Shown here: positions 1 through 64,000 of the stretch, piece by piece | Position numbering within the stretch: position 1 is the first letter of the stretch | Layout: each line of letters starts with the position of its first letter | Source of the DNA: Lachnospiraceae bacterium | GTDB lineage: Bacteria; Bacillota; Clostridia; Lachnospirales; Lachnospiraceae | Length of the DNA: 64,000 bases | Direction of reading: 5' to 3' | Assembly (NCBI GenBank): GCA_028693165.1 | Contig: JAQUVX010000005.1 | Location: 1 to 64,000, forward strand | Translations under genes and position numbers: made by a program | The notes under the pieces: model-generated | What the model was told of the DNA's origin: nothing | What the model saw: only the letters and a program-made list of their open reading frames with translations | The model's database searches: none

Positions 1-777
1 CTGATCCAAATCGATAGATTTTGAAAAAGCACCTTAAGGGAGCTCTATTAAAGTTACCCTTTTTTACCATCGATACGTAAAAGAAATTTCTTGCTAACTT
101 ATACTTGACTTTTCATAGCTGGTCTCCAATCTACTTGTGAATTCCTGTTTTCCGTTCTTATCACCTAGAACTTATTATATTCCCCCTTAACCCAAAAGAC
201 AATAGAGATGCCGGTTCGTCATGCCGTTATTGATTTCTCTATTGGACAGCACCCTTTTCCTGAAATAAAAACAGTATTTGCTCCATCCCTCTTCTGAATT
301 TTTGTATTACTGCGCTGAATACCCGATGTCATCTGTCTTTGTTTTTGCTTGTCGCCACAACACGTCATCATTATCACCGTATCGACATTTGTTGATGCTG
401 TGATTTAGATGCCTGAAAGGCAGAATTGAACCTTGGCGGAACGTTCATCATCCCTGCTAACATAGCCCACACTGTTTTCCAAACGCTCAATCTTAGCCTA
501 TTTTTATACTGCGCCATAGCTTTAAAACTTTAAATGTAATCTGTAATCGTTAATGCCTTTCACTTGCGTAATCGGTGGTTCTTGTTTTATAATCTTCAAA
601 AGTGCTGATTCATCTTAAGTGCACTTCAAAGTGCAATTTCTACACTTTGAAATATTTTCGCCTGCACTTTGAACCGTTTCTCCTCCCATACCAAAATGAT
701 ATTCCAAATGTAAGTATCGTTTTTTTAATCATGATGCTTCACCACTTATAGAGTGTATGCCATACTTGCCAACCAAT
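1..777. other. Intergenic, A+T-rich, no confident gene
   Basis: No convincing gene is visible in these 777 bases. The only open stretch of note on the minus strand is 374-517 (47 codons from an ATG). It has no recognisable family and no clear ribosome site, so it may be the remnant of a lost mobile-element gene. Around 618-675 the motif CACTTTGA recurs in direct and inverted form, which could be a protein-binding site or part of a decayed terminator. I cannot assign either. Low G+C relative to the genes right of the prophage suggests acquired DNA. Confidence 0.4.
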
Positions 778-1395
778 TTACTTGTTTTTCCGCGGTGTTA
801 AATCAAGCAAAATATGGTGAAGTGATAAGCCATTTCCAACCACTGCTCGCATATGTACAGTCCGATAAACATAACAAAATCGATAGTATAATGAACAATC
901 CTCAAACTGATTTTTTGATGCTTTTTCTGGCAGTTTCTTTAGCATTAACTCTTTTAATTTATTCATATCTCCTGATTCAAGAAAAACAATCATTCCTGCC
1001 TGCGGCATACACTGACTGTATTCACCATCTTCAAAACGTTTTATCCCTTGACCGTAATACTCCATTTCAAAATTATAATTATTAATATTACTTTTTAAAA
1101 ACCGTTTGCATTCAAAACATATATATTGATCTTCTTTTAAATTATCTATATAGCAACAGATATCCATACGTTTAGTTTTTTCACCGGATTCATATGCAAT
1201 GGGAAAGTTGATATTAAAATCCCCCTTTTTCTTACGCATTATATTTACCAGTTCAGTTCTGCGCTGTTCTTCTTTTTTCAGTAAGGCTTTGCTTTTGTCG
1301 GAAATATCTCGATACGATTGAATAACTAATAAAATATAGTTTTCAATATAATTTCTTCGAAACAGTTCAAACCAGGATGGAGTATTAATTTTCAT
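778..1395 (-). CDS. Putative PD-(D/E)XK-like nuclease paired with the methyltransferase
   Basis: A 205-residue protein. The region around residues 77-98 reads RMDIC, then about 15 residues, then FECKRF, giving D78 and E95-x-K97. This matches the D...ExK metal-binding core of restriction-type PD-(D/E)XK nucleases. The family call rests on that motif alone. The start ATG follows GAGGGGATAGCC and overlaps the end of the methyltransferase gene by 11 bases, so the two are probably translated together. The likely role is the cleaving partner, or a regulator, of a restriction-modification or phage-defence unit. It has many Cys and Lys residues and no membrane segment. Confidence 0.5.
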   Translation of the reverse strand: MKINTPSWFELFRRNYIENYILLVIQSYRDISDKSKALLKKEEQRRTELVNIMRKKKGDFNINFPIAYESGEKTKRMDICCYIDNLKEDQYICFECKRFLKSNINNYNFEMEYYGQGIKRFEDGEYSQCMPQAGMIVFLESGDMNKLKELMLKKLPEKASKNQFEDCSLYYRFCYVYRTVHMRAVVGNGLSLHHILLDLTPRKNK

Positions 1396-4315
1396 GGCTA
1401 TCCCCTCTTGCGTTCATAATCTGACGAGTAATATCAGCTGCAACCTTTCTAGCTTTTCCGATTGTCCAGTTCTTCCGATCTTTAGTTTGTATAATGCTAA
1501 ATCCGCTATTTTCGAACATTATAATTTTATTTTGTATTAACAGTCGACTGTTTATACGCTCTAGTCCAGCCATTCCAGAGACATCCACTAGCCCTTTATC
1601 TAAAGAATCCTCTATACCAAAATAGAAACGAACAATGGTGTAATATTCACCTATTTGTTTTTGACTTTTCCACAAAATCTCATTAGCTTCTGTCATATAG
1701 TAATTAAAATAGTTACATAGACAGTCAGCGTATGTTTGATAATCGTACTCTTCAGCAAAATCATTGGCCTTATTTTCAAATCTATTTATGCCCTCATCAA
1801 TCAGAGAAATTTGAAAATCATCCAGTTCATATAAATAATATACTAACGCATCTAACTCCTTTTGAAGATTAGCTTTTACATTTGAATTCTGACTAAATGG
1901 ATTGCATTTTTTTGTGTTCCAATCTTCATGGACTACCGCTTCCATTTGCTCTACAAGACTAACCAATTTTGCAATAGTCTGATTATCTTTTTGATATAAT
2001 GGCATTGGAAATCGCAACACATCTTCCTTTACAACCTCTGGTTTCTTTGCTGCTTTTACTTTTGTCATGTAGAAACTATAGTAGCGAAATACTTTGGAAT
2101 TCAAAATTCCCTCTAAATATCGCAAGAGCTCTGTATTTTTACCAGTGTAATCATTAAATGTTGAGAAATCGTTACTGAATATTACTGGTTCGCTGACATA
2201 AGCTGCCCCCCAGCAGTTCTCATTATAAGTTCTTTTTATTAGAACTTTAGCTGCACAAACATACATACGCAAATCCCTTGGCCTATCATAAAGCACATCT
2301 GGTGACACCTCTGGAATATCAACATAGTTCACGCCATATGGCATAAAACATCCTTTTAGAGAACCACCTTTATAACCGCTAAACTCCGGACATTTTCTAC
2401 CGTTTTTAGCAGTAATATATCCCTGAACAAACTCTAGTTTTCCATCTATGCTAGAACTTAACATCGGAAACCGTTTTAAATGTTCAATACATTCGATATC
2501 GAACTCGTCTCCATAAGTAAGAATTGTCCATAAATATTCCCGGTCATCAAATTTATGCTTACTTATCACAATTTCGTCATTTTTGTCATATATAAATTGA
2601 TGCAATAAACGAAACAACATATTGGGATGAAATGCATAGTAGCAAAAATTATAATTTAGTTCTTGTTTACAGCAATAAGTCAATATGGAACATGGATATG
2701 TAGCATGAACAAACAGTTGAGCTTTTATAGCTTCAAGATTTATCACCTGTTCCACACGGTATTTTGATAATAGATACTTCAAATAATGTTTACTATTTTT
2801 GTTAGTAAAAATCGCATTTGTTACAAGCAAAGAAACTATTGTTTTCTCATTTGCAAAATCACTTGCCCGACTGATAAAAGCCTGAGCAATTTGAGCATCC
2901 GCAATAGGTATATTTTTAGCTAAACAGTATGAAACGTGATCTGATTTTGGTATACTTTTCCAAGGCGGGTTGCCAACAATAATGTCCATATTTTTTTTAT
3001 ATAGCTTTTGATCGACTTTTTCAGAGAAAAAACTACCCTCAATCAGATTTTTTCCGATTAAATTGGGAAAGCGGAACTGATTCTCGGTTATATCTTTTGG
3101 AGTTAATTCATCTAGCAATGCAATATACAAGCTAAAACAACTGATTTTTAATGCGCCGAGATTGATATCGACACCATAAATCATATTTGCCATCAAATTA
3201 CTAAGTGTTTCTGCATCAAGTACTGTTTTCTCTTTTTTTAGTATATCAATTTGCTGCTTAAATGCACTTACCAAAAATACACCCGATCCACAAGAAGGAT
3301 CAAGTACGCAAGGAATTGTATCTTTATTTGAATATCGAGAAAAACTCTGCTGAACCATATAATCAGCTAAGTAATGAGGTGTATAAAATGCCCCTGCCCC
3401 TGCAGCTTTCTTTTCATTCTTCCATTCATCATCTATAGAAAAAAAGGTCTCATAAATATTACTGATTAACCCAATAGGAATGACAGAAAAATCATAGGGA
3501 AATAATTTCAATTGACTATTTCCATCCTTAAAGAAATCTTCGCCTTTAAAAAAACGACAAAACACAGTTAGCTGATCTGGCAATGGTAATGCTTCTTTTT
3601 GTATCATAAATAAATCACCATTGAATCGTTCTTTTAAAAAAGAAAAAAAAGAATATACATCTTCGGTATTTTTTCTCTCTAACAATTCAGAAAAAGACGA
3701 AACATTCCACTTGTCATATGCCCTTTCAGTTAGCATCTGGCGATCTTCCAAGTATTTAACAAAAATACACTGTGACATAAAATTATATGCATTTTCTATC
3801 TTCATACCATGCTTCGTATGAGCAAGTACAACAGCGCTTTTTAAGTTGAAAAGTAGTTGTTTATCTACCCTGTCACTTGAATTTGAAAGCTCCGATAATC
3901 GTTCCCAGACGACCCTTGTAGAAACTCTGGATGCCCTCAAATCATCCAGTAACCAACTACCTTCATCGCCTTTTGTGCTATTATAAAGTAATGACCTGCC
4001 TTTTCGACAAGAGAAATTATTATATATCCTAAATTCACCAGGAAGAATCAGAATAGAAATTGGAACATCATTACGGTTCCAATAAAACAAATGCAGCTTT
4101 ACGATGATATCTTCGTCGATAGAATCTATTCTTTTTATTCCTATGAAAGGATATTCTTTATACTCTGATTCAATATAATAGCAATAGTCATAAATCCCCT
4201 CGTCATCAGGACGATAAAAAGGACTTGTCTCATACTCAAGAACATGTATTAACTGACGATAGATATCTTCCCTAAGTATTTTATTGCTATTTTCAAAAAC
4301 TTGTTGTTCAACCAT
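1385..4315 (-). CDS. Type IIG/Eco57I-like adenine-specific DNA methyltransferase
   Basis: A 976-residue protein with the hallmarks of an N6-adenine DNA methyltransferase. FYTP at 310-313 starts the methylase domain. DPSCGSGVFL at 339-348 is the S-adenosylmethionine motif I. NPPW at 449-452 is the catalytic motif IV. The roughly 300-residue N-terminal part and the C-terminal part (probably target recognition plus a helical tail) are typical in length for large type IIG, ISP or PglX-like enzymes. The downstream gene with a D...ExK motif suggests a defence unit, with this protein marking self DNA. AGGAGG lies 13 bases before the ATG. Base composition is A+T-rich, unlike the flanking rlmD relic, which points to horizontal transfer. 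Which defence class it belongs to cannot be settled by eye. Confidence 0.8.
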   Translation of the reverse strand: MVEQQVFENSNKILREDIYRQLIHVLEYETSPFYRPDDEGIYDYCYYIESEYKEYPFIGIKRIDSIDEDIIVKLHLFYWNRNDVPISILILPGEFRIYNNFSCRKGRSLLYNSTKGDEGSWLLDDLRASRVSTRVVWERLSELSNSSDRVDKQLLFNLKSAVVLAHTKHGMKIENAYNFMSQCIFVKYLEDRQMLTERAYDKWNVSSFSELLERKNTEDVYSFFSFLKERFNGDLFMIQKEALPLPDQLTVFCRFFKGEDFFKDGNSQLKLFPYDFSVIPIGLISNIYETFFSIDDEWKNEKKAAGAGAFYTPHYLADYMVQQSFSRYSNKDTIPCVLDPSCGSGVFLVSAFKQQIDILKKEKTVLDAETLSNLMANMIYGVDINLGALKISCFSLYIALLDELTPKDITENQFRFPNLIGKNLIEGSFFSEKVDQKLYKKNMDIIVGNPPWKSIPKSDHVSYCLAKNIPIADAQIAQAFISRASDFANEKTIVSLLVTNAIFTNKNSKHYLKYLLSKYRVEQVINLEAIKAQLFVHATYPCSILTYCCKQELNYNFCYYAFHPNMLFRLLHQFIYDKNDEIVISKHKFDDREYLWTILTYGDEFDIECIEHLKRFPMLSSSIDGKLEFVQGYITAKNGRKCPEFSGYKGGSLKGCFMPYGVNYVDIPEVSPDVLYDRPRDLRMYVCAAKVLIKRTYNENCWGAAYVSEPVIFSNDFSTFNDYTGKNTELLRYLEGILNSKVFRYYSFYMTKVKAAKKPEVVKEDVLRFPMPLYQKDNQTIAKLVSLVEQMEAVVHEDWNTKKCNPFSQNSNVKANLQKELDALVYYLYELDDFQISLIDEGINRFENKANDFAEEYDYQTYADCLCNYFNYYMTEANEILWKSQKQIGEYYTIVRFYFGIEDSLDKGLVDVSGMAGLERINSRLLIQNKIIMFENSGFSIIQTKDRKNWTIGKARKVAADITRQIMNARGDSHEN

Positions 4316-4560
4316 AAAATTCAGATATCCTCCTTCCTATTCATAATCCTAACGGCTTTTTTCTAATATAGTATGACCTTAATTACATAATTAATATTAA
4401 CACAAGTTTCAATAAATTTGTTAAAGTTAATATATTTAATCATATATGTCAACTTATTTTATCTCATTTCATTTCATCTCGACCGATTTTATTATAACAT
4501 GCAACGCGTGCAAGAACAAGCGTTCTCATCAAAGGATTATCATATGATTATCATATATAC

Positions 4561-4737
4561 CTATTTTAGACCCAAATCGACGATTGTCTCGACATTCGCC
4601 GTCCCCGGAAACATATCCACCGCACACGCCTTCACCATCCGATACCCCCGCTCCTGCAGCACTGCCAGATCCCGCACCAGGCTGGTCGGCTTACAGGAGA
4701 TGTAGACCAGGCGGTCCACGCCAAAATCGATGATCTT
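4561..4737 (-). pseudogene. rlmD: Displaced 3' end of host rlmD
   Basis: These bases encode the last 57 residues of an RlmD-type 23S rRNA uracil methyltransferase in the host version. They include the catalytic-loop motif YISCKPTSL and the MFPGTANVET motif with its Glu. Read on the minus strand, the segment begins at the recombination point, where DKI of the intact gene would continue into IDFGVDRL. It has no start of its own from host DNA and is the piece cut off when the prophage entered. The matching 5' part is the gene at 54539-55978. It is G+C-rich like the host genes and unlike the restriction genes beside it. Confidence 0.9.
4733..4737. other. Left attachment site core (ATCTT)
   Basis: ATCTT here and at 54717-54721 is the only identity at the two prophage ends that rejoins the host rlmD reading frame. 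Joining host sequence left of it to host sequence right of 54721 gives the uninterrupted codons for LDKIIDFGVDRL. Short cores of a few bases are usual for large serine recombinases. The phage arm to the right contains ATTAGGTGTG about 13 bases away, roughly inverted with respect to CACCCTAAT at the other end. Confidence 0.8.
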
Positions 4738-4795
4738 GATAAATGCGCTTATTAGGTGTGTTATAGAAATCAATTATAAATGGAAGGAGAAAAAT

Positions 4796-5035
4796 ATGCA
4801 AGGATATAAAATACCGCATAAAGTGCGGGTAAGCAATCTCAAAAGAAAACGAATAGAACGAGGAATAAAGCAGGCTGAACTGGCTGATTTATCGGGCGTA
4901 CCGTTAAAATGCATCGGTAACTATGAACAGCTCCGTCGTGATATAAATAGGGCGCGCGTTGATATAGTTTACTCTTTGGCCGCTGCTTTAAATTGCCGGA
5001 TTGAGGAACTCTTGGAAGGCAAGGATCTTTTATAA
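4796..5035 (+). CDS. Small XRE-family helix-turn-helix regulator
   Basis: A 79-residue protein. Residues about 13-70 form a Cro/C1-type helix-turn-helix: LKRKRIERGIKQAELADLSG contains the recognition helix pair, and the end RIEELLEGKDLL is typical of small XRE proteins. The start chosen is the ATG after GGAAGGAG. It is one of only four phage genes reading rightward and lies directly inside the left attachment site, followed at once by a strong two-way terminator. This isolated position suggests expression in the lysogen, perhaps controlling late genes or acting on a host promoter. Its target is unknown. Confidence 0.75.
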   Translation: MQGYKIPHKVRVSNLKRKRIERGIKQAELADLSGVPLKCIGNYEQLRRDINRARVDIVYSLAAALNCRIEELLEGKDLL

Positions 5036-5041
5036 TAAAGC

Positions 5042-5105
5042 CCCCCAGAACGTAAAAAGAACCCCGATCCGCAACCGCAGCGGGGTTCTTTTTACGTTCT
5101 GGGGG
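5042..5105. terminator. Bidirectional terminator with a 25-bp perfect stem
   Basis: Positions 5042-5066 and 5081-5105 are perfect inverted complements separated by 14 bases. The stem contains AAAAAG on one side and CTTTTT on the other, outside a G+C-rich inner hairpin (AACCCCG/CGGGGTT). This is the layout of a terminator that works from both sides. It separates the rightward XRE gene from the leftward lysis operon. Confidence 0.9.
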
Positions 5106-5184
5106 CCAGGTTTTTATCCCATGAGACCCCCTCCCGCCGCACATCTTACTACAACTTTCTGGATCAGTCAGGCGGAAAATCCGA

Positions 5185-5955
5185 CTATTTTTTCAAGTAT
5201 GCACTACTGCAAAATCCGGTATGGGTTGCGCCGTTGATCTTGGCCACTACATAATACCATTTCTTTCCGCCCGCCGTCGTATAGTAGCCGTAATTCCGGA
5301 CTTCAGTGCCTTTTGGCATAACGACCAATGACGCCTTTTCTGTACCGGCTCCGGCCCTCAGATTAAGGTTCGCGGTTATCTTGTAGGCTCCGGCGATGCT
5401 TTTATCATAGCTCTTCGCCGTCTCAATCCTGGTTGTGACGGGCATCGCGTTGGTTCTTCCGTCCGTCACAACTACCGTGTGCCCCTTCGTCTTGGTTACC
5501 AGTACGCTGCCGGTATATAATGTCATTCCGGCCGTATAGGCTACGCGTTCATGGAAGAGCCCGGTTGCTTCCAGGGCATCCGCCTCGCCTGCTGTTGTGA
5601 AGTTGCCCGGATCTTTTCCTGATGCTTCTTTTACGCATTGTCGAACCAGGCTGCTGCAGTCACATTCCGTTTTCTTCGTCGTGCCGGTTCCGTATGTAAC
5701 TACTCCCAGGCGGTTTCCTTGGTCGTAGCCCAGATTGGGATTGTTGCATGCCTGCTTCATGGCTTCGGCGATCCCTTCGGCGATCGCTGCCGTCTTCGGC
5801 CGGAGTACATACCAACCCTTTTTATGCACGTAAAACTCCTGCATGCTTACCTCTCCGGAGAAATCCGATACGGCCGTCTGCAGCTGATCTCCGGACATCC
5901 CGCCGCTATAAGTTCCATCTTCATCTACTCTTGCGCTGCCGATAATGGTGCTCAT
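5185..5955 (-). CDS. Endolysin (NlpC/P60-like amidase/peptidase with C-terminal SH3)
   Basis: A 256-residue lysis enzyme. The N-terminal ~170 residues contain ECDCSSLVRQC, the catalytic-Cys motif of NlpC/P60-like cysteine peptidases, and KGHTVVVTDG with the expected His. The last ~65 residues (NLNLRAGAGTEKASLV ... GFCSSAYLKK) form a bacterial SH3 cell-wall-binding domain. It would cut peptidoglycan after holin-mediated release. It ends the lysis operon just before the two-way terminator and lies two bases from the holin gene. There is no signal peptide, as expected for a holin-dependent lysin. Confidence 0.88.
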   Translation of the reverse strand: MSTIIGSARVDEDGTYSGGMSGDQLQTAVSDFSGEVSMQEFYVHKKGWYVLRPKTAAIAEGIAEAMKQACNNPNLGYDQGNRLGVVTYGTGTTKKTECDCSSLVRQCVKEASGKDPGNFTTAGEADALEATGLFHERVAYTAGMTLYTGSVLVTKTKGHTVVVTDGRTNAMPVTTRIETAKSYDKSIAGAYKITANLNLRAGAGTEKASLVVMPKGTEVRNYGYYTTAGGKKWYYVVAKINGATHTGFCSSAYLKK

Positions 5956-5956
5956 G

Positions 5957-6271
5957 TCATTCGCCTCCTGTCTTAGACGTGATCTGTGAGATTGCCTGTA
6001 TTACCTTGTCATACCCAACCATCGCGGATAGCCAGGATAATAACATCAATGCGATCAGGTATACTGCCATCTTTTCGTTTAAAATTGCGCTGGTCAAAAT
6101 AATGTAAGCTGCGCCGACCGCAATACTTAATACGATCGCAATGATTCCGGCCAGCAAATTGGAATAGTACGTTTTTTTCAACTCGTCGAGCTGCTTCTTT
6201 ACCGCCTCCGTCGCCAGTCCGGTAAAGGTTGATACAATAAGCAACATGATTAAAAATACAGCTAAGCTCAT
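5957..6271 (-). CDS. Holin
   Basis: A 104-residue membrane protein with about three hydrophobic segments (residues ~3-20, 40-62 and 68-85) separated by a Lys-rich loop (KKQLDELKKTYY), and a short charged tail. Size, topology and position directly before the endolysin gene fit a phage holin that forms membrane lesions at lysis. Its start overlaps the end of the gene upstream by four bases. Family assignment is by context and topology, not by a diagnostic motif. Confidence 0.7.
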   Translation of the reverse strand: MSLAVFLIMLLIVSTFTGLATEAVKKQLDELKKTYYSNLLAGIIAIVLSIAVGAAYIILTSAILNEKMAVYLIALMLLSWLSAMVGYDKVIQAISQITSKTGGE

Positions 6272-6564
6272 AAACTGCCTCCTTCTGCCGGATCTTCCCG
6301 GCGCTCTTTCTTCTTGTAGTCCCTGTCTTCCAGCTCCTGCTTTCGTTCCCGGCTCTTATCCTTGTTAGTCCGGATCCAACCGCAAATGCCGCATTCCCCT
6401 ATCGTTGCCGCAATGACGGCACAGGCGTATGTCTCCGGAATTGATCCGATTTCCCGGTAGATCTGCAGCATCTGGGCGTTGAAATAGATAAAAAATCCGA
6501 AAACAAAAGCAAGAATGATGTTGAGGGTTCCGATCCGGCTGAACCATTCTTTTACTTTCTTCAA
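6268..6564 (-). CDS. Small membrane protein of the lysis cassette
   Basis: A 98-residue protein with two hydrophobic segments (residues ~13-30 and ~45-63) and a highly charged C-terminal tail rich in Lys, Arg and Glu. It overlaps the holin gene by four bases. Likely roles are a second holin, antiholin or lysis regulator, inferred only from position and topology. No recognised domain is visible. Confidence 0.6.
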   Translation of the reverse strand: MKKVKEWFSRIGTLNIILAFVFGFFIYFNAQMLQIYREIGSIPETYACAVIAATIGECGICGWIRTNKDKSRERKQELEDRDYKKKERREDPAEGGSL

Positions 6565-6576
6565 ATCGCGCCCTCC

Positions 6577-6930
6577 TTAGTACAGATCCTTGATGCCCTG
6601 CCGAGTCAAAAAATCTTTCTGTTCGTGTTTGATCTCTGTCGCATAGTTGAGCGCTGCATCCATGTCGCCGTTGCACTTCGCATCCGGGATCCGCTTGACG
6701 GCCCGAGCTGTCGCCTCGCCCAGGGCCAGTGCAGCTCCTACGCTTTTGATCAGCAAATACTGGTTCTGTTCCCTGGCCTGCTCTCTCTCATCCACGTCCT
6801 TCTGGCGATCGGCTCGCTCTGCCTGCTCTTTCCTTTCCCGCACCTGCAGACGGTGCTCAATCAACCAGAAGCAAAAACCTGTCACTGCGCTGGGTACTCC
6901 CATCGCAATAAAAAGCGCTGATACGTCCAT
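6577..6930 (-). CDS. Membrane-anchored coiled-coil protein of the lysis cassette
   Basis: A 117-residue protein with one N-terminal membrane segment (residues ~4-23), followed by a charged helical stretch (RLQVRERKEQAERADRQKDV) likely to form a coiled coil, and a C-terminal helical part. Its position between tail-associated small genes and the holin suggests a spanin-like or lysis-regulating role, but no motif supports that. It is unrecognised. The codon use and ribosome site (GGAGAAAGAG before the ATG) support it as a real gene. Confidence 0.6.
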   Translation of the reverse strand: MDVSALFIAMGVPSAVTGFCFWLIEHRLQVRERKEQAERADRQKDVDEREQAREQNQYLLIKSVGAALALGEATARAVKRIPDAKCNGDMDAALNYATEIKHEQKDFLTRQGIKDLY

Positions 6931-7029
6931 CTCTTTCTCCTGCCTCCCTTCTTTTTGATTTAAACGGCCCGCTTGGCGCTCTGACCGCCCACGGTTCCGT
7001 TTTCTCTTTGTACCCTAAGAAGTGTTCGA

Positions 7030-7215
7030 CTACTCGATTCCTGCCCGAGTTTCGGCCGCCTGGTTGATTCTGGCAACGCAGGAAAGGTTGTCCAATTCAT
7101 CCGGGGATATATGCTGCGCCAGTAGTTGGAAAAGCTCATTGATGACGCCCGCCTGAATGGAAATTATGGCATTCTGGGAATCGATGATTTCCACGGTATT
7201 AAGATTCCGGCTCAT
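7030..7215 (-). CDS. Small hypothetical tail-region protein
   Basis: About 61 residues, beginning MSRNLNTVEIIDSQ. The start chosen is the internal ATG preceded by GGGGGAA. It overlaps the end of the XkdX-like gene by 17 bases, so translation is probably coupled. A longer reading with an Arg-rich leader is possible but lacks a ribosome site. No recognised domain. Confidence 0.55.
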   Translation of the reverse strand: MSRNLNTVEIIDSQNAIISIQAGVINELFQLLAQHISPDELDNLSCVARINQAAETRAGIE

Positions 7216-7348
7216 ACGGTTCCCCCGTGATCTGCTCATATTCCTCCGCCGTGATCCCAAGCTTCTTTCCTGTCAGATTCTGCAACCTCGCTTTTGTGTA
7301 AAGCCCCTTTTCGTAGTATGATTTAAACTTTAAAAAATTTTTGCTCAT
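7199..7348 (-). CDS. XkdX-like small phage protein
   Basis: A 49-residue protein, MSKNFLKFKSYYEKGLY..., with the pattern of the XkdX family of tiny proteins found after tail-fibre genes in phages of Firmicutes (W/F-x2-Y-Y-x-KGLY, then K-x-G-I-T-x2-EY-x2-ITGE). The start is the ATG preceded by GGAGGGAT, four bases after the previous gene. The function of the family is unknown. Confidence 0.7.
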   Translation of the reverse strand: MSKNFLKFKSYYEKGLYTKARLQNLTGKKLGITAEEYEQITGEPYEPES

Positions 7349-7352
7349 GCTC

Positions 7353-7694
7353 TTATCCCTCCAGTTCAATGTCCGCCATGGCCGCGATATAATCAATATC
7401 GGACCGGTTCTGTTCCGCCTTCGCCTGCAGCTTGGCGATGATGTCCGCCTGGCTCAAGGCGTTTTCCGATTCCCACTCGGCTCCGTATTCTCTCCAGGCA
7501 TCAATGTTCGCCTCAATGTCTTCCCGGCTTTCGGTCGCCTGGAAATAGATTTCGTCGTACTCATAGCCCGGGCCTTCCTCGTTCTCTGTCTCGTGGATGT
7601 TTTCCCGCAGGTATACCTCCGCGATCCCTGATGCCAAAATGTAGTAAGCCAGGGCGCCCGGCCTTGTGTTAGACTGCACATTGCTCGTAAACAT
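7353..7694 (-). CDS. Small acidic tail-region protein
   Basis: A 113-residue acidic protein beginning MFTSNVQSNTRPGALAYYIL, rich in Glu, Asp and Tyr. The start follows AGGAGAA. It overlaps the end of the reverse transcriptase gene by 26 bases and precedes the XkdX-like gene. It is not similar to the accessory variability determinant (Avd) of classical DGRs, which is a basic helical-bundle protein. A DGR accessory role cannot be excluded because of its position. It could equally be a fibre-assembly protein. Confidence 0.6.
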   Translation of the reverse strand: MFTSNVQSNTRPGALAYYILASGIAEVYLRENIHETENEEGPGYEYDEIYFQATESREDIEANIDAWREYGAEWESENALSQADIIAKLQAKAEQNRSDIDYIAAMADIELEG

Positions 7695-8982
7695 AGCTTA
7701 ATTCTCCTTTCTTCCTTCTGTTTTCTTGTCGTGCTATGGCGCTTATAATTCCGGCTGCATACTCAAAAACCTCCGCCATGGAGTAATCTATGTACGCCTG
7801 CCTTGAATCTGAATGTTTAAAAAATCCTTTGTATGATGCAGTACGCGCTGCCTGGGTGCGCGTGAAAACTGTTCCGGCAAGTCTCCGGAGGATCATCCTT
7901 CGCGCCCGGACGAAATCCCGGCCGCGGATCGTTACCTTCCCGGACTGATGAACTACGAATCCCATCATGTCAATGCCTTCGCGGACGATCTCCTTGATAT
8001 GCCAGTTCTCCTTTATAGCGAAACCCAGGATGTCCTGCATAAAGCCTTTTAGGGATTCAACCGCCTTCTTCAGATACTTTCGGGAGCTGGAAAACATGGT
8101 TATATCGTCCATAAAAATAACCATCTTGTGAACCATCTGGATCTTTCTTTCCCGGCGTACTGCATGCAGGTTTTTCACATGCCGGCACGCGAAGGAGACC
8201 ATATACTGTACAGCCCATTGCGAAGGCAGCGCACCGATCATAAATCCCTCATATCCGTCCACCCGGTGCGAAGCAAGAAGGTATTGCCATAACCATAGAA
8301 GATCATTGTTCCCGCAATCCCTCCGGAACAGGGCCATGAATATCTCCAGCCGTGCGCTGTTAAAGCATTTCTTAATGTCCGTCTTAACAAAGAACCTGCA
8401 TTTCCGGGTATAGCGCTTTTTGTGCCGCTTCGCATATCTGACGGCCGCGTCATCCCGCCGGATCCATTTTTTAATCATCGCCACGCCGTACACCTGGCCG
8501 CGCTTTTCGATGCTGCTTGTCTGCTGCGGAACGATCCGGCGTTCAAAGATCGGCATAGCTCCGTAAACTGCTATATAATCCAGAACCTGCTGCATGGCGC
8601 TTTCGTTTCCGATTAGCCGTATCTTCTCGGTTGTCTTGTCAACGCGTTCTTTGATGTATACCCGTCTGAGGTGCGGATTCTTGGAGGCGATGTAGCTGCA
8701 TGCCGTTTCTGCGATCGATCGGACGGCGGCGTGGTACTGTTCCATCCGTTCGTTGTACTTTTCTGTGAATTTCTGGCGGCTTTGCTCCGGAATCCCGAGG
8801 TTCCGGGCATCATCCATCTTTATAAGCTCATAGTATCGCGATCGGGTCATTCCGTGGGCGCCCAGAAGATCTCGGAAATCATGCCGTTTCCAATGTCTCC
8901 TTACGCAATCCTCCACCCACGGAAGCACCGTCTCTACGTCTGTTATATCTATGCCTTTGCATAATCGGTGCAAGGTTATCAC
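7669..8982 (-). CDS. Reverse transcriptase of a diversity-generating retroelement
   Basis: A 437-residue protein with the reverse-transcriptase core at about residues 150-345. The palm motif FVKTDIKKCF (198-207) carries the first catalytic Asp, and IFMDDI (289-294) is the YxDD-box equivalent. IGALPSQ (249-255) matches IGxxxSQ, the substitution that marks DGR reverse transcriptases where group II and retron enzymes have QG. The C-terminal basic part (residues 355-437) would be the thumb. The start is GTG; the ribosome site is weak, so translation may be low. It lies just after the template repeat and after the target tail-fibre gene, the usual DGR order. It would copy template RNA into cDNA with errors at adenines. 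Confidence 0.93.
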   Translation of the reverse strand: MITLHRLCKGIDITDVETVLPWVEDCVRRHWKRHDFRDLLGAHGMTRSRYYELIKMDDARNLGIPEQSRQKFTEKYNERMEQYHAAVRSIAETACSYIASKNPHLRRVYIKERVDKTTEKIRLIGNESAMQQVLDYIAVYGAMPIFERRIVPQQTSSIEKRGQVYGVAMIKKWIRRDDAAVRYAKRHKKRYTRKCRFFVKTDIKKCFNSARLEIFMALFRRDCGNNDLLWLWQYLLASHRVDGYEGFMIGALPSQWAVQYMVSFACRHVKNLHAVRRERKIQMVHKMVIFMDDITMFSSSRKYLKKAVESLKGFMQDILGFAIKENWHIKEIVREGIDMMGFVVHQSGKVTIRGRDFVRARRMILRRLAGTVFTRTQAARTASYKGFFKHSDSRQAYIDYSMAEVFEYAAGIISAIARQENRRKKGELSYVYEQCAV

Positions 8983-9091
8983 TCTTTCTGAAAAGAACCG
9001 GGTTATCGGTTTCCCTACTCACCCGGCGTATTCTCTTTTGATTTTCGCCGCAGCGCAGATAGCATGAAGTACGTATTTTGATTACATTTTC

Positions 9092-9202
9092 AGAATGCCG
9101 GGCCAGGATGTTCCAGTTCGCGTTCCCAAGCGAATTGTTGCCGTTCAAGCAGGAAAGGCCGCCATTGCCAGAACCGTTGTTCAAGTTGCCGAAGGCCAGC
9201 CA
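9092..9202 (-). repeat. DGR template repeat (TR)
   Basis: 111 bases that match 9337-9447 with a constant offset of 245. In the sense (minus) direction it encodes a copy of the target tip dominated by Asn codons (WLAFGNLNNGSGNGG ... NANWN). AAY codons give the widest amino-acid choice without stop codons when adenines mutate. There are 22 sense adenines; 17 of them are substituted in the variable repeat. Only one other position differs, a silent C-to-T change at 9191/9436. Confidence 0.97.
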
Positions 9203-9278
9203 AAACAGAAGAAAGACAAGAAAAACACCCCGCACAAGGCTCCATACTACCTGTTATTGCTTGTGCTGTTGTTATATA

Positions 9279-9294
9279 AGGGGCACAAGCCCCT
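9279..9294 (-). promoter_or_regulatory. Hairpin downstream of the variable repeat
   Basis: AGGGGC and GCCCCT form a 6-bp stem with a 4-base loop, a few bases beyond the target gene's stop and about 43 bases from the variable repeat. Known DGRs, such as that of Bordetella phage BPP-1, use a short-loop DNA hairpin or cruciform at this place to aid retrohoming. No T-run follows on the minus strand, so it does not look like a plain terminator. Confidence 0.55.
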
Positions 9295-9303
9295 CTGGGC
9301 GGC

Positions 9304-11025
9304 TTACGCTGCCCATTCACCCCGATTACCGTTGGGAGAAAGCCGGGCCAGGAAGAACCAGGACGCGGGCCCAAGCGAAAGGTTGCCGATCAAGCAGGAA
9401 AGGCCGCCATTGCCAGAACCGGAGAACAAGGCGCCAAAGGCCAGCCACTCGCGTACTCCGGTAACCGCTGCATTCTTATAGAACGCATCCCGCGTATAGG
9501 TGCTTGAGCTGCCGCCCGTGGTGTTGGTCCCGAAGAAGATTCCTTTCGCGAAGGCAAGCTTCTTGATATACTCCCACTTTTCGGTCTCCGGCTGCAGGGA
9601 TTTCAGCCCGGATGCCTTATAATTTTCCGTGATGCTCGTCGCCTGGTTTGCGGTGCGGTCAACCAGGTACGGCTCATAGTAGTAGTTCTCGCCATCCTGG
9701 TACAACTTTAAAATCACGTCGGACATAACCTCATAGCCGCCTACCATGTACTCGATTCCCTGCAGGCGCGCTGCATATCTTCCGTTTCCTGGCGTCGCCG
9801 GAGATCCGTCCGGACCCAATATATGGTCGCAGCTGCCGTTTATCCAATGGAAAGTGGAAATGATGGTCGTTCCTTCGGCGTTGTCGCCGTTGGCTGCCGT
9901 GTTGAAGGTGTCAGTGGTGTCTACATATACGGCCGCGTAGGCCGTGCCGTCAATATTAACACTTTCGATCGCTGCGACCAACGCCCCGCCCTGTCCTGTG
10001 ATGGAATAGTTCGCACCCGTCCCGCGGTCTTTCGATGACCCGTTGTAGTTTCCAACGATAACGGACGATCCAACGATCAGATTTGCTGCTTCGGTCGGTT
10101 TCAGAAGTACCCGCTTTACGCCGTTTTCTGCCGCCTGGGCGAAATACTGATAGTTGTAGTTGATGCAGCCCTGTAGAACGCCGTCCAGGGTCATTCGGCC
10201 GTATTTGATGAATGCCATCAGCTGGACGAATGCGTAATCGATCACGCTTGATCCGCTATATCCAGTTCCGGTGGCTGCGGCCAGCGTATGCTCCGCGTTG
10301 TGCGAAATATTGTACGCCGTCGGGATCGCGCCGGAATAGCTTGTCATCTTTCCGCTCTCTGTGTGGTTCATGTATTTGCTGTGTACCACCCAGGGGCGCA
10401 TGGCGTTATCTGATGTCCGTACTGCTTCCGGCAACGGCTCGCAGTAGTCGTGTCCGGTCTGCTGCTCCGCTGAATATCCATGTATGTAGATATTCGCCTT
10501 TTCGTCGTACCAGTGCCAGCCTGCCTGCTGCATAACCCCAACGTATTTTTCCGGGTTTGCGCGCTCAAAGTTATCTGTGACACCCTCGATTGCCGTAATA
10601 ATCGGTTCCATGGTTGTGGCGTCTACGGTGTAGTTACAATCAACAACCGCAAAAAGCGGATGCCCGGCGTAGTCATCCTGGTTCGCCTCGTCATTGGTGG
10701 AAGGAACGCATACCAGCCCCGCGTTATCTCCTCCCTTCGTTCCGGTGGAAACCGCAGAACCGTCCGGCTGGCTGAACTCAACCCATCCGTTCCATTCCGT
10801 CCTGGTCAGCTCGTACCACTGATTGCATAACGCGGTAAGCCCGGCCGGTGTTGTTACGTTGACTCCATGGCTCAAAAACCACCACTTCATAGCTGCTCGG
10901 TACTTTCCCTGTGTGCCGTCAAAAAGCATGTTGTCGGAAATCAGCTTATCGATCCGGCCACTCAGGCTATCGTGTGAAGCTTTCAGATCCTCCAAATTAA
11001 CGATCTTAGATCCTGATACACTCAT
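9304..11025 (-). CDS. DGR target: variable tail-fibre/receptor-binding protein
   Basis: A 573-residue protein. The N-terminal ~45 residues (MSVSGSKIVNLEDLKASHDS) look like a fibre attachment and helical part. The long middle domain has Gly/Asn-rich segments. The last ~50 residues (REWLAFGALFSGSGNGG ... SWFFLARLSP) have the shape of the DGR C-type-lectin-like variable fold: a GxGNGG loop followed by scattered variable positions. Compared with the template, Asn has become Ala, Phe, Ser, Ile, Leu, Pro and others. It is the last fibre gene in the tail operon and the start follows AAAGGAGG. It very likely binds the host receptor and is retargeted by the adjacent retroelement. Confidence 0.93.
   Translation of the reverse strand: MSVSGSKIVNLEDLKASHDSLSGRIDKLISDNMLFDGTQGKYRAAMKWWFLSHGVNVTTPAGLTALCNQWYELTRTEWNGWVEFSQPDGSAVSTGTKGGDNAGLVCVPSTNDEANQDDYAGHPLFAVVDCNYTVDATTMEPIITAIEGVTDNFERANPEKYVGVMQQAGWHWYDEKANIYIHGYSAEQQTGHDYCEPLPEAVRTSDNAMRPWVVHSKYMNHTESGKMTSYSGAIPTAYNISHNAEHTLAAATGTGYSGSSVIDYAFVQLMAFIKYGRMTLDGVLQGCINYNYQYFAQAAENGVKRVLLKPTEAANLIVGSSVIVGNYNGSSKDRGTGANYSITGQGGALVAAIESVNIDGTAYAAVYVDTTDTFNTAANGDNAEGTTIISTFHWINGSCDHILGPDGSPATPGNGRYAARLQGIEYMVGGYEVMSDVILKLYQDGENYYYEPYLVDRTANQATSITENYKASGLKSLQPETEKWEYIKKLAFAKGIFFGTNTTGGSSSTYTRDAFYKNAAVTGVREWLAFGALFSGSGNGGLSCLIGNLSLGPASWFFLARLSPNGNRGEWAA
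9337..9447 (-). repeat. DGR variable repeat (VR)
   Basis: 111 bases at the 3' end of the target gene, aligned without gaps to 9092-9202. Of 18 differences, 17 fall at template adenines (sense strand), which become C, T or G. The unchanged stretches match exactly. It encodes the surface-variable tip of the fibre protein. Confidence 0.97.
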
Positions 11026-11040
11026 TTGTTTTGTCCTCCT

Positions 11041-11238
11041 TTATATTCCTAAATACTCCTTGGTTTCTGCAACGGTCGCGGATGTTACGGAAGCCGCTGC
11101 CGCCTCTGCCGCTTCCTGGCTTGCTGCAGCTGCTGTTTCTGATGCTGCCGCCTTCGTGGCGGATTCTGCTGCTTTTGCGGCCGCTTGCGTCGCTGCGTCT
11201 GCCTGTTTTTTGACTAGTGCAAGGGTTATTACATCCAT
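11041..11238 (-). CDS. Small Ala-rich helical tail-region protein
   Basis: A 65-residue protein, MDVITLALVKKQADAATQAA..., almost entirely Ala-rich helix ending TVAETKEYLGI. The start is the ATG after GAGGCGGGG, 17 bases beyond the preceding gene. The same C-terminal tag (TVAETREYLGF) ends the fibre protein at 11458-11976. This looks like a coiled-coil collar or chaperone segment of the fibre complex, but that is inferred from composition only. Confidence 0.65.
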   Translation of the reverse strand: MDVITLALVKKQADAATQAAAKAAESATKAAASETAAAASQEAAEAAAASVTSATVAETKEYLGI

Positions 11239-11254
11239 CTTCCCCGCCTCCTCT

Positions 11255-11440
11255 CTACTGCGCGATCCACTGGGCGCTTTCCTCGTCGTACATGTATACA
11301 GCACCCGTGTTGATCTCATAGAACGTTGATGCGTTCGGGATCGGAAGCCCGCTGTACGTTCCCATTGGCTTCGCGTCGGTGTTCTTGCCTGCCAGTGACA
11401 TTGGTTTCTGATAGATGTTTTCATTCATTGATGTTACCAA
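11255..11440 (-). CDS. Small fibre-associated protein
   Basis: About 61 residues containing MNENIYQKPMSLAGKNTDAK and ending YEINTGAVYMYDEESAQWIA. A TTG five bases after GGAGG is the best start; an ATG four codons later is the alternative. The ending (EINTG-x-VYMYDEE-x-W) is a pattern common in tiny proteins encoded next to phage fibres. No known function. Confidence 0.6.
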   Translation of the reverse strand: MVTSMNENIYQKPMSLAGKNTDAKPMGTYSGLPIPNASTFYEINTGAVYMYDEESAQWIAQ

Positions 11441-11457
11441 TCTCTTCCCTCCTCTTC

Positions 11458-11976
11458 TCAAAATCCTAAATATTCCCTAGTTTCCGCAACCGTCGCCACC
11501 TCGTCAAGCGTCAGGACGCCGCCGCTTCCAGGCTGAATCACTACGTTTTCCGCATTTCCTACGGAAATGTAGTCATAATATTTTAGCGATCCGATCGCAA
11601 CGCCGTTATAGGCGGACATCCATTCCGGCTTGTCCGGCTGTGCGACGATGATCGAATAAAGCACCTCTTTTCCATCTTCTCCGGCCGCGTAGATTCCGAT
11701 TTCTGTTACATAGTAACCGGCCGTGATCTTTTCGTTTGTTGCCGCAAGGAAAAGCTTGCAGGTTGCCTTATTTACCTCCTCCGCGCCAGTTACTCCGTAA
11801 CTGTTCTTTTCGGATTTTAACGCGGTCATTTTTGCGAGGGCTGCTTCGGTTTCTTTTCCGGTATAGGTTCCGTTACCGATTGCGAAGCGCGTAATCTGCA
11901 TCTTCTCGCCCGCGATTGTCCGCGCGTGAAGCTCCGCCCCTTTCTCCGTCAGGAGATTTTTAAAGATTTCTAACAT
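11458..11976 (-). CDS. Tail fibre protein with DUF3751-like N-terminus
   Basis: A 172-residue protein. Residues ~1-130 follow the phage tail-collar fibre N-terminal pattern: LLTEKGAELHARTIAGEKMQ, then FAIGNG, then VTEIGIYA and EVLYSIIV. The end carries TVAETREYLGF. It is shorter than full fibres (usually 300+ residues) and is probably an adaptor between baseplate and longer fibres. It resembles the N-terminal half of the 372-residue protein at 13552-14670, suggesting duplication within the fibre cluster. Confidence 0.72.
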   Translation of the reverse strand: MLEIFKNLLTEKGAELHARTIAGEKMQITRFAIGNGTYTGKETEAALAKMTALKSEKNSYGVTGAEEVNKATCKLFLAATNEKITAGYYVTEIGIYAAGEDGKEVLYSIIVAQPDKPEWMSAYNGVAIGSLKYYDYISVGNAENVVIQPGSGGVLTLDEVATVAETREYLGF

Positions 11977-11991
11977 GCATCAAGCTCCTTT

Positions 11992-13551
11992 CTATTCATC
12001 AGCCCTATAGATTCCATCAAGAACTGCAAGAACTTCACAGACCACGGTGTATGTTCCAGATACGTTTCCGCGGAACGGAGAAAGGGTGACTTCTCCGGAT
12101 GAACTCCTCGCGATTGATGCCCAGGCGTTGCGGTATGTCGAATCGTAATATTTGATCGTTGTAATCGGTATACGCTGGCTTTTGCCCTTGGATAGCGCAA
12201 CAACCACCGGGCCATTGTATTCCGTGCTTGGATATATTCTCATGATGATCGTATCCCATCCGGAATACAGAACCCCGAGGCTTACTTTGCGGTCTCCTGC
12301 CGTCCCGCTGTATCCGGTACAATTCAGACTTACGCTCGTACTCCAGCTTACTGGCTCACTTCTGGGCTCCGTTCCGTCAATGCCGCAGATCTTGTTTCCT
12401 TTCGCGATCTTCTTCGCCGTGATTGCCAGTGCATTTGCCATGATGGAAAGCGGAACCGCGAACAGTGTATTTGCCGTAATATATCCAGCCGTTGAGTTGT
12501 AGCGAATCTGTACCCGTTCAGTTTCGTCCGAGTTCTTGCTCTGGTATGCTGTATCTCCGAGCACCACCTTCGTGGCGTTGCTGCTGGTATGCGTAATCGC
12601 CGCATCCGCTGTTATGTTTTTCATGGTTCCAGGGCTCTTGATTCCCGAGGTGCTTGTAAACGTCTTATCCTTTAAGACCTCGCTCGGTGCTGCTGCCCCG
12701 AAGTCCGATGCCGGACGGTTTACATAGGAGCTGCCACTGCCCTGGTAATATCCTTGTGGTGGGCACATGTTGATTCGCTTTACTCCGTTTGTGTCCGCGC
12801 AAAGCTGCAAGCCATCTGCCTCCCGAGTTGGTACAGTCTTATATGTGCTGTTGATCCCCGGAACGGTTCCGTTTGTAGCGATTCCGGTATTGTCTGGCAT
12901 GGATCCGGGAATCTTTTTTCCGTTGACAAACGCCATGAATCCCTTTAATATCTGGGCTGCCACTGCGGCAACGTATCCGGAATCCGGTTTTGTTTGGCTT
13001 GCTAGATCTTTTGCGGTTACCTTACCTTCCCCATAAATTCCTTCGTTGATTGCGTAGCTTTCGCCGCAGGCCAGCGTCTTTGATACATTTCCGTAATCAA
13101 CGGCCCCTCCTTCGACCTTCCCGTCCTTGTTGTAGCCGATCATTCCCGCCCGGACGTCTTTCCTGGTTATATTTCCATCCGCGCCATACTCTCCAATGAC
13201 GTTACATACGGAATGTTTGTTCGCGATATGTTCAGCCGTGATCCCTAGGCTGTCTGGCGTAACACCCACATAGGCTCCGGTTCCGCCCGGGTAATCCCCA
13301 ACCGGCGGCACCATTGCGATCTTGGTTAATCCGTCGGAATCATTTGCTACTACATAATCATCCGGCGTATACAGGGGCTTGCCTCCGATCGTTGCTCCGG
13401 ATGCTTTCGCGCGATCCGGAAGCTCTCCGACCTGTTCTTCATCTGACCCGGATCCGAAGAAGATGTCGCCAGCCCTTACGTGCGCCGGGCTCGCGGTCAA
13501 GTGGTCGCTATCAACCGATCCGCCGCCGCCCATCATTTTTAATTCTTTCAT
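11992..13551 (-). CDS. Tail fibre/spike protein with internal repeats
   Basis: A 519-residue protein. A Gly-rich start (MKELKMMGGGGSVDSDHL) leads into a middle region with a repeated module. One copy begins near residue 68 (NDSDGLTKIAMVPPVGDYPG) and a second near residue 245 (ADGLQLCADTNGVKRINMCP, then PQGYYQGSGSSYV). Each is followed by a ...SxG(I/K) segment. The C-terminal ~150 residues look beta-rich and may be the distal head. It lies between two other fibre genes, one base before the next. The likely role is adsorption. Confidence 0.72.
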   Translation of the reverse strand: MKELKMMGGGGSVDSDHLTASPAHVRAGDIFFGSGSDEEQVGELPDRAKASGATIGGKPLYTPDDYVVANDSDGLTKIAMVPPVGDYPGGTGAYVGVTPDSLGITAEHIANKHSVCNVIGEYGADGNITRKDVRAGMIGYNKDGKVEGGAVDYGNVSKTLACGESYAINEGIYGEGKVTAKDLASQTKPDSGYVAAVAAQILKGFMAFVNGKKIPGSMPDNTGIATNGTVPGINSTYKTVPTREADGLQLCADTNGVKRINMCPPQGYYQGSGSSYVNRPASDFGAAAPSEVLKDKTFTSTSGIKSPGTMKNITADAAITHTSSNATKVVLGDTAYQSKNSDETERVQIRYNSTAGYITANTLFAVPLSIMANALAITAKKIAKGNKICGIDGTEPRSEPVSWSTSVSLNCTGYSGTAGDRKVSLGVLYSGWDTIIMRIYPSTEYNGPVVVALSKGKSQRIPITTIKYYDSTYRNAWASIARSSSGEVTLSPFRGNVSGTYTVVCEVLAVLDGIYRADE

Positions 13552-14670
13552 TTACGCCACCCCCTGCAGTCTGATCCTTAAGATCGTGGTAGGAACTCCA
13601 GCAAAACATTTAAATATTACCTTGCCCGTATCTGCATAGGCCCTTCCCTTTGCGAAAAATGTAGCCTGTGCCTTCATCTCCTTCGTCGCCACTGCAGCAT
13701 CACTGCTTAAAGCTCCGGGCCATACCGTAATATCGCTTTCTTCCGTTACGCCTTCGATCGCAACCTCGGCCGTATAAATCGTAACGCCGGATTCTGTTGT
13801 TGCCTTCCACCCGTCTGCTGCAATCTCAATCTCTCTTTCGGCAAACGTGGCCGTCTCTAGCTTGCTTGTCAGGCTCTTTACAGCTGCAATCGCATTCTTG
13901 TTAGCTGTGATCTGCAGCTGCAAAGTCTGCGAAGCCTCTGCGCCCAAGGGAAGTTTGAAATAATACCCGGATTCCTCATTATCAATCCAGAAATAGATTT
14001 CCGATGAATCCGTATCTACGTATAGCGCGTTTGTCTGACCATACTCCGGAAACTCTGCGAACGGCCGCGTAATAACCGGTGCAAAATTAACCCACTGCAT
14101 CTGATAGTCCAGATCTCCGATCTTAATTAGGTGCTGCCCTTCGATCCCACCTGCAAGGGCACGCCTCAATGTCGTCACCAACGTCCGGAGAGCAATGAAG
14201 TCCGAAGCGGCTACAACTGCGCCCGTTGTGTCTATGGTTACGTTGGCGGAATCGGCCACCTCCAGATTAACCCGCTCTGTGATTGTGGAAATCCCGATGC
14301 CATTATTCGCTGGAACGTAAACGGCCTGTGTATCTGAAACCAGAATGCAATATAGCAGTTCTCCGCCGTCCGGATTCTCTGCATAGATTCCCATTTCGTT
14401 AAGATAATACAATTCATCCAGATCCAGGTTGTTGATTACAATCTCAAGAACGACAGTCGCCGGATTTCCGTCCGGAATATCAACAGACGAAAACTCAAAA
14501 GCCTGCTTCTGGTTTTTGATGTCTTCCGCCGTCCGGAGGCTCTCGCCATCCGCCCACCTGCCGTCGCCGGTTCTGGCCCGCGTAAAATGGATCGTGCATT
14601 TTTCCGCCTGGGCTTTTGTGATCAGCTGCTTCGCTTGATCCGTCAATGCCCACCTTGAAAATATAGCCAT
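13552..14670 (-). CDS. Tail fibre protein (P2-like collar N-terminus)
   Basis: A 372-residue protein. It starts MAIFSRWALTDQAKQLITKA, followed by TRARTGDG and YYLNEMGIYAENPDGGELLY, the DUF3751/tail-collar fibre pattern that docks on the baseplate. Residues ~190-260 include WVNFAPVITRPFAEFPEYGQ and a YVDT...YFWID segment, and the C-terminus is beta-rich. It follows tail protein I as in P2-type phages and is probably the baseplate-proximal fibre. Confidence 0.78.
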   Translation of the reverse strand: MAIFSRWALTDQAKQLITKAQAEKCTIHFTRARTGDGRWADGESLRTAEDIKNQKQAFEFSSVDIPDGNPATVVLEIVINNLDLDELYYLNEMGIYAENPDGGELLYCILVSDTQAVYVPANNGIGISTITERVNLEVADSANVTIDTTGAVVAASDFIALRTLVTTLRRALAGGIEGQHLIKIGDLDYQMQWVNFAPVITRPFAEFPEYGQTNALYVDTDSSEIYFWIDNEESGYYFKLPLGAEASQTLQLQITANKNAIAAVKSLTSKLETATFAEREIEIAADGWKATTESGVTIYTAEVAIEGVTEESDITVWPGALSSDAAVATKEMKAQATFFAKGRAYADTGKVIFKCFAGVPTTILRIRLQGVA

Positions 14671-14673
14671 CTC

Positions 14674-15510
14674 TTACCCTCCTATAACCGATATGCTCTC
14701 TTGTGTCATAGCTGCCGACGCGACCGGTCCTCCGAAGATCTCCGTCTCGTTATCCCGAACCTCTACCAGTATCTGCTCCGTGTCTGTCGCGAGAAAACAG
14801 GTATAACTCAACGCGCGCGTTACTTCTGTCGGGTCCTCCTCGGTGCTACTTACCACCGTAGAATCCGCCCCCTCGGCAAAGTCATAGATACCTATGTATT
14901 CCTCCGTGATGTATGCCTGGTCCGGATTATTGATATTGACGTCGTTTATGATCCGCGCCTCCGTAGTCTGCGCCAGATTGGCCGCAACTGCAAAAACGGT
15001 TTCCAGCTCGTGTCTGGCCGAAACATAACGCAAGTGCGAAGTTGCGTTCTTGGTCTTCTCGATCAGATCGGCGAACTGCTCTACGGAATCCTGGGTCATG
15101 GTCGCCGAGGTCGTAATATCGAAGGTTCCAGGTGTCCCGTCTTCGCCTTCAAACTCGTTCCACTCTGTTACTTCGCCATCTCCAAAAATGACGCTTACCA
15201 GCTCCTGTACTGCTGCCTTGGTTCCGGCTTTCATCTTCCAGGCTATGGCATTTTTTATAATGTTCCGCTTTACCTCGAGGCTCATTGTCTCGCTGTAATA
15301 CTGCGCGTTAAGCTCAGTCGCCATGTAGTCCAGGATATATTCCGGCATGCTGTCAACATCCCCGTACATCCGGGAAATAACGGATATGTCCAGGAATTTT
15401 GCCATTGCCATCCGGCAAGCGTAGCTGATCGCCATAACTTCCGGCCGCCCCCGCAGATAAGGGGGCAGCAGGTCGGCCGGTTCGCCATCTCTGTATTTAA
15501 TCATTTTCAA
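14674..15510 (-). CDS. Tail protein I (baseplate, P2 gpI-like)
   Basis: A 278-residue protein. LLPPYLRGRPEVMAISYACR and the following helices, with IIKNAIAWKMKAGTKAAVQE, match the P2 gpI tail-protein family that joins baseplate wedges to fibres. The C-terminal ~110 residues are an extra segment not present in the shortest family members. It overlaps baseplate gene J by 14 bases, the standard W-J-I order. Confidence 0.85.
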   Translation of the reverse strand: MKMIKYRDGEPADLLPPYLRGRPEVMAISYACRMAMAKFLDISVISRMYGDVDSMPEYILDYMATELNAQYYSETMSLEVKRNIIKNAIAWKMKAGTKAAVQELVSVIFGDGEVTEWNEFEGEDGTPGTFDITTSATMTQDSVEQFADLIEKTKNATSHLRYVSARHELETVFAVAANLAQTTEARIINDVNINNPDQAYITEEYIGIYDFAEGADSTVVSSTEEDPTEVTRALSYTCFLATDTEQILVEVRDNETEIFGGPVASAAMTQESISVIGG

Positions 15511-16651
15511 GACCTCCGTATACTACGGTTTTGCCCTCCGCAATCGCCACCGCACTGTCTCCGATAGCCTTAAATGTCGGGCTGGTTATGGTCGCCCGCT
15601 TCGCCCCTGCGCTTACGATAAGCTGCATAAGCACCGAAGGGTTAATATCGCGGCCGATCTTGAATTTCTGCCACAAGATGTATTCGTCGATTGCCGTATC
15701 GACTTTCTCCTGGATCGTCTCCGCTGCGCTCCGGTCGCTCTGATTAATGTAATATGTAACGCCAACATCATAGCTTACAATGACCGGATTGATGACGTTT
15801 ACAACGTCAGTAAGCATCTTGATGTCTGGCTGCAGCATACGCTCCGCAAGCGCCGCACGGAACTCCTCGCCGGGAAGCTCCCCGCCCTCCAGGAGACACG
15901 TGATCTCAAGGATCCGCGGCGAAGGGCTACGAACCCTGGCGTCAATAATCGCGCTGGAATACTTTGATACCCAGTATTCATATGCGCCCATCGATCCGGC
16001 CGCCGTGTAGCCCTCTGGGGCGATGTAAATGCTCTGACGGTAATCTTCTTCGTCTTCTTCATCCGCGCCGTTCTCTGGGGCTGTCAGGTTCGTCACGATG
16101 TCAATGAATGGGATTATATCAACCATTCTTGCAAGCTCCCCGACCCCGTAAAGGTTGCCGCTTACTCCTGCAACACTGCAGATCGCCCTTACATCAATGT
16201 AAAGCGCGCCGATCGGGATCTCTGCGTATTCCTGGGTTGCGAAATATACGCCGTCACCTGCAGTTACCCGGGATCCGGCAGGAATGCCGGTTGCATTGGT
16301 CCGGGAGGCGCTCATGCTAAAGCGCAGCGTTGTTGTCGCCGCCGTGGCGTCCTTCCGGCCGACCCGCTTCATGGCTCCCAAATTCGCCAGATAGTCGCCG
16401 GTGGCGTACTTAAGACAATTCATCCTGGCGTTGTTTTCCCCGATCTTGTACCCATGGAAAATGTAATAGGAGCAAGTTTGCAGGATCAGGCGCGCCGTGC
16501 TTGCGTTTCCGAGCATCGGCTCCTTCTGAGTTATTTCCTTGTACTTTTCCTTGTACCACCCGATCATTTCACGCTCTAACTTTTCAAGGGTATATCCCCC
16601 GATAAAGTCCAGATCCGGATAGTCTTCCAATGTTTTTAAAATGTCACTCAT
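15497..16651 (-). CDS. Baseplate assembly protein J
   Basis: A 384-residue protein beginning MSDILKTLEDYPDLDFIGGY. It has the baseplate J/gp47 pattern: IPAGSRVTAGDGVYFATQEY, then GNLYGVGEL, then EDEEDYRQSI. The ATG overlaps the end of the gpW-like gene by eight bases. A longer frame upstream is only a shadow of that gene. It forms the baseplate wedge with W and I. Confidence 0.92.
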   Translation of the reverse strand: MSDILKTLEDYPDLDFIGGYTLEKLEREMIGWYKEKYKEITQKEPMLGNASTARLILQTCSYYIFHGYKIGENNARMNCLKYATGDYLANLGAMKRVGRKDATAATTTLRFSMSASRTNATGIPAGSRVTAGDGVYFATQEYAEIPIGALYIDVRAICSVAGVSGNLYGVGELARMVDIIPFIDIVTNLTAPENGADEEDEEDYRQSIYIAPEGYTAAGSMGAYEYWVSKYSSAIIDARVRSPSPRILEITCLLEGGELPGEEFRAALAERMLQPDIKMLTDVVNVINPVIVSYDVGVTYYINQSDRSAAETIQEKVDTAIDEYILWQKFKIGRDINPSVLMQLIVSAGAKRATITSPTFKAIGDSAVAIAEGKTVVYGGLEND

Positions 16652-16946
16652 CCGTTTCTCCCTCCTCAAAAACCAGGGTCGCTTCCGTTTCTCCGGTGGC
16701 CTGGTTGTGCTCAAACGCCACCTCGCTGATGGTCGCGCGCGGCTCGTAAGTTCCGTACTGCTCAACCGCATCAACGGCATAGTCGTTCTCAAGATCATCC
16801 GGAACCTTAGATAGCTCACCCCAACTCAATCCGAGTCCCCTAGCCATCGGAATGCTTCCGCGCGGAACATTTGCTATATTAACGATGCACTCCATGATAT
16901 CCTCAAACTCCGGATTGTCCGCCGCACCGTCAATGTTTATCTTCAT
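16644..16946 (-). CDS. Baseplate wedge protein W (gp25-like)
   Basis: About 100 residues, beginning MKINIDGAADNPEFEDIMEC. It fits the gp25/gpW lysozyme-like wedge family by length, by the motif IPMARGLGLSW and by the ending YEPRATISEV...F. The ATG eight bases after GAGGG is preferred over two upstream GTG codons. Its order relative to U and J is as in P2-like baseplates. Confidence 0.82.
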   Translation of the reverse strand: MKINIDGAADNPEFEDIMECIVNIANVPRGSIPMARGLGLSWGELSKVPDDLENDYAVDAVEQYGTYEPRATISEVAFEHNQATGETEATLVFEEGETDE

Positions 16947-16961
16947 GGCCACCACCCTCTT

Positions 16962-17357
16962 TTATCCATATTCTGAAAATGTTACCGTCAACGTCATTTC
17001 CGCAAGCTCCCCTTTTCGCATTACGATGTCATAGCTCTCACTTACTTTCGTCAAGACTGCCCTGGATAGGATCACGCGCCCGCCGATGATAAGCGGGGCC
17101 ACAACCTTGCACCGCATGCAGCTCTTTATTTTCCGTTCAATCGTCCGCGGTTTAACCCCTGCGAAAACGCTGATCTTAATCTTCATCGATGCCGTGTCAA
17201 GATCAAGTCCGTCAATCTCCAGCTTGGGCTTTGAATTAACCATATTGTGCTTGCTGGTTCTGAGGGAAGAATCAAGCCGGAAATCCTCAAATGTCAGAAC
17301 CCGGTCATCGTCAACCCTGAACTTTAAATGTGTTCCCCAGTTTCCTATTTTTGACAT
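16962..17357 (-). CDS. Tail protein U-like
   Basis: A 131-residue protein: GNWGTHLKFRVDDDRVLTFE near the start, a long helical turn, and a C-terminal strand region. Size, start and place between the V-like and W-like genes fit a P2 gpU-like tail-completion protein. The match is by pattern and order, so moderate confidence. Confidence 0.65.
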   Translation of the reverse strand: MSKIGNWGTHLKFRVDDDRVLTFEDFRLDSSLRTSKHNMVNSKPKLEIDGLDLDTASMKIKISVFAGVKPRTIERKIKSCMRCKVVAPLIIGGRVILSRAVLTKVSESYDIVMRKGELAEMTLTVTFSEYG

Positions 17358-17370
17358 TTAACCCCTCCTT

Positions 17371-17703
17371 TCAGCCGCTCCCCCGCTGGTGCATCAACTT
17401 TACGGCCTGGATCAGCTGCCCTACTGTCACGGAACCGGAAGTATCCCGAATTATCATGCTGCCGCCAATTACTGCAATTCCGGCAGCTGACGGGTTTTCT
17501 CCGGCGAATCCGCCTAAAATAACCGCAGATCCATCCTCCAGGTGTTCAACCAGAACCATGTCGTCCTTTTTCAGCTCCTGTGTCGCTCCAAATGGGGAAA
17601 AGACGGGAATCATCGCGGACGTATCGCTCCGGCTCGGATAATATACCGATGCCATGCCGGTGGCCGGATCGTAGGAACTCACAAAACCGATTCTTGCTCC
17701 CAT
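17371..17703 (-). CDS. Baseplate spike/assembly protein V-like
   Basis: A 110-residue protein. GFVSSYDPATGMASVYYPSR and DMVLVEHLEDGSAVILGGF give the OB-fold pattern of gpV/gp5-like baseplate spike proteins. It is shorter than P2 gpV (about 200), lacking most of the C-terminal beta-helix needle, so the spike tip may be another protein. It sits directly after the D-like gene. Confidence 0.75.
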   Translation of the reverse strand: MGARIGFVSSYDPATGMASVYYPSRSDTSAMIPVFSPFGATQELKKDDMVLVEHLEDGSAVILGGFAGENPSAAGIAVIGGSMIIRDTSGSVTVGQLIQAVKLMHQRGSG

Positions 17704-17716
17704 GATTTTTTCCTCC

Positions 17717-18736
17717 TTACAGTCTGTTAAAAATCTTGTACGCGCTGACCTTCATGCTGTGCTTCCCGGAAAGGCGGTGCGTAACTTTTGTTACAAAATA
17801 CTTGCCATCCATAGCGCCCATACCCTTAAGCTCGATATTGCAAGTCGCTACGATGTTCGGATCGGCAAGCGCCGAAAAAGACAGAATCGTCGCCTTTTCG
17901 TTTGCTTCATTCGCCTTTGCCTTGCAGATTCGGATCGCGTCCGCCTCTGATTCAACTTTGTTGTCAAGCTCCAGCCAGCGTGGACCATCGCCAACCTCTA
18001 CCGATATGGTCTCCGCCTTTTTCTTCTTCCCGCTTCCGGATGTCGATGTATAAACCAGCTTCGCGCCGGTGTAAGTACCGCTTAATGTATCGTTCCATGT
18101 ATAACCTTCCTCCATGTCTGATTCGTAAAATGTCTTTGTGATCCCACGGGCTTCGTAAATGGTTTTGTCGAATATGACCAGGGCTTTTTTATAAATCTTT
18201 AAAAACATTCCCTGTTGATCGCATACCTCCGCTAAAAACGTGCTATCCGGCTTTTTATCCTGTTCGATCGTAAATATTGGCTCCGGTGTCGGTCCCCAGT
18301 AATGGAGGTTCGTCATGCCGTATTTGTTTTTGATCTCCTCAGCGATCTGTCGGAGGGTCACGTCCGTCCATGTCTTAGATGCCTCGGTAGTCTTAAAGCC
18401 ATCATTGGCCGGAATGCTGACCCCCTTCAAAACGCAACAGCGCGGCGGTGCGCTATATGTAAGGTCGTCAAGGGTAAAGTTTCCGCAATGATATTTCAAT
18501 CGGTCCCCGCTCCGCTTCCAGTTGTTAAAGTACAATGTGACGTCAAGGTCTGCTCCCTTCTCGGGGCGAAGTACGTCGCGGATCCACGCGGCGCTCCGCT
18601 CCTCAAAAGTAAGCGTGGTTTCGTCGGATGTTCCGGAGGCGTTATCTGTGTAGCTCAAGGATTCAAGTTTCCGGGAAAGCCCGACCTCTAAACCGTTATA
18701 GAGTACGGTCGCCTCTATGCTCCTTCCATTAGCCAT
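17717..18736 (-). CDS. Late control protein D-like (baseplate hub)
   Basis: A 339-residue protein with the gpD/gp27 hub pattern: SLSYTDNASGTSDETTLTFE, then LYFNNW, then TLRQIAEEIKNKYGM and ADAIRICKAKANEANEKATI, a common hub-protein helix. It overlaps the X-like gene by eight bases. The hub binds the spike and tape measure at the tail tip. Confidence 0.88.
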   Translation of the reverse strand: MANGRSIEATVLYNGLEVGLSRKLESLSYTDNASGTSDETTLTFEERSAAWIRDVLRPEKGADLDVTLYFNNWKRSGDRLKYHCGNFTLDDLTYSAPPRCCVLKGVSIPANDGFKTTEASKTWTDVTLRQIAEEIKNKYGMTNLHYWGPTPEPIFTIEQDKKPDSTFLAEVCDQQGMFLKIYKKALVIFDKTIYEARGITKTFYESDMEEGYTWNDTLSGTYTGAKLVYTSTSGSGKKKKAETISVEVGDGPRWLELDNKVESEADAIRICKAKANEANEKATILSFSALADPNIVATCNIELKGMGAMDGKYFVTKVTHRLSGKHSMKVSAYKIFNRL

Positions 18737-18959
18737 TTAATATTGCCCTCCACTCCGGATAGCTTTCATCGAGATCACCATCTGTGTTGCTGATCTCCGG
18801 AATCTTAAGCTCGATTCCAGCCGGAAAGATCATATACTCAACCTTATCCCTGTTTTCGTTCATGAGCTCCGTTGCGTAATATTCGGATCCGAGCTCGTTG
18901 TATGCGATCTTATCCCATGTGTCCCCGCTGATAGTCTTATAAATCTTCGCCATTGTCAT
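18729..18959 (-). CDS. Tail protein X (LysM-like)
   Basis: A 76-residue protein: IYKTISGDTWDKIAYNELGS followed by MIFPAGIELKIPEI is the small LysM-type tail X protein fold. It lies between the tape measure and D, as in P2-type phages. Confidence 0.85.
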   Translation of the reverse strand: MTMAKIYKTISGDTWDKIAYNELGSEYYATELMNENRDKVEYMIFPAGIELKIPEISNTDGDLDESYPEWRAILNG

Positions 18960-18964
18960 TCCTC

Positions 18965-21900
18965 CTAAAATGCCAGCCGGAACTCATCTTTGCGGTACCG
19001 CTCCATGAATTGGACGAATCGCTCGTAATCTTCCGCGGTTATCCTCCGGATCATTGATTCATCTGATCCGGCCGGAACCTGGTAAACCGGCGAATATACA
19101 ACTTGGAAACTGCTGTTGTCCTGGCTGCTGTTGGTCGTTGAACCGCCGAGACGGTTCCCGACCTGCTCCCAAATTGAAACCGCATTCCGGGAACCGTCCA
19201 GCGGAATGATTGCTTCCGGCCCGGCTTCTGCAACCAGTCCCAGGTGCGGCTCCGTCATGATACCGCCGCTGGCGTGCTTTTTGATTGTTCCGCCGACTCC
19301 GGATATGCTGGATAATGCGCCTGGGTTCTGGATCGTAGGAACAAGGCTTAAACGTACATCCGCGTCTACATCGAATCCCCCGGCAAACTGCCTTTGCAGC
19401 TCCTCGTTTGACCAGGCGTACATACCTTCAATAATTGGCGGTGCCGATTCCTTAAATCCTTCATCCAAGCTATTCGGCAGGTCGGACATCTTTCCTTTGA
19501 CCGCGTTGTATGTCGTCGTGTATTCATCGGATTCCGATATAACGCGCCCGATCTCTTTCCAGTAGTCTCCGCCCGCCCCGGTAAGCATATTTAGCGTTTC
19601 GGCGCTGTTTAATACCTCCTGTAATGCCGCTGGGATCTCCAGTCCTGCTTCCTGGTACTTCTGTTTCAGCCCCTCCATTTCTTCAAGGGTCGGTCCCATC
19701 TGCTCGAGCAATTCCTGGATCGCTTTCCGGTCGCCCTTCTCCATTCCGGTTTTAGCCTGTCTCATTGCTTCGTCAAGTGTAAACAGCAGGGCGTTCTGGG
19801 CTTCAACTTCCGCATGGGGTAGGTTTTCGATTCCTGAGAAGCTCTGTGCCAGTGAATCGTCGATTACCTGGGTCAGATTGTCCTGACTTGCCTTCAGCTC
19901 GTCTCCGTACTGCTTGTATAACGTGTCCATCTGGAAGGATGCCGCCCGTACCTCAATATCTCCGACCTGTTCCAGATAGTTTTCTTTGAAAGAAGCGATC
20001 ATATCATCATATTCTTTCTGATCGATCGCCCCATCCTCCAGCATCAACTTAGCGCTGGAGATGTTCATGGTTAGGGATTCATCAAGATTCGAGGTTGCTT
20101 CTTCCACCTGTGCCTGGATCTCTGCCTGCAGGTTTTTATAGCTTTCCGGATCAAGTTCCCCGCCACCGTATTTGATGCCGATTGTTTCCATTTGGGCTTC
20201 AAACTGGCTGCTTGATAGCTTGGCTGTTATGTTTGCCATCTTGGTCTGCAGCTCCTGAATGGTCTCAACTTCGTCCATGGAAAGGACGCCGTCCTTCATG
20301 CCTTCCGCGTACGCCTCGCCGAGTTGCTTTCCTAATTCATCCAGCTCGCTGTTCAAGCCGGTATAGTAATCGTTAAACTTTTGGATGATTCCGCTTTTTT
20401 CCTCTTTGTCCTCGCCCGCAAGGAGAATGTTAAGGCTCATATTCATCGCGTACTGCTTTTGTTCCGCAAGGCCTATAGCCTCCTGGACATAGGATCCTAT
20501 CGCACTTCCATAATCCTCCGCATCTTCTCCGGTAAGCTCAAGCCCCAGGGATGCCTTAAAATTCAGCTTTTTCATGGTTCCTTGCAGGGAATCAAGGTCA
20601 TCCGCGATGCTTTTAACCTTGTCAAATTCTTCCATCGTCTGGGCGACGCCGGAAAGGCTGCCGTTGTCAATGATCAGCGTTGCTGTTTTTTGCAGATCCT
20701 CCATGCTTAGATTCATATCGCCGAAGTGTTTTGCAAGGCTGTTTTTTTTCATCTGGGCTTCTGCAACCTTGGCTTTCGCCGCAAGCCCTACGATCGCGCC
20801 GCCTGCCAATGCCGCCACGCTGATAGCGGCCATTACCGGATTGCTGGCCAGCGCAACGCTCAAGGCTTTTATGGCTGTCGCCGTCGTGGTAATCACGGAC
20901 GCCACTTTCATTGTTGTTATGGTCGTCGCGATCCCGCCTAGAACGCCTGCGATAACATCCGGATGATCCATCAGCCACTCGCCTGTATCAAGCAGCGGTT
21001 CCGCGAAATCCTCCAATGCGTCCGCTGCATCCTTTACGTATCGCTTTACAGTCGGGAAGTTCTTTTTTACCGCTCCGGCTACGTCTCCGGCATATTTGTA
21101 GATCATTTCCGTCCCGAACTGTACGGCTTCCCTCATGGGTTCCTGCAGTCCCTCGTATATCTGGATTTTTGCATCGTCAAGGGCGCTTCCGAAGATTGCA
21201 AGGTCTCCGGTTAAGTTGTCTAACTTCGTGCTGGCCATCTTCTCCAACGCTCCGCTTGAATTTTCAAGGGATCCCGCCAGGGCGTCCCACTCAGATACGC
21301 CCTCTTGAACCTCCGTATTTAATCCGGATAGCAGGTCATTCATGGCGTCAACATGCTGCTTGCCACCGATGGCTGCAAGGGTCGCGTTCCGCTCCTCCTC
21401 GGTCATGTCTGCAATCTTTCCGTTGAGTTCCGTAAGGGTATTTTTCAACCCTTTGAACTTGCCCGCATTGTCAAAGGCTGATAATCCGATCTTCTCCATC
21501 ATCTTCCCCGCCCGGCCGGTTCCGGTCGTCAGGTTAATCATGGCAGCGCTCAACGCGTTACCGGCTTCTGATCCTTTGATACCCCGGTTCGCCATAACGC
21601 CCAGCGCGGCTCCGGATTCCGAAAGAGGTACATTTAACGACTTTAAGGTACCTCCGACACCGATGTATGCCTCCATGAGCTGCTCTGCTGTCTGATTGGA
21701 TTTGTTATTTGCCATCGCTGCAAGGTCAAGGTACTTTTCCAGATCTTCGACCTCTACGTTTAGTGCGCTCATAGAGTCGGTAACAAGGTCGGACGTCCTG
21801 GCAAGGTCAAGCCCGGTCGCCTCTGAAAGCCGCAGAACGCCCGGTAAGCCCGAGATTGAATCATCGACCGACCAACCTGCCAGCGCCATGTATTCAAGGG

Positions 21901-22321
21901 CCTGCGCGCTCTCTGTGGCGGTCTTGGAGGTGCTTCTTCCCATCTCCATAGCCGCACTCCTCAGCTTGTCGTACTCTGCGGCCGTTGCGTTCGCGGTGGC
22001 CGCCGTGGAATCCATCGCCGCCTCGAACTCGGAGCCCGTGGCAATGCTGGCGGCTCCAATTCCTACCAGTGCCGCTCCGGCTGCCGTGGCTGCTGCTGCC
22101 GTGGCCTTGATTGTTGACGTCAAGCCGCCCCACGCTGCATCGATCCCGGGGCCTGCCTTTGTCATTGCGTCCGCAAAGCTGACCTGCTTGGTGTTGGCGT
22201 TGGCTGCCTCCTTTGCAATCTCTTTTAACTGCTTTTTTGTAAGGCTGCAGGAATTACCCAAAGAAGCGTCAACCATGCCCGCGATTTTGATCGCAAGCTG
22301 ATAATCCTTGCTATTTGCCAT
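18965..22321 (-). CDS. Tail tape measure protein
   Basis: A 1118-residue protein. Residues ~80-400 have the TP901 tape-measure core (GSEFEAAMDSTAATANATA, EYMALAGWSVDDS, MANRGIKGSEAGNALSAAM). A hydrophobic Ala/Gly-rich stretch follows at ~455-530, then a long helical part. The end carries HASGGIMTEPHLGLVAEAGP, a common tape-measure C-terminal motif. The ATG seven bases after AGGAGGT is preferred over a GTG three codons earlier. Its length sets tail length: at about 0.15 nm per residue this gives a tail of roughly 150-170 nm (rule-of-thumb estimate). Confidence 0.93.
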   Translation of the reverse strand: MANSKDYQLAIKIAGMVDASLGNSCSLTKKQLKEIAKEAANANTKQVSFADAMTKAGPGIDAAWGGLTSTIKATAAAATAAGAALVGIGAASIATGSEFEAAMDSTAATANATAAEYDKLRSAAMEMGRSTSKTATESAQALEYMALAGWSVDDSISGLPGVLRLSEATGLDLARTSDLVTDSMSALNVEVEDLEKYLDLAAMANNKSNQTAEQLMEAYIGVGGTLKSLNVPLSESGAALGVMANRGIKGSEAGNALSAAMINLTTGTGRAGKMMEKIGLSAFDNAGKFKGLKNTLTELNGKIADMTEEERNATLAAIGGKQHVDAMNDLLSGLNTEVQEGVSEWDALAGSLENSSGALEKMASTKLDNLTGDLAIFGSALDDAKIQIYEGLQEPMREAVQFGTEMIYKYAGDVAGAVKKNFPTVKRYVKDAADALEDFAEPLLDTGEWLMDHPDVIAGVLGGIATTITTMKVASVITTTATAIKALSVALASNPVMAAISVAALAGGAIVGLAAKAKVAEAQMKKNSLAKHFGDMNLSMEDLQKTATLIIDNGSLSGVAQTMEEFDKVKSIADDLDSLQGTMKKLNFKASLGLELTGEDAEDYGSAIGSYVQEAIGLAEQKQYAMNMSLNILLAGEDKEEKSGIIQKFNDYYTGLNSELDELGKQLGEAYAEGMKDGVLSMDEVETIQELQTKMANITAKLSSSQFEAQMETIGIKYGGGELDPESYKNLQAEIQAQVEEATSNLDESLTMNISSAKLMLEDGAIDQKEYDDMIASFKENYLEQVGDIEVRAASFQMDTLYKQYGDELKASQDNLTQVIDDSLAQSFSGIENLPHAEVEAQNALLFTLDEAMRQAKTGMEKGDRKAIQELLEQMGPTLEEMEGLKQKYQEAGLEIPAALQEVLNSAETLNMLTGAGGDYWKEIGRVISESDEYTTTYNAVKGKMSDLPNSLDEGFKESAPPIIEGMYAWSNEELQRQFAGGFDVDADVRLSLVPTIQNPGALSSISGVGGTIKKHASGGIMTEPHLGLVAEAGPEAIIPLDGSRNAVSIWEQVGNRLGGSTTNSSQDNSSFQVVYSPVYQVPAGSDESMIRRITAEDYERFVQFMERYRKDEFRLAF

Positions 22322-22774
22322 TGCCGCCACCTCCTGCTATTCCGTTTATTTCCTTTGTGATTTCAAATAATTCTGAAACGGGAAGATTCAGAAAGAAATC
22401 CATTCCTGTTTTGGTCTTCAGGCTGAGAAGAATCGCCGTTTTTCGGATGCTCGGCGCGTCGTTCGATCTCAGCCCTGCGCGTAAAAAAAAGCCCGTATTG
22501 TCTCTCTGATCCGGATAAAATCCCGTGCTTTCATTTTGTTGCAATATTCCCACGGCTTATTGTTTACCTTTGCCGTTACAAGCAGCGCGTATGCTCCGGT
22601 TACTTCCGGCCGCGCGTAAGAATAGCCCATATTGGACATCTGCCTGTCGATCGCGGTCATATCCATAGCCGTAAGATCGAAAAGACCGGAAAGGTCGATG
22701 CTCTTTATCTCCTCCCCGTCAAAAGTAAATGGATCTGCAAGATCGATCTTTAATTCGATTTTTTCCTCGTTCAT
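22311..22774 (-). CDS. Tail assembly chaperone, -1 frameshift product
   Basis: A -1 shift at a T8 tract (22483-22490, minus strand TTTTTTTT) joins the 101-residue protein at 22469-22774 to the overlapping frame that ends at 22311. The product is about 154 residues, entering the new frame at LRAGLRSND. The heptamer T-TTT-TTT in the zero frame fits the X-XXY-YYZ slippery rule. Paired short and frameshifted chaperones just before the tape measure are conserved in long-tailed phages (lambda G/GT, P2 E/E'). Confidence 0.8.
22469..22774 (-). CDS. Tail assembly chaperone, short form
   Basis: A 101-residue protein, MNEEKIELKIDLADPFTFDG..., ending RIRETIRAFFYAQG. Its position between the tail tube and tape measure, and its slippery sequence near the end, mark it as the unshifted tail chaperone that binds the tape measure during tail assembly. 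Confidence 0.82.
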   Translation of the reverse strand: MNEEKIELKIDLADPFTFDGEEIKSIDLSGLFDLTAMDMTAIDRQMSNMGYSYARPEVTGAYALLVTAKVNNKPWEYCNKMKARDFIRIRETIRAFFYAQG

Positions 22775-22791
22775 ATACTAATTCCTTTCTC

Positions 22792-22829
22792 AAAAGGGCA
22801 TCCGGTGCATTCGCGGCGGATGCCCTTTT
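22792..22829 (-). terminator. Internal terminator/attenuator after the tail tube gene
   Basis: AAAAGGGCATCC (22792-22803) and GGATGCCCTTTT (22818-22829) form a 12-bp perfect stem ending in TTTT on the minus strand. It lies between the tube and chaperone genes, so it would lower expression of chaperone and tape measure relative to the abundant sheath and tube. Confidence 0.8.
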
Positions 22830-22838
22830 ATGCTCTAT

Positions 22839-23372
22839 TTAGCAGTTCTTCCTAACTGCCTCCAGGAGATCTTTTCCGTCTACACGGTATACGTTGTTCT
22901 TCTTGTCAAGCTCAATGCACGGGTTCCCGTCAAATTCCCATAAAATATAGGTAAGCTCAACCTGGGCCGATCCGCCCATCATGTTCCCCGCCTCAAGGTT
23001 GCCAGGACTGAACTGCTTAACCTGTCCGCCAACTACAAACCGGACGCCAACATGCCCCGTTTCGTTGGTTGCCGTATCGGTGTACTGCAGGTCGCCGCGT
23101 AAATTCAGCCGCACGTTTTTTCCCGGCGCAAGGTCTGTCATGCCTTCCTGTGTAACTGCCCGGAAGTTAATCGTTTGCGTGGAGCTGTCAAAATGTCCGA
23201 TCACAACGGCGTTATATGTGCCTGCAACTCCGGCTCCTGAGATCTCCGTAAGCTTCGCAACCAGGTCGGCGATCTGTGTCGCTCCGGTAATTCCGACCAT
23301 CCGGTTCCCGTCCCCGTTGTATACGTTATAATTGTTGATAACTTCCGGGATTTGCTGCGATGTAAATTTCAT
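22839..23372 (-). CDS. Major tail tube protein
   Basis: A 177-residue protein following the sheath gene. MKFTSQQIPEVINNYNVYNG and GSAQVELTYILWEFDGNPCI fit the contractile-tail tube family (P2 FII type). The two-gene sheath-tube order supports the call. It forms the inner tail tube. Confidence 0.88.
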   Translation of the reverse strand: MKFTSQQIPEVINNYNVYNGDGNRMVGITGATQIADLVAKLTEISGAGVAGTYNAVVIGHFDSSTQTINFRAVTQEGMTDLAPGKNVRLNLRGDLQYTDTATNETGHVGVRFVVGGQVKQFSPGNLEAGNMMGGSAQVELTYILWEFDGNPCIELDKKNNVYRVDGKDLLEAVRKNC

Positions 23373-23387
23373 TTTTCTTTACCTCCT

Positions 23388-24824
23388 CTACGCTGCCTTC
23401 TGCAGGGCGCTCTGAATCAGTGATGGGTCAAATTCAATCTTGTTTGTAATGTGTTCCGCCGGGGTCCAGAATGCGATAGCTGTGTAAAAGATGATCTGCC
23501 CGTCTAAAATCTGATCAATCGGATTATCACTTTCTCTGAAATAGATCTTTCCTCCTGCAATGTGTCCGTTTGTGGAAAGGCTGTTTAAATACTGATTTTC
23601 TGCATCTGTCACGGCTTCGATCAAACGGTAATCGGTCGGATCATCAACCTTGTTTCCGAATGTCAGGATAAAGTGGGCCTTATACCAGTTCATCATCCGA
23701 CGGCAGGAAATCCACCGTTCCTCCGGTGCCGTTGCACCTGGAAAAGCTGTCGTATTGTTGCCCCATACCTTCCAGCCGTTATCGTTGAGGAAGGTTACGA
23801 TTCCAGCCGCATTAAGCACGGCCGCCTGGGTGTTATCCAGGTAAACCTCCGTTCCGTCCTCCAATACGGCGGCGGCCATGTTGGAGGCAATGTTGGACGG
23901 GCTTTTCTTCGGAACATCATCGTTCTCACTGTCGGTCGCGCAGGTTGCCGCAGCCCAGATTACGGAACCGTCATATACCTTCGTTCCAAGCTTCTGCTTC
24001 AGCCAGATCATGATACCGTCCTGGGAAGTGATCCCCATTGCATCACGCGCGCCTGCTGCAGCCGTGTACGTTTTATAGACGCTTGTATCAATGTCAACGG
24101 CAAAAACCGCCTCAAAAAGCCCGTTGATCTCTTTCGTCTTCGCTGCCATAACCGCGGCGACCTCCGGATCCCTGGACCAGCGCGGTGCCAAAAGGATTCC
24201 CGGAACCACCCCGAGGCGCGGGTAAACCTGGCTCAAGGCCTCGATTCCGGTTGCTTCGCCGGTCGATACATTGTAACCGCCGATGATATCGGTTTTTGTA
24301 ATCTTGCTGGGGTCGAGCTGTTTTCCGGTTACATCTACATTGGTAACGCTGGAAGAAGTAAATGTGATCTCAAGATAGCCCAACGTCGAAAAGCCCAGAA
24401 CGTAGTCCTCATTCTCATTGAGTGTTGCGCTGCCGTTTCTTACGGTCAATCCGGTCTTCATAATACCGACCTCCTCGATCGTAGCAATCCCGGAAGCAAC
24501 CAGAGCGCCGCTCTTGGTGTAATCTTTTACGTGCTTTTTCGGATCCAATACATTGATAAAAATGATTGGAGCATTAGAAAAAACATTAAAGTTCGCGTCA
24601 ATCGCCTGCGAAATCGTGTAATTCTCAAAATCATAGCAGAACCCCATCGCCGCCACGGCCTCTGCATAACTCCGTGCCATAACGGGCTTGTTGACTGCCG
24701 GATCGTCAACCATGTTCACGGGCGCGAGCCCTACGATTACCTGCAATCCAGCGTCCGCCTCTGCCGGGGTTGTCACCTGGGAGGGCAGCTCTTCGGCATC
24801 GATCCTGTGGAAATACTCAGCCAT
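23388..24824 (-). CDS. Contractile tail sheath protein
   Basis: A 478-residue protein with the sheath (P2 FI) pattern: LQVIVGLAPVNMVDDPAVNK near the start, GVVPGILLAPRWSRDPEVAA in the middle and a C-terminal domain with AHFILTFGNKVDDPTDYRLI and HITNKIEFDPSLIQSAL. Presence of a sheath shows the phage has a contractile tail. Confidence 0.93.
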   Translation of the reverse strand: MAEYFHRIDAEELPSQVTTPAEADAGLQVIVGLAPVNMVDDPAVNKPVMARSYAEAVAAMGFCYDFENYTISQAIDANFNVFSNAPIIFINVLDPKKHVKDYTKSGALVASGIATIEEVGIMKTGLTVRNGSATLNENEDYVLGFSTLGYLEITFTSSSVTNVDVTGKQLDPSKITKTDIIGGYNVSTGEATGIEALSQVYPRLGVVPGILLAPRWSRDPEVAAVMAAKTKEINGLFEAVFAVDIDTSVYKTYTAAAGARDAMGITSQDGIMIWLKQKLGTKVYDGSVIWAAATCATDSENDDVPKKSPSNIASNMAAAVLEDGTEVYLDNTQAAVLNAAGIVTFLNDNGWKVWGNNTTAFPGATAPEERWISCRRMMNWYKAHFILTFGNKVDDPTDYRLIEAVTDAENQYLNSLSTNGHIAGGKIYFRESDNPIDQILDGQIIFYTAIAFWTPAEHITNKIEFDPSLIQSALQKAA

Positions 24825-24826
24825 GT

Positions 24827-25129
24827 TTATTTACCTTCCTTTCTCTTGTTCTTAAAATAATCCCTAGCCACGCTGTAAAAGCGGCTCATTGCGGAATTAG
24901 GGGATCCCAGGGCCATGTTGGCCGCCGCAAGCTCGTTGACCGGAACAACCAGATTGCTGATGATCGGCAGCTCCTTGATTGCTTCCTTCAGAAGCGGAGG
25001 AAGCTCCGCATTATAAATCGTTCCGCTGATGATGCCCAGCGTAGACGGTCCGATGTAACACTTGGTTGCAGTCTTTTCTACCGATTTCGTGTCTTCTGTT
25101 GCCGTCTCTGCTGCTGTTTTTGTGCTCAT
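24827..25129 (-). CDS. Small hypothetical tail protein
   Basis: A 100-residue protein beginning MSTKTAAETATEDTKSVEKT and ending in a basic tail. It is encoded immediately before the sheath gene and overlaps the upstream gene by four bases. Such small proteins are frequent at this position in Clostridial P2-like phages. Function unknown. Confidence 0.65.
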   Translation of the reverse strand: MSTKTAAETATEDTKSVEKTATKCYIGPSTLGIISGTIYNAELPPLLKEAIKELPIISNLVVPVNELAAANMALGSPNSAMSRFYSVARDYFKNKRKEGK

Positions 25130-25668
25130 GTGTATATGCTCCTTTCAAGTTTGATTCCTGTCATCTCAAACGTCATTGAGATAGCTCCGAAATAATAAGG
25201 GTACGTATCTTCGCGCTGTACGCTCCATTCAAAATCTTGCTTGCAGCGGTAGCTCCTTGATAACGTGGGCTCTGTTGCGTAACGCTCGTAAGTCTTCTGT
25301 ATAAGATTTAAAATATCTTTGTGACCATCGTTCTGCCGGTCGTCGTTAAAGATTCCATAGCAGATTGCCACCACAACGGTTTGCGGCTCGTTTGGGCCCT
25401 TGACCTCCCCAGAATCAATCTTAACAAGGCACCACGGGCAGTTATATACCGGGTCGGATATCATGTCATCGGTATAGTCAATCATCGCCTGCGACGGCTC
25501 CTCCGTCCCTGCAACTGGAAGGGGTAGATTCTGCCCGTAGATGCTCATAGGGATATAAGGATCTCCGGCCGGATCCGGGTTCTTAAAAAGATTTCCTTCC
25601 AGCATCCTGCCGATATCCTCACGCAGGGCTTCCTGCAGGAAGAAAGGCGTACTTTGATATTTTTCCAT
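25126..25668 (-). CDS. Putative tail terminator/neck protein
   Basis: A 180-residue protein containing YNCPWCLVKIDSGEVKGPNE and a C-terminal EWSVQREDTYPYYFGAISMT. Length, context (between the Z-like gene and sheath) and beta-rich look fit a tail-completion or terminator protein. No diagnostic motif. Confidence 0.6.
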   Translation of the reverse strand: MEKYQSTPFFLQEALREDIGRMLEGNLFKNPDPAGDPYIPMSIYGQNLPLPVAGTEEPSQAMIDYTDDMISDPVYNCPWCLVKIDSGEVKGPNEPQTVVVAICYGIFNDDRQNDGHKDILNLIQKTYERYATEPTLSRSYRCKQDFEWSVQREDTYPYYFGAISMTFEMTGIKLERSIYT

Positions 25669-25671
25669 CCA

Positions 25672-26280
25672 CTACCCTCCCAGTACCTTGCTTACAACCT
25701 TGTCAACTTCATTCCGGAGCGTGTCCGCGATCTCGTTCTCGTTAAATACTTCTGGGTTTCCTACCTGCTTCGCCACGGAAGGGCTAAGCACCTTCCGTAT
25801 CTTGTTGTAATGCGGTTTCGCTGGTTTCCCGGCGTACTTGCGGGCTACGGTGCCGGGTACACGCTGCATGATTGCATCGTGTACGCCGGATTCCCCGGAC
25901 CTGGCCTGCCATCTCAAACCGGCGGCAAAGGCTCCGTTTAATTTTTTTAAACCAGTATTCAATACCGCAACCGATACCGCCCGGCGGCCGATCCTGGCCT
26001 TATATTCCATGACATCCCTAACCGGCGAGGAAAAGGTCAAGATTGCCGCCGGGTTCGCTGTCGTCGCCTTCGTGATCTTGCTGGTTCCCAGAACGGTCGC
26101 CCGCTTTCCAGCCCCTCCGGTATAGCGCTTCGCAACCTTTGACGCCAGGTCCTTCTGGATAATCTTGGCTGTGTTGTTTACGCCAGTTCTTAAAACGGAT
26201 TCGTCTGACCGCTCAATGTTCCGCAACGCCCGCAAAATCTTTCCATAATGATCTTGATCCAGTGAAATCTGTACGCTCAT
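25672..26280 (-). CDS. Minor tail protein Z-like (neck)
   Basis: A 202-residue basic protein. ALRNIERSDESVLRTGVNNT and a run of Lys/Arg-rich beta segments fit the prophage minor tail protein Z (GPZ) family that joins head and tail. Four-base overlap with the upstream head-tail gene. Confidence 0.7.
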   Translation of the reverse strand: MSVQISLDQDHYGKILRALRNIERSDESVLRTGVNNTAKIIQKDLASKVAKRYTGGAGKRATVLGTSKITKATTANPAAILTFSSPVRDVMEYKARIGRRAVSVAVLNTGLKKLNGAFAAGLRWQARSGESGVHDAIMQRVPGTVARKYAGKPAKPHYNKIRKVLSPSVAKQVGNPEVFNENEIADTLRNEVDKVVSKVLGG

Positions 26281-26606
26281 GATCTCGTCGCCCCCAGCAA
26301 AATCGAATAGATGCCAGCTTCATGTATCGCGTCCTCAACTCTGTATTTCCCAGAATCTACGGTTACCACCGCGCCGATCGCTGGCATTCTTCCGAACTGC
26401 TCGCGGGATACGTACAGCATGATCTGCCGCTCATAAATCCCGTCAATTCTGCCCTTTTCAGTCTGCTTTTTAGATCGCTCAACGACTTCGTTTCCGTCGA
26501 TGATGCAAACCATAGTCCGCCCGTCAATCATATGGGTTTCTCCGAACTCTTCCGGGTTTAGGAATACGGTTTTTATATCTGCGGCGATCGCGTCCTTGAA
26601 CGTCAT
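26277..26606 (-). CDS. Head-tail joining protein
   Basis: A 109-residue protein: MTFKDAIAADIKTVFLNPEE followed by HMIDG...CIIDGNEVVERS. This is the pattern of small lambda FII-like head-tail connector proteins. The start overlaps the previous stop by one base. Confidence 0.65.
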   Translation of the reverse strand: MTFKDAIAADIKTVFLNPEEFGETHMIDGRTMVCIIDGNEVVERSKKQTEKGRIDGIYERQIMLYVSREQFGRMPAIGAVVTVDSGKYRVEDAIHEAGIYSILLGATRS

Positions 26607-26932
26607 CAGCCCAGAAGTTTTACTTCGATGGTTCCCGCTCCGGCTGCGGAAGCTTCCGCGGCATATCCGGCGGCGGTATTTCCGGAAGCGGTGGTCGTGA
26701 TCCCGGAACCATCCCAGTAAACTGCTGTACCCTGCGCCACCGCTCCGGTTGCCGTCTTCGGAAGCGCGAACACGCCAGTTACGTTTACGCTGCCCTTTTC
26801 ACCCGGCGCGATATCGGTACCGGCTACGCCGATCCGTGTTGCCAGGGCAATGATATCACCGGCCGCGATTGCATCGGTTCCGGTATTGTAATAATCAAGG
26901 GCGTCGCCCTTATATACAAAATTCGCTTTCAT
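26606..26932 (-). CDS. Capsid decoration-like protein (DUF2190 type)
   Basis: A 108-residue protein rich in Gly, Ala and Thr: GDALDYYNTGTDAIAAGDII, then VTGVFALPK, then GTAVYWDG. This is the pattern of the DUF2190 family encoded directly after major capsid genes, probably a capsid-stabilising protein. Position 22 bases after the capsid gene fits. Confidence 0.75.
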   Translation of the reverse strand: MKANFVYKGDALDYYNTGTDAIAAGDIIALATRIGVAGTDIAPGEKGSVNVTGVFALPKTATGAVAQGTAVYWDGSGITTTASGNTAAGYAAEASAAGAGTIEVKLLG

Positions 26933-26953
26933 GATGATCTTCTTCTCCTTTCT

Positions 26954-28549
26954 TTACCCCAGCTTTACGCCAGTGTTTTTAACAAATCCGCGGTAATCGC
27001 GAACGCTGATACCCCAGTCAAGATAGATATCCCAGATAAAGCCTAAAACGCCCGGAGCTTCCATCCTGCGGACGGTCGGTGTCTTCTGGCCGTTTAAGTA
27101 ATCTACCTGGATGCCGCGCGCGGATGCATCTGCCGCCTTTAAATACCACGGGCAGGCTCCGGTGCCTGCAAGTGCATTCAGAACCGGGCTCTGCGTGATG
27201 CCCAGCGGGTAGTTGTAAAGCGGGTTGACGTCGTTGTTGTTGCTGCCGGTTACCTGGGTGGATCTGAAAATCACGGCCAGGTCAAACTCATAGCCCACCG
27301 GAACGATCAAGCGCGAAGGGGTCATATAGATCGGCTCGCCGAACTGATCCACCTGTTTCTGCATCTGCAAGATCATCGCCTGGATGGCTGCCTGGGAAGG
27401 ACCGGAAGCGGTCGCAAGCAGGTTTTTATGATCTGCATGGAATAACGCCTTCTTATCGCCGAAATTGATCGGTTTGTTGTCGAAAAGCAGCTTGTAGCAC
27501 TGGCGGTCGATGGTCTGCTTCGCCTTTGTGGCATATAGACCGGGAACCCTGGTTAAGAATCCGATATCGTCATTGATGAACGCCTGCCGGGTCATCGAAA
27601 AGCTCTTGCCGTAGGTTTCGATCTTGCGGCTCGGCAGAATCTCGGTGCTCGGCTTATCGGCCCGGATTTCTCCGTTTTCCGGCACTAGCAGGAACTCTCC
27701 AACGCCTCCGATTACATACTCATGATCGGGCGTGGATTTGAAATCCGAAACGGATCCTTCTGTCGTCCATTCCTGGAACGTCGTAGGTACGTGGCTATAA
27801 AGATCTACGATGCTCTTACGGATCGTTGCATCCATGATCGCCGGGAAGGCGGAGGCCGGGTTGTAGAAGCTCCGGCAAAGTTCCGAATAGAGATCATCGT
27901 TGCTCATGTGGCGCAGCTCTCTCTCGCTGCGGCCTTCTCTTGCCATGCAGTCGATCGCGATATCCCGCAGGGACATGTGGGAGAAATCGCGTGCCCCGTC
28001 GGCCGGATGTTCAATTCTTGTCCCATTCCGAAGCATAAGGCCATCAGATGCCGCTTCTCTGATCCTGTCCTCTTCGGCTGCCGCTACGGAAACATTGCCG
28101 CCGTGCGCCGGTGCGCCGATCGGTGTCGCGCCGGTTCTTAAGCTTTCAAGGATGGCCGTTCTTACATGGTCTAACGTGGAGCCGTTCGCGATATGCTGCG
28201 CCGGATCCACGTTAAATTCGCGGCAAAGTGCGGAAATCTCCAGAATCCGCTGCCGTTCCGCCAACGCCTCCGCGTTTCTCTGGCTACCTGCCGCTCCACC
28301 GGCCCCACCAGCCGGTTCCGGATCGGATGCCGGTTCATTCTGCTTGTGCTGCGCTGCGCGCTGTCCTGCGCCATCCTGTGCGGTCTGCTGCGCGTTTCCA
28401 TTCGCCGAAGTCGGAGCTGCCGCCCTGGCTGCATCAATGGAACGCTGCAAGCTGTCAAATTCTGCCTGCTGCTCGGCGGTCAGTCCGCCTGCTGCGCGTG
28501 CGGCAGTCAAAATTTCCTGCTGCCGCTCGATCATCTTTTTCAGTGTCAT
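26954..28549 (-). CDS. Major capsid protein with N-terminal scaffold-like extension
   Basis: A 531-residue protein. The first ~110 residues are charged and Ala/Gln-rich with a predicted coiled coil (MTLKKMIERQQEILTAARAA), like a scaffold or delta domain removed during maturation. Residues ~215-531 resemble the Mu-like gpT capsid family (FPAIMDATIRKSIVDLYSHV, AKQTIDRQCYKLLFDNKPIN, ALFHADHKNLL). The cutting protease is encoded just upstream. It is longer than Mu gpT (about 305) because of the extension. Confidence 0.88.
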   Translation of the reverse strand: MTLKKMIERQQEILTAARAAGGLTAEQQAEFDSLQRSIDAARAAAPTSANGNAQQTAQDGAGQRAAQHKQNEPASDPEPAGGAGGAAGSQRNAEALAERQRILEISALCREFNVDPAQHIANGSTLDHVRTAILESLRTGATPIGAPAHGGNVSVAAAEEDRIREAASDGLMLRNGTRIEHPADGARDFSHMSLRDIAIDCMAREGRSERELRHMSNDDLYSELCRSFYNPASAFPAIMDATIRKSIVDLYSHVPTTFQEWTTEGSVSDFKSTPDHEYVIGGVGEFLLVPENGEIRADKPSTEILPSRKIETYGKSFSMTRQAFINDDIGFLTRVPGLYATKAKQTIDRQCYKLLFDNKPINFGDKKALFHADHKNLLATASGPSQAAIQAMILQMQKQVDQFGEPIYMTPSRLIVPVGYEFDLAVIFRSTQVTGSNNNDVNPLYNYPLGITQSPVLNALAGTGACPWYLKAADASARGIQVDYLNGQKTPTVRRMEAPGVLGFIWDIYLDWGISVRDYRGFVKNTGVKLG

Positions 28550-29199
28550 GATTCATTTACCTCCATATAGTTTTTATTTATTTGAAGTGCCAGTTCGCGC
28601 ATCCGGATTTCCGGCTCCCCGGCCGCTGCCCTGCTGATCTCCCGGCCAACTCCCACCGTAGGATCCGCCGGTACGCTTACGATGCTAATCTCATAAGGTA
28701 CCCATTTCTTAGCAATAGAGCAGGGGCCCGTGAAACGTCCATCCGCGGATGTCTTACTGGGCATTACTTCCTCCCAGGAATCAACCATATAGCCAACCGA
28801 TACGCCTTTTAACGTTCCGCTCTTGACCTTCTGGTAGATCGTTTCCGCAGCCTCGTCGGTGTCAAACTCGACCTCCGCCTCGCCGCGGTCTCCCTGGACC
28901 CATGCCCGCGTAATCTTGCCGAGCACCTGATCCCGATGATGGTTGAATAGAAGGACACCAATATCATTTAACCGGCTTAAATCAACGCATCCGTTTGTAT
29001 GGTCCAGAATTTCCATTCCGAACCACCGGCCGTATGGCTCCTCGCTGGAAAAGCTCAACGTAAATTTACGCTCGTTCCCTTCGCCCTCCATCGCCCGGAT
29101 GTTGTTTAATACCATTTCCCGCGTTCCTTTATTCTTTTCCCGCGGTTCCTGCGGTTCCTGCGCTCTCGCCAGTTCCCTTTCCATTTCCAGTATCTTCAT
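28546..29199 (-). CDS. Prohead protease (HK97 family, U35)
   Basis: A 217-residue protein. GVLLFNHHRDQVLGKITRAW holds the catalytic His region, and YEISIVSVPADPTVGVG is the hallmark segment of HK97-type prohead serine proteases. It lies between portal and capsid and overlaps the capsid gene by four bases. It would process the scaffold part of the capsid protein. Confidence 0.9.
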   Translation of the reverse strand: MKILEMERELARAQEPQEPREKNKGTREMVLNNIRAMEGEGNERKFTLSFSSEEPYGRWFGMEILDHTNGCVDLSRLNDIGVLLFNHHRDQVLGKITRAWVQGDRGEAEVEFDTDEAAETIYQKVKSGTLKGVSVGYMVDSWEEVMPSKTSADGRFTGPCSIAKKWVPYEISIVSVPADPTVGVGREISRAAAGEPEIRMRELALQINKNYMEVNES

Positions 29200-29206
29200 T
29201 CAACTT

Positions 29207-30712
29207 TTAGCCCTCCTTTCCGTCTTTCTCTTTCTCTGCCGGTTCCTCTGGTATCTGCTTTGCTTGGCCGAAGATGATCGTCTGCATGTTAAGCCCCTTC
29301 TCGGCTCCGTAATCCTGGACTTCTGCCATGTCGTCAATCTGGGTTCTCCAATCCTTGCCGTTCTCCGCCGCGATCTGTTTAAAAGTCTTCTGCCCCGTCT
29401 GGAGGGCGATCTTAGTCGCGTTGGACTCCTTCGCGGGATCGATCCACTTCTTAGGCGCCCGGTTCCATTCATGATCGAAGTAAGTGTCCTTATCTTCCCA
29501 AAATCCCGGGATATTCAAGGCTCCGCACAAAATCGCGGAAATCAAAAAGGTCTCGTATATCTCGTCGATCACGGCCAGAAGCTTCTCTTCCTCCTCCGCG
29601 TAGGTCGCCTCGTCCTCAATAATCCCCTGTCTTGCGCTACTATAATTGCTCTCAGACATGTCTCGGCTCGTCGATTCATAGCTAAGCCCCTGACCGGATG
29701 ACATGATCCGTTGCTGCAACTTTACGAAACCGGCGGCGTCGGCCGCCTGGCCCAACGGGTTTACGGTAACCACGTCATCCCCGGCGTTTAGCTCCCGGAT
29801 CATTCCGGGTGTAAGCATCTTGCCGTCATAATTCTTTTGCGCTCCTCCGTCTCCTGGCCCATTCAGAGCCCGCCCCAGACCGCCCTGTGGAAAAGTTCTC
29901 TTGATAAATACGCTCAAGCAGGCCTCGATCCGCTGCTTAACGCTTACTGCATTGATAAATTCGTTTACATCGCGTACCCTGGTTACTGTCTGACTCATAT
30001 CGCTCATTTCCCGGATCTGGGAAGGCCGCCGCTTCGTATAGTAAAAAATCACGTCCTTAGCGTCTATGTAAACCGGAAGATCCATGTTGTAGCCGTCAAT
30101 GTCATACTGTTTGATCCAGTAACCGATAGGCTTGTTGTACCGGTTGTACTCAATGCCTCCAACTACCCGCGCGTTTTTGTTATGCGGCCCGAACTGCGAA
30201 AGATCCAGCTCGTCAACCTCAACCATCTGCAGCTGAAAAGGAATGATTCCATCCCGCGTATACCGTTTCAAAAAGAGGATTCCGCCATCAATCTTTTTCC
30301 TCGTAACCGACATCCTTAATATCTCGTTCAAGGTCTGGGTTCCGGTTACGTCGCAGTTCCGCGCCTTGCACCATTTTTTCCATAACTTTTCAATCTTTTT
30401 GTTGAGATCATCGTTCCCGGTGTGCGCCTGCAGTAGATAACCGCTTCCTATGGTGTTCCGCTTGAACGGGCTTACAACCGAGTTCATAAGATCGCTGTTC
30501 CGCTCAAGGTCCCGCGCTCTGGCTCGTACTATGTCCCGCTGATATCGGTCGGTACGTTCCGCAGAATCGTTTACCACCCGCCAGCCCTGGTTTATGCGGC
30601 TCGCGTCGCCTGCATCATAATTTCTTAATTCATCCAGTCCCATCCTCCAGGCCATGCGCTTATAGCCCCAGGATGGGGAAATCTGGCTGATCACATTATC
30701 CAAAAATTCCAT
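29207..30712 (-). CDS. Portal protein (lambda family)
   Basis: About 501 residues. RARARDLERNSDLMNSVVSP, FKRNTIGSGYLLQAH, and SSGQGLSYESTSRDMSESNY (the conserved core of lambda-type portals) support the call. The Glu/Lys-rich tail (PEEPAEKEKDGKEG) is dispensable-looking. ATG at 30712 is preferred because GGTGA lies just before it; a GTG three codons upstream is possible. It forms the DNA-entry ring. Confidence 0.93.
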   Translation of the reverse strand: MEFLDNVISQISPSWGYKRMAWRMGLDELRNYDAGDASRINQGWRVVNDSAERTDRYQRDIVRARARDLERNSDLMNSVVSPFKRNTIGSGYLLQAHTGNDDLNKKIEKLWKKWCKARNCDVTGTQTLNEILRMSVTRKKIDGGILFLKRYTRDGIIPFQLQMVEVDELDLSQFGPHNKNARVVGGIEYNRYNKPIGYWIKQYDIDGYNMDLPVYIDAKDVIFYYTKRRPSQIREMSDMSQTVTRVRDVNEFINAVSVKQRIEACLSVFIKRTFPQGGLGRALNGPGDGGAQKNYDGKMLTPGMIRELNAGDDVVTVNPLGQAADAAGFVKLQQRIMSSGQGLSYESTSRDMSESNYSSARQGIIEDEATYAEEEEKLLAVIDEIYETFLISAILCGALNIPGFWEDKDTYFDHEWNRAPKKWIDPAKESNATKIALQTGQKTFKQIAAENGKDWRTQIDDMAEVQDYGAEKGLNMQTIIFGQAKQIPEEPAEKEKDGKEG

Positions 30713-30717
30713 AGCAA

Positions 30718-30942
30718 TCACCGCCCGTCAAAAATTGCAACATATGTGTTATCAATCAAACAACCCGAGGTGCTCTGTGCTATGGCCGCCTCAAGATCGC
30801 TTTTGATTGAATAAAGCTCGCTGAGGTTTGCCCGGGTCAGCTGCCTGGAACCGATCTTATAAGACTGGCCGCCTACGCAGATCGTATAAATCGCCGTGTT
30901 TACTTGCTCGAGCATTTCCTCGGATGTCATTTTTTTCGCCAT
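30718..30942 (-). CDS. gpW-like head-tail joining protein
   Basis: A 74-residue helical protein, MAKKMTSEEMLEQVNTAIYT, then IGSRQLTRANLSELYSIKSD. This pattern and its position between large terminase and portal fit the small lambda gpW-like family. Confidence 0.8.
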   Translation of the reverse strand: MAKKMTSEEMLEQVNTAIYTICVGGQSYKIGSRQLTRANLSELYSIKSDLEAAIAQSTSGCLIDNTYVAIFDGR

Positions 30943-30954
30943 TGTTATCCCTCC

Positions 30955-32844
30955 CTATAACCAGTTCTCAAGGCTTTCGTGCTGCCCGATCCACGTCTCT
31001 TCCGGCGGCTGCTCCGCCTTCTGCTGCTTGGGCTCCTCCGGAACGTCCTTCAGGTGCAGCATCCTGACGTGAAGTGTATCAGCCGCCGCCAATGCGTAAA
31101 CCTCTGCGTCTAAATAGTGGTTGTCTGCATGGCTGTGTTTCGGCACCCATTCCTGCCGAACCTTGGAGCCGTTTTTTACATTAACCTTGTGCTCTGCCGT
31201 TACCTGCTGCGCGTATTCCATGTCGCAGCCCTTATATACCATCCAGCTGCCGCGTCCGTTTGGCTTCCTCATGCGTCCGGCAATCATGTCTTTGTATTTG
31301 CCGCCGTCCACGATTACAAGATTCATTCCGTAGGCCTTGGAGCTGTCTTTGTTTACGGTACTTAGCTTAAAATGGTTCTGCATCGGATTATTGGATCCTT
31401 TGCAAGGCAGCGCCCATTCTGCATTGATCGCGCAAAAATCGTATACATTATCCGTGTCATTACCGCTGTCAACCAGCGCAAGGTTCACGATCATCGGCGT
31501 TCCGGATTCTGTCTTATACTCCATATTCATGACCTGCTCAACATCGGAAAAACTGTACGCTTGACCGTGGGCTACGTTCTGACTCGTGATGTAGTCGCCG
31601 AAAGCTCTTATTGTCCAATACAGGCAGTTTTCCTGTACGTCTACGCCTCCGGTAAGCAGCTTTGTCCAATCGGGTACGATAAACTCCGGCAGCTCCGTCT
31701 GGCGCTCCAGAACGAGCTCGGCGGATGTCTTTAGCTTTGTATCTTCCCAGGCTTCCGCAAGCCATGAGTTTACAAAGTTCTGCAGCTTATCCGGATCCTC
31801 CTTCGCCTCCATGAACTTCTTGGCTATCTCGGAAAAACGAACAAACGGGCTGTATAAGGTGTTGATCCAGAAGCATACCTTTTTTACGAATTTAGTCCGC
31901 TGGACTACAATCTCCCAGCGCCCTTTCTTAACGGATGCCTGCTTCTGCTGATCCGTAATCACGCATCCGCATTCCTGGCAGACATAAAAGGCGAACTCTG
32001 CGCGGTCTGCATCATTTAATCCATCGCTGTCATCGCCCTCCAGGGCGTCCAGCCGGTCTTTGATAGCTTCTATTCCGTATGCGTCAACCAGATCCTTGTC
32101 CTTGCCCGGCCACTTAAGATTGGAAAATTTAAGCTCAATGAACTCGCCGCAGTGCGGGCATGGAATGAAATAATGTTTTTCTACGTCGGCGCTTTCCTTC
32201 GCCTTCCAGATGTGCCCGGTTTTCAAAGTCGGCGTTGATGTCTTAAAAATCTTTCTGCCGCGGAACGTCTTGGATCGTTCCTCCGCTAGGCTGACCGGGT
32301 CCGCCTCTTTTTTGCTGGCTCCGGGGAACTTATCGATCTCGTCGATGAAAAGGTACTTTGCCGCGAAGGACGCCAGACTAGCCGGGCTATTGGAACCTAC
32401 GATCTTGATGAACATATCCGTAAAGTTCAGTTCCAGCATCGGGCTGTTTTCATCATATTTTTTCCGCAATGGCTCGCAGGCCATCATCATTGGCTGTACT
32501 CGCTTGCTCGATATGGATTCCGCCAGGGTCTCGGTCGGGTAGATGATTTCGGTCGGGCTTGGATCCTGCTGAACTACGTAACCCAGCATATTAAGCAATG
32601 CTTCTGTTCCTCCTACCTGTGTCGGCTTGATAAAATCGATCTCCTCCGTCTCGTAATTAGTGAACTCGTCCATGATTCCCTTGAGATATGGGGTCCGGTC
32701 ATTGCTCCACGGTCCCGGCTCTGCAGATGTCTTGCTGTCAAGAATCCGGTACTTATCGGCCCACTCTGATACTGTTATGCTTTCCGGAGGCTTTAAGTAT
32801 TCGAGCGCGCTCCTGATATACCATTTGCAAGCGTACTTTCGCAT
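30955..32844 (-). CDS. Terminase large subunit (GpA family)
   Basis: About 629 residues from MRKYACKWYIRSALEYLKPP. The ATPase region holds FIKPTQVGGTEALLNML (Walker-like) and FIDEIDKFPGASKKEAD (Walker B). A zinc site IPCPHCGEFIELKF/CQECG and a nuclease domain follow, containing GGVDVQENCLYWTIRAF. This is the GpA type used by lambda-like packaging. The ATG 16 bases after the small subunit's stop is preferred to a longer reading that overlaps it. It drives DNA packaging and cutting. Confidence 0.94.
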   Translation of the reverse strand: MRKYACKWYIRSALEYLKPPESITVSEWADKYRILDSKTSAEPGPWSNDRTPYLKGIMDEFTNYETEEIDFIKPTQVGGTEALLNMLGYVVQQDPSPTEIIYPTETLAESISSKRVQPMMMACEPLRKKYDENSPMLELNFTDMFIKIVGSNSPASLASFAAKYLFIDEIDKFPGASKKEADPVSLAEERSKTFRGRKIFKTSTPTLKTGHIWKAKESADVEKHYFIPCPHCGEFIELKFSNLKWPGKDKDLVDAYGIEAIKDRLDALEGDDSDGLNDADRAEFAFYVCQECGCVITDQQKQASVKKGRWEIVVQRTKFVKKVCFWINTLYSPFVRFSEIAKKFMEAKEDPDKLQNFVNSWLAEAWEDTKLKTSAELVLERQTELPEFIVPDWTKLLTGGVDVQENCLYWTIRAFGDYITSQNVAHGQAYSFSDVEQVMNMEYKTESGTPMIVNLALVDSGNDTDNVYDFCAINAEWALPCKGSNNPMQNHFKLSTVNKDSSKAYGMNLVIVDGGKYKDMIAGRMRKPNGRGSWMVYKGCDMEYAQQVTAEHKVNVKNGSKVRQEWVPKHSHADNHYLDAEVYALAAADTLHVRMLHLKDVPEEPKQQKAEQPPEETWIGQHESLENWL

Positions 32845-32860
32845 TCTTAGGCCTTTAGGC

Positions 32861-33406
32861 TCAACCACCGGCAGCGTCCTTCTTTTCTGCCTCCGGTTCT
32901 GTAACCCCGGCAACAACGAAAGCATTAAGCACCCGCTTTACTTCTTCATTCATCGCCTTTTCGATTTTGCGGGCCTCAAGGGGCTCAACCTTATCGCTGA
33001 CCATGCTCATAAGGCGCGCCGGGATGCTTAAGGAGAATTTTTTAAATACAACAAAAAACTTGTTGTAATCCATCTGTACCTCCTCGATGTCGATATACTT
33101 ACCGGCGGCGATCTCCCGCTTCATCCGGTGCAGCTCGCCCTGGCTTTCCTTCAAAGCGATTTCCGCCTCCAGCTTCTGCTCACGTAGCTTCGCCTCTTTC
33201 TCGGACTTACTCTTGCCGTATGCCTTATCACTCAAATACTGAATGTACGTCTTGATGGTCTGGATCAGATCGTAGCGTCGGCCATCGGCCGTTGAATGGG
33301 TTTCTATGATTCCCTCCTGTGTCAGCTGCTGTACCCTGCGGGCCGTAACGCCGAAAAGTTTCGCTATGATTTCAACTTTTACATACTGTACGCCGCTATC
33401 TTCCAC
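32861..33406 (-). CDS. Terminase small subunit (Nu1-like)
   Basis: A 181-residue protein. Residues ~8-45 form a winged helix-turn-helix (VEIIAKLFGVTARRVQQLTQ), as in lambda Nu1. Charged helices for oligomerisation follow. It overlaps the methyltransferase gene end by 11 bases and precedes the large subunit. It would recognise the packaging site. Confidence 0.85.
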   Translation of the reverse strand: MEDSGVQYVKVEIIAKLFGVTARRVQQLTQEGIIETHSTADGRRYDLIQTIKTYIQYLSDKAYGKSKSEKEAKLREQKLEAEIALKESQGELHRMKREIAAGKYIDIEEVQMDYNKFFVVFKKFSLSIPARLMSMVSDKVEPLEARKIEKAMNEEVKRVLNAFVVAGVTEPEAEKKDAAGG

Positions 33407-34757
33407 TGCCTTCTCCTCCTCTCACTCGGACTGCCTTCTTCCCGGCGTACTCCTCCCAGCGCTTTACGATCACATCGCAATATACCGGGTTAATCTCCAT
33501 AAGGTACGCCGTGCGCTGCAGTTGCTCTGCTGCAATCAGCGTTGTCCCGGAACCGGCGAAGAAATCCGCCACATTATCCTTGTATCTGCTACTGTTACTC
33601 ATAAGGCGTCCGACCAGGGCCACCGGCTTCATTGTTGGATGTAATTCGCTTCGCGCCGGTTTCTTTTCATACTGTATGCTTGTCCGAGCGCTCAACTCTG
33701 CACGCAGCTTCTCAATGTATGCTACAAGCTCCGGCTTCTTCATCGCAAAAAAATCAACATCGTCCTCAATAAAAATATTGTCCTGGCTGCGGTCCCCGAT
33801 CCAATAATGCCCGGCCCCTTCCTTCCATCCGTATAAGATCGGCTCATGCCTCCAGTGGTAATCCTGGCGACCTATGACAAACTGGTTCTTCTCCCAGATC
33901 AGAACCTCGGATAATTTGAATCCGGCAGCAGTGAACGCCTGGCGGAACGTCAGCCCTTCAATGTCTGCATGGAATACATAAATAACAGCCCCTTCTTTTG
34001 CGACGTCGCAAAAATTCGTGAAGATTCTGTAAAGGAAATTATAAAAATCTCCATCATCCATCCTGTCGCCGATGATCTCATTCGTCCTTCTGGTCCGGTT
34101 CTGCTTATAGGATCGCTCCAGGCTCTTGTCCTTTGCTTCATAATCCACGTTATAAGGCGGATCTGTTATAACAATATTCGCCTTAGCTCCAGCCATCAGA
34201 AGCTCAATATCCGAAAAGTCCGAAGCGTCGCCGCATAAAAGCCGATGATTCCCCAGTTGCCAGATATCACCTTGTCTCGTGATCGTGCTGGCCTCCGCCT
34301 CCTGGACGGCTTTTTTTACGTCAAATTTATCCTCATTAACTTCACTTCCGATTTCTGTATTTCTGAAAAGCTCCGCGAGTTCGTCGTCCCCGTATCCGGT
34401 TAAGGCTACATCGAAATCTGCATTATCCAGATCAATAAGCAGGGACCTCAAGGCCTGCTCGTCCCACTCGCCGGTTATCTTATTAAGGGCAATGTTTAAG
34501 GCTTTTTCGTTGGTCTTGTCCATGTCAACCACGATTACGTCCGCCTCATCGTATCCCAAATCCAGCATTACAGTTCGGCGCTGATGCCCCCCTATGATCG
34601 TATTGTCGCTGTTGATAATGATTGGATCCACGTAGCCAAACTGCTCTATGCTGGCGGCTATGCGCTGATATTCAATGTCGTTTGGCGTGAGGGCTTTCCG
34701 CGGGTTATATTCTGCCGGTTTTAAGTCTTTAAGTTTTCTTTTTACTAGCTCCATTAC
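33396..34757 (-). CDS. ParB-domain DNA methyltransferase
   Basis: About 453 residues from MELVKRKLKDLKPAEYNPRK. The N-terminal ~110 residues are a ParB/Srx-like domain (IEQFGYVDPIIINSDNTIIG, GHQRRTVMLDLGY). The methylase part has NIVITDPPYNVDYEA (catalytic DPPY) and ADFFAGSGTTLIAAE (cofactor motif), in the beta-class order. Such fusions are common beside phage terminases and modify phage DNA, perhaps against host restriction or to mark packaging DNA. A start at 34814 is possible, but AGGAGG lies closer to this one. It carries one copy of the 18-bp palindrome (33996-34013). Confidence 0.9.
   Translation of the reverse strand, partial: VMELVKRKLKDLKPAEYNPRKALTPNDIEYQRIAASIEQFGYVDPIIINSDNTIIGGHQRRTVMLDLGYDEADVIVVDMDKTNEKALNIALNKITGEWDEQALRSLLIDLDNADFDVALTGYGDDELAELFRNTEIGSEVNEDKFDVKKAVQEAEASTITRQGDIWQLGNHRLLCGDASDFSDIELLMAGAKANIVITDPPYNVDYEAKDKSLERSYKQNRTRRTNEIIGDRMDDGDFYNFLYRIFTNFCDVAKEGAVIYVFHADIEGLTFRQAFTAAGFKLSEVLIWEKNQFVIGRQDYHWRHEPILYGWKEGAGHYWIGDRSQDNIFIEDDVDFFAMKKPELVAYIEKLRAELSARTSIQYEKKPARSELHPTMKPVALVGRLMSNSSRYKDNVADFFAGSGTTLIAAEQLQRTAYLMEINPVYCDVIVKRWEEYAGKKAVRVRGGEGSGR
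33996..34013. repeat. Palindrome copy 1 (TTTTGCGACGTCGCAAAA)
   Basis: A perfect 18-bp palindrome inside the methyltransferase gene. Its 14-bp core TTGCGACGTCGCAA recurs at 36359 and 50487. On the coding strand each copy reads Cys-Asp-Val-Ala-Lys. Confidence 0.85.
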
Positions 34758-35126
34758 CTTTTCAAGCCTCCTTCCGGCGTCATTGCGTAACGAAATGTCA
34801 ATTTTTTTTTTCAAATTATGGGGGGAAATACCGCGCCTTCCTCGCCCCGCGTAGAATTTTTAACAAGGAAGTACCTTTTCGAGGTTGCCCGGCGCCCTGG
34901 TCGTTTTGGCCGCCCTGCCGCCCGGTCTCCTCGCCTCCCTGCTGGTCCAGACGCCTTGTCTGCACGAAAATAGGGCCGCTATGTATCGTCTACATAACGC
35001 CCCTATTAAAGTATTGGGGGAGGAATAACCAGCGTATGGATTACGCTCTTTTTTGGGGTTCCCCATGCTATCAATATAGCACACTTGCGCGTCCGGCGGA
35101 GTCCGAATTTTAAAAAGTTTTCGGGG
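34758..35126. other. Gap upstream of packaging genes; candidate cos/pac or control region
   Basis: No gene with a ribosome site is visible. An imperfect hairpin spans 34969-35007 (AATAGGG...CCCTATT with inner TATGT/ACATA). The stretch 34800-34830 is an A/T run followed by a GGGGGGAAAT block. Packaging sites often lie beside the small-terminase gene, so this or the terminase start region could hold cos/pac and the late promoter. That is inference only. Confidence 0.35.
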
Positions 35127-35645
35127 TTACTGTATCTGCTTAGCCTCCTGGTATCTGTGTAGTATGATCTTTACGCCATCGAATGCAAGCAGCTTCTTAA
35201 GCCCGGCTTCTTTCTTACAAAAGCATACGCTCCGGCTCATGTGCGCCTCCTTCGATATATCATTCCATTCCCGATTATCAATATACCGAAGCTCTAATAC
35301 CATGCGCTCGTCACTGTTCATGTCCAAAAAATCAAAGATATCCATAACCAGCAAGAGAGCTTTTTCCGACTCTTTCCTCTGTTCCTCTATGCGGGTTTCA
35401 TACTCAGATTTCCGGAAGACAAGATTCGCGGCTCCCAGACCTGCCTGGTTTGTGGGTCTGTTCTTTTTTGCGCCATAGCTTACGCCGCTAATCGGGTTCA
35501 TCATCTCCTGCCGGATTTCCTGCAGGCGATTCTCGAGCTGCTTCCGTCTTAGTCTGGCCCGGTAATACTGCCCCAGGCATTCCTTCAGCAGCTTCATGTC
35601 GCCGCTTTCCGACTTCGCCTTCCTGGGTCTTTTCTGTTTCTCCAT
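35127..35645 (-). CDS. Late transcription regulator (sigma-70 region 4-like, DUF1492/ArpU-like)
   Basis: A 172-residue protein. The N-terminal ~100 residues are helical and basic. Residues ~105-150 contain FLDMNSDERMVLELRYIDNR, then EWNDISKEAHMSRSVCF, the helix-turn-helix pattern of sigma region 4-like phage late regulators. It is the last gene of the early operon before packaging and structural genes, where such activators usually sit. It would switch on late transcription. Confidence 0.75.
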   Translation of the reverse strand: MEKQKRPRKAKSESGDMKLLKECLGQYYRARLRRKQLENRLQEIRQEMMNPISGVSYGAKKNRPTNQAGLGAANLVFRKSEYETRIEEQRKESEKALLLVMDIFDFLDMNSDERMVLELRYIDNREWNDISKEAHMSRSVCFCKKEAGLKKLLAFDGVKIILHRYQEAKQIQ

Positions 35646-35673
35646 GGTTATCCCCTCCTCACGTCAATTCCCG

Positions 35674-35928
35674 TTATACATTTTTAGTCTCAGCTTTTTG
35701 CCTCTTGCCGCTTATTTTTACGATCTTTGCGGTTCCTTGTCTTAACTCAAAGGAAAGTTCTTGCAAAAGCTCAATATCGGCGAGAAGTTGCTGGTCCCTT
35801 TGTTCAATTTTAATTTGCAACTCGTCAAGACCATGCCCGTTCTCCGGATCTACCGCTAAAGCGAAATCGCATTCAAACGCCGCAATCGTCCCGGCATATC
35901 TTTCCGTTAAATCTTCTAAGCTTTTCAT
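35674..35928 (-). CDS. Small hypothetical coiled-coil protein
   Basis: An 84-residue, Glu/Leu-rich protein with a basic end (SGKRQKAETKNV). A heptad-like stretch runs over residues ~35-65. No domain recognised. It sits between the nuclease and the late regulator. Confidence 0.55.
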   Translation of the reverse strand: MKSLEDLTERYAGTIAAFECDFALAVDPENGHGLDELQIKIEQRDQQLLADIELLQELSFELRQGTAKIVKISGKRQKAETKNV

Positions 35929-35929
35929 G

Positions 35930-36325
35930 TCACATTTCCTCCCTTAATATCCGGGTTACTTCTTCCGGATAGGTTACCACGTAGGCCTGGCCGCCCGCTT
36001 CTCTGATCTGCTCTATGGTTCGTTTTTGGATCGCGCTTAATATCCCGACAAACGGCCGCTTGATCTCGAACCCATAATACCGGCCGTTAATCACGGCACA
36101 TACATCCGGGATGCCTTGCCGGGAATACGTCCCGGCGGCTGCCTTCCATACAAACGCCGAAGGAATCAGCGCCCGGATGTGTTTTATGACCCGGTCTTGA
36201 TAATAAGCTTCTTTTGGCAGGTGGTCGCGGATGTACCTTTCCGCCTGCTCCGTGGTTCTACATTTCCCGTTTTCTTTTAAATGCCGGATTAAGTCCTCTT
36301 TTGTCTTAAAGTCTTCAAACTTCAT
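35930..36325 (-). CDS. VRR-NUC nuclease
   Basis: A 131-residue protein from MKFEDFKTKEDLIRHLKENG. GIPDVCAVINGRYYGFEIKR carries the D...ExK core of the VRR-NUC family; Gln-Lys later (IQKRTIEQIREAGG) completes the pattern. These stand-alone nucleases occur in phage replication regions beside SNF2 helicases and probably process branched DNA. The start is the ATG after GGAGG; a longer frame is a shadow of the upstream gene. Confidence 0.85.
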   Translation of the reverse strand: MKFEDFKTKEDLIRHLKENGKCRTTEQAERYIRDHLPKEAYYQDRVIKHIRALIPSAFVWKAAAGTYSRQGIPDVCAVINGRYYGFEIKRPFVGILSAIQKRTIEQIREAGGQAYVVTYPEEVTRILREEM

Positions 36326-36566
36326 GATCTCTTTCAACCTCCGCTTTTGCGAGTTCTTTTGCGACGTCGCAAGTGGAACAGGTGCCCTCCCATCCGTCGC
36401 TATGGCTGCAGCTTGTTCCAGTAAGTAAGCAAAACGGAACAACCTTTTCCTGTGGTTCGTTCCAGGTTATCAACATATGCAGGAGAATACCTGCAAGAAT
36501 AATCAATGCTGCCATGATCCCAATTCCTACGATGACGATGCAGAAATAAGCTAATGTCTTAAACAA
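36315..36566 (-). CDS. Small membrane protein with Cys-rich end
   Basis: An 83-residue protein, TTG start after GGAGG. One or two membrane segments (residues ~5-33), then a soluble tail with four Cys (CLLTGTSCSHSDGW, CSTCDVAKE). The tail contains one copy of the palindrome (36359-36372). Function unknown. Confidence 0.55.
   Translation of the reverse strand: MFKTLAYFCIVIVGIGIMAALIILAGILLHMLITWNEPQEKVVPFCLLTGTSCSHSDGWEGTCSTCDVAKELAKAEVERDHEV
36359..36372. repeat. Palindrome copy 2 (TTGCGACGTCGCAA)
   Basis: A perfect 14-bp palindrome in the small membrane protein gene, again encoding CDVAK on the minus strand. Confidence 0.85.
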
Positions 36567-36745
36567 TGGGGTTTTTCCTCCTTCATGCTATTTAGGATTA
36601 TGATGCAATATTCCCGGAGCTGATCTTCTGTAAGATTCCGCGTCCCATGGGCTCCATAATATTCCAGGCAGTCCGTGATCTTTTCATGCTGCTGGGTCTC
36701 GCTTAATAGTCCCAGAATCTTAATATATCTGTCCTTGCGGTTCAA
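36551..36745 (-). CDS. Small hypothetical helical protein
   Basis: A 64-residue protein, MNRKDRYIKILGLLSETQQH, helical, with Cys/His residues near the end. It starts at a TTG that overlaps the previous TGA; GGAG lies 11 bases before. No family recognised. Confidence 0.5.
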   Translation of the reverse strand: MNRKDRYIKILGLLSETQQHEKITDCLEYYGAHGTRNLTEDQLREYCIIILNSMKEEKPHCLRH

Positions 36746-36951
36746 GGCTTGTTGTCTCCCCTCTTTTGGTCCTCAACCAGCTCCAGAAAGTCGGGGGTTG
36801 ATCGCTTCTTGACTTCGTCCATAAGCCCACCCAGCTCGTGGGTCCATACCGGCCGCCCCATCAATTCGCTTACATATTTGTGATAATCATCGATATTGCA
36901 AAGTAATATTCCCGTATGCGCGGAAAGAATCGCGCCTTCTCTACCTGTCAT
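36742..36951 (-). CDS. Small hypothetical phage protein
   Basis: A 69-residue protein from MTGREGAILSAHTGILLCNI, with YVSELMGRPVWTHELG. This matches a short conserved family seen in phages of Firmicutes that has no known function. It overlaps the HD-protein gene by 11 bases, so translation is coupled. A longer frame upstream is a shadow. Confidence 0.6.
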   Translation of the reverse strand: MTGREGAILSAHTGILLCNIDDYHKYVSELMGRPVWTHELGGLMDEVKKRSTPDFLELVEDQKRGDNKP

Positions 36952-37693
36952 CCTCTGCGCCTCCGATCGGCTCCGCCTCTTCAAATTCTGGCTCCTGCTC
37001 CTGCATTTTTTCCGGAGCTTTTTCAACTAGTTTCTGATCCCTGTTTCCGTTCTCGTCCTCCAGGAGCGTGCTGGCTTCCTGGTCTGCTTCCTGCAGGGCA
37101 AGGGCGAGTGGATATTTCGTCATGGCTGCACTAAGCTGCTGGTAGCTTTCTTTTGGTTCCGTGTATCCCATATGCCAGCGGATGGCGAAGCGCTCCGGCC
37201 CGGTCAGCTTCATGAATTGTTCAATCATCATAACGCTTTTTTCGCCGTGCCCGTATGGGATCAGGTCGTTTACTGTATAGCATGGTACGGTCTCCCAGAT
37301 GAAGCTTCCGGCGTTATCCTTCTTAACCTGCCAGCGGTCGGCTGCTGCCACTTTGTCCGGATCATATGTTTTCTGGTTCTTATAGTCAATCTTATAAAAA
37401 TATGTCTTGCAAATATCGTGAAGCAGTGGAACGATTACCATCGTTTCCCGGTCAATTTTTCCCAGGATCTGATGCCAGGTCGGGCAGTCCAGCTTATTCT
37501 GCAAGCAATGATATACATTAAGGCTATGCTGCAGCAGCCCGCCCTTGCAACTCAAGTGAAACCGGGTGGAGGCTGGCGCCGTGTATAAGTCGCTCTTATG
37601 TATGTAATCCATCAGCTCCTCCTTTCCGTCCCGCTTTACTTCTTCCATCAAAGCCTCAAACCGTTTAATATTCTTTTCATTGTCTATCATCAT
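36941..37693 (-). CDS. HD-domain phosphohydrolase
   Basis: A 250-residue protein. LLQHSLNVYHCL supplies the first His, LLHDICK the HD pair, and FAIRWHMGY a later His, the spacing of HD metal-dependent phosphohydrolases. The C-terminal ~50 residues are an acidic tail. It might act on nucleotides or on a signalling nucleotide during infection; the substrate cannot be read from sequence. It is in the middle of the early operon. Confidence 0.78.
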   Translation of the reverse strand: MMIDNEKNIKRFEALMEEVKRDGKEELMDYIHKSDLYTAPASTRFHLSCKGGLLQHSLNVYHCLQNKLDCPTWHQILGKIDRETMVIVPLLHDICKTYFYKIDYKNQKTYDPDKVAAADRWQVKKDNAGSFIWETVPCYTVNDLIPYGHGEKSVMMIEQFMKLTGPERFAIRWHMGYTEPKESYQQLSAAMTKYPLALALQEADQEASTLLEDENGNRDQKLVEKAPEKMQEQEPEFEEAEPIGGAEDDR

Positions 37694-37718
37694 GGCTATT
37701 TCCTCCTAAATTTCAGTT

Positions 37719-37865
37719 TTATGGATTAAGCGGGCAATCCTCATGCCGTTCCATGTACCAATCCCAGCAAGGTTCGCCGCTATTACTTCCCACAAAATAT
37801 CCTAATGCCTTACACTGTAACTCTTCTTTGTCAAATTCTTTGCATTCCTCACAATTTTTCGGCAC
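37719..37865 (-). CDS. Tiny zinc-finger-like protein
   Basis: A 48-residue protein with GTG start directly after GGAGGAAAAGGC. Sequence MPKNCEECKEFDKEELQCKA ... EPCWDWYMERHEDCPLNP has CxxC plus three more Cys, suggesting a small metal-binding protein. The strong ribosome site and codon pattern support a real gene. Confidence 0.6.
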   Translation of the reverse strand: MPKNCEECKEFDKEELQCKALGYFVGSNSGEPCWDWYMERHEDCPLNP

Positions 37866-37909
37866 GCCTTTTCCTCCATTCAGAAAAAACTTAATTTAAC
37901 TTTACGCCA

Positions 37910-38440
37910 TCAACTCAATATGGCCTGTTTCTGATTGTCCGGTTCCGATTCTGTCCACTTTTGTTGCTGCTCGTCGTAGAACTTTTCCACAAAGTCGTTG
38001 TAGATTCCGGGGATTTGTGGATCGTCCCGGCGGCAGCATTCCTCGGTTACGTATAGGCAGGTTCGGGTATGGAAGAACTGTAAAAGCCGCCTGTCGTATT
38101 CCGCGTTGATCTCACGCGCCAGGCTCAATACTTCCGGGATGCTGTAATGCTTATAAGCTGCATCCCCAAGCCGTCTGGCATAATTCCCGGCCGCGTATAC
38201 CTCGCGGAAGATCTTAATCATCTCGTCCGCATACTCTTTCTTGTAAACATGGCGACCTGCCATCCACTCGGGCGTCTGGGCTGCTGTCGGGGTAACAACA
38301 TTTTGCAGAAGCTCCTTGATCTGGCTTTTCAATTTTCCGTATCCGTCCTTGTACCTGGTTTCCAGAATCTCAAGTGGCACGTTCTCCTTGTTTTTCCTCA
38401 ATTTTTCAAGCGATTCCGTCAATTTTTCCATGTCTCCCAA
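37910..38440 (-). CDS. Hypothetical helical protein next to the origin
   Basis: A 176-residue protein, mostly charged helices (MEKLTESLEKLRKNKENVPL), with a Cys pair (TEECCRRDD) near residue 140. The TTG seven bases after AGGAGGT is the favoured start; an ATG three codons on is the alternative. It directly follows the iteron region. It could be a replication-linked protein, but no motif proves this. Confidence 0.55.
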   Translation of the reverse strand: MGDMEKLTESLEKLRKNKENVPLEILETRYKDGYGKLKSQIKELLQNVVTPTAAQTPEWMAGRHVYKKEYADEMIKIFREVYAAGNYARRLGDAAYKHYSIPEVLSLAREINAEYDRRLLQFFHTRTCLYVTEECCRRDDPQIPGIYNDFVEKFYDEQQQKWTESEPDNQKQAILS

Positions 38441-38463
38441 TGCTCCGCACCTCCTAACGCCTA

Positions 38464-38507
38464 TTTTTCCCTTACGCCTTTACTTTTTTGTTGGCGTAAG
38501 GGAAAAA
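38464..38507. repeat. 15-bp inverted repeat in the origin region
   Basis: 38464-38478 and 38493-38507 are perfect complements (TTTTTCCCTTACGCC and its reverse) with a 14-base loop. It embeds two copies of the CTTACGCC repeat and could act as a replication origin element or a terminator. Confidence 0.75.
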
Positions 38508-38751
38508 AACAAGCTTTTTCAAGCCTTCACGGGGATTCCTTACGCCTTACGCCTAATTTTGAAACATATACCCTGTATAGAAAATGTTTTGCGAGAAAAA
38601 GTTTGCAAAGTTGCAAATTACATATACCTATAAAATAGGCGTAAGAGTAGTAAGGATTATATAAATAAATCCCGCGCCCCGCTTATTTGCTGGATTTTTC
38701 GCCTTACGCCTAACCTTACGCCTAACCTTACGCCTAATTTTAAGGCGTAAG
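38471..38751. repeat. Iteron-like cluster, CTTACGCC x9: candidate phage replication origin
   Basis: CTTACGCC or its complement occurs at 38471, 38493 (inverted), 38539, 38546, 38638 (inverted), 38703, 38715, 38727 and 38744 (inverted). The copies at 38703, 38715 and 38727 repeat with an exact 12-bp period (CTTACGCCTAAC). The block is A+T-rich, has no gene and lies directly beside the primase-helicase gene. This is the usual place and form of a phage or plasmid-type origin bound by an initiator. Confidence 0.7.
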
Positions 38752-38763
38752 GAAAACCGGTAG

Positions 38764-42395
<3,632 letters not shown>

Positions 42396-42409
42396 AGCCT
42401 TTTATTCTC

Positions 42410-42691
42410 CTATTCTTCGGGTTCGCCCTGTTTCGGGTCAGTCATCAGCTTAAAATTCTCAACCTTGAAACACTGCTCGATGCTGGAAAGTCGGTATTTA
42501 ACCTTTTCCGCTTCTTCGGTGCTTGTTACCGTGGATGTTACAAAATAATTGTTTTTTTCCATCTCCAGGAAGTGGCAGATTACGTCCTGCCCTCTGACCC
42601 GGATGCATACCAGATCGCCCGGTGCCAGCTTTCTTCCGTCCGTGGTCGTGATCTCTACAGTCTTGATTTCCTTGATTCCAATTCCGGCCAT
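42410..42691 (-). CDS. Hypothetical phage protein
   Basis: A 93-residue protein of beta/alpha type (DGRKLAPGDLVCIRVRGQDV). It overlaps the neighbouring gene by one base and is unrecognised. Probably part of the replication operon. Confidence 0.55.
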   Translation of the reverse strand: MAGIGIKEIKTVEITTTDGRKLAPGDLVCIRVRGQDVICHFLEMEKNNYFVTSTVTSTEEAEKVKYRLSSIEQCFKVENFKLMTDPKQGEPEE

Positions 42692-43197
42692 TATTCTCCG
42701 TCCTCCTCTTCTTCTAAGTCGTCAGCTTCCCGCGACTCCTGCTCCTCCGCGTCCTGGAAGTCTTCGCCGCCTTCGTCTTCTCCTTCCTGCGCGTCCATGT
42801 AGGCCTCCAGCGGTGTCCTGGGCTTTCCGTAATAAAGATCATCCAGGATCCGTGTGGCGTTGGCTGCCATGATGATAGATTCCATCGCAAGCTCAAGCGA
42901 AGCGTTGTAAATCGTTCCGGCGATTTGTGTTACCTCGTCGCCTGCATCCAGAAGCTTTAAAAAGTCCTCCATCTGCCCCTTTAACGCCTTGTGCTTCGCG
43001 GCAACCCTTACGTAGTGTGTCGCGGCGATCCCGTAGGCCTCCGGCTTGCTTTCAACCTTCTTGAGCTGGGAGCTACTTTCCTCGGCTTCTGCCAGCATCT
43101 TGTCGTGTGTAAACTTAATGACCTTGCTCAGATTAGTCTTAAGATCCTTGGCGGATTCCAACGCGACATCAAGTTCCATCTGCTCGTACTGTTCCAT
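42691..43197 (-). CDS. Hypothetical acidic protein
   Basis: A 168-residue protein. Helical N-terminal ~110 residues (YRxAAxHY-like segment ATHYVRVAAKHKALKGQ), then a very acidic tail (EGEDEGGEDFQDAEEQESRE). The acidic tail could mimic DNA or bind a partner; that is speculation. No family seen. Confidence 0.55.
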   Translation of the reverse strand: MEQYEQMELDVALESAKDLKTNLSKVIKFTHDKMLAEAEESSSQLKKVESKPEAYGIAATHYVRVAAKHKALKGQMEDFLKLLDAGDEVTQIAGTIYNASLELAMESIIMAANATRILDDLYYGKPRTPLEAYMDAQEGEDEGGEDFQDAEEQESREADDLEEEEDGE

Positions 43198-43200
43198 GTG

Positions 43201-43641
43201 TTACTCCTCCTTCTTTTTCGCCTTTGTGGCTGTTTTATTTGTTTCTTTCTTTTTGGCGATATCGTAAAATTCATATTTGCTTATGTATTCCACGAACTCT
43301 TCCGGAAGGTCCCCGCCGTTCTCTTCTACGAGCTCCTTCATGGTGCTGCTTAAGGTTGCCGCGTTTACGGTGCGCTTAATAATGTCGCCCAGGCCGTGGC
43401 CTTCCAGCTCTTCGTAAAAGGCATCGTCGTCGCAGGCCTTCTTGTTGTACTTAACTTTTTCCTGCAAACTATATAAAAAGCCGTTGCGGCTAACCTTCGG
43501 GCATTCCTCGTCGATCATGACCTGTGCTATCTGGTTGCGTAGATCCTCAATCTCTCCGTTGTTCTGCTTGGTCTGTTCTGCCAGCTCGTCCTTTTTATCT
43601 AAAAGGGCCTTGTACTGGTCTATCATGTCAAATAATTTCAT
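43201..43641 (-). CDS. Hypothetical coiled-coil protein
   Basis: A 146-residue protein with an N-terminal coiled coil (MIDQYKALLDKKDELAEQTK) and a Lys-rich end (ATKAKKKEE). Its pattern resembles small phage recombination/replication helpers, but no motif identifies it. Confidence 0.55.
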   Translation of the reverse strand: MKLFDMIDQYKALLDKKDELAEQTKQNNGEIEDLRNQIAQVMIDEECPKVSRNGFLYSLQEKVKYNKKACDDDAFYEELEGHGLGDIIKRTVNAATLSSTMKELVEENGGDLPEEFVEYISKYEFYDIAKKKETNKTATKAKKKEE

Positions 43642-43655
43642 TGTGATTCCTCCTG

Positions 43656-43823
43656 TTATTGATACGGATTTGTTTTGGTTTGTGGTTGTTTCTGCTTTTC
43701 GCCATACTTCAGTTCTATGCTTTTTACGATTCCGCTTTCGTCCGCGTGGACCTTTACGTCTACGATGTCGAACTCCTGCAGAACTTCCTCCAAAGGCTTA
43801 CTATACAAATCGTTTAATTTCAT
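43656..43823 (-). CDS. Small hypothetical protein
   Basis: A 55-residue protein, MKLNDLYSKPLEEVLQEFDI, ATG five bases after GGAGGAAG. It overlaps the end of the interrupted GHKL gene by four bases. Good ribosome site and sensible codons; no family recognised. Confidence 0.6.
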   Translation of the reverse strand: MKLNDLYSKPLEEVLQEFDIVDVKVHADESGIVKSIELKYGEKQKQPQTKTNPYQ

Positions 43824-44941
43824 TGCGCTTCCTCCTTAAGCTCGTCTACAAACTCGTAAAGCTTCAGCGTTTCCTCCTCTGTGAGTCTGTCCTCGATCTT
43901 CTCTGCAAACTCACAAAATCTTTCGTATATCGGACGGGCTTTCTCTCGTTCCTTGTCCAGCTCCTGCTTTACGTCTGCGTAAAATTCGGAATTTAAAATA
44001 ACTTCCTTTTTGGCTTCGGAAACAATGACCGGCTTATAGCCCCTTTTCTTCATTCCTTCCATGTCGCTCTGGTTTGCAACCGGCACCGCCTTTGCTCCGT
44101 ATTGATTTATAAAGTCCTCCGCTACTTCGCTTTTTAATTCTTCCGGGATTGCGTACTGGTTTATATACGTACCGGAATAACTGTTAAGCGATCGCTTTGT
44201 CAGATCTGCGTCCTTCAATTCCTCAATCATGCGGGAAGCGTACCACTGAATGTCGAAGCTGTTTACCATGCTTCTATCTCTTTCCAGCCTTACAACTTTA
44301 GGCTTAAAGTCGATTCCAATATCTAAGCGCGGCTCTGTGCAAATATAAAGGCCTCCTACAAATACCTTGCCTTTGTACTGCTCGTCCTCAATAATTCGGC
44401 CGTATCTGGTTTCCTTTGCCTCAAATTCTCCCTCCTGCAGGTGAAGGTTGGCCGCCTTTATGGCCTCGTACTCTTCGCTTGTCACGTTCCCTATTTCAAT
44501 TATTAAGCTGTGCTCTGGTTCTTTCTCCCATACTGCCTGCTGATCTACGAAAAACGTAGGGACTTTTATTCCGCCGTACTTTCTGGAATTTACCAGGCGC
44601 GGCTTCCAAATTTCCCGCTTGCAGTAATTTCGGAAAATGACCGTTTTCTCCAAACGAAGCAAAACAACGGTTGCAATTTTATAGCCTTCTCCGTGATTTC
44701 ATATCATCTCGCGGTCGTTCTTCTTGGTTGTTACTCCAAAAAGAAGCGTTTTTATATCCAGGTCGCTGTGCTTGTTTCCGATTCTTATAACCTGGCTTAT
44801 TGGGTCGTAATCGAAAAACATTTTGTTTCCGCTGTCTCTGGCCTGCTCGTCTATGGCGTTCTGGAAGAACTCGCGGACCGCCTCTGTTACGCCCCATTCC
44901 GGTACGTAGTCGGCGCTTATACTCAATTCGTACTTTCTCAT
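43820..44941 (-). pseudogene. GHKL/HSP90-like ATPase gene interrupted by an in-frame TGA
   Basis: A 373-codon reading frame with a single stop (TGA) at 44699-44701. Before it: MRKYELSISADYVPEWGVTE with EFFQNAIDEQ, the Bergerat N-box. Directly after it, in the same frame, NHGEGYKIATVVLL, the Gly-rich ATP-lid motif. The frame then runs on for 280 codons (coiled-coil, EKARPIYERFCEFAEKIEDR). The stop most simply replaces a Gly codon (GGA to TGA). Unless read through or restarted, the ATPase is inactive. It belongs to a family found near SNF2 genes in phages. Confidence 0.8.
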
Positions 44942-45168
44942 ACTCCCTCGCCTCCTTCCTGCTGCTGCGCTTCATACTCTGCCAATGTCGGGCGCGGTCC
45001 ATCCAGGTCGCCCCAGGTATAAAGCTTCTTTGTTTCGTGTTCCCAATTTGCCCGGTAACAATTACGGCAGGTACAATGGCTGGAAAGCCAGCGCATTTCT
45101 CCCCAATATTCGGGCTTATTGCAATTTTTACAAATAACAATTTTTTTGTTTTGCTCGGTGTTTCCCAT
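44938..45168 (-). CDS. Small zinc-ribbon protein
   Basis: A 76-residue protein: ICKNCNKPEYWGEM and HCTCRNCYRANW provide CxxC and CxCxxC metal-binding pairs. The end overlaps the ATPase start by four bases (ATGA). Likely a nucleic-acid-binding accessory. Confidence 0.65.
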   Translation of the reverse strand: MGNTEQNKKIVICKNCNKPEYWGEMRWLSSHCTCRNCYRANWEHETKKLYTWGDLDGPRPTLAEYEAQQQEGGEGV

Positions 45169-45208
45169 GGATCCTATCCTTCTTTCTTTGATAAGCTTTC
45201 GCCTCCTA

Positions 45209-46528
45209 TCAGAAATACCGCCTCCAATCGTCCACTATGGTCTTTGCCAGGTCCTCTTTTTTCGATAAAGCTTTTAAAACTGCTTCGTCGATGGTCTTTT
45301 CCACCACAAGGTGGATATAGGTACATGCGTTACGTTGGCCGATTCTGTGAATACGAGCCAGGCTCTGGCTGTATGCTGCATAGTTAAAATTCTCGGAATA
45401 ATAAACACAGGTATCTGCTGCCGTCAGGGTAATGCCCAGGCCAGCGGTGTCGATCTGCGCCAGGAATACCTTGGTTGCCTGGTTCTCCTGGAAGTCCTTT
45501 ACGATTCCTCCGCGGTCCTCAATCTTGATGTCTCCGTAGATGCTGACTGCCCTGATCTTCTTCTGCAGCAGCAGGCTCTGAATCAAATCAATCTCCGGCC
45601 GGAACCGGCAGAAGATTACAAGCTTCTTCCCTGCTTCAAGAACGTAATCGTCCAGGATGTCTTCCAAGGCATTGAGCTTCCCCTTAAAGATATATTCTGG
45701 CTTGTTCCCTTCGTCCGTCTGAATAAATCCGCCTGTGAACTGCTGCAGGCGTAAAAGCTTTGTTAATACGGTCGGCGCTGTGATCATGTCGCCGTTGTCC
45801 AACTCTGCGAAGCTGTCTCGCTTGATCTTGTTATAAAGCTCCTTCTCGCGTCCCTCCAATGGTATGTACCGCGTTATAAAGGTCTGTTCTGGAAGGTCAA
45901 GCGCCTCTTCCTTGGTTACCCGGTACGCGATGCTGTGTTCCTTCTGGATAAGCTTATCAAGGTTCCGGTAACTGATGATTTGCTTATTTCCGAATCCTCC
46001 CATTACGCAATACGCGCCGCGGAAGGCGTAAAAATTCCGCCCGAAAATATTTGGATCAAGAAAGCGGTACTGGCTGAAAAGGTCAACTACATTATTTTGC
46101 ACCGGGGTTCCGGAAAGGATCAGCTTATACTTTGCAATGTCGCCGAGCTCGTGCATAGCCTTACTTTGTTTTGCCTTCGGCTCCTTGATACGCTGGCTTT
46201 CATCGCATATAACCATATCCGGTTCCCAGCCTTTCAAGGCTTCAAATAATTCCTCGCGCCAGGTGCTTTCGTAGTTGATGACCGCCACCCGAAGGGCCTT
46301 AAACGGGAAGCTGTCAAGCTCTCGGAGCGCCGCCAGGCGCTTCTGCTTGTCTCCCAGAAGGACTACAACGTGGGCTTTAAAGTTGGCGTACTGGTCAAAT
46401 TCTTTCGGCCAGACACTACATACGGAAGTAGGCGCAACTACCAGAACCTTGTTGATCTTCCCCATTTCGTATGCCGCACCGGCCACCGCTATGGCTGTTA
46501 AAGTCTTGCCGCAACCCATTTCATTCAA
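45209..46528 (-). CDS. SNF2-family helicase, C-terminal part of a split gene
   Basis: 439 residues containing nearly all helicase motifs: EMGCGKTLTAIAV (Walker A), VVAPTSVCSVWP (Ia), VICDESQRIKEP (DExQ box), LILSGTPVQNNV (III), then KLVIFCRFRPEID and ARIHRIGQRN (VI). It lacks the Q motif and everything before Walker A. Those residues are found instead in the gene at 48071-48448. The frame opens only at a TTG three codons before Walker A. An ATG at 46580 with a good ribosome site opens another frame, ending GFGFLFE just before the same place. A TGAATGAA repeat separates the two frames. Confidence 0.85.
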   Translation of the reverse strand: MNEMGCGKTLTAIAVAGAAYEMGKINKVLVVAPTSVCSVWPKEFDQYANFKAHVVVLLGDKQKRLAALRELDSFPFKALRVAVINYESTWREELFEALKGWEPDMVICDESQRIKEPKAKQSKAMHELGDIAKYKLILSGTPVQNNVVDLFSQYRFLDPNIFGRNFYAFRGAYCVMGGFGNKQIISYRNLDKLIQKEHSIAYRVTKEEALDLPEQTFITRYIPLEGREKELYNKIKRDSFAELDNGDMITAPTVLTKLLRLQQFTGGFIQTDEGNKPEYIFKGKLNALEDILDDYVLEAGKKLVIFCRFRPEIDLIQSLLLQKKIRAVSIYGDIKIEDRGGIVKDFQENQATKVFLAQIDTAGLGITLTAADTCVYYSENFNYAAYSQSLARIHRIGQRNACTYIHLVVEKTIDEAVLKALSKKEDLAKTIVDDWRRYF

Positions 46529-46822
46529 ACAAAAAACCGAAGCCTTTACCGTCTTTTTGTGTAATGGTGTTTTTTGTCATGATTAGATCACTCCCCTTTC
46601 TTTGGCTAATTGCCAGAGCATACGCAAATGTTCGCTATGCTTCAATATTTGTAAATTTTCAGGTCTATTATCGCTGTGTCTCTCTTTGTGTCATGGATGC
46701 GTCCGTCCGGTGTTTTTACTTCCACCTGTGTTTTCTGTGTTTTCTTTGTTTCGCTCATCTTGTTTATACCTCCGTTTTGGTTTTATATATATCAAGGCTT
46801 TTTATTGCCGCGATACCATCTG
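46529..46822 (-). pseudogene. Remnant DNA: helicase start fragment and HNH relic
   Basis: Between the helicase part and the HNH gene, two fragments are visible. At 46522-46580 an ATG with GGGGAG ribosome site starts MTKNTITQKDGKGFGFLFE, which looks like helicase sequence leading to Walker A but stops at TGA. At 46583-46690 there is HKERHSDNRPENLQILKHSE and onward, an HNH endonuclease core with DNRPENL, but with no start and a TGA just before it. Both appear degraded. A 38-codon frame from an ATG near 46757 with GGAGG before it is also present; it shows no known family. Confidence 0.6.
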
Positions 46823-47512
46823 TTATATTATTTCTTTCCATGCTGCTCCTTTTGCCTCCGGTCCTTCCTGGCTGTCGTACCCATCAAGGTTTACTATGAG
46901 CGCCATGTCCTTCAGCTCTTCTTGGATTCTTAGCAACGTTTTGTTTATGTGTTTCTCGTCGTCCCATGAATATGCGAAGCCGTCCGGGGCAAATACTGAC
47001 TTAAAGCTATGTAAGCCGTTTTTTCTGTATCTCCCATTGCAACGGTCTATAATTGTCTGGTAACTCATAAAACAATCTTTTGCAGCCTCTCTGGCGCTTC
47101 TCCATGTATCTACAAACTCGCCGGTTTTATCAATCTTAACGACCGCCTTTGCATTGCTTATATGTCCGGTTTTCTTTCCCAGTTCCTTTTTTGTAATAAA
47201 TCCCAGGTTGCTTGCGTAGTTATCTGTAACAACTCCGTTAATATGAAAAATAACACAACCATTCGGAACTTCTGGAAGAAAAGCCGCAGCCACCAACTGG
47301 TGCATTAAATGGGTTTTGCGTTTTGCGTTCTCACCGGTAATGTTTACCATGAGCCTGTCGCGGTATATCTTCCGGCCGGATTCTGCTTTTTTGAATGGGT
47401 GCAGGGTCCTGGTCTTTCCGCTGTCGTAAACTCTCCGTATTTCTCCGGCATAGCTTACTTGGTATTTTCCGTTATAGCCCTGCACGTCCTTCCAAATATC
47501 CGGCTTAACCAT
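46823..47512 (-). CDS. HNH homing endonuclease (NUMOD4-HNH-NUMOD1)
   Basis: A 229-residue protein. IWKDVQGYNGKYQVSYAGEI is the NUMOD4 domain. HLMHQLVAAAFLPEVPNGCV followed by HINGVVTDNYASNLGFI is the HNH nuclease fold. VVKIDKTGEFVDTWRSAREA is a NUMOD1 DNA-binding motif. Such genes are selfish, cutting DNA at a site lacking them so that repair copies the gene in. It sits inside the interval that splits the SNF2 helicase gene. Its start lies just after a run of nine G's. Confidence 0.9.
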   Translation of the reverse strand: MVKPDIWKDVQGYNGKYQVSYAGEIRRVYDSGKTRTLHPFKKAESGRKIYRDRLMVNITGENAKRKTHLMHQLVAAAFLPEVPNGCVIFHINGVVTDNYASNLGFITKKELGKKTGHISNAKAVVKIDKTGEFVDTWRSAREAAKDCFMSYQTIIDRCNGRYRKNGLHSFKSVFAPDGFAYSWDDEKHINKTLLRIQEELKDMALIVNLDGYDSQEGPEAKGAAWKEII

Positions 47513-48084
47513 AATTCAAATCCCCCCCCCACGCAGGCCTTTTTCTCAATGAAGGAAACAACCACTCTTTTTATTTCTTTCTGGTCGCTGTGGAAGTCCT
47601 GGACCGACTTTCGTTGCTGCTTCATTATGTCTTGCGGTCTATATCCTTCCAGCCTGGCTGTAAGGTGTTCGCGCTGCCTGTCGTTAAGTGCCAGCATAAC
47701 CTCGCTTAATATCTCTTGCAGCTCTCTTTCCTGCTCCAACGCTACGAACTGGTCCGCCGGATCCGGTATCAACTCCAGGTACTCTGTGCCCTTGTCTGTA
47801 ATCTCGTTTAAGCTGCAGGCAATCATTTCTTTTCTTGGCCGGTCGCGCTTGCGCTTCGCCCAGATTGCCGATTCCATCGCGCGCCAGGCGATCGTCGAAA
47901 ACTCGTACTGCTGCAGCTTCGGCTCCTGGAAATATCGCTTAACTGACCGCGTATACCGGATCGCCACATCTCCGTAAAACTCATCTATCGGAAGCCGGTG
48001 AGCCTGCAGAAATCTATATATAAGACCGTGATGCTCTTCTGCAAACTCGCGTTCCAGCTTGGTAAGTGATTCATTTTTTATCAT
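47455..48084 (-). CDS. Sigma-70-like phage transcription factor
   Basis: About 209 residues from MIKNESLTKLEREFAEEHHG. HGLIYRFL...DEFYGDVAIRYTRSV and YEFSTIAWRAMESAIWAKRK look like sigma region 2. ALNDRQREHLTARLEGYRPQ and the helix after it look like region 4. The start overlaps the previous gene by 14 bases with GAGGAGG before it. The last ~24 residues, after the nine-G run at 47522-47530, are read from the beginning of the HNH gene in another frame. One G fewer would end the protein eight codons later. The natural C-terminus is therefore uncertain. Confidence 0.75.
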   Translation of the reverse strand: MIKNESLTKLEREFAEEHHGLIYRFLQAHRLPIDEFYGDVAIRYTRSVKRYFQEPKLQQYEFSTIAWRAMESAIWAKRKRDRPRKEMIACSLNEITDKGTEYLELIPDPADQFVALEQERELQEILSEVMLALNDRQREHLTARLEGYRPQDIMKQQRKSVQDFHSDQKEIKRVVVSFIEKKACVGGGFELWLSRIFGRTCRAITENTK

Positions 48085-48448
48085 GATCTTCGTCCTCCTC
48101 AGGCGGCGGTACCAGACCGAAGGCAATCAAGGCCATATTTGCGCCCCGCATTTGATGAGTAAAAAGCTTATATTTGACCGGGTACCGGTAAAGCGGCTCT
48201 GGGTTATCCTTTATCCGCTCCTGGTCGATCGCTGTCGAAATCTGGTTGAGCTGCCGACGCCTGGCTTCGATCGCCTGAGGAAGCTTAACCAAGACCGCCA
48301 GCTTATTAAGTAGCTCACCATCGGCCGGTCCGTAAAGCATCTGCTGATCCTTGCTCCACTTCATCTTGTTCCAGCTCTTGATGACCATAAATTGTGTACT
48401 GTCGGCCTCCTTAATCAAAATCTGACCGTCCTTAATTGCCATTTTCAT
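48071..48448 (-). CDS. SNF2-family helicase, N-terminal part of a split gene
   Basis: A 125-residue protein. Residues ~3-55 (AIKDGQILIKEADSTQFMVI, KMKWSKDQQMLYG) resemble the HARP-like domain that precedes SNF2 motors. PVKYKLFTHQMRGANMALIA (~90-109) is the Q motif with HQ. It then ends GLVPPPEEDEDHDKK, exactly where the next helicase residues would lead to Walker A. The Walker A part begins about 1.5 kb away at 46580/46528. The start ATG overlaps the upstream TGA. The two parts may still act as a two-subunit enzyme, or both may be non-functional. Confidence 0.75.
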   Translation of the reverse strand: MKMAIKDGQILIKEADSTQFMVIKSWNKMKWSKDQQMLYGPADGELLNKLAVLVKLPQAIEARRRQLNQISTAIDQERIKDNPEPLYRYPVKYKLFTHQMRGANMALIAFGLVPPPEEDEDHDKK

Positions 48449-48675
48449 TTCCCGGTTATCCCCTTTCTTATGGCGCATTCCGTGCAAAGAGCAAGGGCTC
48501 CCTGGCTGAGCGCTCTCTCTATAAGTGGCTGCCTCCAGCACTCTCGGCCGCAAATCGGACAACTCGTCAGCTCCCAGTCCGGACGTCCCTGTGGAATATT
48601 CTTCTTTAACGGCATGCAAGCATAGCCGCCACGATCCGTTGCCTTCCTTGGTTCAATCTTTACGTTAATTCCCAT
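48445..48675 (-). CDS. Zinc-ribbon protein
   Basis: A 76-residue protein from MGINVKIEPRKATDRGGYAC. SCPICGRECW and CTECAIRKG give two CxxC pairs. ATG preceded by AGGAGGTGCATC. Likely a nucleic-acid-binding accessory protein; function unknown. Confidence 0.65.
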   Translation of the reverse strand: MGINVKIEPRKATDRGGYACMPLKKNIPQGRPDWELTSCPICGRECWRQPLIERALSQGALALCTECAIRKGITGK

Positions 48676-48685
48676 GATGCACCTC

Positions 48686-49345
48686 CTATTCCTTATAGAA
48701 CGTGTGATTTCCATGAATAAATAGCTTTTCGAGGTTCCGGCTGTGCCATGTGCTGCACCCTGCTTTTGGGGTACGCTCGAAATACTGCGCGCCCTGGCTC
48801 TGATCCCAGCCGCTCTGCACCAGCTCCATGGCTACCCGGCAGTCGTCGTCTGGATCCACCCGGAAATATCTGCCATTGCTACAGGATGTGAACGCGTCCG
48901 GCGCGAAAATCACTTCGGCGATTGTGTCCGGAAACTGCCCAGAATGCATCCGGTTTAAAACGGTAAGGATAACCAGCGCCTTCCCCTCTGTGTCCTCTCC
49001 CTCGGCCTCTGCCATGGCGATTTTTAATAAAAGGTACTCTTCTTCTCCGGTTAAGGTAAAAGAGGCGCTGTGCATCGGTTCTGGCTCTTCCACGGGCAAC
49101 GATGCCACCGGATCAAAGGAAAGCTCTATAATAATCGGCTTCTCCGGCGTTTCCGGCCGGGTATCGATCGGCTCCGCCGGTATCTTTCTTACTTCCGCCC
49201 GAGCCGTTAAAATGACAATCGCAAAAGCGGCGATACCTGCCATGATGGTACAGGCGGAAGCCAGGATAAGCTGCCGCTTCCTTCGCTCAAGCCTCCTGCG
49301 CCGCCACAGGGCGCTTTTCTTCTTGTATGCCGTCAACTCTTCCAC
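48686..49345 (-). CDS. Membrane-anchored SleB-like cell wall hydrolase
   Basis: A 219-residue protein. Basic N-terminus, one membrane segment (residues ~27-48), a Pro/Glu-rich linker, then from ~95 the SleB/hydrolase-2 domain: LLKIAMAEAEGEDTEGKALV (catalytic Glu region), VLNRMHSGQFPDTIAEVIFA, and FERTPKAGCSTWHSRN. This family cuts peptidoglycan glycan strands. It is encoded in the early operon, far from the lysis cassette, so it may help DNA entry or superinfection control rather than final lysis. Confidence 0.8.
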   Translation of the reverse strand: MEELTAYKKKSALWRRRRLERRKRQLILASACTIMAGIAAFAIVILTARAEVRKIPAEPIDTRPETPEKPIIIELSFDPVASLPVEEPEPMHSASFTLTGEEEYLLLKIAMAEAEGEDTEGKALVILTVLNRMHSGQFPDTIAEVIFAPDAFTSCSNGRYFRVDPDDDCRVAMELVQSGWDQSQGAQYFERTPKAGCSTWHSRNLEKLFIHGNHTFYKE

Positions 49346-49463
49346 TCCTTTCTAAGAAGTCCGCCAGGAAGCGGTAAACAGCTTCTGTGGCTGGTGTGTA
49401 TGGAATCTGAAATCCGTCTATGCGGTCAAGGGTACGGCCGTCGGCCAGCACATGCTTAATCAT
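49287..49463 (-). CDS. Small hypothetical phage protein
   Basis: A 58-residue protein, MIKHVLADGRTLDRIDGFQI, then PYTPATEAVYRFLADFLE. It overlaps the upstream stop (ATGATTAA) and runs 59 bases into the SleB-like gene in another frame. The pattern (ADGR, IPxTPA, VYRF) looks like a small conserved phage family with no known function. Confidence 0.55.
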   Translation of the reverse strand: MIKHVLADGRTLDRIDGFQIPYTPATEAVYRFLADFLERSGRVDGIQEEKRPVAAQEA

Positions 49464-51192
49464 CGTTCTCCGCCTCCTCTGCTTCCATCTTCTCCTTCAG
49501 AAGGGTCAAGGCGTCAATCCATATCCTCCGCTTCCGGATCGTCTTATCCGGCATTCCTTCCTGCTTGTAGATCTTCAGCTCCGGGATCAATGTTGTCAGG
49601 TAATCTTTAACATCACGAAGCGTGTAGGCCTCCGGATCGCGTTCTGACTCCTTTACTGCTTCCTGCGACTCGGTGGCTTCCTCTGCATCGATGTCTTCCT
49701 CCATATCCGGTTCATCTGCTGCCGGTTCGGGTTTTGCCGGTTCTTTTTCTTCCGGATCCTGCTCGTCTACGATTTCCTTAAAGTCCGCATCTATGATCTC
49801 TGGCTCCTTTTCCTCCGGTTCCGGATCTGCTTCCGGTTCCGGTTTTTCCAGATCCGGATTATCATCTAAGATCCGGAAAAGCTTGGTTACGTATTTCCCC
49901 CAGGGAATCTGTAAGGCAGCTCCCAGCCCGCTGATCGAAAAGCATATCTTATCCGGGTAGCAGTTCCATGTGATCCGCTCACTATATCCTCCATTGTTTC
50001 CGCCGTCGTAGGTTTCCCCGCGCTCCTTCTTAAACGTCTTTACAACGTCGGCGGCTTTCCTTGTCTTGATGATTTCTTTTTCGCTCTGGTAGAGGGTCTT
50101 GTAAAAGGCGATTGCAAATTCCTTTTCGCGGCTTTTGAGATACGCCTGCTTATCGTCCTTGCCCTTCTCAACGGCCGCCTGGCGGCGCTCCTCCTGAATG
50201 ATCTTGAATTCTTTTATAATCTGCGCCCAGGTAAGCTCTTTTTTGTGATTGATCCGAATCCCCCGGTTGCTGCATTTATAATCAAACTTGCCATTCCAGC
50301 CGCCAGAAGTGCGATACATTTCCTTGAAATTCTGTACCTTAAGCTCTGCTGTATCAGAAACGCTCCACCAGTCATACATGACTATGATTTCCTTGTGCGT
50401 CGGCTCCGGCCTCTGGTCCTCAATTTCTTTTAAGCGCTGCCGCTCCGCTGCTTCTGCCTGCTTCTTGGCGTCCTCGTCTTTTTTCTTTGCGACGTCGCAA
50501 CGGTTAAAGCAGCTCGTATGCTCGCAATTCTGACAGCAGGGTTCCGGCTTTCCGTCTCCGGCCCGCTCGGGTGCCAGCTCTGTGTGCAACATCTGGCACT
50601 CGTCTTTGTAAAGACTGAATTGTATTCTTTTTTTCCATTCTGTATTGCCGATGATGCCGCAAGGTTCCGGGCTCCCGCAGGTACTAAATCTGCATCGCCG
50701 ATCCTCCTGTCTTATGCTGCATTCCTGGCTGCATAAGAAACAGTCGTACTTGTCGCCGCATCCGGGCGTTGTAATCAAGGAGTCTTCCGGCCGGACTGTC
50801 TTTGGAAGTCCAAAGAAAGAAAGCGGCTCTTTTGCTGCTGCCTTCATTGCCCGGATTTCCCGGACCGTGGTTTCTCTGGTTACCTTCTCCAGCTCCTCAT
50901 CCGGCAGGCTTAACATCTCCTGTAGCTTGCTCGGCCCCATGCCTATGTATTTCTGGTCCATATCCTGGCCGTCATTGATAGAAAACTTTGCGTTGATCGC
51001 CATGAACCGGCAGGCCGTACTGGCGCTTAAATCGTACTCATTGTTTGCAAAGTCCCAGATATTTTTATAACCGTCCTGCTTGTACAGCTCGTCCTCCTGG
51101 ATCTTGCGAAGGCAATAGCCAACAAAGAAAAAGTCTTCTGCCGCGCTGTTCAAGTGATTTTTGATGCCGTCCTTAAACTCCTGGTATTTCAT
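49456..51192 (-). CDS. Large early-operon protein, possible replication/DNA-binding role (DUF3102-like start)
   Basis: A 578-residue protein. The first ~110 residues (SAAEDFFFVGYCLRKIQEDE, IWDFANNEYDLSASTACRFM) resemble the DUF3102-type DNA-binding start found in mobile-element proteins. A Cys-rich part follows (CFLCSQECS, CCQNCEHTSCFNRCDVAKKK), likely zinc-binding. A middle alpha/beta region follows, then an acidic Pro/Glu-rich linker (~455-535). It carries the third palindrome copy (50487-50500). Its place early in the operon suggests control of replication or recombination. No function is proven. Confidence 0.6.
   Translation of the reverse strand: MKYQEFKDGIKNHLNSAAEDFFFVGYCLRKIQEDELYKQDGYKNIWDFANNEYDLSASTACRFMAINAKFSINDGQDMDQKYIGMGPSKLQEMLSLPDEELEKVTRETTVREIRAMKAAAKEPLSFFGLPKTVRPEDSLITTPGCGDKYDCFLCSQECSIRQEDRRCRFSTCGSPEPCGIIGNTEWKKRIQFSLYKDECQMLHTELAPERAGDGKPEPCCQNCEHTSCFNRCDVAKKKDEDAKKQAEAAERQRLKEIEDQRPEPTHKEIIVMYDWWSVSDTAELKVQNFKEMYRTSGGWNGKFDYKCSNRGIRINHKKELTWAQIIKEFKIIQEERRQAAVEKGKDDKQAYLKSREKEFAIAFYKTLYQSEKEIIKTRKAADVVKTFKKERGETYDGGNNGGYSERITWNCYPDKICFSISGLGAALQIPWGKYVTKLFRILDDNPDLEKPEPEADPEPEEKEPEIIDADFKEIVDEQDPEEKEPAKPEPAADEPDMEEDIDAEEATESQEAVKESERDPEAYTLRDVKDYLTTLIPELKIYKQEGMPDKTIRKRRIWIDALTLLKEKMEAEEAENDD
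50487..50500. repeat. Palindrome copy 3 (TTGCGACGTCGCAA)
   Basis: A perfect 14-bp palindrome inside the 578-residue gene, again coding CDVAK. Confidence 0.85.
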
Positions 51193-51278
51193 CGTTATCC
51201 CTCCTTCTTATCTGTAGGCAGGCTGCGGGCCCCGCCAAAGGCTCCGCTTTTCGTTCGGAATGTTACCGCCTGCCAGCC

Positions 51279-51458
51279 CTATGCCGTGATCTTTTCGCCT
51301 CCGCTTAAACGCTCCTGGGTCTCCATGCCGCTGATAAAGGCGTTCATCATGGCCGCGAAAATAGGTTTCTTCTCCTCCGGAATCTTTGCGTATGCTTCCA
51401 GGATTATTTTGGCGTCGTTGATCTGCTCCGGGGTATAGCTGTTAATTAATGCGCTCAT
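51279..51458 (-). CDS. First gene of the leftward early operon, small protein
   Basis: A 59-residue protein, MSALINSYTPEQINDAKIIL and AKIPEEKKPIFAAMMNAFIS. ATG after AAAGGAG. It lies right after the leftward promoter, in the place of a Cro/antirepressor-like gene. Sequence is helical but shows no helix-turn-helix that I can identify. Confidence 0.65.
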   Translation of the reverse strand: MSALINSYTPEQINDAKIILEAYAKIPEEKKPIFAAMMNAFISGMETQERLSGGEKITA

Positions 51459-51504
51459 GTGTTATCTCCTTTCGTTCGTTGCTTTAGTTTGTGTTTCCGT
51501 TGCT

Positions 51505-51533
51505 ATTATAAGTAACAAAATCACTAATGTCAA
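51505..51533 (-). promoter_or_regulatory. Leftward early promoter
   Basis: On the minus strand TTGACA (51528-51533) and TATAAT (51505-51510) are both perfect and 17 bases apart. The spacer holds one operator copy (51512-51524). It drives the early lytic operon. Confidence 0.85.
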
Positions 51534-51573
51534 TATGCTTTTGTGATTTTGTTGCATTTTGTGATTTTGTTGC
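51512..51573. promoter_or_regulatory. Three repressor operators
   Basis: GTGATTTTGTTGC at 51543-51555 and 51561-51573, spaced 18 bp. An inverted near-copy, GTAACAAAATCAC, lies at 51512-51524. One sits inside the leftward promoter and one abuts the -35 of the rightward promoter. This is the layout of a lysis-lysogeny switch, probably bound by the repressor encoded at 51629. Confidence 0.8.
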
Positions 51574-51602
51574 TTGACTTACGATTTGCTAGGATTTATA
51601 AT
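51574..51602 (+). promoter_or_regulatory. Repressor promoter
   Basis: TTGACT (51574-51579) and TATAAT (51597-51602) are 17 bases apart, with the third operator touching the -35. A CTTACGCC-type element (GGCGTAAG) lies at 51605-51612, just after the -10. Confidence 0.85.
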
Positions 51603-51628
51603 TGGGCGTAAGGATAGGAGGTGAGAAC

Positions 51629-52108
51629 GTGAAAGAACGAATAAAGAAAGTAAGAAGGGAACTTGAACTAACTCAACAAGAATTTGCGGATAAGTTAGGA
51701 ATCAAGCGTGGCGCGATCGCAAATTATGAAGTAGGACGAAACGAACCCGCTGATTCCGTAATTTCTCTAATTTGCCGCGAATTTAATGTCAATGAGGAAT
51801 GGCTCCGATCTGGAACCGGGGAAATGTTCAAACCGGCTCCCAGCTCTGCGCTGGATGCCATGGTTGAAGAATACAGGCTTTCCCACGGGGATTACATCCT
51901 CATAGAAAAGTTTGTGCATATGAAAGCCGAAAACCGCGCCGCGATCGTCGAATACATAACGCAGGTTGCTGCTGCTCTGGCCGCGGATGATGTGAACCCG
52001 GCCACGAAGGCAGCGTCGGGCTTGTTTGATGGAATTCCGGAAACCCCGGAAGAGCTGGAAAAGCTCTATCCGCCGGTTGATTTGGATAAAAATAAAGAGA
52101 CTGGGTAG
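51629..52108 (+). CDS. Phage repressor (cI-like XRE protein)
   Basis: A 159-residue protein with GTG start seven bases after AGGAGG. Residues ~2-60 form the helix-turn-helix (LELTQQEFADKLGIKRGAIA, then NYEVGRNEP). The following ~85 residues are helical and lack a LexA-like Ser/Lys protease pair, so release of lysogeny probably does not use RecA-driven self-cleavage. It faces away from the early operon across the operator region, as a lambda-type repressor does. Confidence 0.85.
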   Translation: MKERIKKVRRELELTQQEFADKLGIKRGAIANYEVGRNEPADSVISLICREFNVNEEWLRSGTGEMFKPAPSSALDAMVEEYRLSHGDYILIEKFVHMKAENRAAIVEYITQVAAALAADDVNPATKAASGLFDGIPETPEELEKLYPPVDLDKNKETG

Positions 52109-52134
52109 AAATGCACCCAGCCTCCCCGTCCTTG

Positions 52135-52257
52135 TTAGATTATCCTGATGATCTTTGTAGATCCTGCAAAGCTTAGGTTATAGTACAAAGTGCTGTTGTT
52201 TCGATAATACAATGCAAATACAAGCTTATTTTTATAGTATATGTATCTTTTGCTCAT
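52135..52257 (-). CDS. Tiny basic protein, convergent with the repressor
   Basis: A 40-residue protein, MSKRYIYYKNKLVFALYYRN, ATG after GGGGAGTGA. Tyr-rich and basic. Location between repressor and lipoprotein on the opposite strand. It may be a real small protein, or the transcript could act as antisense RNA. No homolog recognised. Confidence 0.4.
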   Translation of the reverse strand: MSKRYIYYKNKLVFALYYRNNSTLYYNLSFAGSTKIIRII

Positions 52258-52361
52258 ATGCTCACTCCCCAAATTCTGGGAAGCTGGGCGCAAAGTATAT
52301 TATACGGCGGCGGCCAATCTGTCGCCTATGGTAAATTATGGAAATGAAAGGGGATTATTGG

Positions 52362-52919
52362 ATGAAAAGAAAAATGATTATTATGGGGTCGGCGCTTGTT
52401 CTTTGTCTTACTGGGTGCTCCAGCGGTGTATCACAGAGCGAATATGATACCCTCAATTCTTCATATGAATCACTTCAGAAGGATTATCAAGAACTTCAAT
52501 CTCAATACGATAAAATCAAGGCTGATTATGAAGCGTCGTTAAACGAAGAAACAGAATCGCTTATTTCATCTTTGCCGGGGGAGGGCGGGCAAGCCTGGGC
52601 GACCTCGTGTTATGGGGATGATGCAATCAGTTTTGTTGGCGGAGATACGCTGTATGTAGCTGCTTTTACTGATTACGATATGTCCGCGGATTCGGCCAGC
52701 AAGGTATGGGAAAGCTTTGTGTCATCTATGCGAATTTATGGGTATACCGCCCCTACGTCTCCATCCATGTTCCCATTTAAACGAATTGATGTGACGTTTT
52801 ACGCTCAAGATGGCAATGCTCTCGCTCAATTTTCTTCAAACTGTGATGATTTCTCATTAAACGATGTACTCGTAAACGGCTCCCATGCCACCGAAATCAT
52901 TTCCGGGTTAGGTAAGTAA
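52362..52919 (+). CDS. Lysogeny-expressed lipoprotein
   Basis: A 185-residue protein. MKRKMIIMGSALVLCLTGCS is a lipoprotein signal with lipobox LTGC. A coiled coil follows (YDTLNSSYESLQKDYQELQS), then a globular domain without a known family. ATG is preceded by GGGGAT. It is in the rightward block with the repressor and integrase, so it is probably made in the lysogen. It could alter the host surface, for example by excluding other phages; that is inferred from position and topology. Confidence 0.75.
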   Translation: MKRKMIIMGSALVLCLTGCSSGVSQSEYDTLNSSYESLQKDYQELQSQYDKIKADYEASLNEETESLISSLPGEGGQAWATSCYGDDAISFVGGDTLYVAAFTDYDMSADSASKVWESFVSSMRIYGYTAPTSPSMFPFKRIDVTFYAQDGNALAQFSSNCDDFSLNDVLVNGSHATEIISGLGK

Positions 52920-53104
52920 TGCAGTGTAAAATAAAAAAATAGCCCGGCGGTTATTGGCGTAACCGGCCGAGCTGGCTTGGTGGTGCATCAGCCACTTAGT
53001 GGCTCATACATTCCGAACAAATGTATTATACACCATCTGGCCCTAACGCACAACCAAAAATTTAGGGCTATTTTTGCGTCCTCTTTTAGAAAGCTGGTGT
53101 AAAT

Positions 53105-54550
53105 ATGAACATCTTGGAGCCTGTGGTTGGCTACGTTCGCGTTTCGACATTGGAACAAGCGCAAGAAGGGTATTCTATACATGAACAGGCGGAAAAACTC
53201 AATGCTTACTGTAAAGCTATGGGATGGAACCTTGTAAATATATACTCAGATCCTGGGTTCTCCGGCGCAACGCTGGACCGTCCTGGAATAAAAAAGGTTA
53301 TTAAGGACGTGCAGGCCGGGCGCTGTAAAAAAGTTATCGTCTGGAAGTTGGACCGCTTAAGCCGAAGTCAGAAAGATACTCTTATACTTTTAGAGGACGT
53401 GTTCCTGGCTAACGATTGTAATTTCGTTTCTATCATGGAAAGCTTCGACACTTCTACGCCGTTCGGTCGGTGTATTGTCGGTATCCTGGCCGCATTCGCT
53501 CAAATGGAACGCGAAAACATTAAAATTCGGACTTCTATGGGGCGCCATGCAAGAATACGCCAGGGCTACTTCCACGGCTCTCATGCTCCGGTTGGCTATA
53601 AGTTCGCGGAAAAATCGAACGACCTTATCATTGACCCGTATTACTCTAAAATTGTCCGTGAAGTATTCCAGCTCTATATCTCCGGACGAAGCATAAAAAG
53701 TATCGGCGTAGAAATCAAGAACAAATACGGGGATAAGCGCTATGACTGGGGAAATAATACGGCAGTTCGCCGGATCCTGTCAAATCCGATTTATATGGGA
53801 CGTGTTACCCTGGGCGATCAAATATACGAAGGGCTGCACGAGCCTATCGTTTCCGAGACTGACTGGTATCTGGCCGCGGCAATTCTTGAACATAACAAAA
53901 CCATGGATAAGCGTACCTATGCTTTCAAGGCAAGCGGCGCAACTGCGGACAACCTTTTAACCGGTCTTTTATTCTGTGGGTACTGCGGCGCTCGTATGTA
54001 TGCCAGGAAGGTGTCCAAGGTTAAGAAAAAATATATTTGTCATTCCGTGGCCCGTACCTCTGCCGCTATGATTAAATCGGATAACTGCACGAACCGTGTA
54101 CACCCTTATACGGTGGAACAACTGGACGCTATCGTAATCGAAGAAATTAAAAAGCTATCCCTAGATCGGTCGTACTTCGATTCTATGGTGGATCAAATGA
54201 AGGAAGAAGCCCCGGACGAACTGGCAGCCTTCCAGGAACGCCTGGAAGAAGTCGAAAAGCAAATAGAACGCCTTTTAAATTTATATCAATCTGGAATAAT
54301 GGAGCTTGAAGAACTGCAGGGGCGTCTCTCTGATCTGAAGGAAGAACGCGAAAAGCTCCAGGCAAATATTGAAAGCCTGGAAGCTGTGCCGCCTCCTGTT
54401 ACTCTCGATACTGCCTGGAGCGATATAACGTCCCTGTACTCCGTAATGGAAAGCGGGAACGCCGAAGAAGTCCACCGTATTATACACGTCCTTGTTGATA
54501 AGGTCGTTGTATTAAATTACGACGTTACTATTTATTGGTCATTCTGTTAA
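53105..54550 (+). CDS. Large serine recombinase (integrase)
   Basis: A 481-residue protein. VGYVRVSTLEQAQEG holds the catalytic Ser14, and VWKLDRLSRSQKD holds the active-site Arg cluster. A recombinase domain follows to ~270, then a zinc ribbon (LFCGYCGARMYAR with a later CTN...), a coiled coil (ERLEEVEKQIERLLNLYQSG) and a tail. It lies next to the right end of the prophage and overlaps the rlmD 3' end by 12 bases. It would carry out attP x attB insertion; excision would need a directionality factor not identified here. Confidence 0.95.
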   Translation: MNILEPVVGYVRVSTLEQAQEGYSIHEQAEKLNAYCKAMGWNLVNIYSDPGFSGATLDRPGIKKVIKDVQAGRCKKVIVWKLDRLSRSQKDTLILLEDVFLANDCNFVSIMESFDTSTPFGRCIVGILAAFAQMERENIKIRTSMGRHARIRQGYFHGSHAPVGYKFAEKSNDLIIDPYYSKIVREVFQLYISGRSIKSIGVEIKNKYGDKRYDWGNNTAVRRILSNPIYMGRVTLGDQIYEGLHEPIVSETDWYLAAAILEHNKTMDKRTYAFKASGATADNLLTGLLFCGYCGARMYARKVSKVKKKYICHSVARTSAAMIKSDNCTNRVHPYTVEQLDAIVIEEIKKLSLDRSYFDSMVDQMKEEAPDELAAFQERLEEVEKQIERLLNLYQSGIMELEELQGRLSDLKEEREKLQANIESLEAVPPPVTLDTAWSDITSLYSVMESGNAEEVHRIIHVLVDKVVVLNYDVTIYWSFC

Positions 54551-55978
54551 TTTTAGGCTACATACCGTTTCTATGTTCGCCGTTCCTGGGAACATGTCAA
54601 CGCAGCATACGCGTTCGATTTTATAGCCATACTGTTGTAGTGCAATCAGATCCCGTGCCAGGCTGGTCGGCTTGCAGCTTATATATACCATTCGTTTCAC
54701 CCTAATATGCGCGCCAATCTTATCCAGTGCCTTCGGGTGGATGCCGTCGCGCGGCGGATCCAGGATGATCAGGTCCGGCTTGTCCATGATCTCATCGATG
54801 ACCTTGAGGACGTCCCCGGCGATGAATTCGCAGTTGGTAAGACCATTTAAGCCGGCGTTCTCCCGCGCGGCCTCCACAGCTTCCTCCACGATCTCCACGC
54901 CTACCACCTTGTCGGCCACCGGCGCGATGATCTGGGCGATGGTTCCGGTTCCGCTGTAGAGGTCAAAGACCACTTTATCCTTCGTCTCCCCGACGTAGCC
55001 GCGAGCCGTCTCATAAAGGACTTCCGCTCCCAGCGAATTGGTCTGAAAGAAGGAGAATGGGCTGATCCGGAATTTCAGTCCCAGCAGCTCCTCGTAGAAA
55101 TAGTCCCGTCCGTACAGAATGGTCAGCTCATCACTCTGCACCACGTCGGCCAGACTGTCATTGCGAATGTGCAGAATCCCTGCAAAGCGGCCTTCCAGCG
55201 GCAGCTCCTGCAAGCAGGCCTGCCAGCCCGCCAGAATCTCAATTTCCGCTGATCCGTCCGCAGCCCCTAACCATTCCACCTGCCCCGAAGTCACCAGCGC
55301 CACCAGAATCTCCCCCGTCTTGATCGCGCGGCGCACCAGAAGATGGCGCAGATACCCGGTATGCTGCAGCTTCTTGTAAAACCCGATCTCACGCTCTTTA
55401 AAATACGCCAGTGTCGCCATCAGAATTCGGCAGAAGTCCGAGTGCACAATCTGACATTCCGGTGTGGTCACGATATCATAAAAGCTGCCCCTCTTGTGCA
55501 TGCCCAGCGCCAGCGGGCCATCCTTATATTCATCTCCGAAAGAAAATTCCATCTTGTTGCGATATCCGTCCGAAATCGGGCTGCCCTTGATGCCCTCGAA
55601 CTGATAATCACTGCACACACTGTCAAGCAGCGACTTGATCTGTTCTTCCTTGATCTTCAACTGTTCTTCATAGGGCAGACTCTGGTACAGACAGCCTCCA
55701 CAGATTCCAAACTGCGGACAGGCTCCTTCTTTTCGCTCCAGCGGCGACGGCTCCACTACTTCCAGCAGACGCGCCTCACAGCGGCCTCCGCGCTTTTTGT
55801 TGACAAGCCCACGCACCTTCTGGCCCGGAATCGCATTCTTCACCACGATCCGTTCCCCATCTATATGAAGAATTCCTTTGTTCGGAAATTCTATGCTCTC
55901 TACCACTGCCTCAAACTGTTCTCCCTTTTTCACCGCACTGCTCCTTATTCTTATGAACTCACGGGACGCGTTTCCCAT
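54539..55978 (-). CDS. rlmD: Chimeric 23S rRNA uracil methyltransferase (RlmD-type)
   Basis: A 479-residue protein. An N-terminal TRAM domain (VKKGEQFEAVVESIEFPNKG) is followed by an iron-sulfur Cys motif (CPQFGICGGCLYQ), the cofactor motif VFDLYSGTGTIAQI and DPPRDGIHPKAL. The catalytic loop MVYISCKPTSLARDL has Cys435, and MFPGTANIETV has the base Glu470. The recombination core lies at the codons for DKI, so residues 422-479, including both catalytic residues, come from phage DNA. The gene remains full length, so the enzyme is probably active and the insertion harmless to the host. Confidence 0.9.
   Translation of the reverse strand: MGNASREFIRIRSSAVKKGEQFEAVVESIEFPNKGILHIDGERIVVKNAIPGQKVRGLVNKKRGGRCEARLLEVVEPSPLERKEGACPQFGICGGCLYQSLPYEEQLKIKEEQIKSLLDSVCSDYQFEGIKGSPISDGYRNKMEFSFGDEYKDGPLALGMHKRGSFYDIVTTPECQIVHSDFCRILMATLAYFKEREIGFYKKLQHTGYLRHLLVRRAIKTGEILVALVTSGQVEWLGAADGSAEIEILAGWQACLQELPLEGRFAGILHIRNDSLADVVQSDELTILYGRDYFYEELLGLKFRISPFSFFQTNSLGAEVLYETARGYVGETKDKVVFDLYSGTGTIAQIIAPVADKVVGVEIVEEAVEAARENAGLNGLTNCEFIAGDVLKVIDEIMDKPDLIILDPPRDGIHPKALDKIGAHIRVKRMVYISCKPTSLARDLIALQQYGYKIERVCCVDMFPGTANIETVCSLKLTE
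54717..54721. other. Right attachment site core (ATCTT)
   Basis: The second ATCTT core, inside the rlmD reading frame. On its phage side CACCCTAAT lies 10 bases away, forming an imperfect dyad with ATTAGGTGTG at the left end. Confidence 0.8.
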
Positions 55979-55991
55979 GGTATTATGGTAT

Positions 55992-56027
55992 AAAACAGGC
56001 GTACCCGCAACCTGCGAGGTACGCCTG
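55992..56027 (-). terminator. Terminator of the small membrane protein gene
   Basis: CAGGCGTACC (55996-56005) pairs with GGTACGCCTG (56018-56027), followed by TTTT on the minus strand. It ends transcription of the 56035-56322 gene. Confidence 0.85.
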
Positions 56028-56034
56028 GCTTTTC

Positions 56035-56322
56035 TTATTTTGTAGCTGCTTCATCCTCATCTTCAAAGAAGTCATCATCGAAATCGTCATCAAAATCATC
56101 TTCGAAGTCTTCCAGATAATCCGGAGTGAAGAAACGGTAAACTCCGTATGCAATTGCTGCAATCGCTGCTACTGCACCGATGATCGCCAGTACCCAGAGG
56201 ATACAGGTTTTCTTTTTCTCTTCTTCCTCTTTGCGGTGTAAGAATTCGTTCAGCTTCGTAGAATTCATAATCTCCTCTACACGGTTTAAAGCATCCTTGC
56301 CCATAGTGTCAAATCTGTTCAT
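56035..56322 (-). CDS. Small host membrane protein with acidic tail
   Basis: A 95-residue protein. Charged start, one membrane segment (residues ~41-63, ILWVLAIIGAVAAIAAIAYG) and a very acidic end (DFEDDFDDDFDDDFFEDEDE). Such proteins are common in Lachnospiraceae and have no known function. Confidence 0.65.
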   Translation of the reverse strand: MNRFDTMGKDALNRVEEIMNSTKLNEFLHRKEEEEKKKTCILWVLAIIGAVAAIAAIAYGVYRFFTPDYLEDFEDDFDDDFDDDFFEDEDEAATK

Positions 56323-56431
56323 ATTGTCACATCCTTTCCGTCATCGTGGCACATTTCCATATGCATTACCTTGATTATAGCATTACTTTTTCATTTTTAC
56401 TATCCTATTTTATTCGATTTTCGCAAATTTA

Positions 56432-58765
56432 TCACAGTTTCTGCAATTTTGCAAAGGAAGCAAACATTTTCTTGACTCCGACCCGGTCGAAATGCACAGT
56501 CACCTCAAAATCTTTTGCTCCGTCCTGCACGCTCTGCACAGTGCCTTCGCCAAATTTGATATGACGGACCCGGTCTCCCACCCCATAATCCAGCGACGTC
56601 GGCTTCTGTACCGTAAACGCCTTTCCAAAGCCCGGTACCGCTGTGCTTCCGGTGCTCCCGCTTCCGGTGCCCCGTGTCTTGTCAAAGATCCCCGCCTCCA
56701 CGTACCCTGTAGTCGGAGACGCATAGGAATTCGATTTCATGCCAAATTTGCTGATCCCCATCTTTTTCTGAGACTGATTCCATGGAAGATCCGCGTCGGC
56801 AAATTCATCCCGGCCCTCCCTGCGGCTGATCCGCGGCTCCAGCTTGTCCTGCTGTATCAGCTCCTCCGGTATCTCATCCACAAAACGGCTGACCTTCGAA
56901 TAACGCGTCTCGCCGTTGACCATGCGCATCCGCGCCGCCGTGATAACAAGCCGCTCCTTTGCCCTGGTAATGCCCACGTAGCAGAGCCGCCGCTCCTCCT
57001 CGATCTCCGTCTTGTCATCGGAGGTAATCGACATCATGCCCGGAAACAGACCATCCTCCAGTCCACTTAAATACACCACCGGAAATTCCAGCCCTTTGGC
57101 ACTATGTAAGGTCATCAGCGTGACACGGTTTTCCGAGTCGTCCATCCGGTCCACATCCGCCACCAGCGCCACTTCCTCCAGAAATTCATCCAGACTGGGC
57201 TCCTCATGCTCTTCCGTGTAGCTGACCGCCTTGTTGATCAGCTCCTCGATGTTTTCCAGACGGGTCTGGGATTCGATCTCGCCCTCCGCCTCCAGTTCTT
57301 CCTTGTATCCCGTGTCGGAAAGCACCAACTCAATCAGCTCCCGCAGACTGCATTCTTCCTCTGAAAGCTGTCTCTTGAATTCCTCGATCTTTGCCACGAA
57401 CGCCTGAATCTTCCCGGCCGCCTTCCCAAGTCCCGGAATCGCTGCCGCCCGCGCACATGCCTCATAAAAGCCGAAATTCTCCGCTGAGGCCCACGCCACA
57501 ATCTTTCCAATGGAGGTCGCTCCGATCCCACGCTTTGGTACATTGATGACACGCTGCACAGCCAGATCGTCCTGCCCGTTGGCGATGGTCTTCAAATACG
57601 CCAGCACATCCTTGATCTCCTTGCGCTGGTAGAAATTCACGCCGCCGACCAGCCGATAAGGCACGTTATGCGCGATGCATTTCTCCTCCAGCAGACGGGA
57701 CTGGGCGTTGGTCCGGTAAAGAACTGCATAATTCTGGAAATCACGGCCGTCCGCCAAGATATCCCGCACGATTCCGTCCGCCTCCTCATACGCCTGTTCA
57801 TACTGCTTAAAGGTCACCGGAACCCCCTCGCCGTTAGCCGTCCACAGCGTCTTGTCCTTCCGCCCGCGGTTGTTATGGATCACCGCGTTGGCCGCATCCA
57901 GAATGTGGCTGGTCGAGCGGTAATTCTGCTCCAGCTTGATGACCTTCGCCCCCGGAAATGATTCCTCAAAATTCAGGATATTGGTGATATTGGCACCCCT
58001 GAATTTGTAGATGGACTGGTCATCGTCGCCGACCACGCAGAGATTCCGGTATTTCCCCGCAAGCAGTGAAATCAACTGGAACTGTGCCGTATTCGTGTCC
58101 TGATACTCGTCCACCATGATGTATTTGAAGCGTTCCTGATAATAGTCCAGCACATCCTTGTTGGTATGGAACAGATCCACCGTCTTGAAGATCAGATCGT
58201 CAAAATCCAGTGCATTGTTCTTCATCAGCTCCTGCTGGTAGGTCTGGTAAATCTCGGCTGCCTTCTTTTCCCGCCAGTCACCCTGGGCATTCAGCTTGAA
58301 TTCGTCCGGGCTGATCAGCTCATTCTTTGCATTCGAAATCGCCGTCAGCATGGCACGGTCCCGGAACTGCTTCGGATCAAGATCCATCCGCTTTAAGATC
58401 TGCCGCATCAGCGTCTTCTGATCGTCCGCATCGTAGATCGTAAAATTCGTGCTGTATCCCAGGTTCTCGATGAAACGGCGCAAAATCCGCACGCAGGATG
58501 AGTGAAAGGTACTGACCCAGACGCTCTCCGCGCCGAATTCCACCAGCCGATCCACACGCTCCCGCATCTCTCCTGCCGCCTTATTGGTAAAGGTAATTGC
58601 CATGATATTCCATGGATTTACCTGTTTTTCTTCAATCAAATATGCAATTCTGTGAGTCAGTACCCGGGTCTTGCCCGATCCTGCTCCTGCCAACACCAGA
58701 AGCGGTCCCTCCGTACAAAATACGGCTTCCTTCTGGGCGGGATTCAATGTATCATAAGCTGCCAT
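56432..58765 (-). CDS. pcrA: ATP-dependent DNA helicase PcrA/UvrD
   Basis: About 777 residues from MAAYDTLNPAQKEAVFCTEG. Walker A LVLAGAGSGKTRVLTH, motif Ia ITFTNKAAGEMRERV, DEYQDTNTAQF (Walker B), VVGDDDQSIYKFRGA, LEQNYRST, MTLHSAKGLEFPVVYLSGLE, and RRLCYVGITRAKERL. The C-terminal part (GVGDRVRHIKFGEGTVQSVQ) is the PcrA tail that binds RNA polymerase. It unwinds DNA in repair and clears replication blocks. A start 17 codons upstream is less likely. Confidence 0.95.
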   Translation of the reverse strand: MAAYDTLNPAQKEAVFCTEGPLLVLAGAGSGKTRVLTHRIAYLIEEKQVNPWNIMAITFTNKAAGEMRERVDRLVEFGAESVWVSTFHSSCVRILRRFIENLGYSTNFTIYDADDQKTLMRQILKRMDLDPKQFRDRAMLTAISNAKNELISPDEFKLNAQGDWREKKAAEIYQTYQQELMKNNALDFDDLIFKTVDLFHTNKDVLDYYQERFKYIMVDEYQDTNTAQFQLISLLAGKYRNLCVVGDDDQSIYKFRGANITNILNFEESFPGAKVIKLEQNYRSTSHILDAANAVIHNNRGRKDKTLWTANGEGVPVTFKQYEQAYEEADGIVRDILADGRDFQNYAVLYRTNAQSRLLEEKCIAHNVPYRLVGGVNFYQRKEIKDVLAYLKTIANGQDDLAVQRVINVPKRGIGATSIGKIVAWASAENFGFYEACARAAAIPGLGKAAGKIQAFVAKIEEFKRQLSEEECSLRELIELVLSDTGYKEELEAEGEIESQTRLENIEELINKAVSYTEEHEEPSLDEFLEEVALVADVDRMDDSENRVTLMTLHSAKGLEFPVVYLSGLEDGLFPGMMSITSDDKTEIEEERRLCYVGITRAKERLVITAARMRMVNGETRYSKVSRFVDEIPEELIQQDKLEPRISRREGRDEFADADLPWNQSQKKMGISKFGMKSNSYASPTTGYVEAGIFDKTRGTGSGSTGSTAVPGFGKAFTVQKPTSLDYGVGDRVRHIKFGEGTVQSVQDGAKDFEVTVHFDRVGVKKMFASFAKLQKL

Positions 58766-58822
58766 GCATTTTAGTCCTTTCTTGCAATCGTTCGCAGTGC
58801 ACCTCGATTTTACCACAAAAAG

Positions 58823-58859
58823 AGAGCTGCCGCAAACACTTTACGTCTGCGGCAGCTCT
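58823..58859 (-). terminator. Terminator after ridA
   Basis: AGAGCTGCCGCA (58823-58834) and TGCGGCAGCTCT (58848-58859) form a 12-bp stem followed by CTTTTTG on the minus strand. Confidence 0.85.
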
Positions 58860-58894
58860 GCCTGTGACAGCTCTGCCTCATGAACCTCGACAAA

Positions 58895-59275
58895 TTACTC
58901 TGCGTATGCGATTGCCTCGATCTCAACCAGAGCCGCCTTCGGAAGTGCTGCAACCTCAAATGCAGCTCTTGCCGGGCAGTCGCCCTCAAAGAATGTTGCA
59001 TATACGTCGTTCATAGCGCCAAAATCACTGATGTTCTTCAGCAGAACCGTGGTCTTCACCACGTTTGCCATGGTCAGTCCTTCGCTTGCCAGAATGTTCT
59101 TGATGTTGGTCAGGGACTGTCTGGTCTGTGCTGCGATATCCGCCCCTGCGAACTCACCGGTAGCCGGGTCAAGCGGAATCTGACCAGATACGAATACGAA
59201 CTTGTCTGCGCGGATTGCCTGAGAATATGGTCCAATCGCCGCCGGTGCATTCTTGGTTGATAATACTTTTTTCAT
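58895..59275 (-). CDS. ridA: RidA-family enamine/imine deaminase
   Basis: A 126-residue protein. MKKVLSTKNAPAAIGPYSQA, FVSGQIPLDPATGE and FEGDCPARAAFEVAALPKAA (with the conserved Arg) are the RidA hallmarks. It destroys reactive 2-aminoacrylate and related imines made by amino-acid enzymes. ATG after GGAGGGATTC. Confidence 0.95.
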   Translation of the reverse strand: MKKVLSTKNAPAAIGPYSQAIRADKFVFVSGQIPLDPATGEFAGADIAAQTRQSLTNIKNILASEGLTMANVVKTTVLLKNISDFGAMNDVYATFFEGDCPARAAFEVAALPKAALVEIEAIAYAE

Positions 59276-59505
59276 GATAAGAATCCCTCCTCTGATTTTG
59301 TCTTTTGAGTCTGGCCTCATTATACAGGATTTCAACCCGCAATTCAACAAAATCAGAGGATTCCTCTGTTTTTATTCTCATGCAGTCTGCATCCTATTTC
59401 CCGGCTCCTGACGGTGCTTCTTTGTAAAACCGCTTTGTAAAATTGTCGCATTTTCCACTTGTCATCTAGTTTTGATTACTATATAATGAAGTCAGAGGTG
59501 ACTAT

Positions 59506-60126
59506 ATGAAAAGCAATGACGAAAGACTGGCCGACATTCTGAAGCGGCTGGACAATATCTCTTATATCAAGCTGGAAAAAATACCGGAGATTGACCTGTA
59601 CATGGATCAGGTGACTTCCTTCATGGAGGAGCATCTGCGGAAGGCCAAACGGAATCCAGAGGACAAGGCGCTGACCAAGACGATGATCAACAATTACGCC
59701 AAGAACAACCTCCTGCCGCCACCGGTTCGAAAGAAATATACCAAGGAACATATTCTGCTCCTTCTGTTTATTTATTATTACAAGAACCTGCTGTCCTTCA
59801 ACGATATCGAGCAGTTGTTCCGTCCGTTGACACAGCAGCATTTCAACACCACGGACAAGCTTCCCTTAAGCGATATTTACCAGGAGGTTTTTGCGCTGGA
59901 GAACGATCAGATGGATCGCCTGAAAGACGATGTCCGGGCAAAGTTCGAAGCCGCCCGCACCACCTTTGCTGATGCAGACGCAGAGGAGCGGGAATCTCTG
60001 CAGCTGTTCGCCTTCATCAGCGAGTTGTCCTTTGATGTCTATCTGAAGAAACAGATGATCGAGATGATGATCGACCAGCTTCGCACAGAAGATGCCGCAG
60101 CCAATGACCCGAAGAAAAAACACTGA
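59506..60126 (+). CDS. DUF1836-family protein
   Basis: A 206-residue protein. IPEIDLYMDQVTSFMEEHLR, KALTKTMINNYAKNNLLPPP and KYTKEHILLLLFIYYYKNLL match the DUF1836 family of Firmicutes. The middle resembles a winged helix-turn-helix, so a regulatory role is likely. No function is established. Confidence 0.85.
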   Translation: MKSNDERLADILKRLDNISYIKLEKIPEIDLYMDQVTSFMEEHLRKAKRNPEDKALTKTMINNYAKNNLLPPPVRKKYTKEHILLLLFIYYYKNLLSFNDIEQLFRPLTQQHFNTTDKLPLSDIYQEVFALENDQMDRLKDDVRAKFEAARTTFADADAEERESLQLFAFISELSFDVYLKKQMIEMMIDQLRTEDAAANDPKKKH

Positions 60127-60195
60127 CAGCTCGATTTTCATGGAATACAGTTCATGGGATACAGTTCACGCGATATAGTTCACGCGATACAAAAC

Positions 60196-60245
60196 AGAGA
60201 CAGCCAACCGGAAGCTAACCGGTTCTGCTGTCTCTTAATTTTTGC
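60196..60245 (+). terminator. Terminator after the DUF1836 gene
   Basis: AGAGACAGC (60196-60204) pairs with GCTGTCTCT (60227-60235), with an inner AACCG/CGGTT stem and TTAATTTTT after it. Confidence 0.8.
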
Positions 60246-60271
60246 ATGTTTATGATCACGTTCCTGTCATG

Positions 60272-60577
60272 TTATGCGTTTTCTTCGGTCGATTCGGTCA
60301 ATCTGGTAAATACCATATCATACCCATCGTTGCCGTAGTTCAGAGAACGATTGACACGGCTGATCGTCGCTGTCGATGCGCCTGTCTTCTCTGCGATCTC
60401 CAGATAGGTTTTCTTCTCTCTCAGCATCTTCGCCACTTCGTAGCGCTGAGAAAGGGATAAAAGCTCATTCACCGTACACACGTCCTCGAAGAATGTATAG
60501 CACTCCTCCGGAGTCTTTAATGTCAGAATTGCCTGGAATAGATGATCCACCGCCTCTGTCTTAATTTTCTTATTCAT
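60272..60577 (-). CDS. YerC/YecD-type TrpR-like regulator
   Basis: A 101-residue protein. ELLSLSQRYEVAKMLREKKT and ISRVNRSLNYGNDGYDMVF are the pattern of the YerC/TrpR-like family. Residues ~50-85 form the DNA-binding helix-turn-helix. Target genes are not known from the sequence. Confidence 0.85.
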   Translation of the reverse strand: MNKKIKTEAVDHLFQAILTLKTPEECYTFFEDVCTVNELLSLSQRYEVAKMLREKKTYLEIAEKTGASTATISRVNRSLNYGNDGYDMVFTRLTESTEENA

Positions 60578-60665
60578 AAACCGGTTTTCCCTTCTTCCAA
60601 TTCATTACAGGCTCGCGAGCCCACTGAATCTAGTTTAGCACACTGAATTTGTAAAGTCCATAGTT

Positions 60666-61472
60666 CTACAGCAAAAACTTTTCCACCACATGGGCGATTC
60701 CATCCGCATTGTTGGAAAACGTCACATAATCGGCCGCATTGCGCACAGGCAGCACTGCATTCTCCATCGCCACGCCGAGACCGGCGAATTTGATCATGGA
60801 AAGATCATTGTAACCATCTCCGCAGGCAATCATCTCCTCCCGCTCCAGCCCCAGCATCCGCAAAAGCTGTCCCAGAGATTCCGCCTTGTCGATCCCTTTT
60901 GGCAGCACCTCCAAAAAGAACGGCTCCGATCGGTACACGCTGAAATTACGCCCCAGCGCCGCCTTCACGCGGCCTTCCACCAGCGCCAGGTAATCCCCGT
61001 CATCCATCATCAGAAATTTCGGCACCGCAAAATCAACATACTCCGCCAGATCCTCGATCTGCTTCACCTTTAAATGATTAATCTGGGATTCCAGCTTCGC
61101 ATAGGGGCACTCCACATTGTTGGTCAGAATGACCGGCCCCTCATAGGTCAGGATATCCACGCCCTCGTCTTTGGCCAGCTCCACGATCCTGCGGTTGGAT
61201 TCCACCGGAAGTTTCTTCTGGAAGATCACCTCTCCCGTCCGGCAGTCCATGATAATCCCTCCATTAAACGACAGAATATAGCCGCCGTAATGCTCCAGCT
61301 CCAGTTCCTGCGCCAAAGGCATGACCCCATAGGTCGGACGCCCCGATGCCAGCACCACAATCGTCCCCCGCTTCTGCGCCTCCATCAGCACATGTTTCGT
61401 CCGCTCCGTGATCACCTTGTCCCGGTTGGTCAGCGTGCCATCCAAATCCAATACGATCATTTTATAATTCAT
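60666..61472 (-). CDS. HAD-family Cof-type phosphatase
   Basis: A 268-residue protein. LDLDGTLTNRDKVI holds the nucleophile Asp; VLASGRPTYGV, KGIDKAESLGQLL and ACGDGYNDLSMI give the later HAD motifs. Cof-type enzymes dephosphorylate sugar phosphates and nucleotides. Substrate unknown. ATG after GGGGAGCA. Confidence 0.93.
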   Translation of the reverse strand: MNYKMIVLDLDGTLTNRDKVITERTKHVLMEAQKRGTIVVLASGRPTYGVMPLAQELELEHYGGYILSFNGGIIMDCRTGEVIFQKKLPVESNRRIVELAKDEGVDILTYEGPVILTNNVECPYAKLESQINHLKVKQIEDLAEYVDFAVPKFLMMDDGDYLALVEGRVKAALGRNFSVYRSEPFFLEVLPKGIDKAESLGQLLRMLGLEREEMIACGDGYNDLSMIKFAGLGVAMENAVLPVRNAADYVTFSNNADGIAHVVEKFLL

Positions 61473-61655
61473 GCTTGCCTGCTCCCCTGTAAAATTCTTT
61501 TGCACATATGCTTCTATATTACTACCTTTCTCTCTCCAATGCCAGCAAATCTTTTCGTTTCTGCCAAACCTTTCTGCCAAACACCCTTCCCAAACAAGCA
61601 CGCTTCGCACCCCCGCTCCATACCTTATTTTAGTATTGAATTTCAGGAGGCTCTT

Positions 61656-62198
61656 ATGAAAAAGTTGTGGAAACGCATCCTTGCCGCGGCATTGCCCTGC
61701 GCTGTACTCTCTTCCGGCCTGTTGCTCTCCGCCTGCCAGACTTCCGGCGGCGACCCGGCCCTGACCAAAGTGACGTTAAATGAGGTGGCCCACTCCATCT
61801 TCTACGCCCCGCAGTACGCGGCCATCGAACTGGGATATTTTAAGGACGAAGGAATCGACCTGACGCTGGTCAATGGCGCTGGTGCCGACAAAGTCATGAC
61901 CGCTCTTGTATCCGGGGACGCCGACATCGGCTTCATGGGCTCGGAGGCCAGTATCTATACCTACGCAGGCGGCGCCAAAGACTACGCTGTCAACTTCGCC
62001 CAACTGACCCAGCGCGCCGGCAACTTCCTGGTGGGACGTACCGCCGATCCCGAATTTACCTGGGCAAAGCTGAAAGGAACCAAGGTGCTGGGCGGCCGGG
62101 CCGGCGGCCGCACTGACCACGATGTAACAATTGAGCACATCAGTAAAGCTTACGAGTGGACAAGCACGTCTCCCTGTAAAATATCACTATCTAAATGA
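61656..62198 (+). pseudogene. Truncated ABC transporter substrate-binding lipoprotein (NMT1/SsuA-like)
   Basis: 180 codons. MKKLWKRILAAALPCAVLSS with SACQ is a lipoprotein signal. VTLNEVAHSIFYAPQYAAIE, LGYFKDEGIDLTLVNGAGAD and LKGTKVLGGRAGG are the first half of a nitrate/sulfonate/thiamine-precursor-type binding protein. After GGRAGG (about 62110) the frame continues 28 codons in unrelated A+T-rich DNA. Full-length members have about 320-350 residues, so half is missing. A deletion or an insertion of the next segment is the likely cause. Confidence 0.8.
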
Positions 62199-62252
62199 TT
62201 TGAATTGTTATATACTGAACCTGATATTACTAAAATTCAAACGGAGGAAACC

Positions 62253-62924
62253 ATGTTTCATATTTCGATTGCAGAAGATGATTTAAGTACCAGAAATGAA
62301 TTGAAACTATTATTAGAAAATTCACTGTATCAAGTTACCGCTATTGAAGAATATAAAAACGTTGCCGATCAGGTTCTTTCGTTAAAACCTGATTTACTGC
62401 TGCTTGATATTAACCTGCCTGACAAAAGTGGTTTTTTCATCTGTGAGGAACTGCGCCGGAGTTCAGAAATCCCAATTATTTTTTTAACAGCTCAGTCGGA
62501 ACCTATGGACGAATTGAACGGTATTTTAAAAGGCGGGGATGATTATATCACTAAGCCCTACATTGCGCCTATTCTCCTTGCCCGGATTGCCGCCGTCTTA
62601 AAACGTACCAGGGGACAGCTCGGACAAGACGAGCGTTTGATTACATACCATGAAGTTGTTCTTGATTTAGCGTCCGGACAGCTCTCCTTTCATGGCAAGT
62701 CAGAAGATCTGACAAAAAATGAATTAAAAATATTATATTGCCTTTTATCCCAACCGGGAATTATCATATCGCGTGCCGACTTAATTGAATATCTCTGGGA
62801 CAACCAGGTTTTCATTGACGATAACGCCTTAAGCGTCAATATGACCCGAATCAGAAACAAATTAGAACAAATGGGACTTTATGATTTTATAGAGACCAAA
62901 AGAGGGATGGGATATAAAATATGA
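62253..62924 (+). CDS. OmpR-family response regulator (BceR-like)
   Basis: A 223-residue protein from MFHISIAEDDLSTRNELKLL. Receiver domain with the phospho-acceptor Asp in LLLLDINLPDKSGF and Lys in DDYITKPY. Winged-helix output domain with LTKNELKILYCLLSQPG and NMTRIRNKLEQ. ATG after ACGGAGGAAACC. It pairs with the kinase that overlaps its stop by four bases. The pair resembles BceRS/VraRS antimicrobial-peptide-sensing systems. Confidence 0.9.
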   Translation: MFHISIAEDDLSTRNELKLLLENSLYQVTAIEEYKNVADQVLSLKPDLLLLDINLPDKSGFFICEELRRSSEIPIIFLTAQSEPMDELNGILKGGDDYITKPYIAPILLARIAAVLKRTRGQLGQDERLITYHEVVLDLASGQLSFHGKSEDLTKNELKILYCLLSQPGIIISRADLIEYLWDNQVFIDDNALSVNMTRIRNKLEQMGLYDFIETKRGMGYKI

Positions 62925-63943
62925 AAATAAGCGAGTACCTAAAGAGCAAATCCCTGATTTTTATGATTCACTTCATATGTATGCTACTGCTGTCCTTTTT
63001 CCTTTTAGCCGTAGGAAATACGTTGGAAACAGCAGGGATTATCCTGTCTGCATGGTTCCTGATTGCAGGTTTGTTTTTTGTGGTTGATTACAGGCAGAGA
63101 GACCACTATTTCCGCTCTCTGTTTTCTTTGCTGAATCATTTGGATAAGCGCTATTTAATTGGGGAAATGATGCCGGACAGTTTCCGTATAGATGATAAAA
63201 AGTATAAGCAAATAATTCAAAAATCCAATAAGTCTGTAATGGAAGCAATCCACATAATTGAAGATACCGGGAAGGATTATCAGGAATATATCGAAAGCTG
63301 GGTACATGAAATAAAGACTCCTTTAACCTCGATTCATTTGATTTGTGCGAACCATAAAGATGAGAATACCAGAAAAATTTTAGTGGAATTATCCAAAGTT
63401 GACAACTATGTAGAAACGGTTTTGTTTTATGCAAAATCAAATCAGGTACATAACGACTACATGATTAAAGAATATAGCCTGAAAGAAATGATCTTAGAGA
63501 CGATCGCCAAACATCAGCAGTATCTGATCCAAAATCAAATGAACATAAAGATAGACTGTGAAGCCGCAACCGTTCCCTGTGATAAAAAATGGATGGAATT
63601 TATACTGACACAGCTTTTGCTCAATGCAGTCAAATATAAAAAAGGAGAAACAGGAACGATTGTTTTTTCTAATCAGAAAGGCTCTGACCATACAACTTTG
63701 ATTGTTCAGGATTTTGGAATCGGAATCCCAGAGAGTGATCTTTCAAGAGTATTTGAAAAGGGCTTTACCGGACAGAATGGACGCACCGGCGCAGGTCTTA
63801 CAAAAGCAACGGGAATGGGGCTTTATCTCTGTAAAAAGCTCTGTGTAAATTTGGGGCTTGATATCAAAATAGACTCTGTTTTCGGCGAATATACAAACGT
63901 ATTGATTACCTTTCCAAAAAGCAGTCATATTACAAAAGTGTAA
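62921..63943 (+). CDS. Sensor histidine kinase (BceS-like, intramembrane-sensing)
   Basis: A 340-residue protein. Two membrane helices (residues ~12-31 and ~37-55) with almost no outside loop. The phospho-acceptor region WVHEIKTPLTSIHLIC carries the catalytic His. N-box LLLNAVKYKKGE and DFGIGIPESD, then FTGQNGRTGAGLTKATGMGL complete the ATP domain. The tiny sensor is typical of BceS kinases that detect peptide antibiotics through an ABC transporter, which would lie beyond the window. Confidence 0.9.
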   Translation: MKISEYLKSKSLIFMIHFICMLLLSFFLLAVGNTLETAGIILSAWFLIAGLFFVVDYRQRDHYFRSLFSLLNHLDKRYLIGEMMPDSFRIDDKKYKQIIQKSNKSVMEAIHIIEDTGKDYQEYIESWVHEIKTPLTSIHLICANHKDENTRKILVELSKVDNYVETVLFYAKSNQVHNDYMIKEYSLKEMILETIAKHQQYLIQNQMNIKIDCEAATVPCDKKWMEFILTQLLLNAVKYKKGETGTIVFSNQKGSDHTTLIVQDFGIGIPESDLSRVFEKGFTGQNGRTGAGLTKATGMGLYLCKKLCVNLGLDIKIDSVFGEYTNVLITFPKSSHITKV

Positions 63944-64000
63944 GATTTCTGAAAGATAACTCCATACAATCGTTTGAAGCCATGTATTATAATCGGTTTA

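Follow-up and report, generated by a model that had tools for sequence, protein, structure and literature searches.

The locus at 7669–11025 is, with a probability of about 95%, a diversity-generating retroelement (DGR) carried by a contractile-tailed prophage of the Epona-like kind; it lies in the window, the whole 64,000-nt stretch of the Lachnospiraceae bacterium contig JAQUVX010000005.1 that was analysed. The fibre-type target gene, a template repeat (TR) and a reverse transcriptase (RT) follow one another on the minus strand in the order target-TR-RT, as the preliminary description had stated, and the target gene ends in a variable repeat (VR) that departs from the TR almost exclusively at adenines. 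The DGR would probably let the virus recognise changing hosts.

Results

The mismatches between TR and VR are adenine-specific. The TR (9092–9202, minus strand) and the VR (9337–9447, minus strand) form the top direct-repeat family within 5000–13000 and align over 111 nt with 84% identity; our 50-nt-seed pair finder trimmed the pair to 58 nt, and the 111-nt alignment was taken instead. On the minus strand, the repeats differ at 18 of 111 positions, 17 of which are template adenines (hypergeometric P = 9.9e-15 for at least 17 of 18), and these 17 are drawn from the 22 adenines in the TR (10 A>T, 6 A>C, and 1 A>G). The sole remaining difference is a synonymous C>T in target codon 530. The share of 17/18 exceeds the 75% typical of DGRs; in the available text of a published survey, at least 75% of mismatches fall at template adenines in nearly all surveyed DGRs, as a survey result rather than a detection criterion (PMC8144416). 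Eight of the 10 AAY (Asn) codons in the TR are changed in the VR and no stop codons are created; adenine changes in AAY codons cannot yield stops. The VR spans codons 527–563 of the 573-codon target ORF, in frame and without stops, and 33 nt, stop included, separate its end from the ORF end. When the TR was used as a DNA query against the 3.6-Mb assembly (E up to 0.1), only the TR itself and this VR were recovered. The earlier placement of a VR at 9337–9447, in a fibre-type gene with a template repeat nearby, is therefore confirmed.

The target gene (9304–11025, minus strand) encodes a 573-aa fibre-type protein that belongs to phrog_17147 (8.3e-133), a family annotated without function. No Pfam family matched the target, and Pfam searches of 27 target family members gave two matches only, in one member each. 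The target profile aligned with the Mtd-like target of FP_Epona (hhalign E 4e-5, probability 70) and, below threshold, with TaqVP (E 0.013) in register with the TaqVP VR, and relatives of the target likewise carry the VR at their C-terminus. We infer from the gene position and the remote Mtd-like similarity that the target is a tail fibre, and the VR domain may be of the C-type lectin (FGE/Mtd) kind, judging from sequence. Thus, of the proposed tail-fibre gene ending in a VR, the 3'-terminal VR is observed and the fibre identity is presumptive.

The RT gene (7669–8982, minus strand) is an uninterrupted ORF encoding 437 aa from the listed GTG start, with an alternative TTG start three codons inside. 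The protein matched Pfam RVT_1 (1.4e-9) and PHROG 1423, "Reverse transcriptase" (4.8e-43). RTs of the DGR type carry an [I/V/L]GxxxSQ motif together with a catalytic xxDD; the window RT has IGALPSQ and FMDD, in agreement with the motifs first noted. Residues S254, Q255, D292, and D293 are invariant across 30 aligned RTs, an alignment that excludes two loci (L009 and L013) whose RTs depart from the motifs. The best PDB match of the RT-family profile was 8ub7_A (1.2e-36), which we take to be the BPP-1 DGR RT, and it outranked group II intron RTs. In NCBIfam, the single match was group_II_RT_mat, at 25 bits against a cut-off of 300, and no DGR-RT model matched. The 109-nt spacer between TR and RT (8983–9091, minus strand), delimited by position, should by analogy with BPP-1 contain the segment of the template RNA that recruits the RT and serves in priming, as described in the accessible part of that work (PMC12875486). 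The RNA fold of the TR-spacer stretch 8983–9250 was no better than that of shuffles (z 0.27), and no Rfam family matched at gathering scores.

The DGR lies in the fibre cluster of a contractile-tailed prophage, where the preliminary description had placed it. The prophage extends approximately from 4677 to 54673, about 50 kb between two rRNA-methyltransferase gene segments, and its two flanks have 16 bp in common (4677–4692 and 54658–54673). Its gene set includes head, portal, terminase, integrase, and tail sheath genes; the sheath (23388–24824, minus strand; phrog_23, 2.4e-57) supports the term contractile, and the integrase is a large serine recombinase (53105–54550, plus strand; PF00239, 3.3e-41; PF07508, 7e-16). 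Upstream of the target lies a gene for a tail-collar fibre N-terminal-type protein (11458–11976, minus strand; PF12571, 4.2e-6; phrog_7037 tail fiber, 6.2e-33), with a second tail-collar fibre gene at 13552–14670 (minus strand; PF12571, 2.6e-8), and downstream of the RT lies an XkdX-like gene for a small phage protein (7199–7396, minus strand; PF09693, 7.1e-11). ARAGORN detected no tRNA genes in the window. The prophage host is a gut-type bacterium.

A candidate hairpin or cruciform follows the VR (9296–9315, minus strand), 21 nt to its 3' side, with an 8-position stem containing one A.C mismatch and a GTAA loop that contains the TAA stop codon of the target. The DNA fold of 91 nt at this hairpin gave z -2.27, with 2 of 200 shuffles as good. 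A second hairpin, AGGGGC-TTGT-GCCCCT (9279–9294, minus strand), comes directly after the first, with 3/50 shuffles as good. The best hairpin of the window by our in-house hairpin score reached 6, which is unremarkable (3/50 shuffles as good). According to the available text of the published description, the DGR hairpin lies 4–34 bp after the VR with a 7–10 bp GC-rich stem and a GRNA loop (PMC3240598); the window hairpin has its 21-nt distance, an 8-position stem with one mismatch, and GTAA rather than GRNA. In its nearest relatives (L047–L050, L052, and L053), perfect stems of 9–11 bp stand 25–31 nt after the VR. The candidate post-VR hairpin with a stop codon in a GTAA loop would be a mildly new feature.

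The window DGR is apparently free of Avd, an accessory protein that is usual but not universal in DGRs. The bAvd model (PF22296) found no match in the assembly, and control genomes were also silent; the model did match in a genome of the same genus (G010). Among the relatives, 31 of the 32 records searched, many being fragments, contained no bAvd. Inactivation of Avd abolishes most activity in BPP-1, as stated in the part of the report at hand (PMC12875486). Among the Faecalibacterium prausnitzii phages, the accessible text records Avd in Mushu and Lagaffe only and not in Epona, whose DGR resembles that of the window in this respect (PMC5883640); our bAvd search of FP_Epona was likewise negative. 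Avd is therefore not defining for a DGR. If active, the window DGR would work without Avd. An N-terminal extension of the RT was considered as a substitute for Avd and rejected, because other-branch RTs, which are shorter there, likewise show no bAvd.

The DGR architecture recurs in relatives of the RT. Of the relative loci, 80 were the best 80 of 509 relatives, chosen via one peptide pattern; 94 loci were entered, and 92 remained after two without an RT ORF (L014 and L098) were dropped. An A-biased repeat pair, with A at 75% or more of the mismatched positions, was present in 66 of the 92, with 851 of 880 summed mismatches at A and the order VR-TR-RT on one strand in all 66. The heuristic finder gave another pair in 13 of the remaining 26 loci and none in 13; at L019, it chose another repeat (1/2) although a 14/14 pair was listed there. 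In 10 of the 13 pairless loci, TR and VR may be missing because the RT starts at most 450 nt from a contig end (8 loci and two at 1). A bacterial genome of the same family (G255) carries a homologous target, an FMDD RT, and a pair with 14/14 mismatches at A.

VR variation among near-identical relatives is restricted to adenines where it occurs. Ten near-identical groups were entered, with VRs comparable in four. Pairwise VR differences numbered 4, 3, and 2 among L093, L099, and L100, and 4 between L064 and L065, all at TR adenines, and within each group neither the TR nor the 1000-nt stretch upstream of the VR varied. VRs were identical within L047/L048/L049 and within L072/L073. The preliminary description had named VRs identical in all related genomes, or variation not concentrated at template adenines, as evidence against it; these other DGRs show adenine-only differences in two groups and identity in two. 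Within the available texts, VR variation in reads is reported for other Faecalibacterium prophage DGRs (PMC11792537) and for those of Mushu and Lagaffe, both with Avd (PMC5883640).

The relatives recovered are distant. Single-query scans found no close RT relatives among 20 stretches of genome contigs or 9 of viral contigs, and no close target relatives among 3 stretches of viral contigs. Of 99 genomes from the host's genus, family, and order, 4 had a match to the RT, its own among them (the other three at 26–31%). The target matched in its own genome only among 24 of the genus and, among 397 genomes of the family drawn evenly from a larger set, in 2, its own included. In the RT tree, the window RT groups with the IMG/VR loci L047–L054 (support 100/95), and its position is unsure because of its long branch (1.7 changes per column). 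These loci, the best at 36% identity over 371 columns (L052), share the order target-TR-RT, a homologous target, and, in all but L054, FMDD; they differ in having IGSFLSQ or IGSYLSQ instead of IGALPSQ and in the long branch between. FMDD was rejected as the mark of one lineage, since the tree needs 4 changes.

Discussion

The window prophage is collinear with Epona-type phages, which have a distantly related DGR at the equivalent position, a mildly new observation. FP_Epona (Faecalibacterium prausnitzii phage, MG711462; Eponavirus) shares the large serine recombinase, the sheath, the DGR site between the tail-collar fibre and XkdX/lysis genes, and the bias, with 13/13 TR/VR mismatches at A. 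In contrast, its integrase is 24% identical to that of the window, its target is only remotely similar, and its RT, at 25% identity, belongs to the opposite main branch of the tree. Our tentative reading, possible rather than probable, is that a compact, Avd-free DGR lineage, in which most RTs have FMDD and the stop codon lies in a hairpin loop of GTAA type, moves between phages as a whole target-TR-RT cassette and took the place of a distantly related DGR at the fibre position of an Epona-like myophage. Divergence in place from an Epona-type DGR, with no swap, is less likely still. The same slot and order, the remote profile similarity of the targets, and tail genes that are as a whole more divergent (24–47%) than most head and replication genes between the window and Epona-type phages all fit such divergence. 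Of the 68 TerL relatives, 34 were searched. Against such divergence, the two RT types are separated, in a tree with many other phage RTs, by a branch with 100/100 support, subject to caution over long branches, and a tblastn search of the G486 and G010 stretches, whose TerL is 75% identical to that of the window, gave no match to the window RT (E up to 1e-5).

Current activity of the window DGR is suggested by its intact parts and by its relatives. In the proposed mechanism, the TR-spacer region would be transcribed, and the RT would copy TR RNA into cDNA while misincorporating opposite template adenines. The mutated cDNA would take the place of the VR in the 3'-terminal part of the fibre gene, aided by the candidate hairpin just downstream, and the TR would be left unchanged, making repeated rounds possible. 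The altered residues, most of them encoded by AAY codons in the template, would sit on the binding face of a predicted C-type-lectin-like tip, where they may alter receptor recognition. The earlier term "working system" accordingly stands for the intact parts and their order and is presumptive for the activity of this copy, in which no Avd was found. That a genuine DGR diversified its VR in the past and is now idle, for example because an accessory protein is missing or the hairpin imperfect, seems quite improbable. The lack of a bAvd match in the assembly, the mismatched stem with its non-consensus loop, and contig scans without a relative near enough to reveal recent variation are compatible with silence; the intact RT and target ORFs, the stop-free VR frame, and the single non-A difference between the repeats speak for activity, as do the L093 and L064 groups, which show VR-only, A-only differences and are represented among the relatives' records of which 31 of 32, many being fragments, showed no bAvd. 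An RT of another class (group II intron, retron, or anti-phage Drt) beside an unrelated duplication has a negligible chance of being correct, since the weak group_II_RT_mat match and the lack of a DGR-RT model match are outweighed by the adenine-specific mismatches, the order kept in all A-biased loci, and the 8ub7 match.

BPP-1, the prototype from a Bordetella phage, has a YMDD motif in its RT, where the window has FMDD. It was compared with the window by description and aligned only through PDB 8ub7, presumably its RT. As far as the available texts describe it, BPP-1 resembles the window in its RT and adenine-specific TR/VR, in a tail gene whose 3' end holds the VR, and in a post-VR hairpin containing the stop codon, as the candidate hairpin of the window does (PMC3240598; PMC12875486); it differs in the presence of Avd and in a GRNA-type loop. 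DGRs, including those in gut phages of Firmicutes, are already well described, and the window adds one more, rather divergent and apparently Avd-free. Together with FP_Epona, it forms a natural pair, a shared phage backbone with distantly related DGR cassettes at one site, which could be used to ask whether a DGR and its target gene are transferred jointly.

RESULTS

The diversity-generating retroelement (DGR) claimed in the preliminary description is real. A repeat search ranked the pair 9092-9202 and 9337-9447, at the positions first proposed, as the top direct-repeat family. The two copies (111 nt, 84% identity) differ on the minus strand at 18 positions. Of these, 17 fall on adenines of the 9092-9202 copy, which has 22 in all, and the remaining one is a C>T change; the probability of at least 17 of 18 mismatches falling on A by chance is 9.9e-15. 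Thus, the 9092-9202 copy is the template repeat (TR) and 9337-9447 the variable repeat (VR). The VR lies in frame at codons 527-563 of the 573-codon target ORF (9304-11025, minus strand), where 8 of the 10 template Asn (AAY) codons are altered, together with Ile558 and His562; the C>T change is silent.

The reverse transcriptase (RT; 7669-8982, minus strand, 437 aa) matches RVT_1 (1.4e-9) and PHROG 1423 'Reverse transcriptase' (4.8e-43) and contains the motifs IGALPSQ and FMDD. On its own the sequence had no PDB match at 0.01. When a profile built from 30 related RTs was used, the top hit was 8ub7_A (1.2e-36), which we take to be the RT of the Bordetella phage BPP-1 DGR; group II intron RTs came next, at 1.3e-21 or weaker.

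A candidate hairpin, TGGGCAGC-GTAA-GCCGCCCA (9296-9315, one mismatch), starts 21 nt past the VR, holds the target's TAA stop in its loop, and is followed by a second hairpin, AGGGGC-TTGT-GCCCCT. As DNA, this 91-nt stretch folds better than its shuffles (z -2.27; as good in 2/200), but the best stem score of the window is only 6, matched by 3/50 shuffles. A usable pair is available at 65 loci, counting the window; at 29 of them a stem within 90 nt scores 8 or more, where single-base shuffles predict 0.42, and the nearest relatives (loci L047-L050, L052, and L053) carry perfect 9-11 bp stems with GTAA, GTAG, or GCAG loops.

A phage collection contained 27 records matching the RT (20.8-29.0% identity) and 7 matching the target, and an alignment-guided scan of IMG/VR contributed the best 80 of 509 relatives. 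Of 94 relative loci examined, two without an RT ORF were dropped, leaving 92 (window excluded; 83 distinct RT proteins). In 66 of these the pair is A-biased, meaning that template A accounts for 75% or more of the mismatches (61 distinct RT proteins; 851 of 880 mismatches summed), and every one of the 66 runs VR-TR-RT along a single strand; with the heuristic pair finder used, 13 others gave another pair and 13 none. In G255, a bacterial genome of the same family, a homologous target (32-33%) accompanies an FMDD RT (25% over 436 aa); no A-biased pair was found in the first stretch (L210), and a longer one (L226) holds a 135-nt pair with 14/14 mismatches at template A. Thus, the window shows the anatomy usual in its lineage.

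The DGR-like RTs of L009 (4106-5494, MT836575.1; IGSYLSC, pair 14/14 at A) and L216 (1342-2469; pair adenine-biased, 15/17) read YMDN instead of YMDD. That of L013 (524-1927, MT836832.1; FMDD, pair 7/7 at A) has IGGYLDA instead of IGxxxSQ and the longest end branch of the RT tree (2.86), and an 8-bp hairpin with a GTAA loop lies 3' of its VR. The genome G010, of the window's genus, contains two different DGR-type RT loci (L018, 9817-11130; L019, 8846-9958).

The TR and the 1000 nt preceding the VR are the same in L093, L099, and L100, whose VRs differ pairwise at 4, 3, and 2 positions, every one at a template A; L064 and L065 likewise differ at four VR positions, all at template A. The VRs are identical among L047, L048, and L049 and between L072 and L073. 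The differences among L093, L099, and L100 and between L064 and L065 indicate that VR-confined, A-confined change happens in the wider family, as observed in DGRs other than the window's own.

The bAvd model PF22296 found no match in the window's assembly, and 14 control genomes were silent as well. Run on 32 genomes or records of relatives, often fragmentary, the model matched in one, G010, whose bAvd genes lie at three places (L139-L141), one adjoining a DGR (RT L019); this match served as a working control.

The surrounding prophage is contractile-tailed, as first described, with sheath, tape measure, and baseplate genes. Terminase, portal, capsid, protease, and repressor genes are also present. 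Two tail-collar fibres (PF12571) are encoded upstream of the target, and an XkdX protein is encoded downstream of the RT. An endolysin-like gene occupies 5185-5955 and a large serine recombinase 53105-54550. A complete methyltransferase gene (54539-55978, PF05958), presumably rlmD/RumA, and a second methyltransferase segment (4561-4773) share 16 bp (4677-4692 and 54658-54673). Against host-genus genes, the segment reaches 87% over 158 nt, and the complete gene's 3' end reaches 72% over 240 nt (best by score), 77% over 149 nt, or 86% over only 70 nt. The closer match of the segment suggests that the ~50-kb prophage probably inserted in an rRNA-methyltransferase (rlmD/RumA-like) gene and gave it a new 3' end, with the host-like C-terminus in the left fragment and a divergent, probably phage-supplied C-terminus in the complete copy to the right.

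An Eco57I-like restriction-modification methylase (1385-4315; PF07669, 3e-15) lies immediately left of the prophage, and a 30-nt inverted repeat (5042-5105; 93% complementary, arms 4 nt apart), perhaps a terminator, separates its left end from the endolysin-like gene. Judged by its UvrD gene, the host looks like a member of the Lachnospiraceae: the gene matches an uncultured Eubacteriales MAG at 78% and [Clostridium] symbiosum at 65%, the remaining matches come mostly from Lachnospiraceae, and a short piece reaches 80% with Ca. Ventrimonas merdavium.

DISCUSSION

The prophage is collinear with Faecalibacterium prausnitzii phage FP_Epona and with the prophages of G486 (IMG/VR) and G010, at 62-75% identity for TerL, 62-65% for portal, 42% for sheath, and 24 to 47% for tail genes; helicase (67-80%) and primase (60-76%) are shared with FP_Epona and G486. 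The RT of FP_Epona is 25% identical to that of the window, and tblastn matched the window RT nowhere in the G486 and G010 stretches and the target (E up to 1e-5) in none of the three; profile comparison alone links the target families of the window and Epona (E 4e-5, probability 70). Of 68 TerL-related IMG/VR contigs, many of them fragments, 34 were searched and nine had an RT match: four are Epona-type (63-64% to Epona's RT), for another four the closest RT is a different member of Epona's branch, and for none is it the window RT, L219 yielding no classifiable ORF. In a tree of 81 RTs, a 100/100 branch separates the window and Epona types, to be read with caution given the window's long row. 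The simpler reading is that one DGR took the place of another in this slot; the window's DGR may instead have diverged there from an Epona-type one. Compared with L220, L221-L223, L018, and L224, positions 5185-54550 combine an Epona-type backbone with a distantly related DGR in that slot.

The target tip is likely of CLec/FGE type, given the profile link to Epona's target and the best PDB match of the target-family profile, residues 341-381 of TaqVP (E 0.013, below significance); TaqVP is a C-type lectin DGR protein, and these residues are exactly its published VR (PMC6328139). In published phage DGRs, a GC-rich stem of 7-10 bp, closed by a GRNA loop, lies 4-34 bp past the VR (PMC3240598), whereas the window's loop is GTAA; its stop codon lies in the loop, and that of BPP-1 is boxed within the structure (PMC3240598). 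For F. prausnitzii phages, Avd is reported in Mushu and Lagaffe only, not Epona, so that Avd-free DGRs are already published (PMC5883640). With 31,007 DGRs counted in a metagenome survey (PMC8144416) and active DGRs among Faecalibacterium prophages (PMC11792537), the DGR of the window is an ordinary one for gut phages of this kind.
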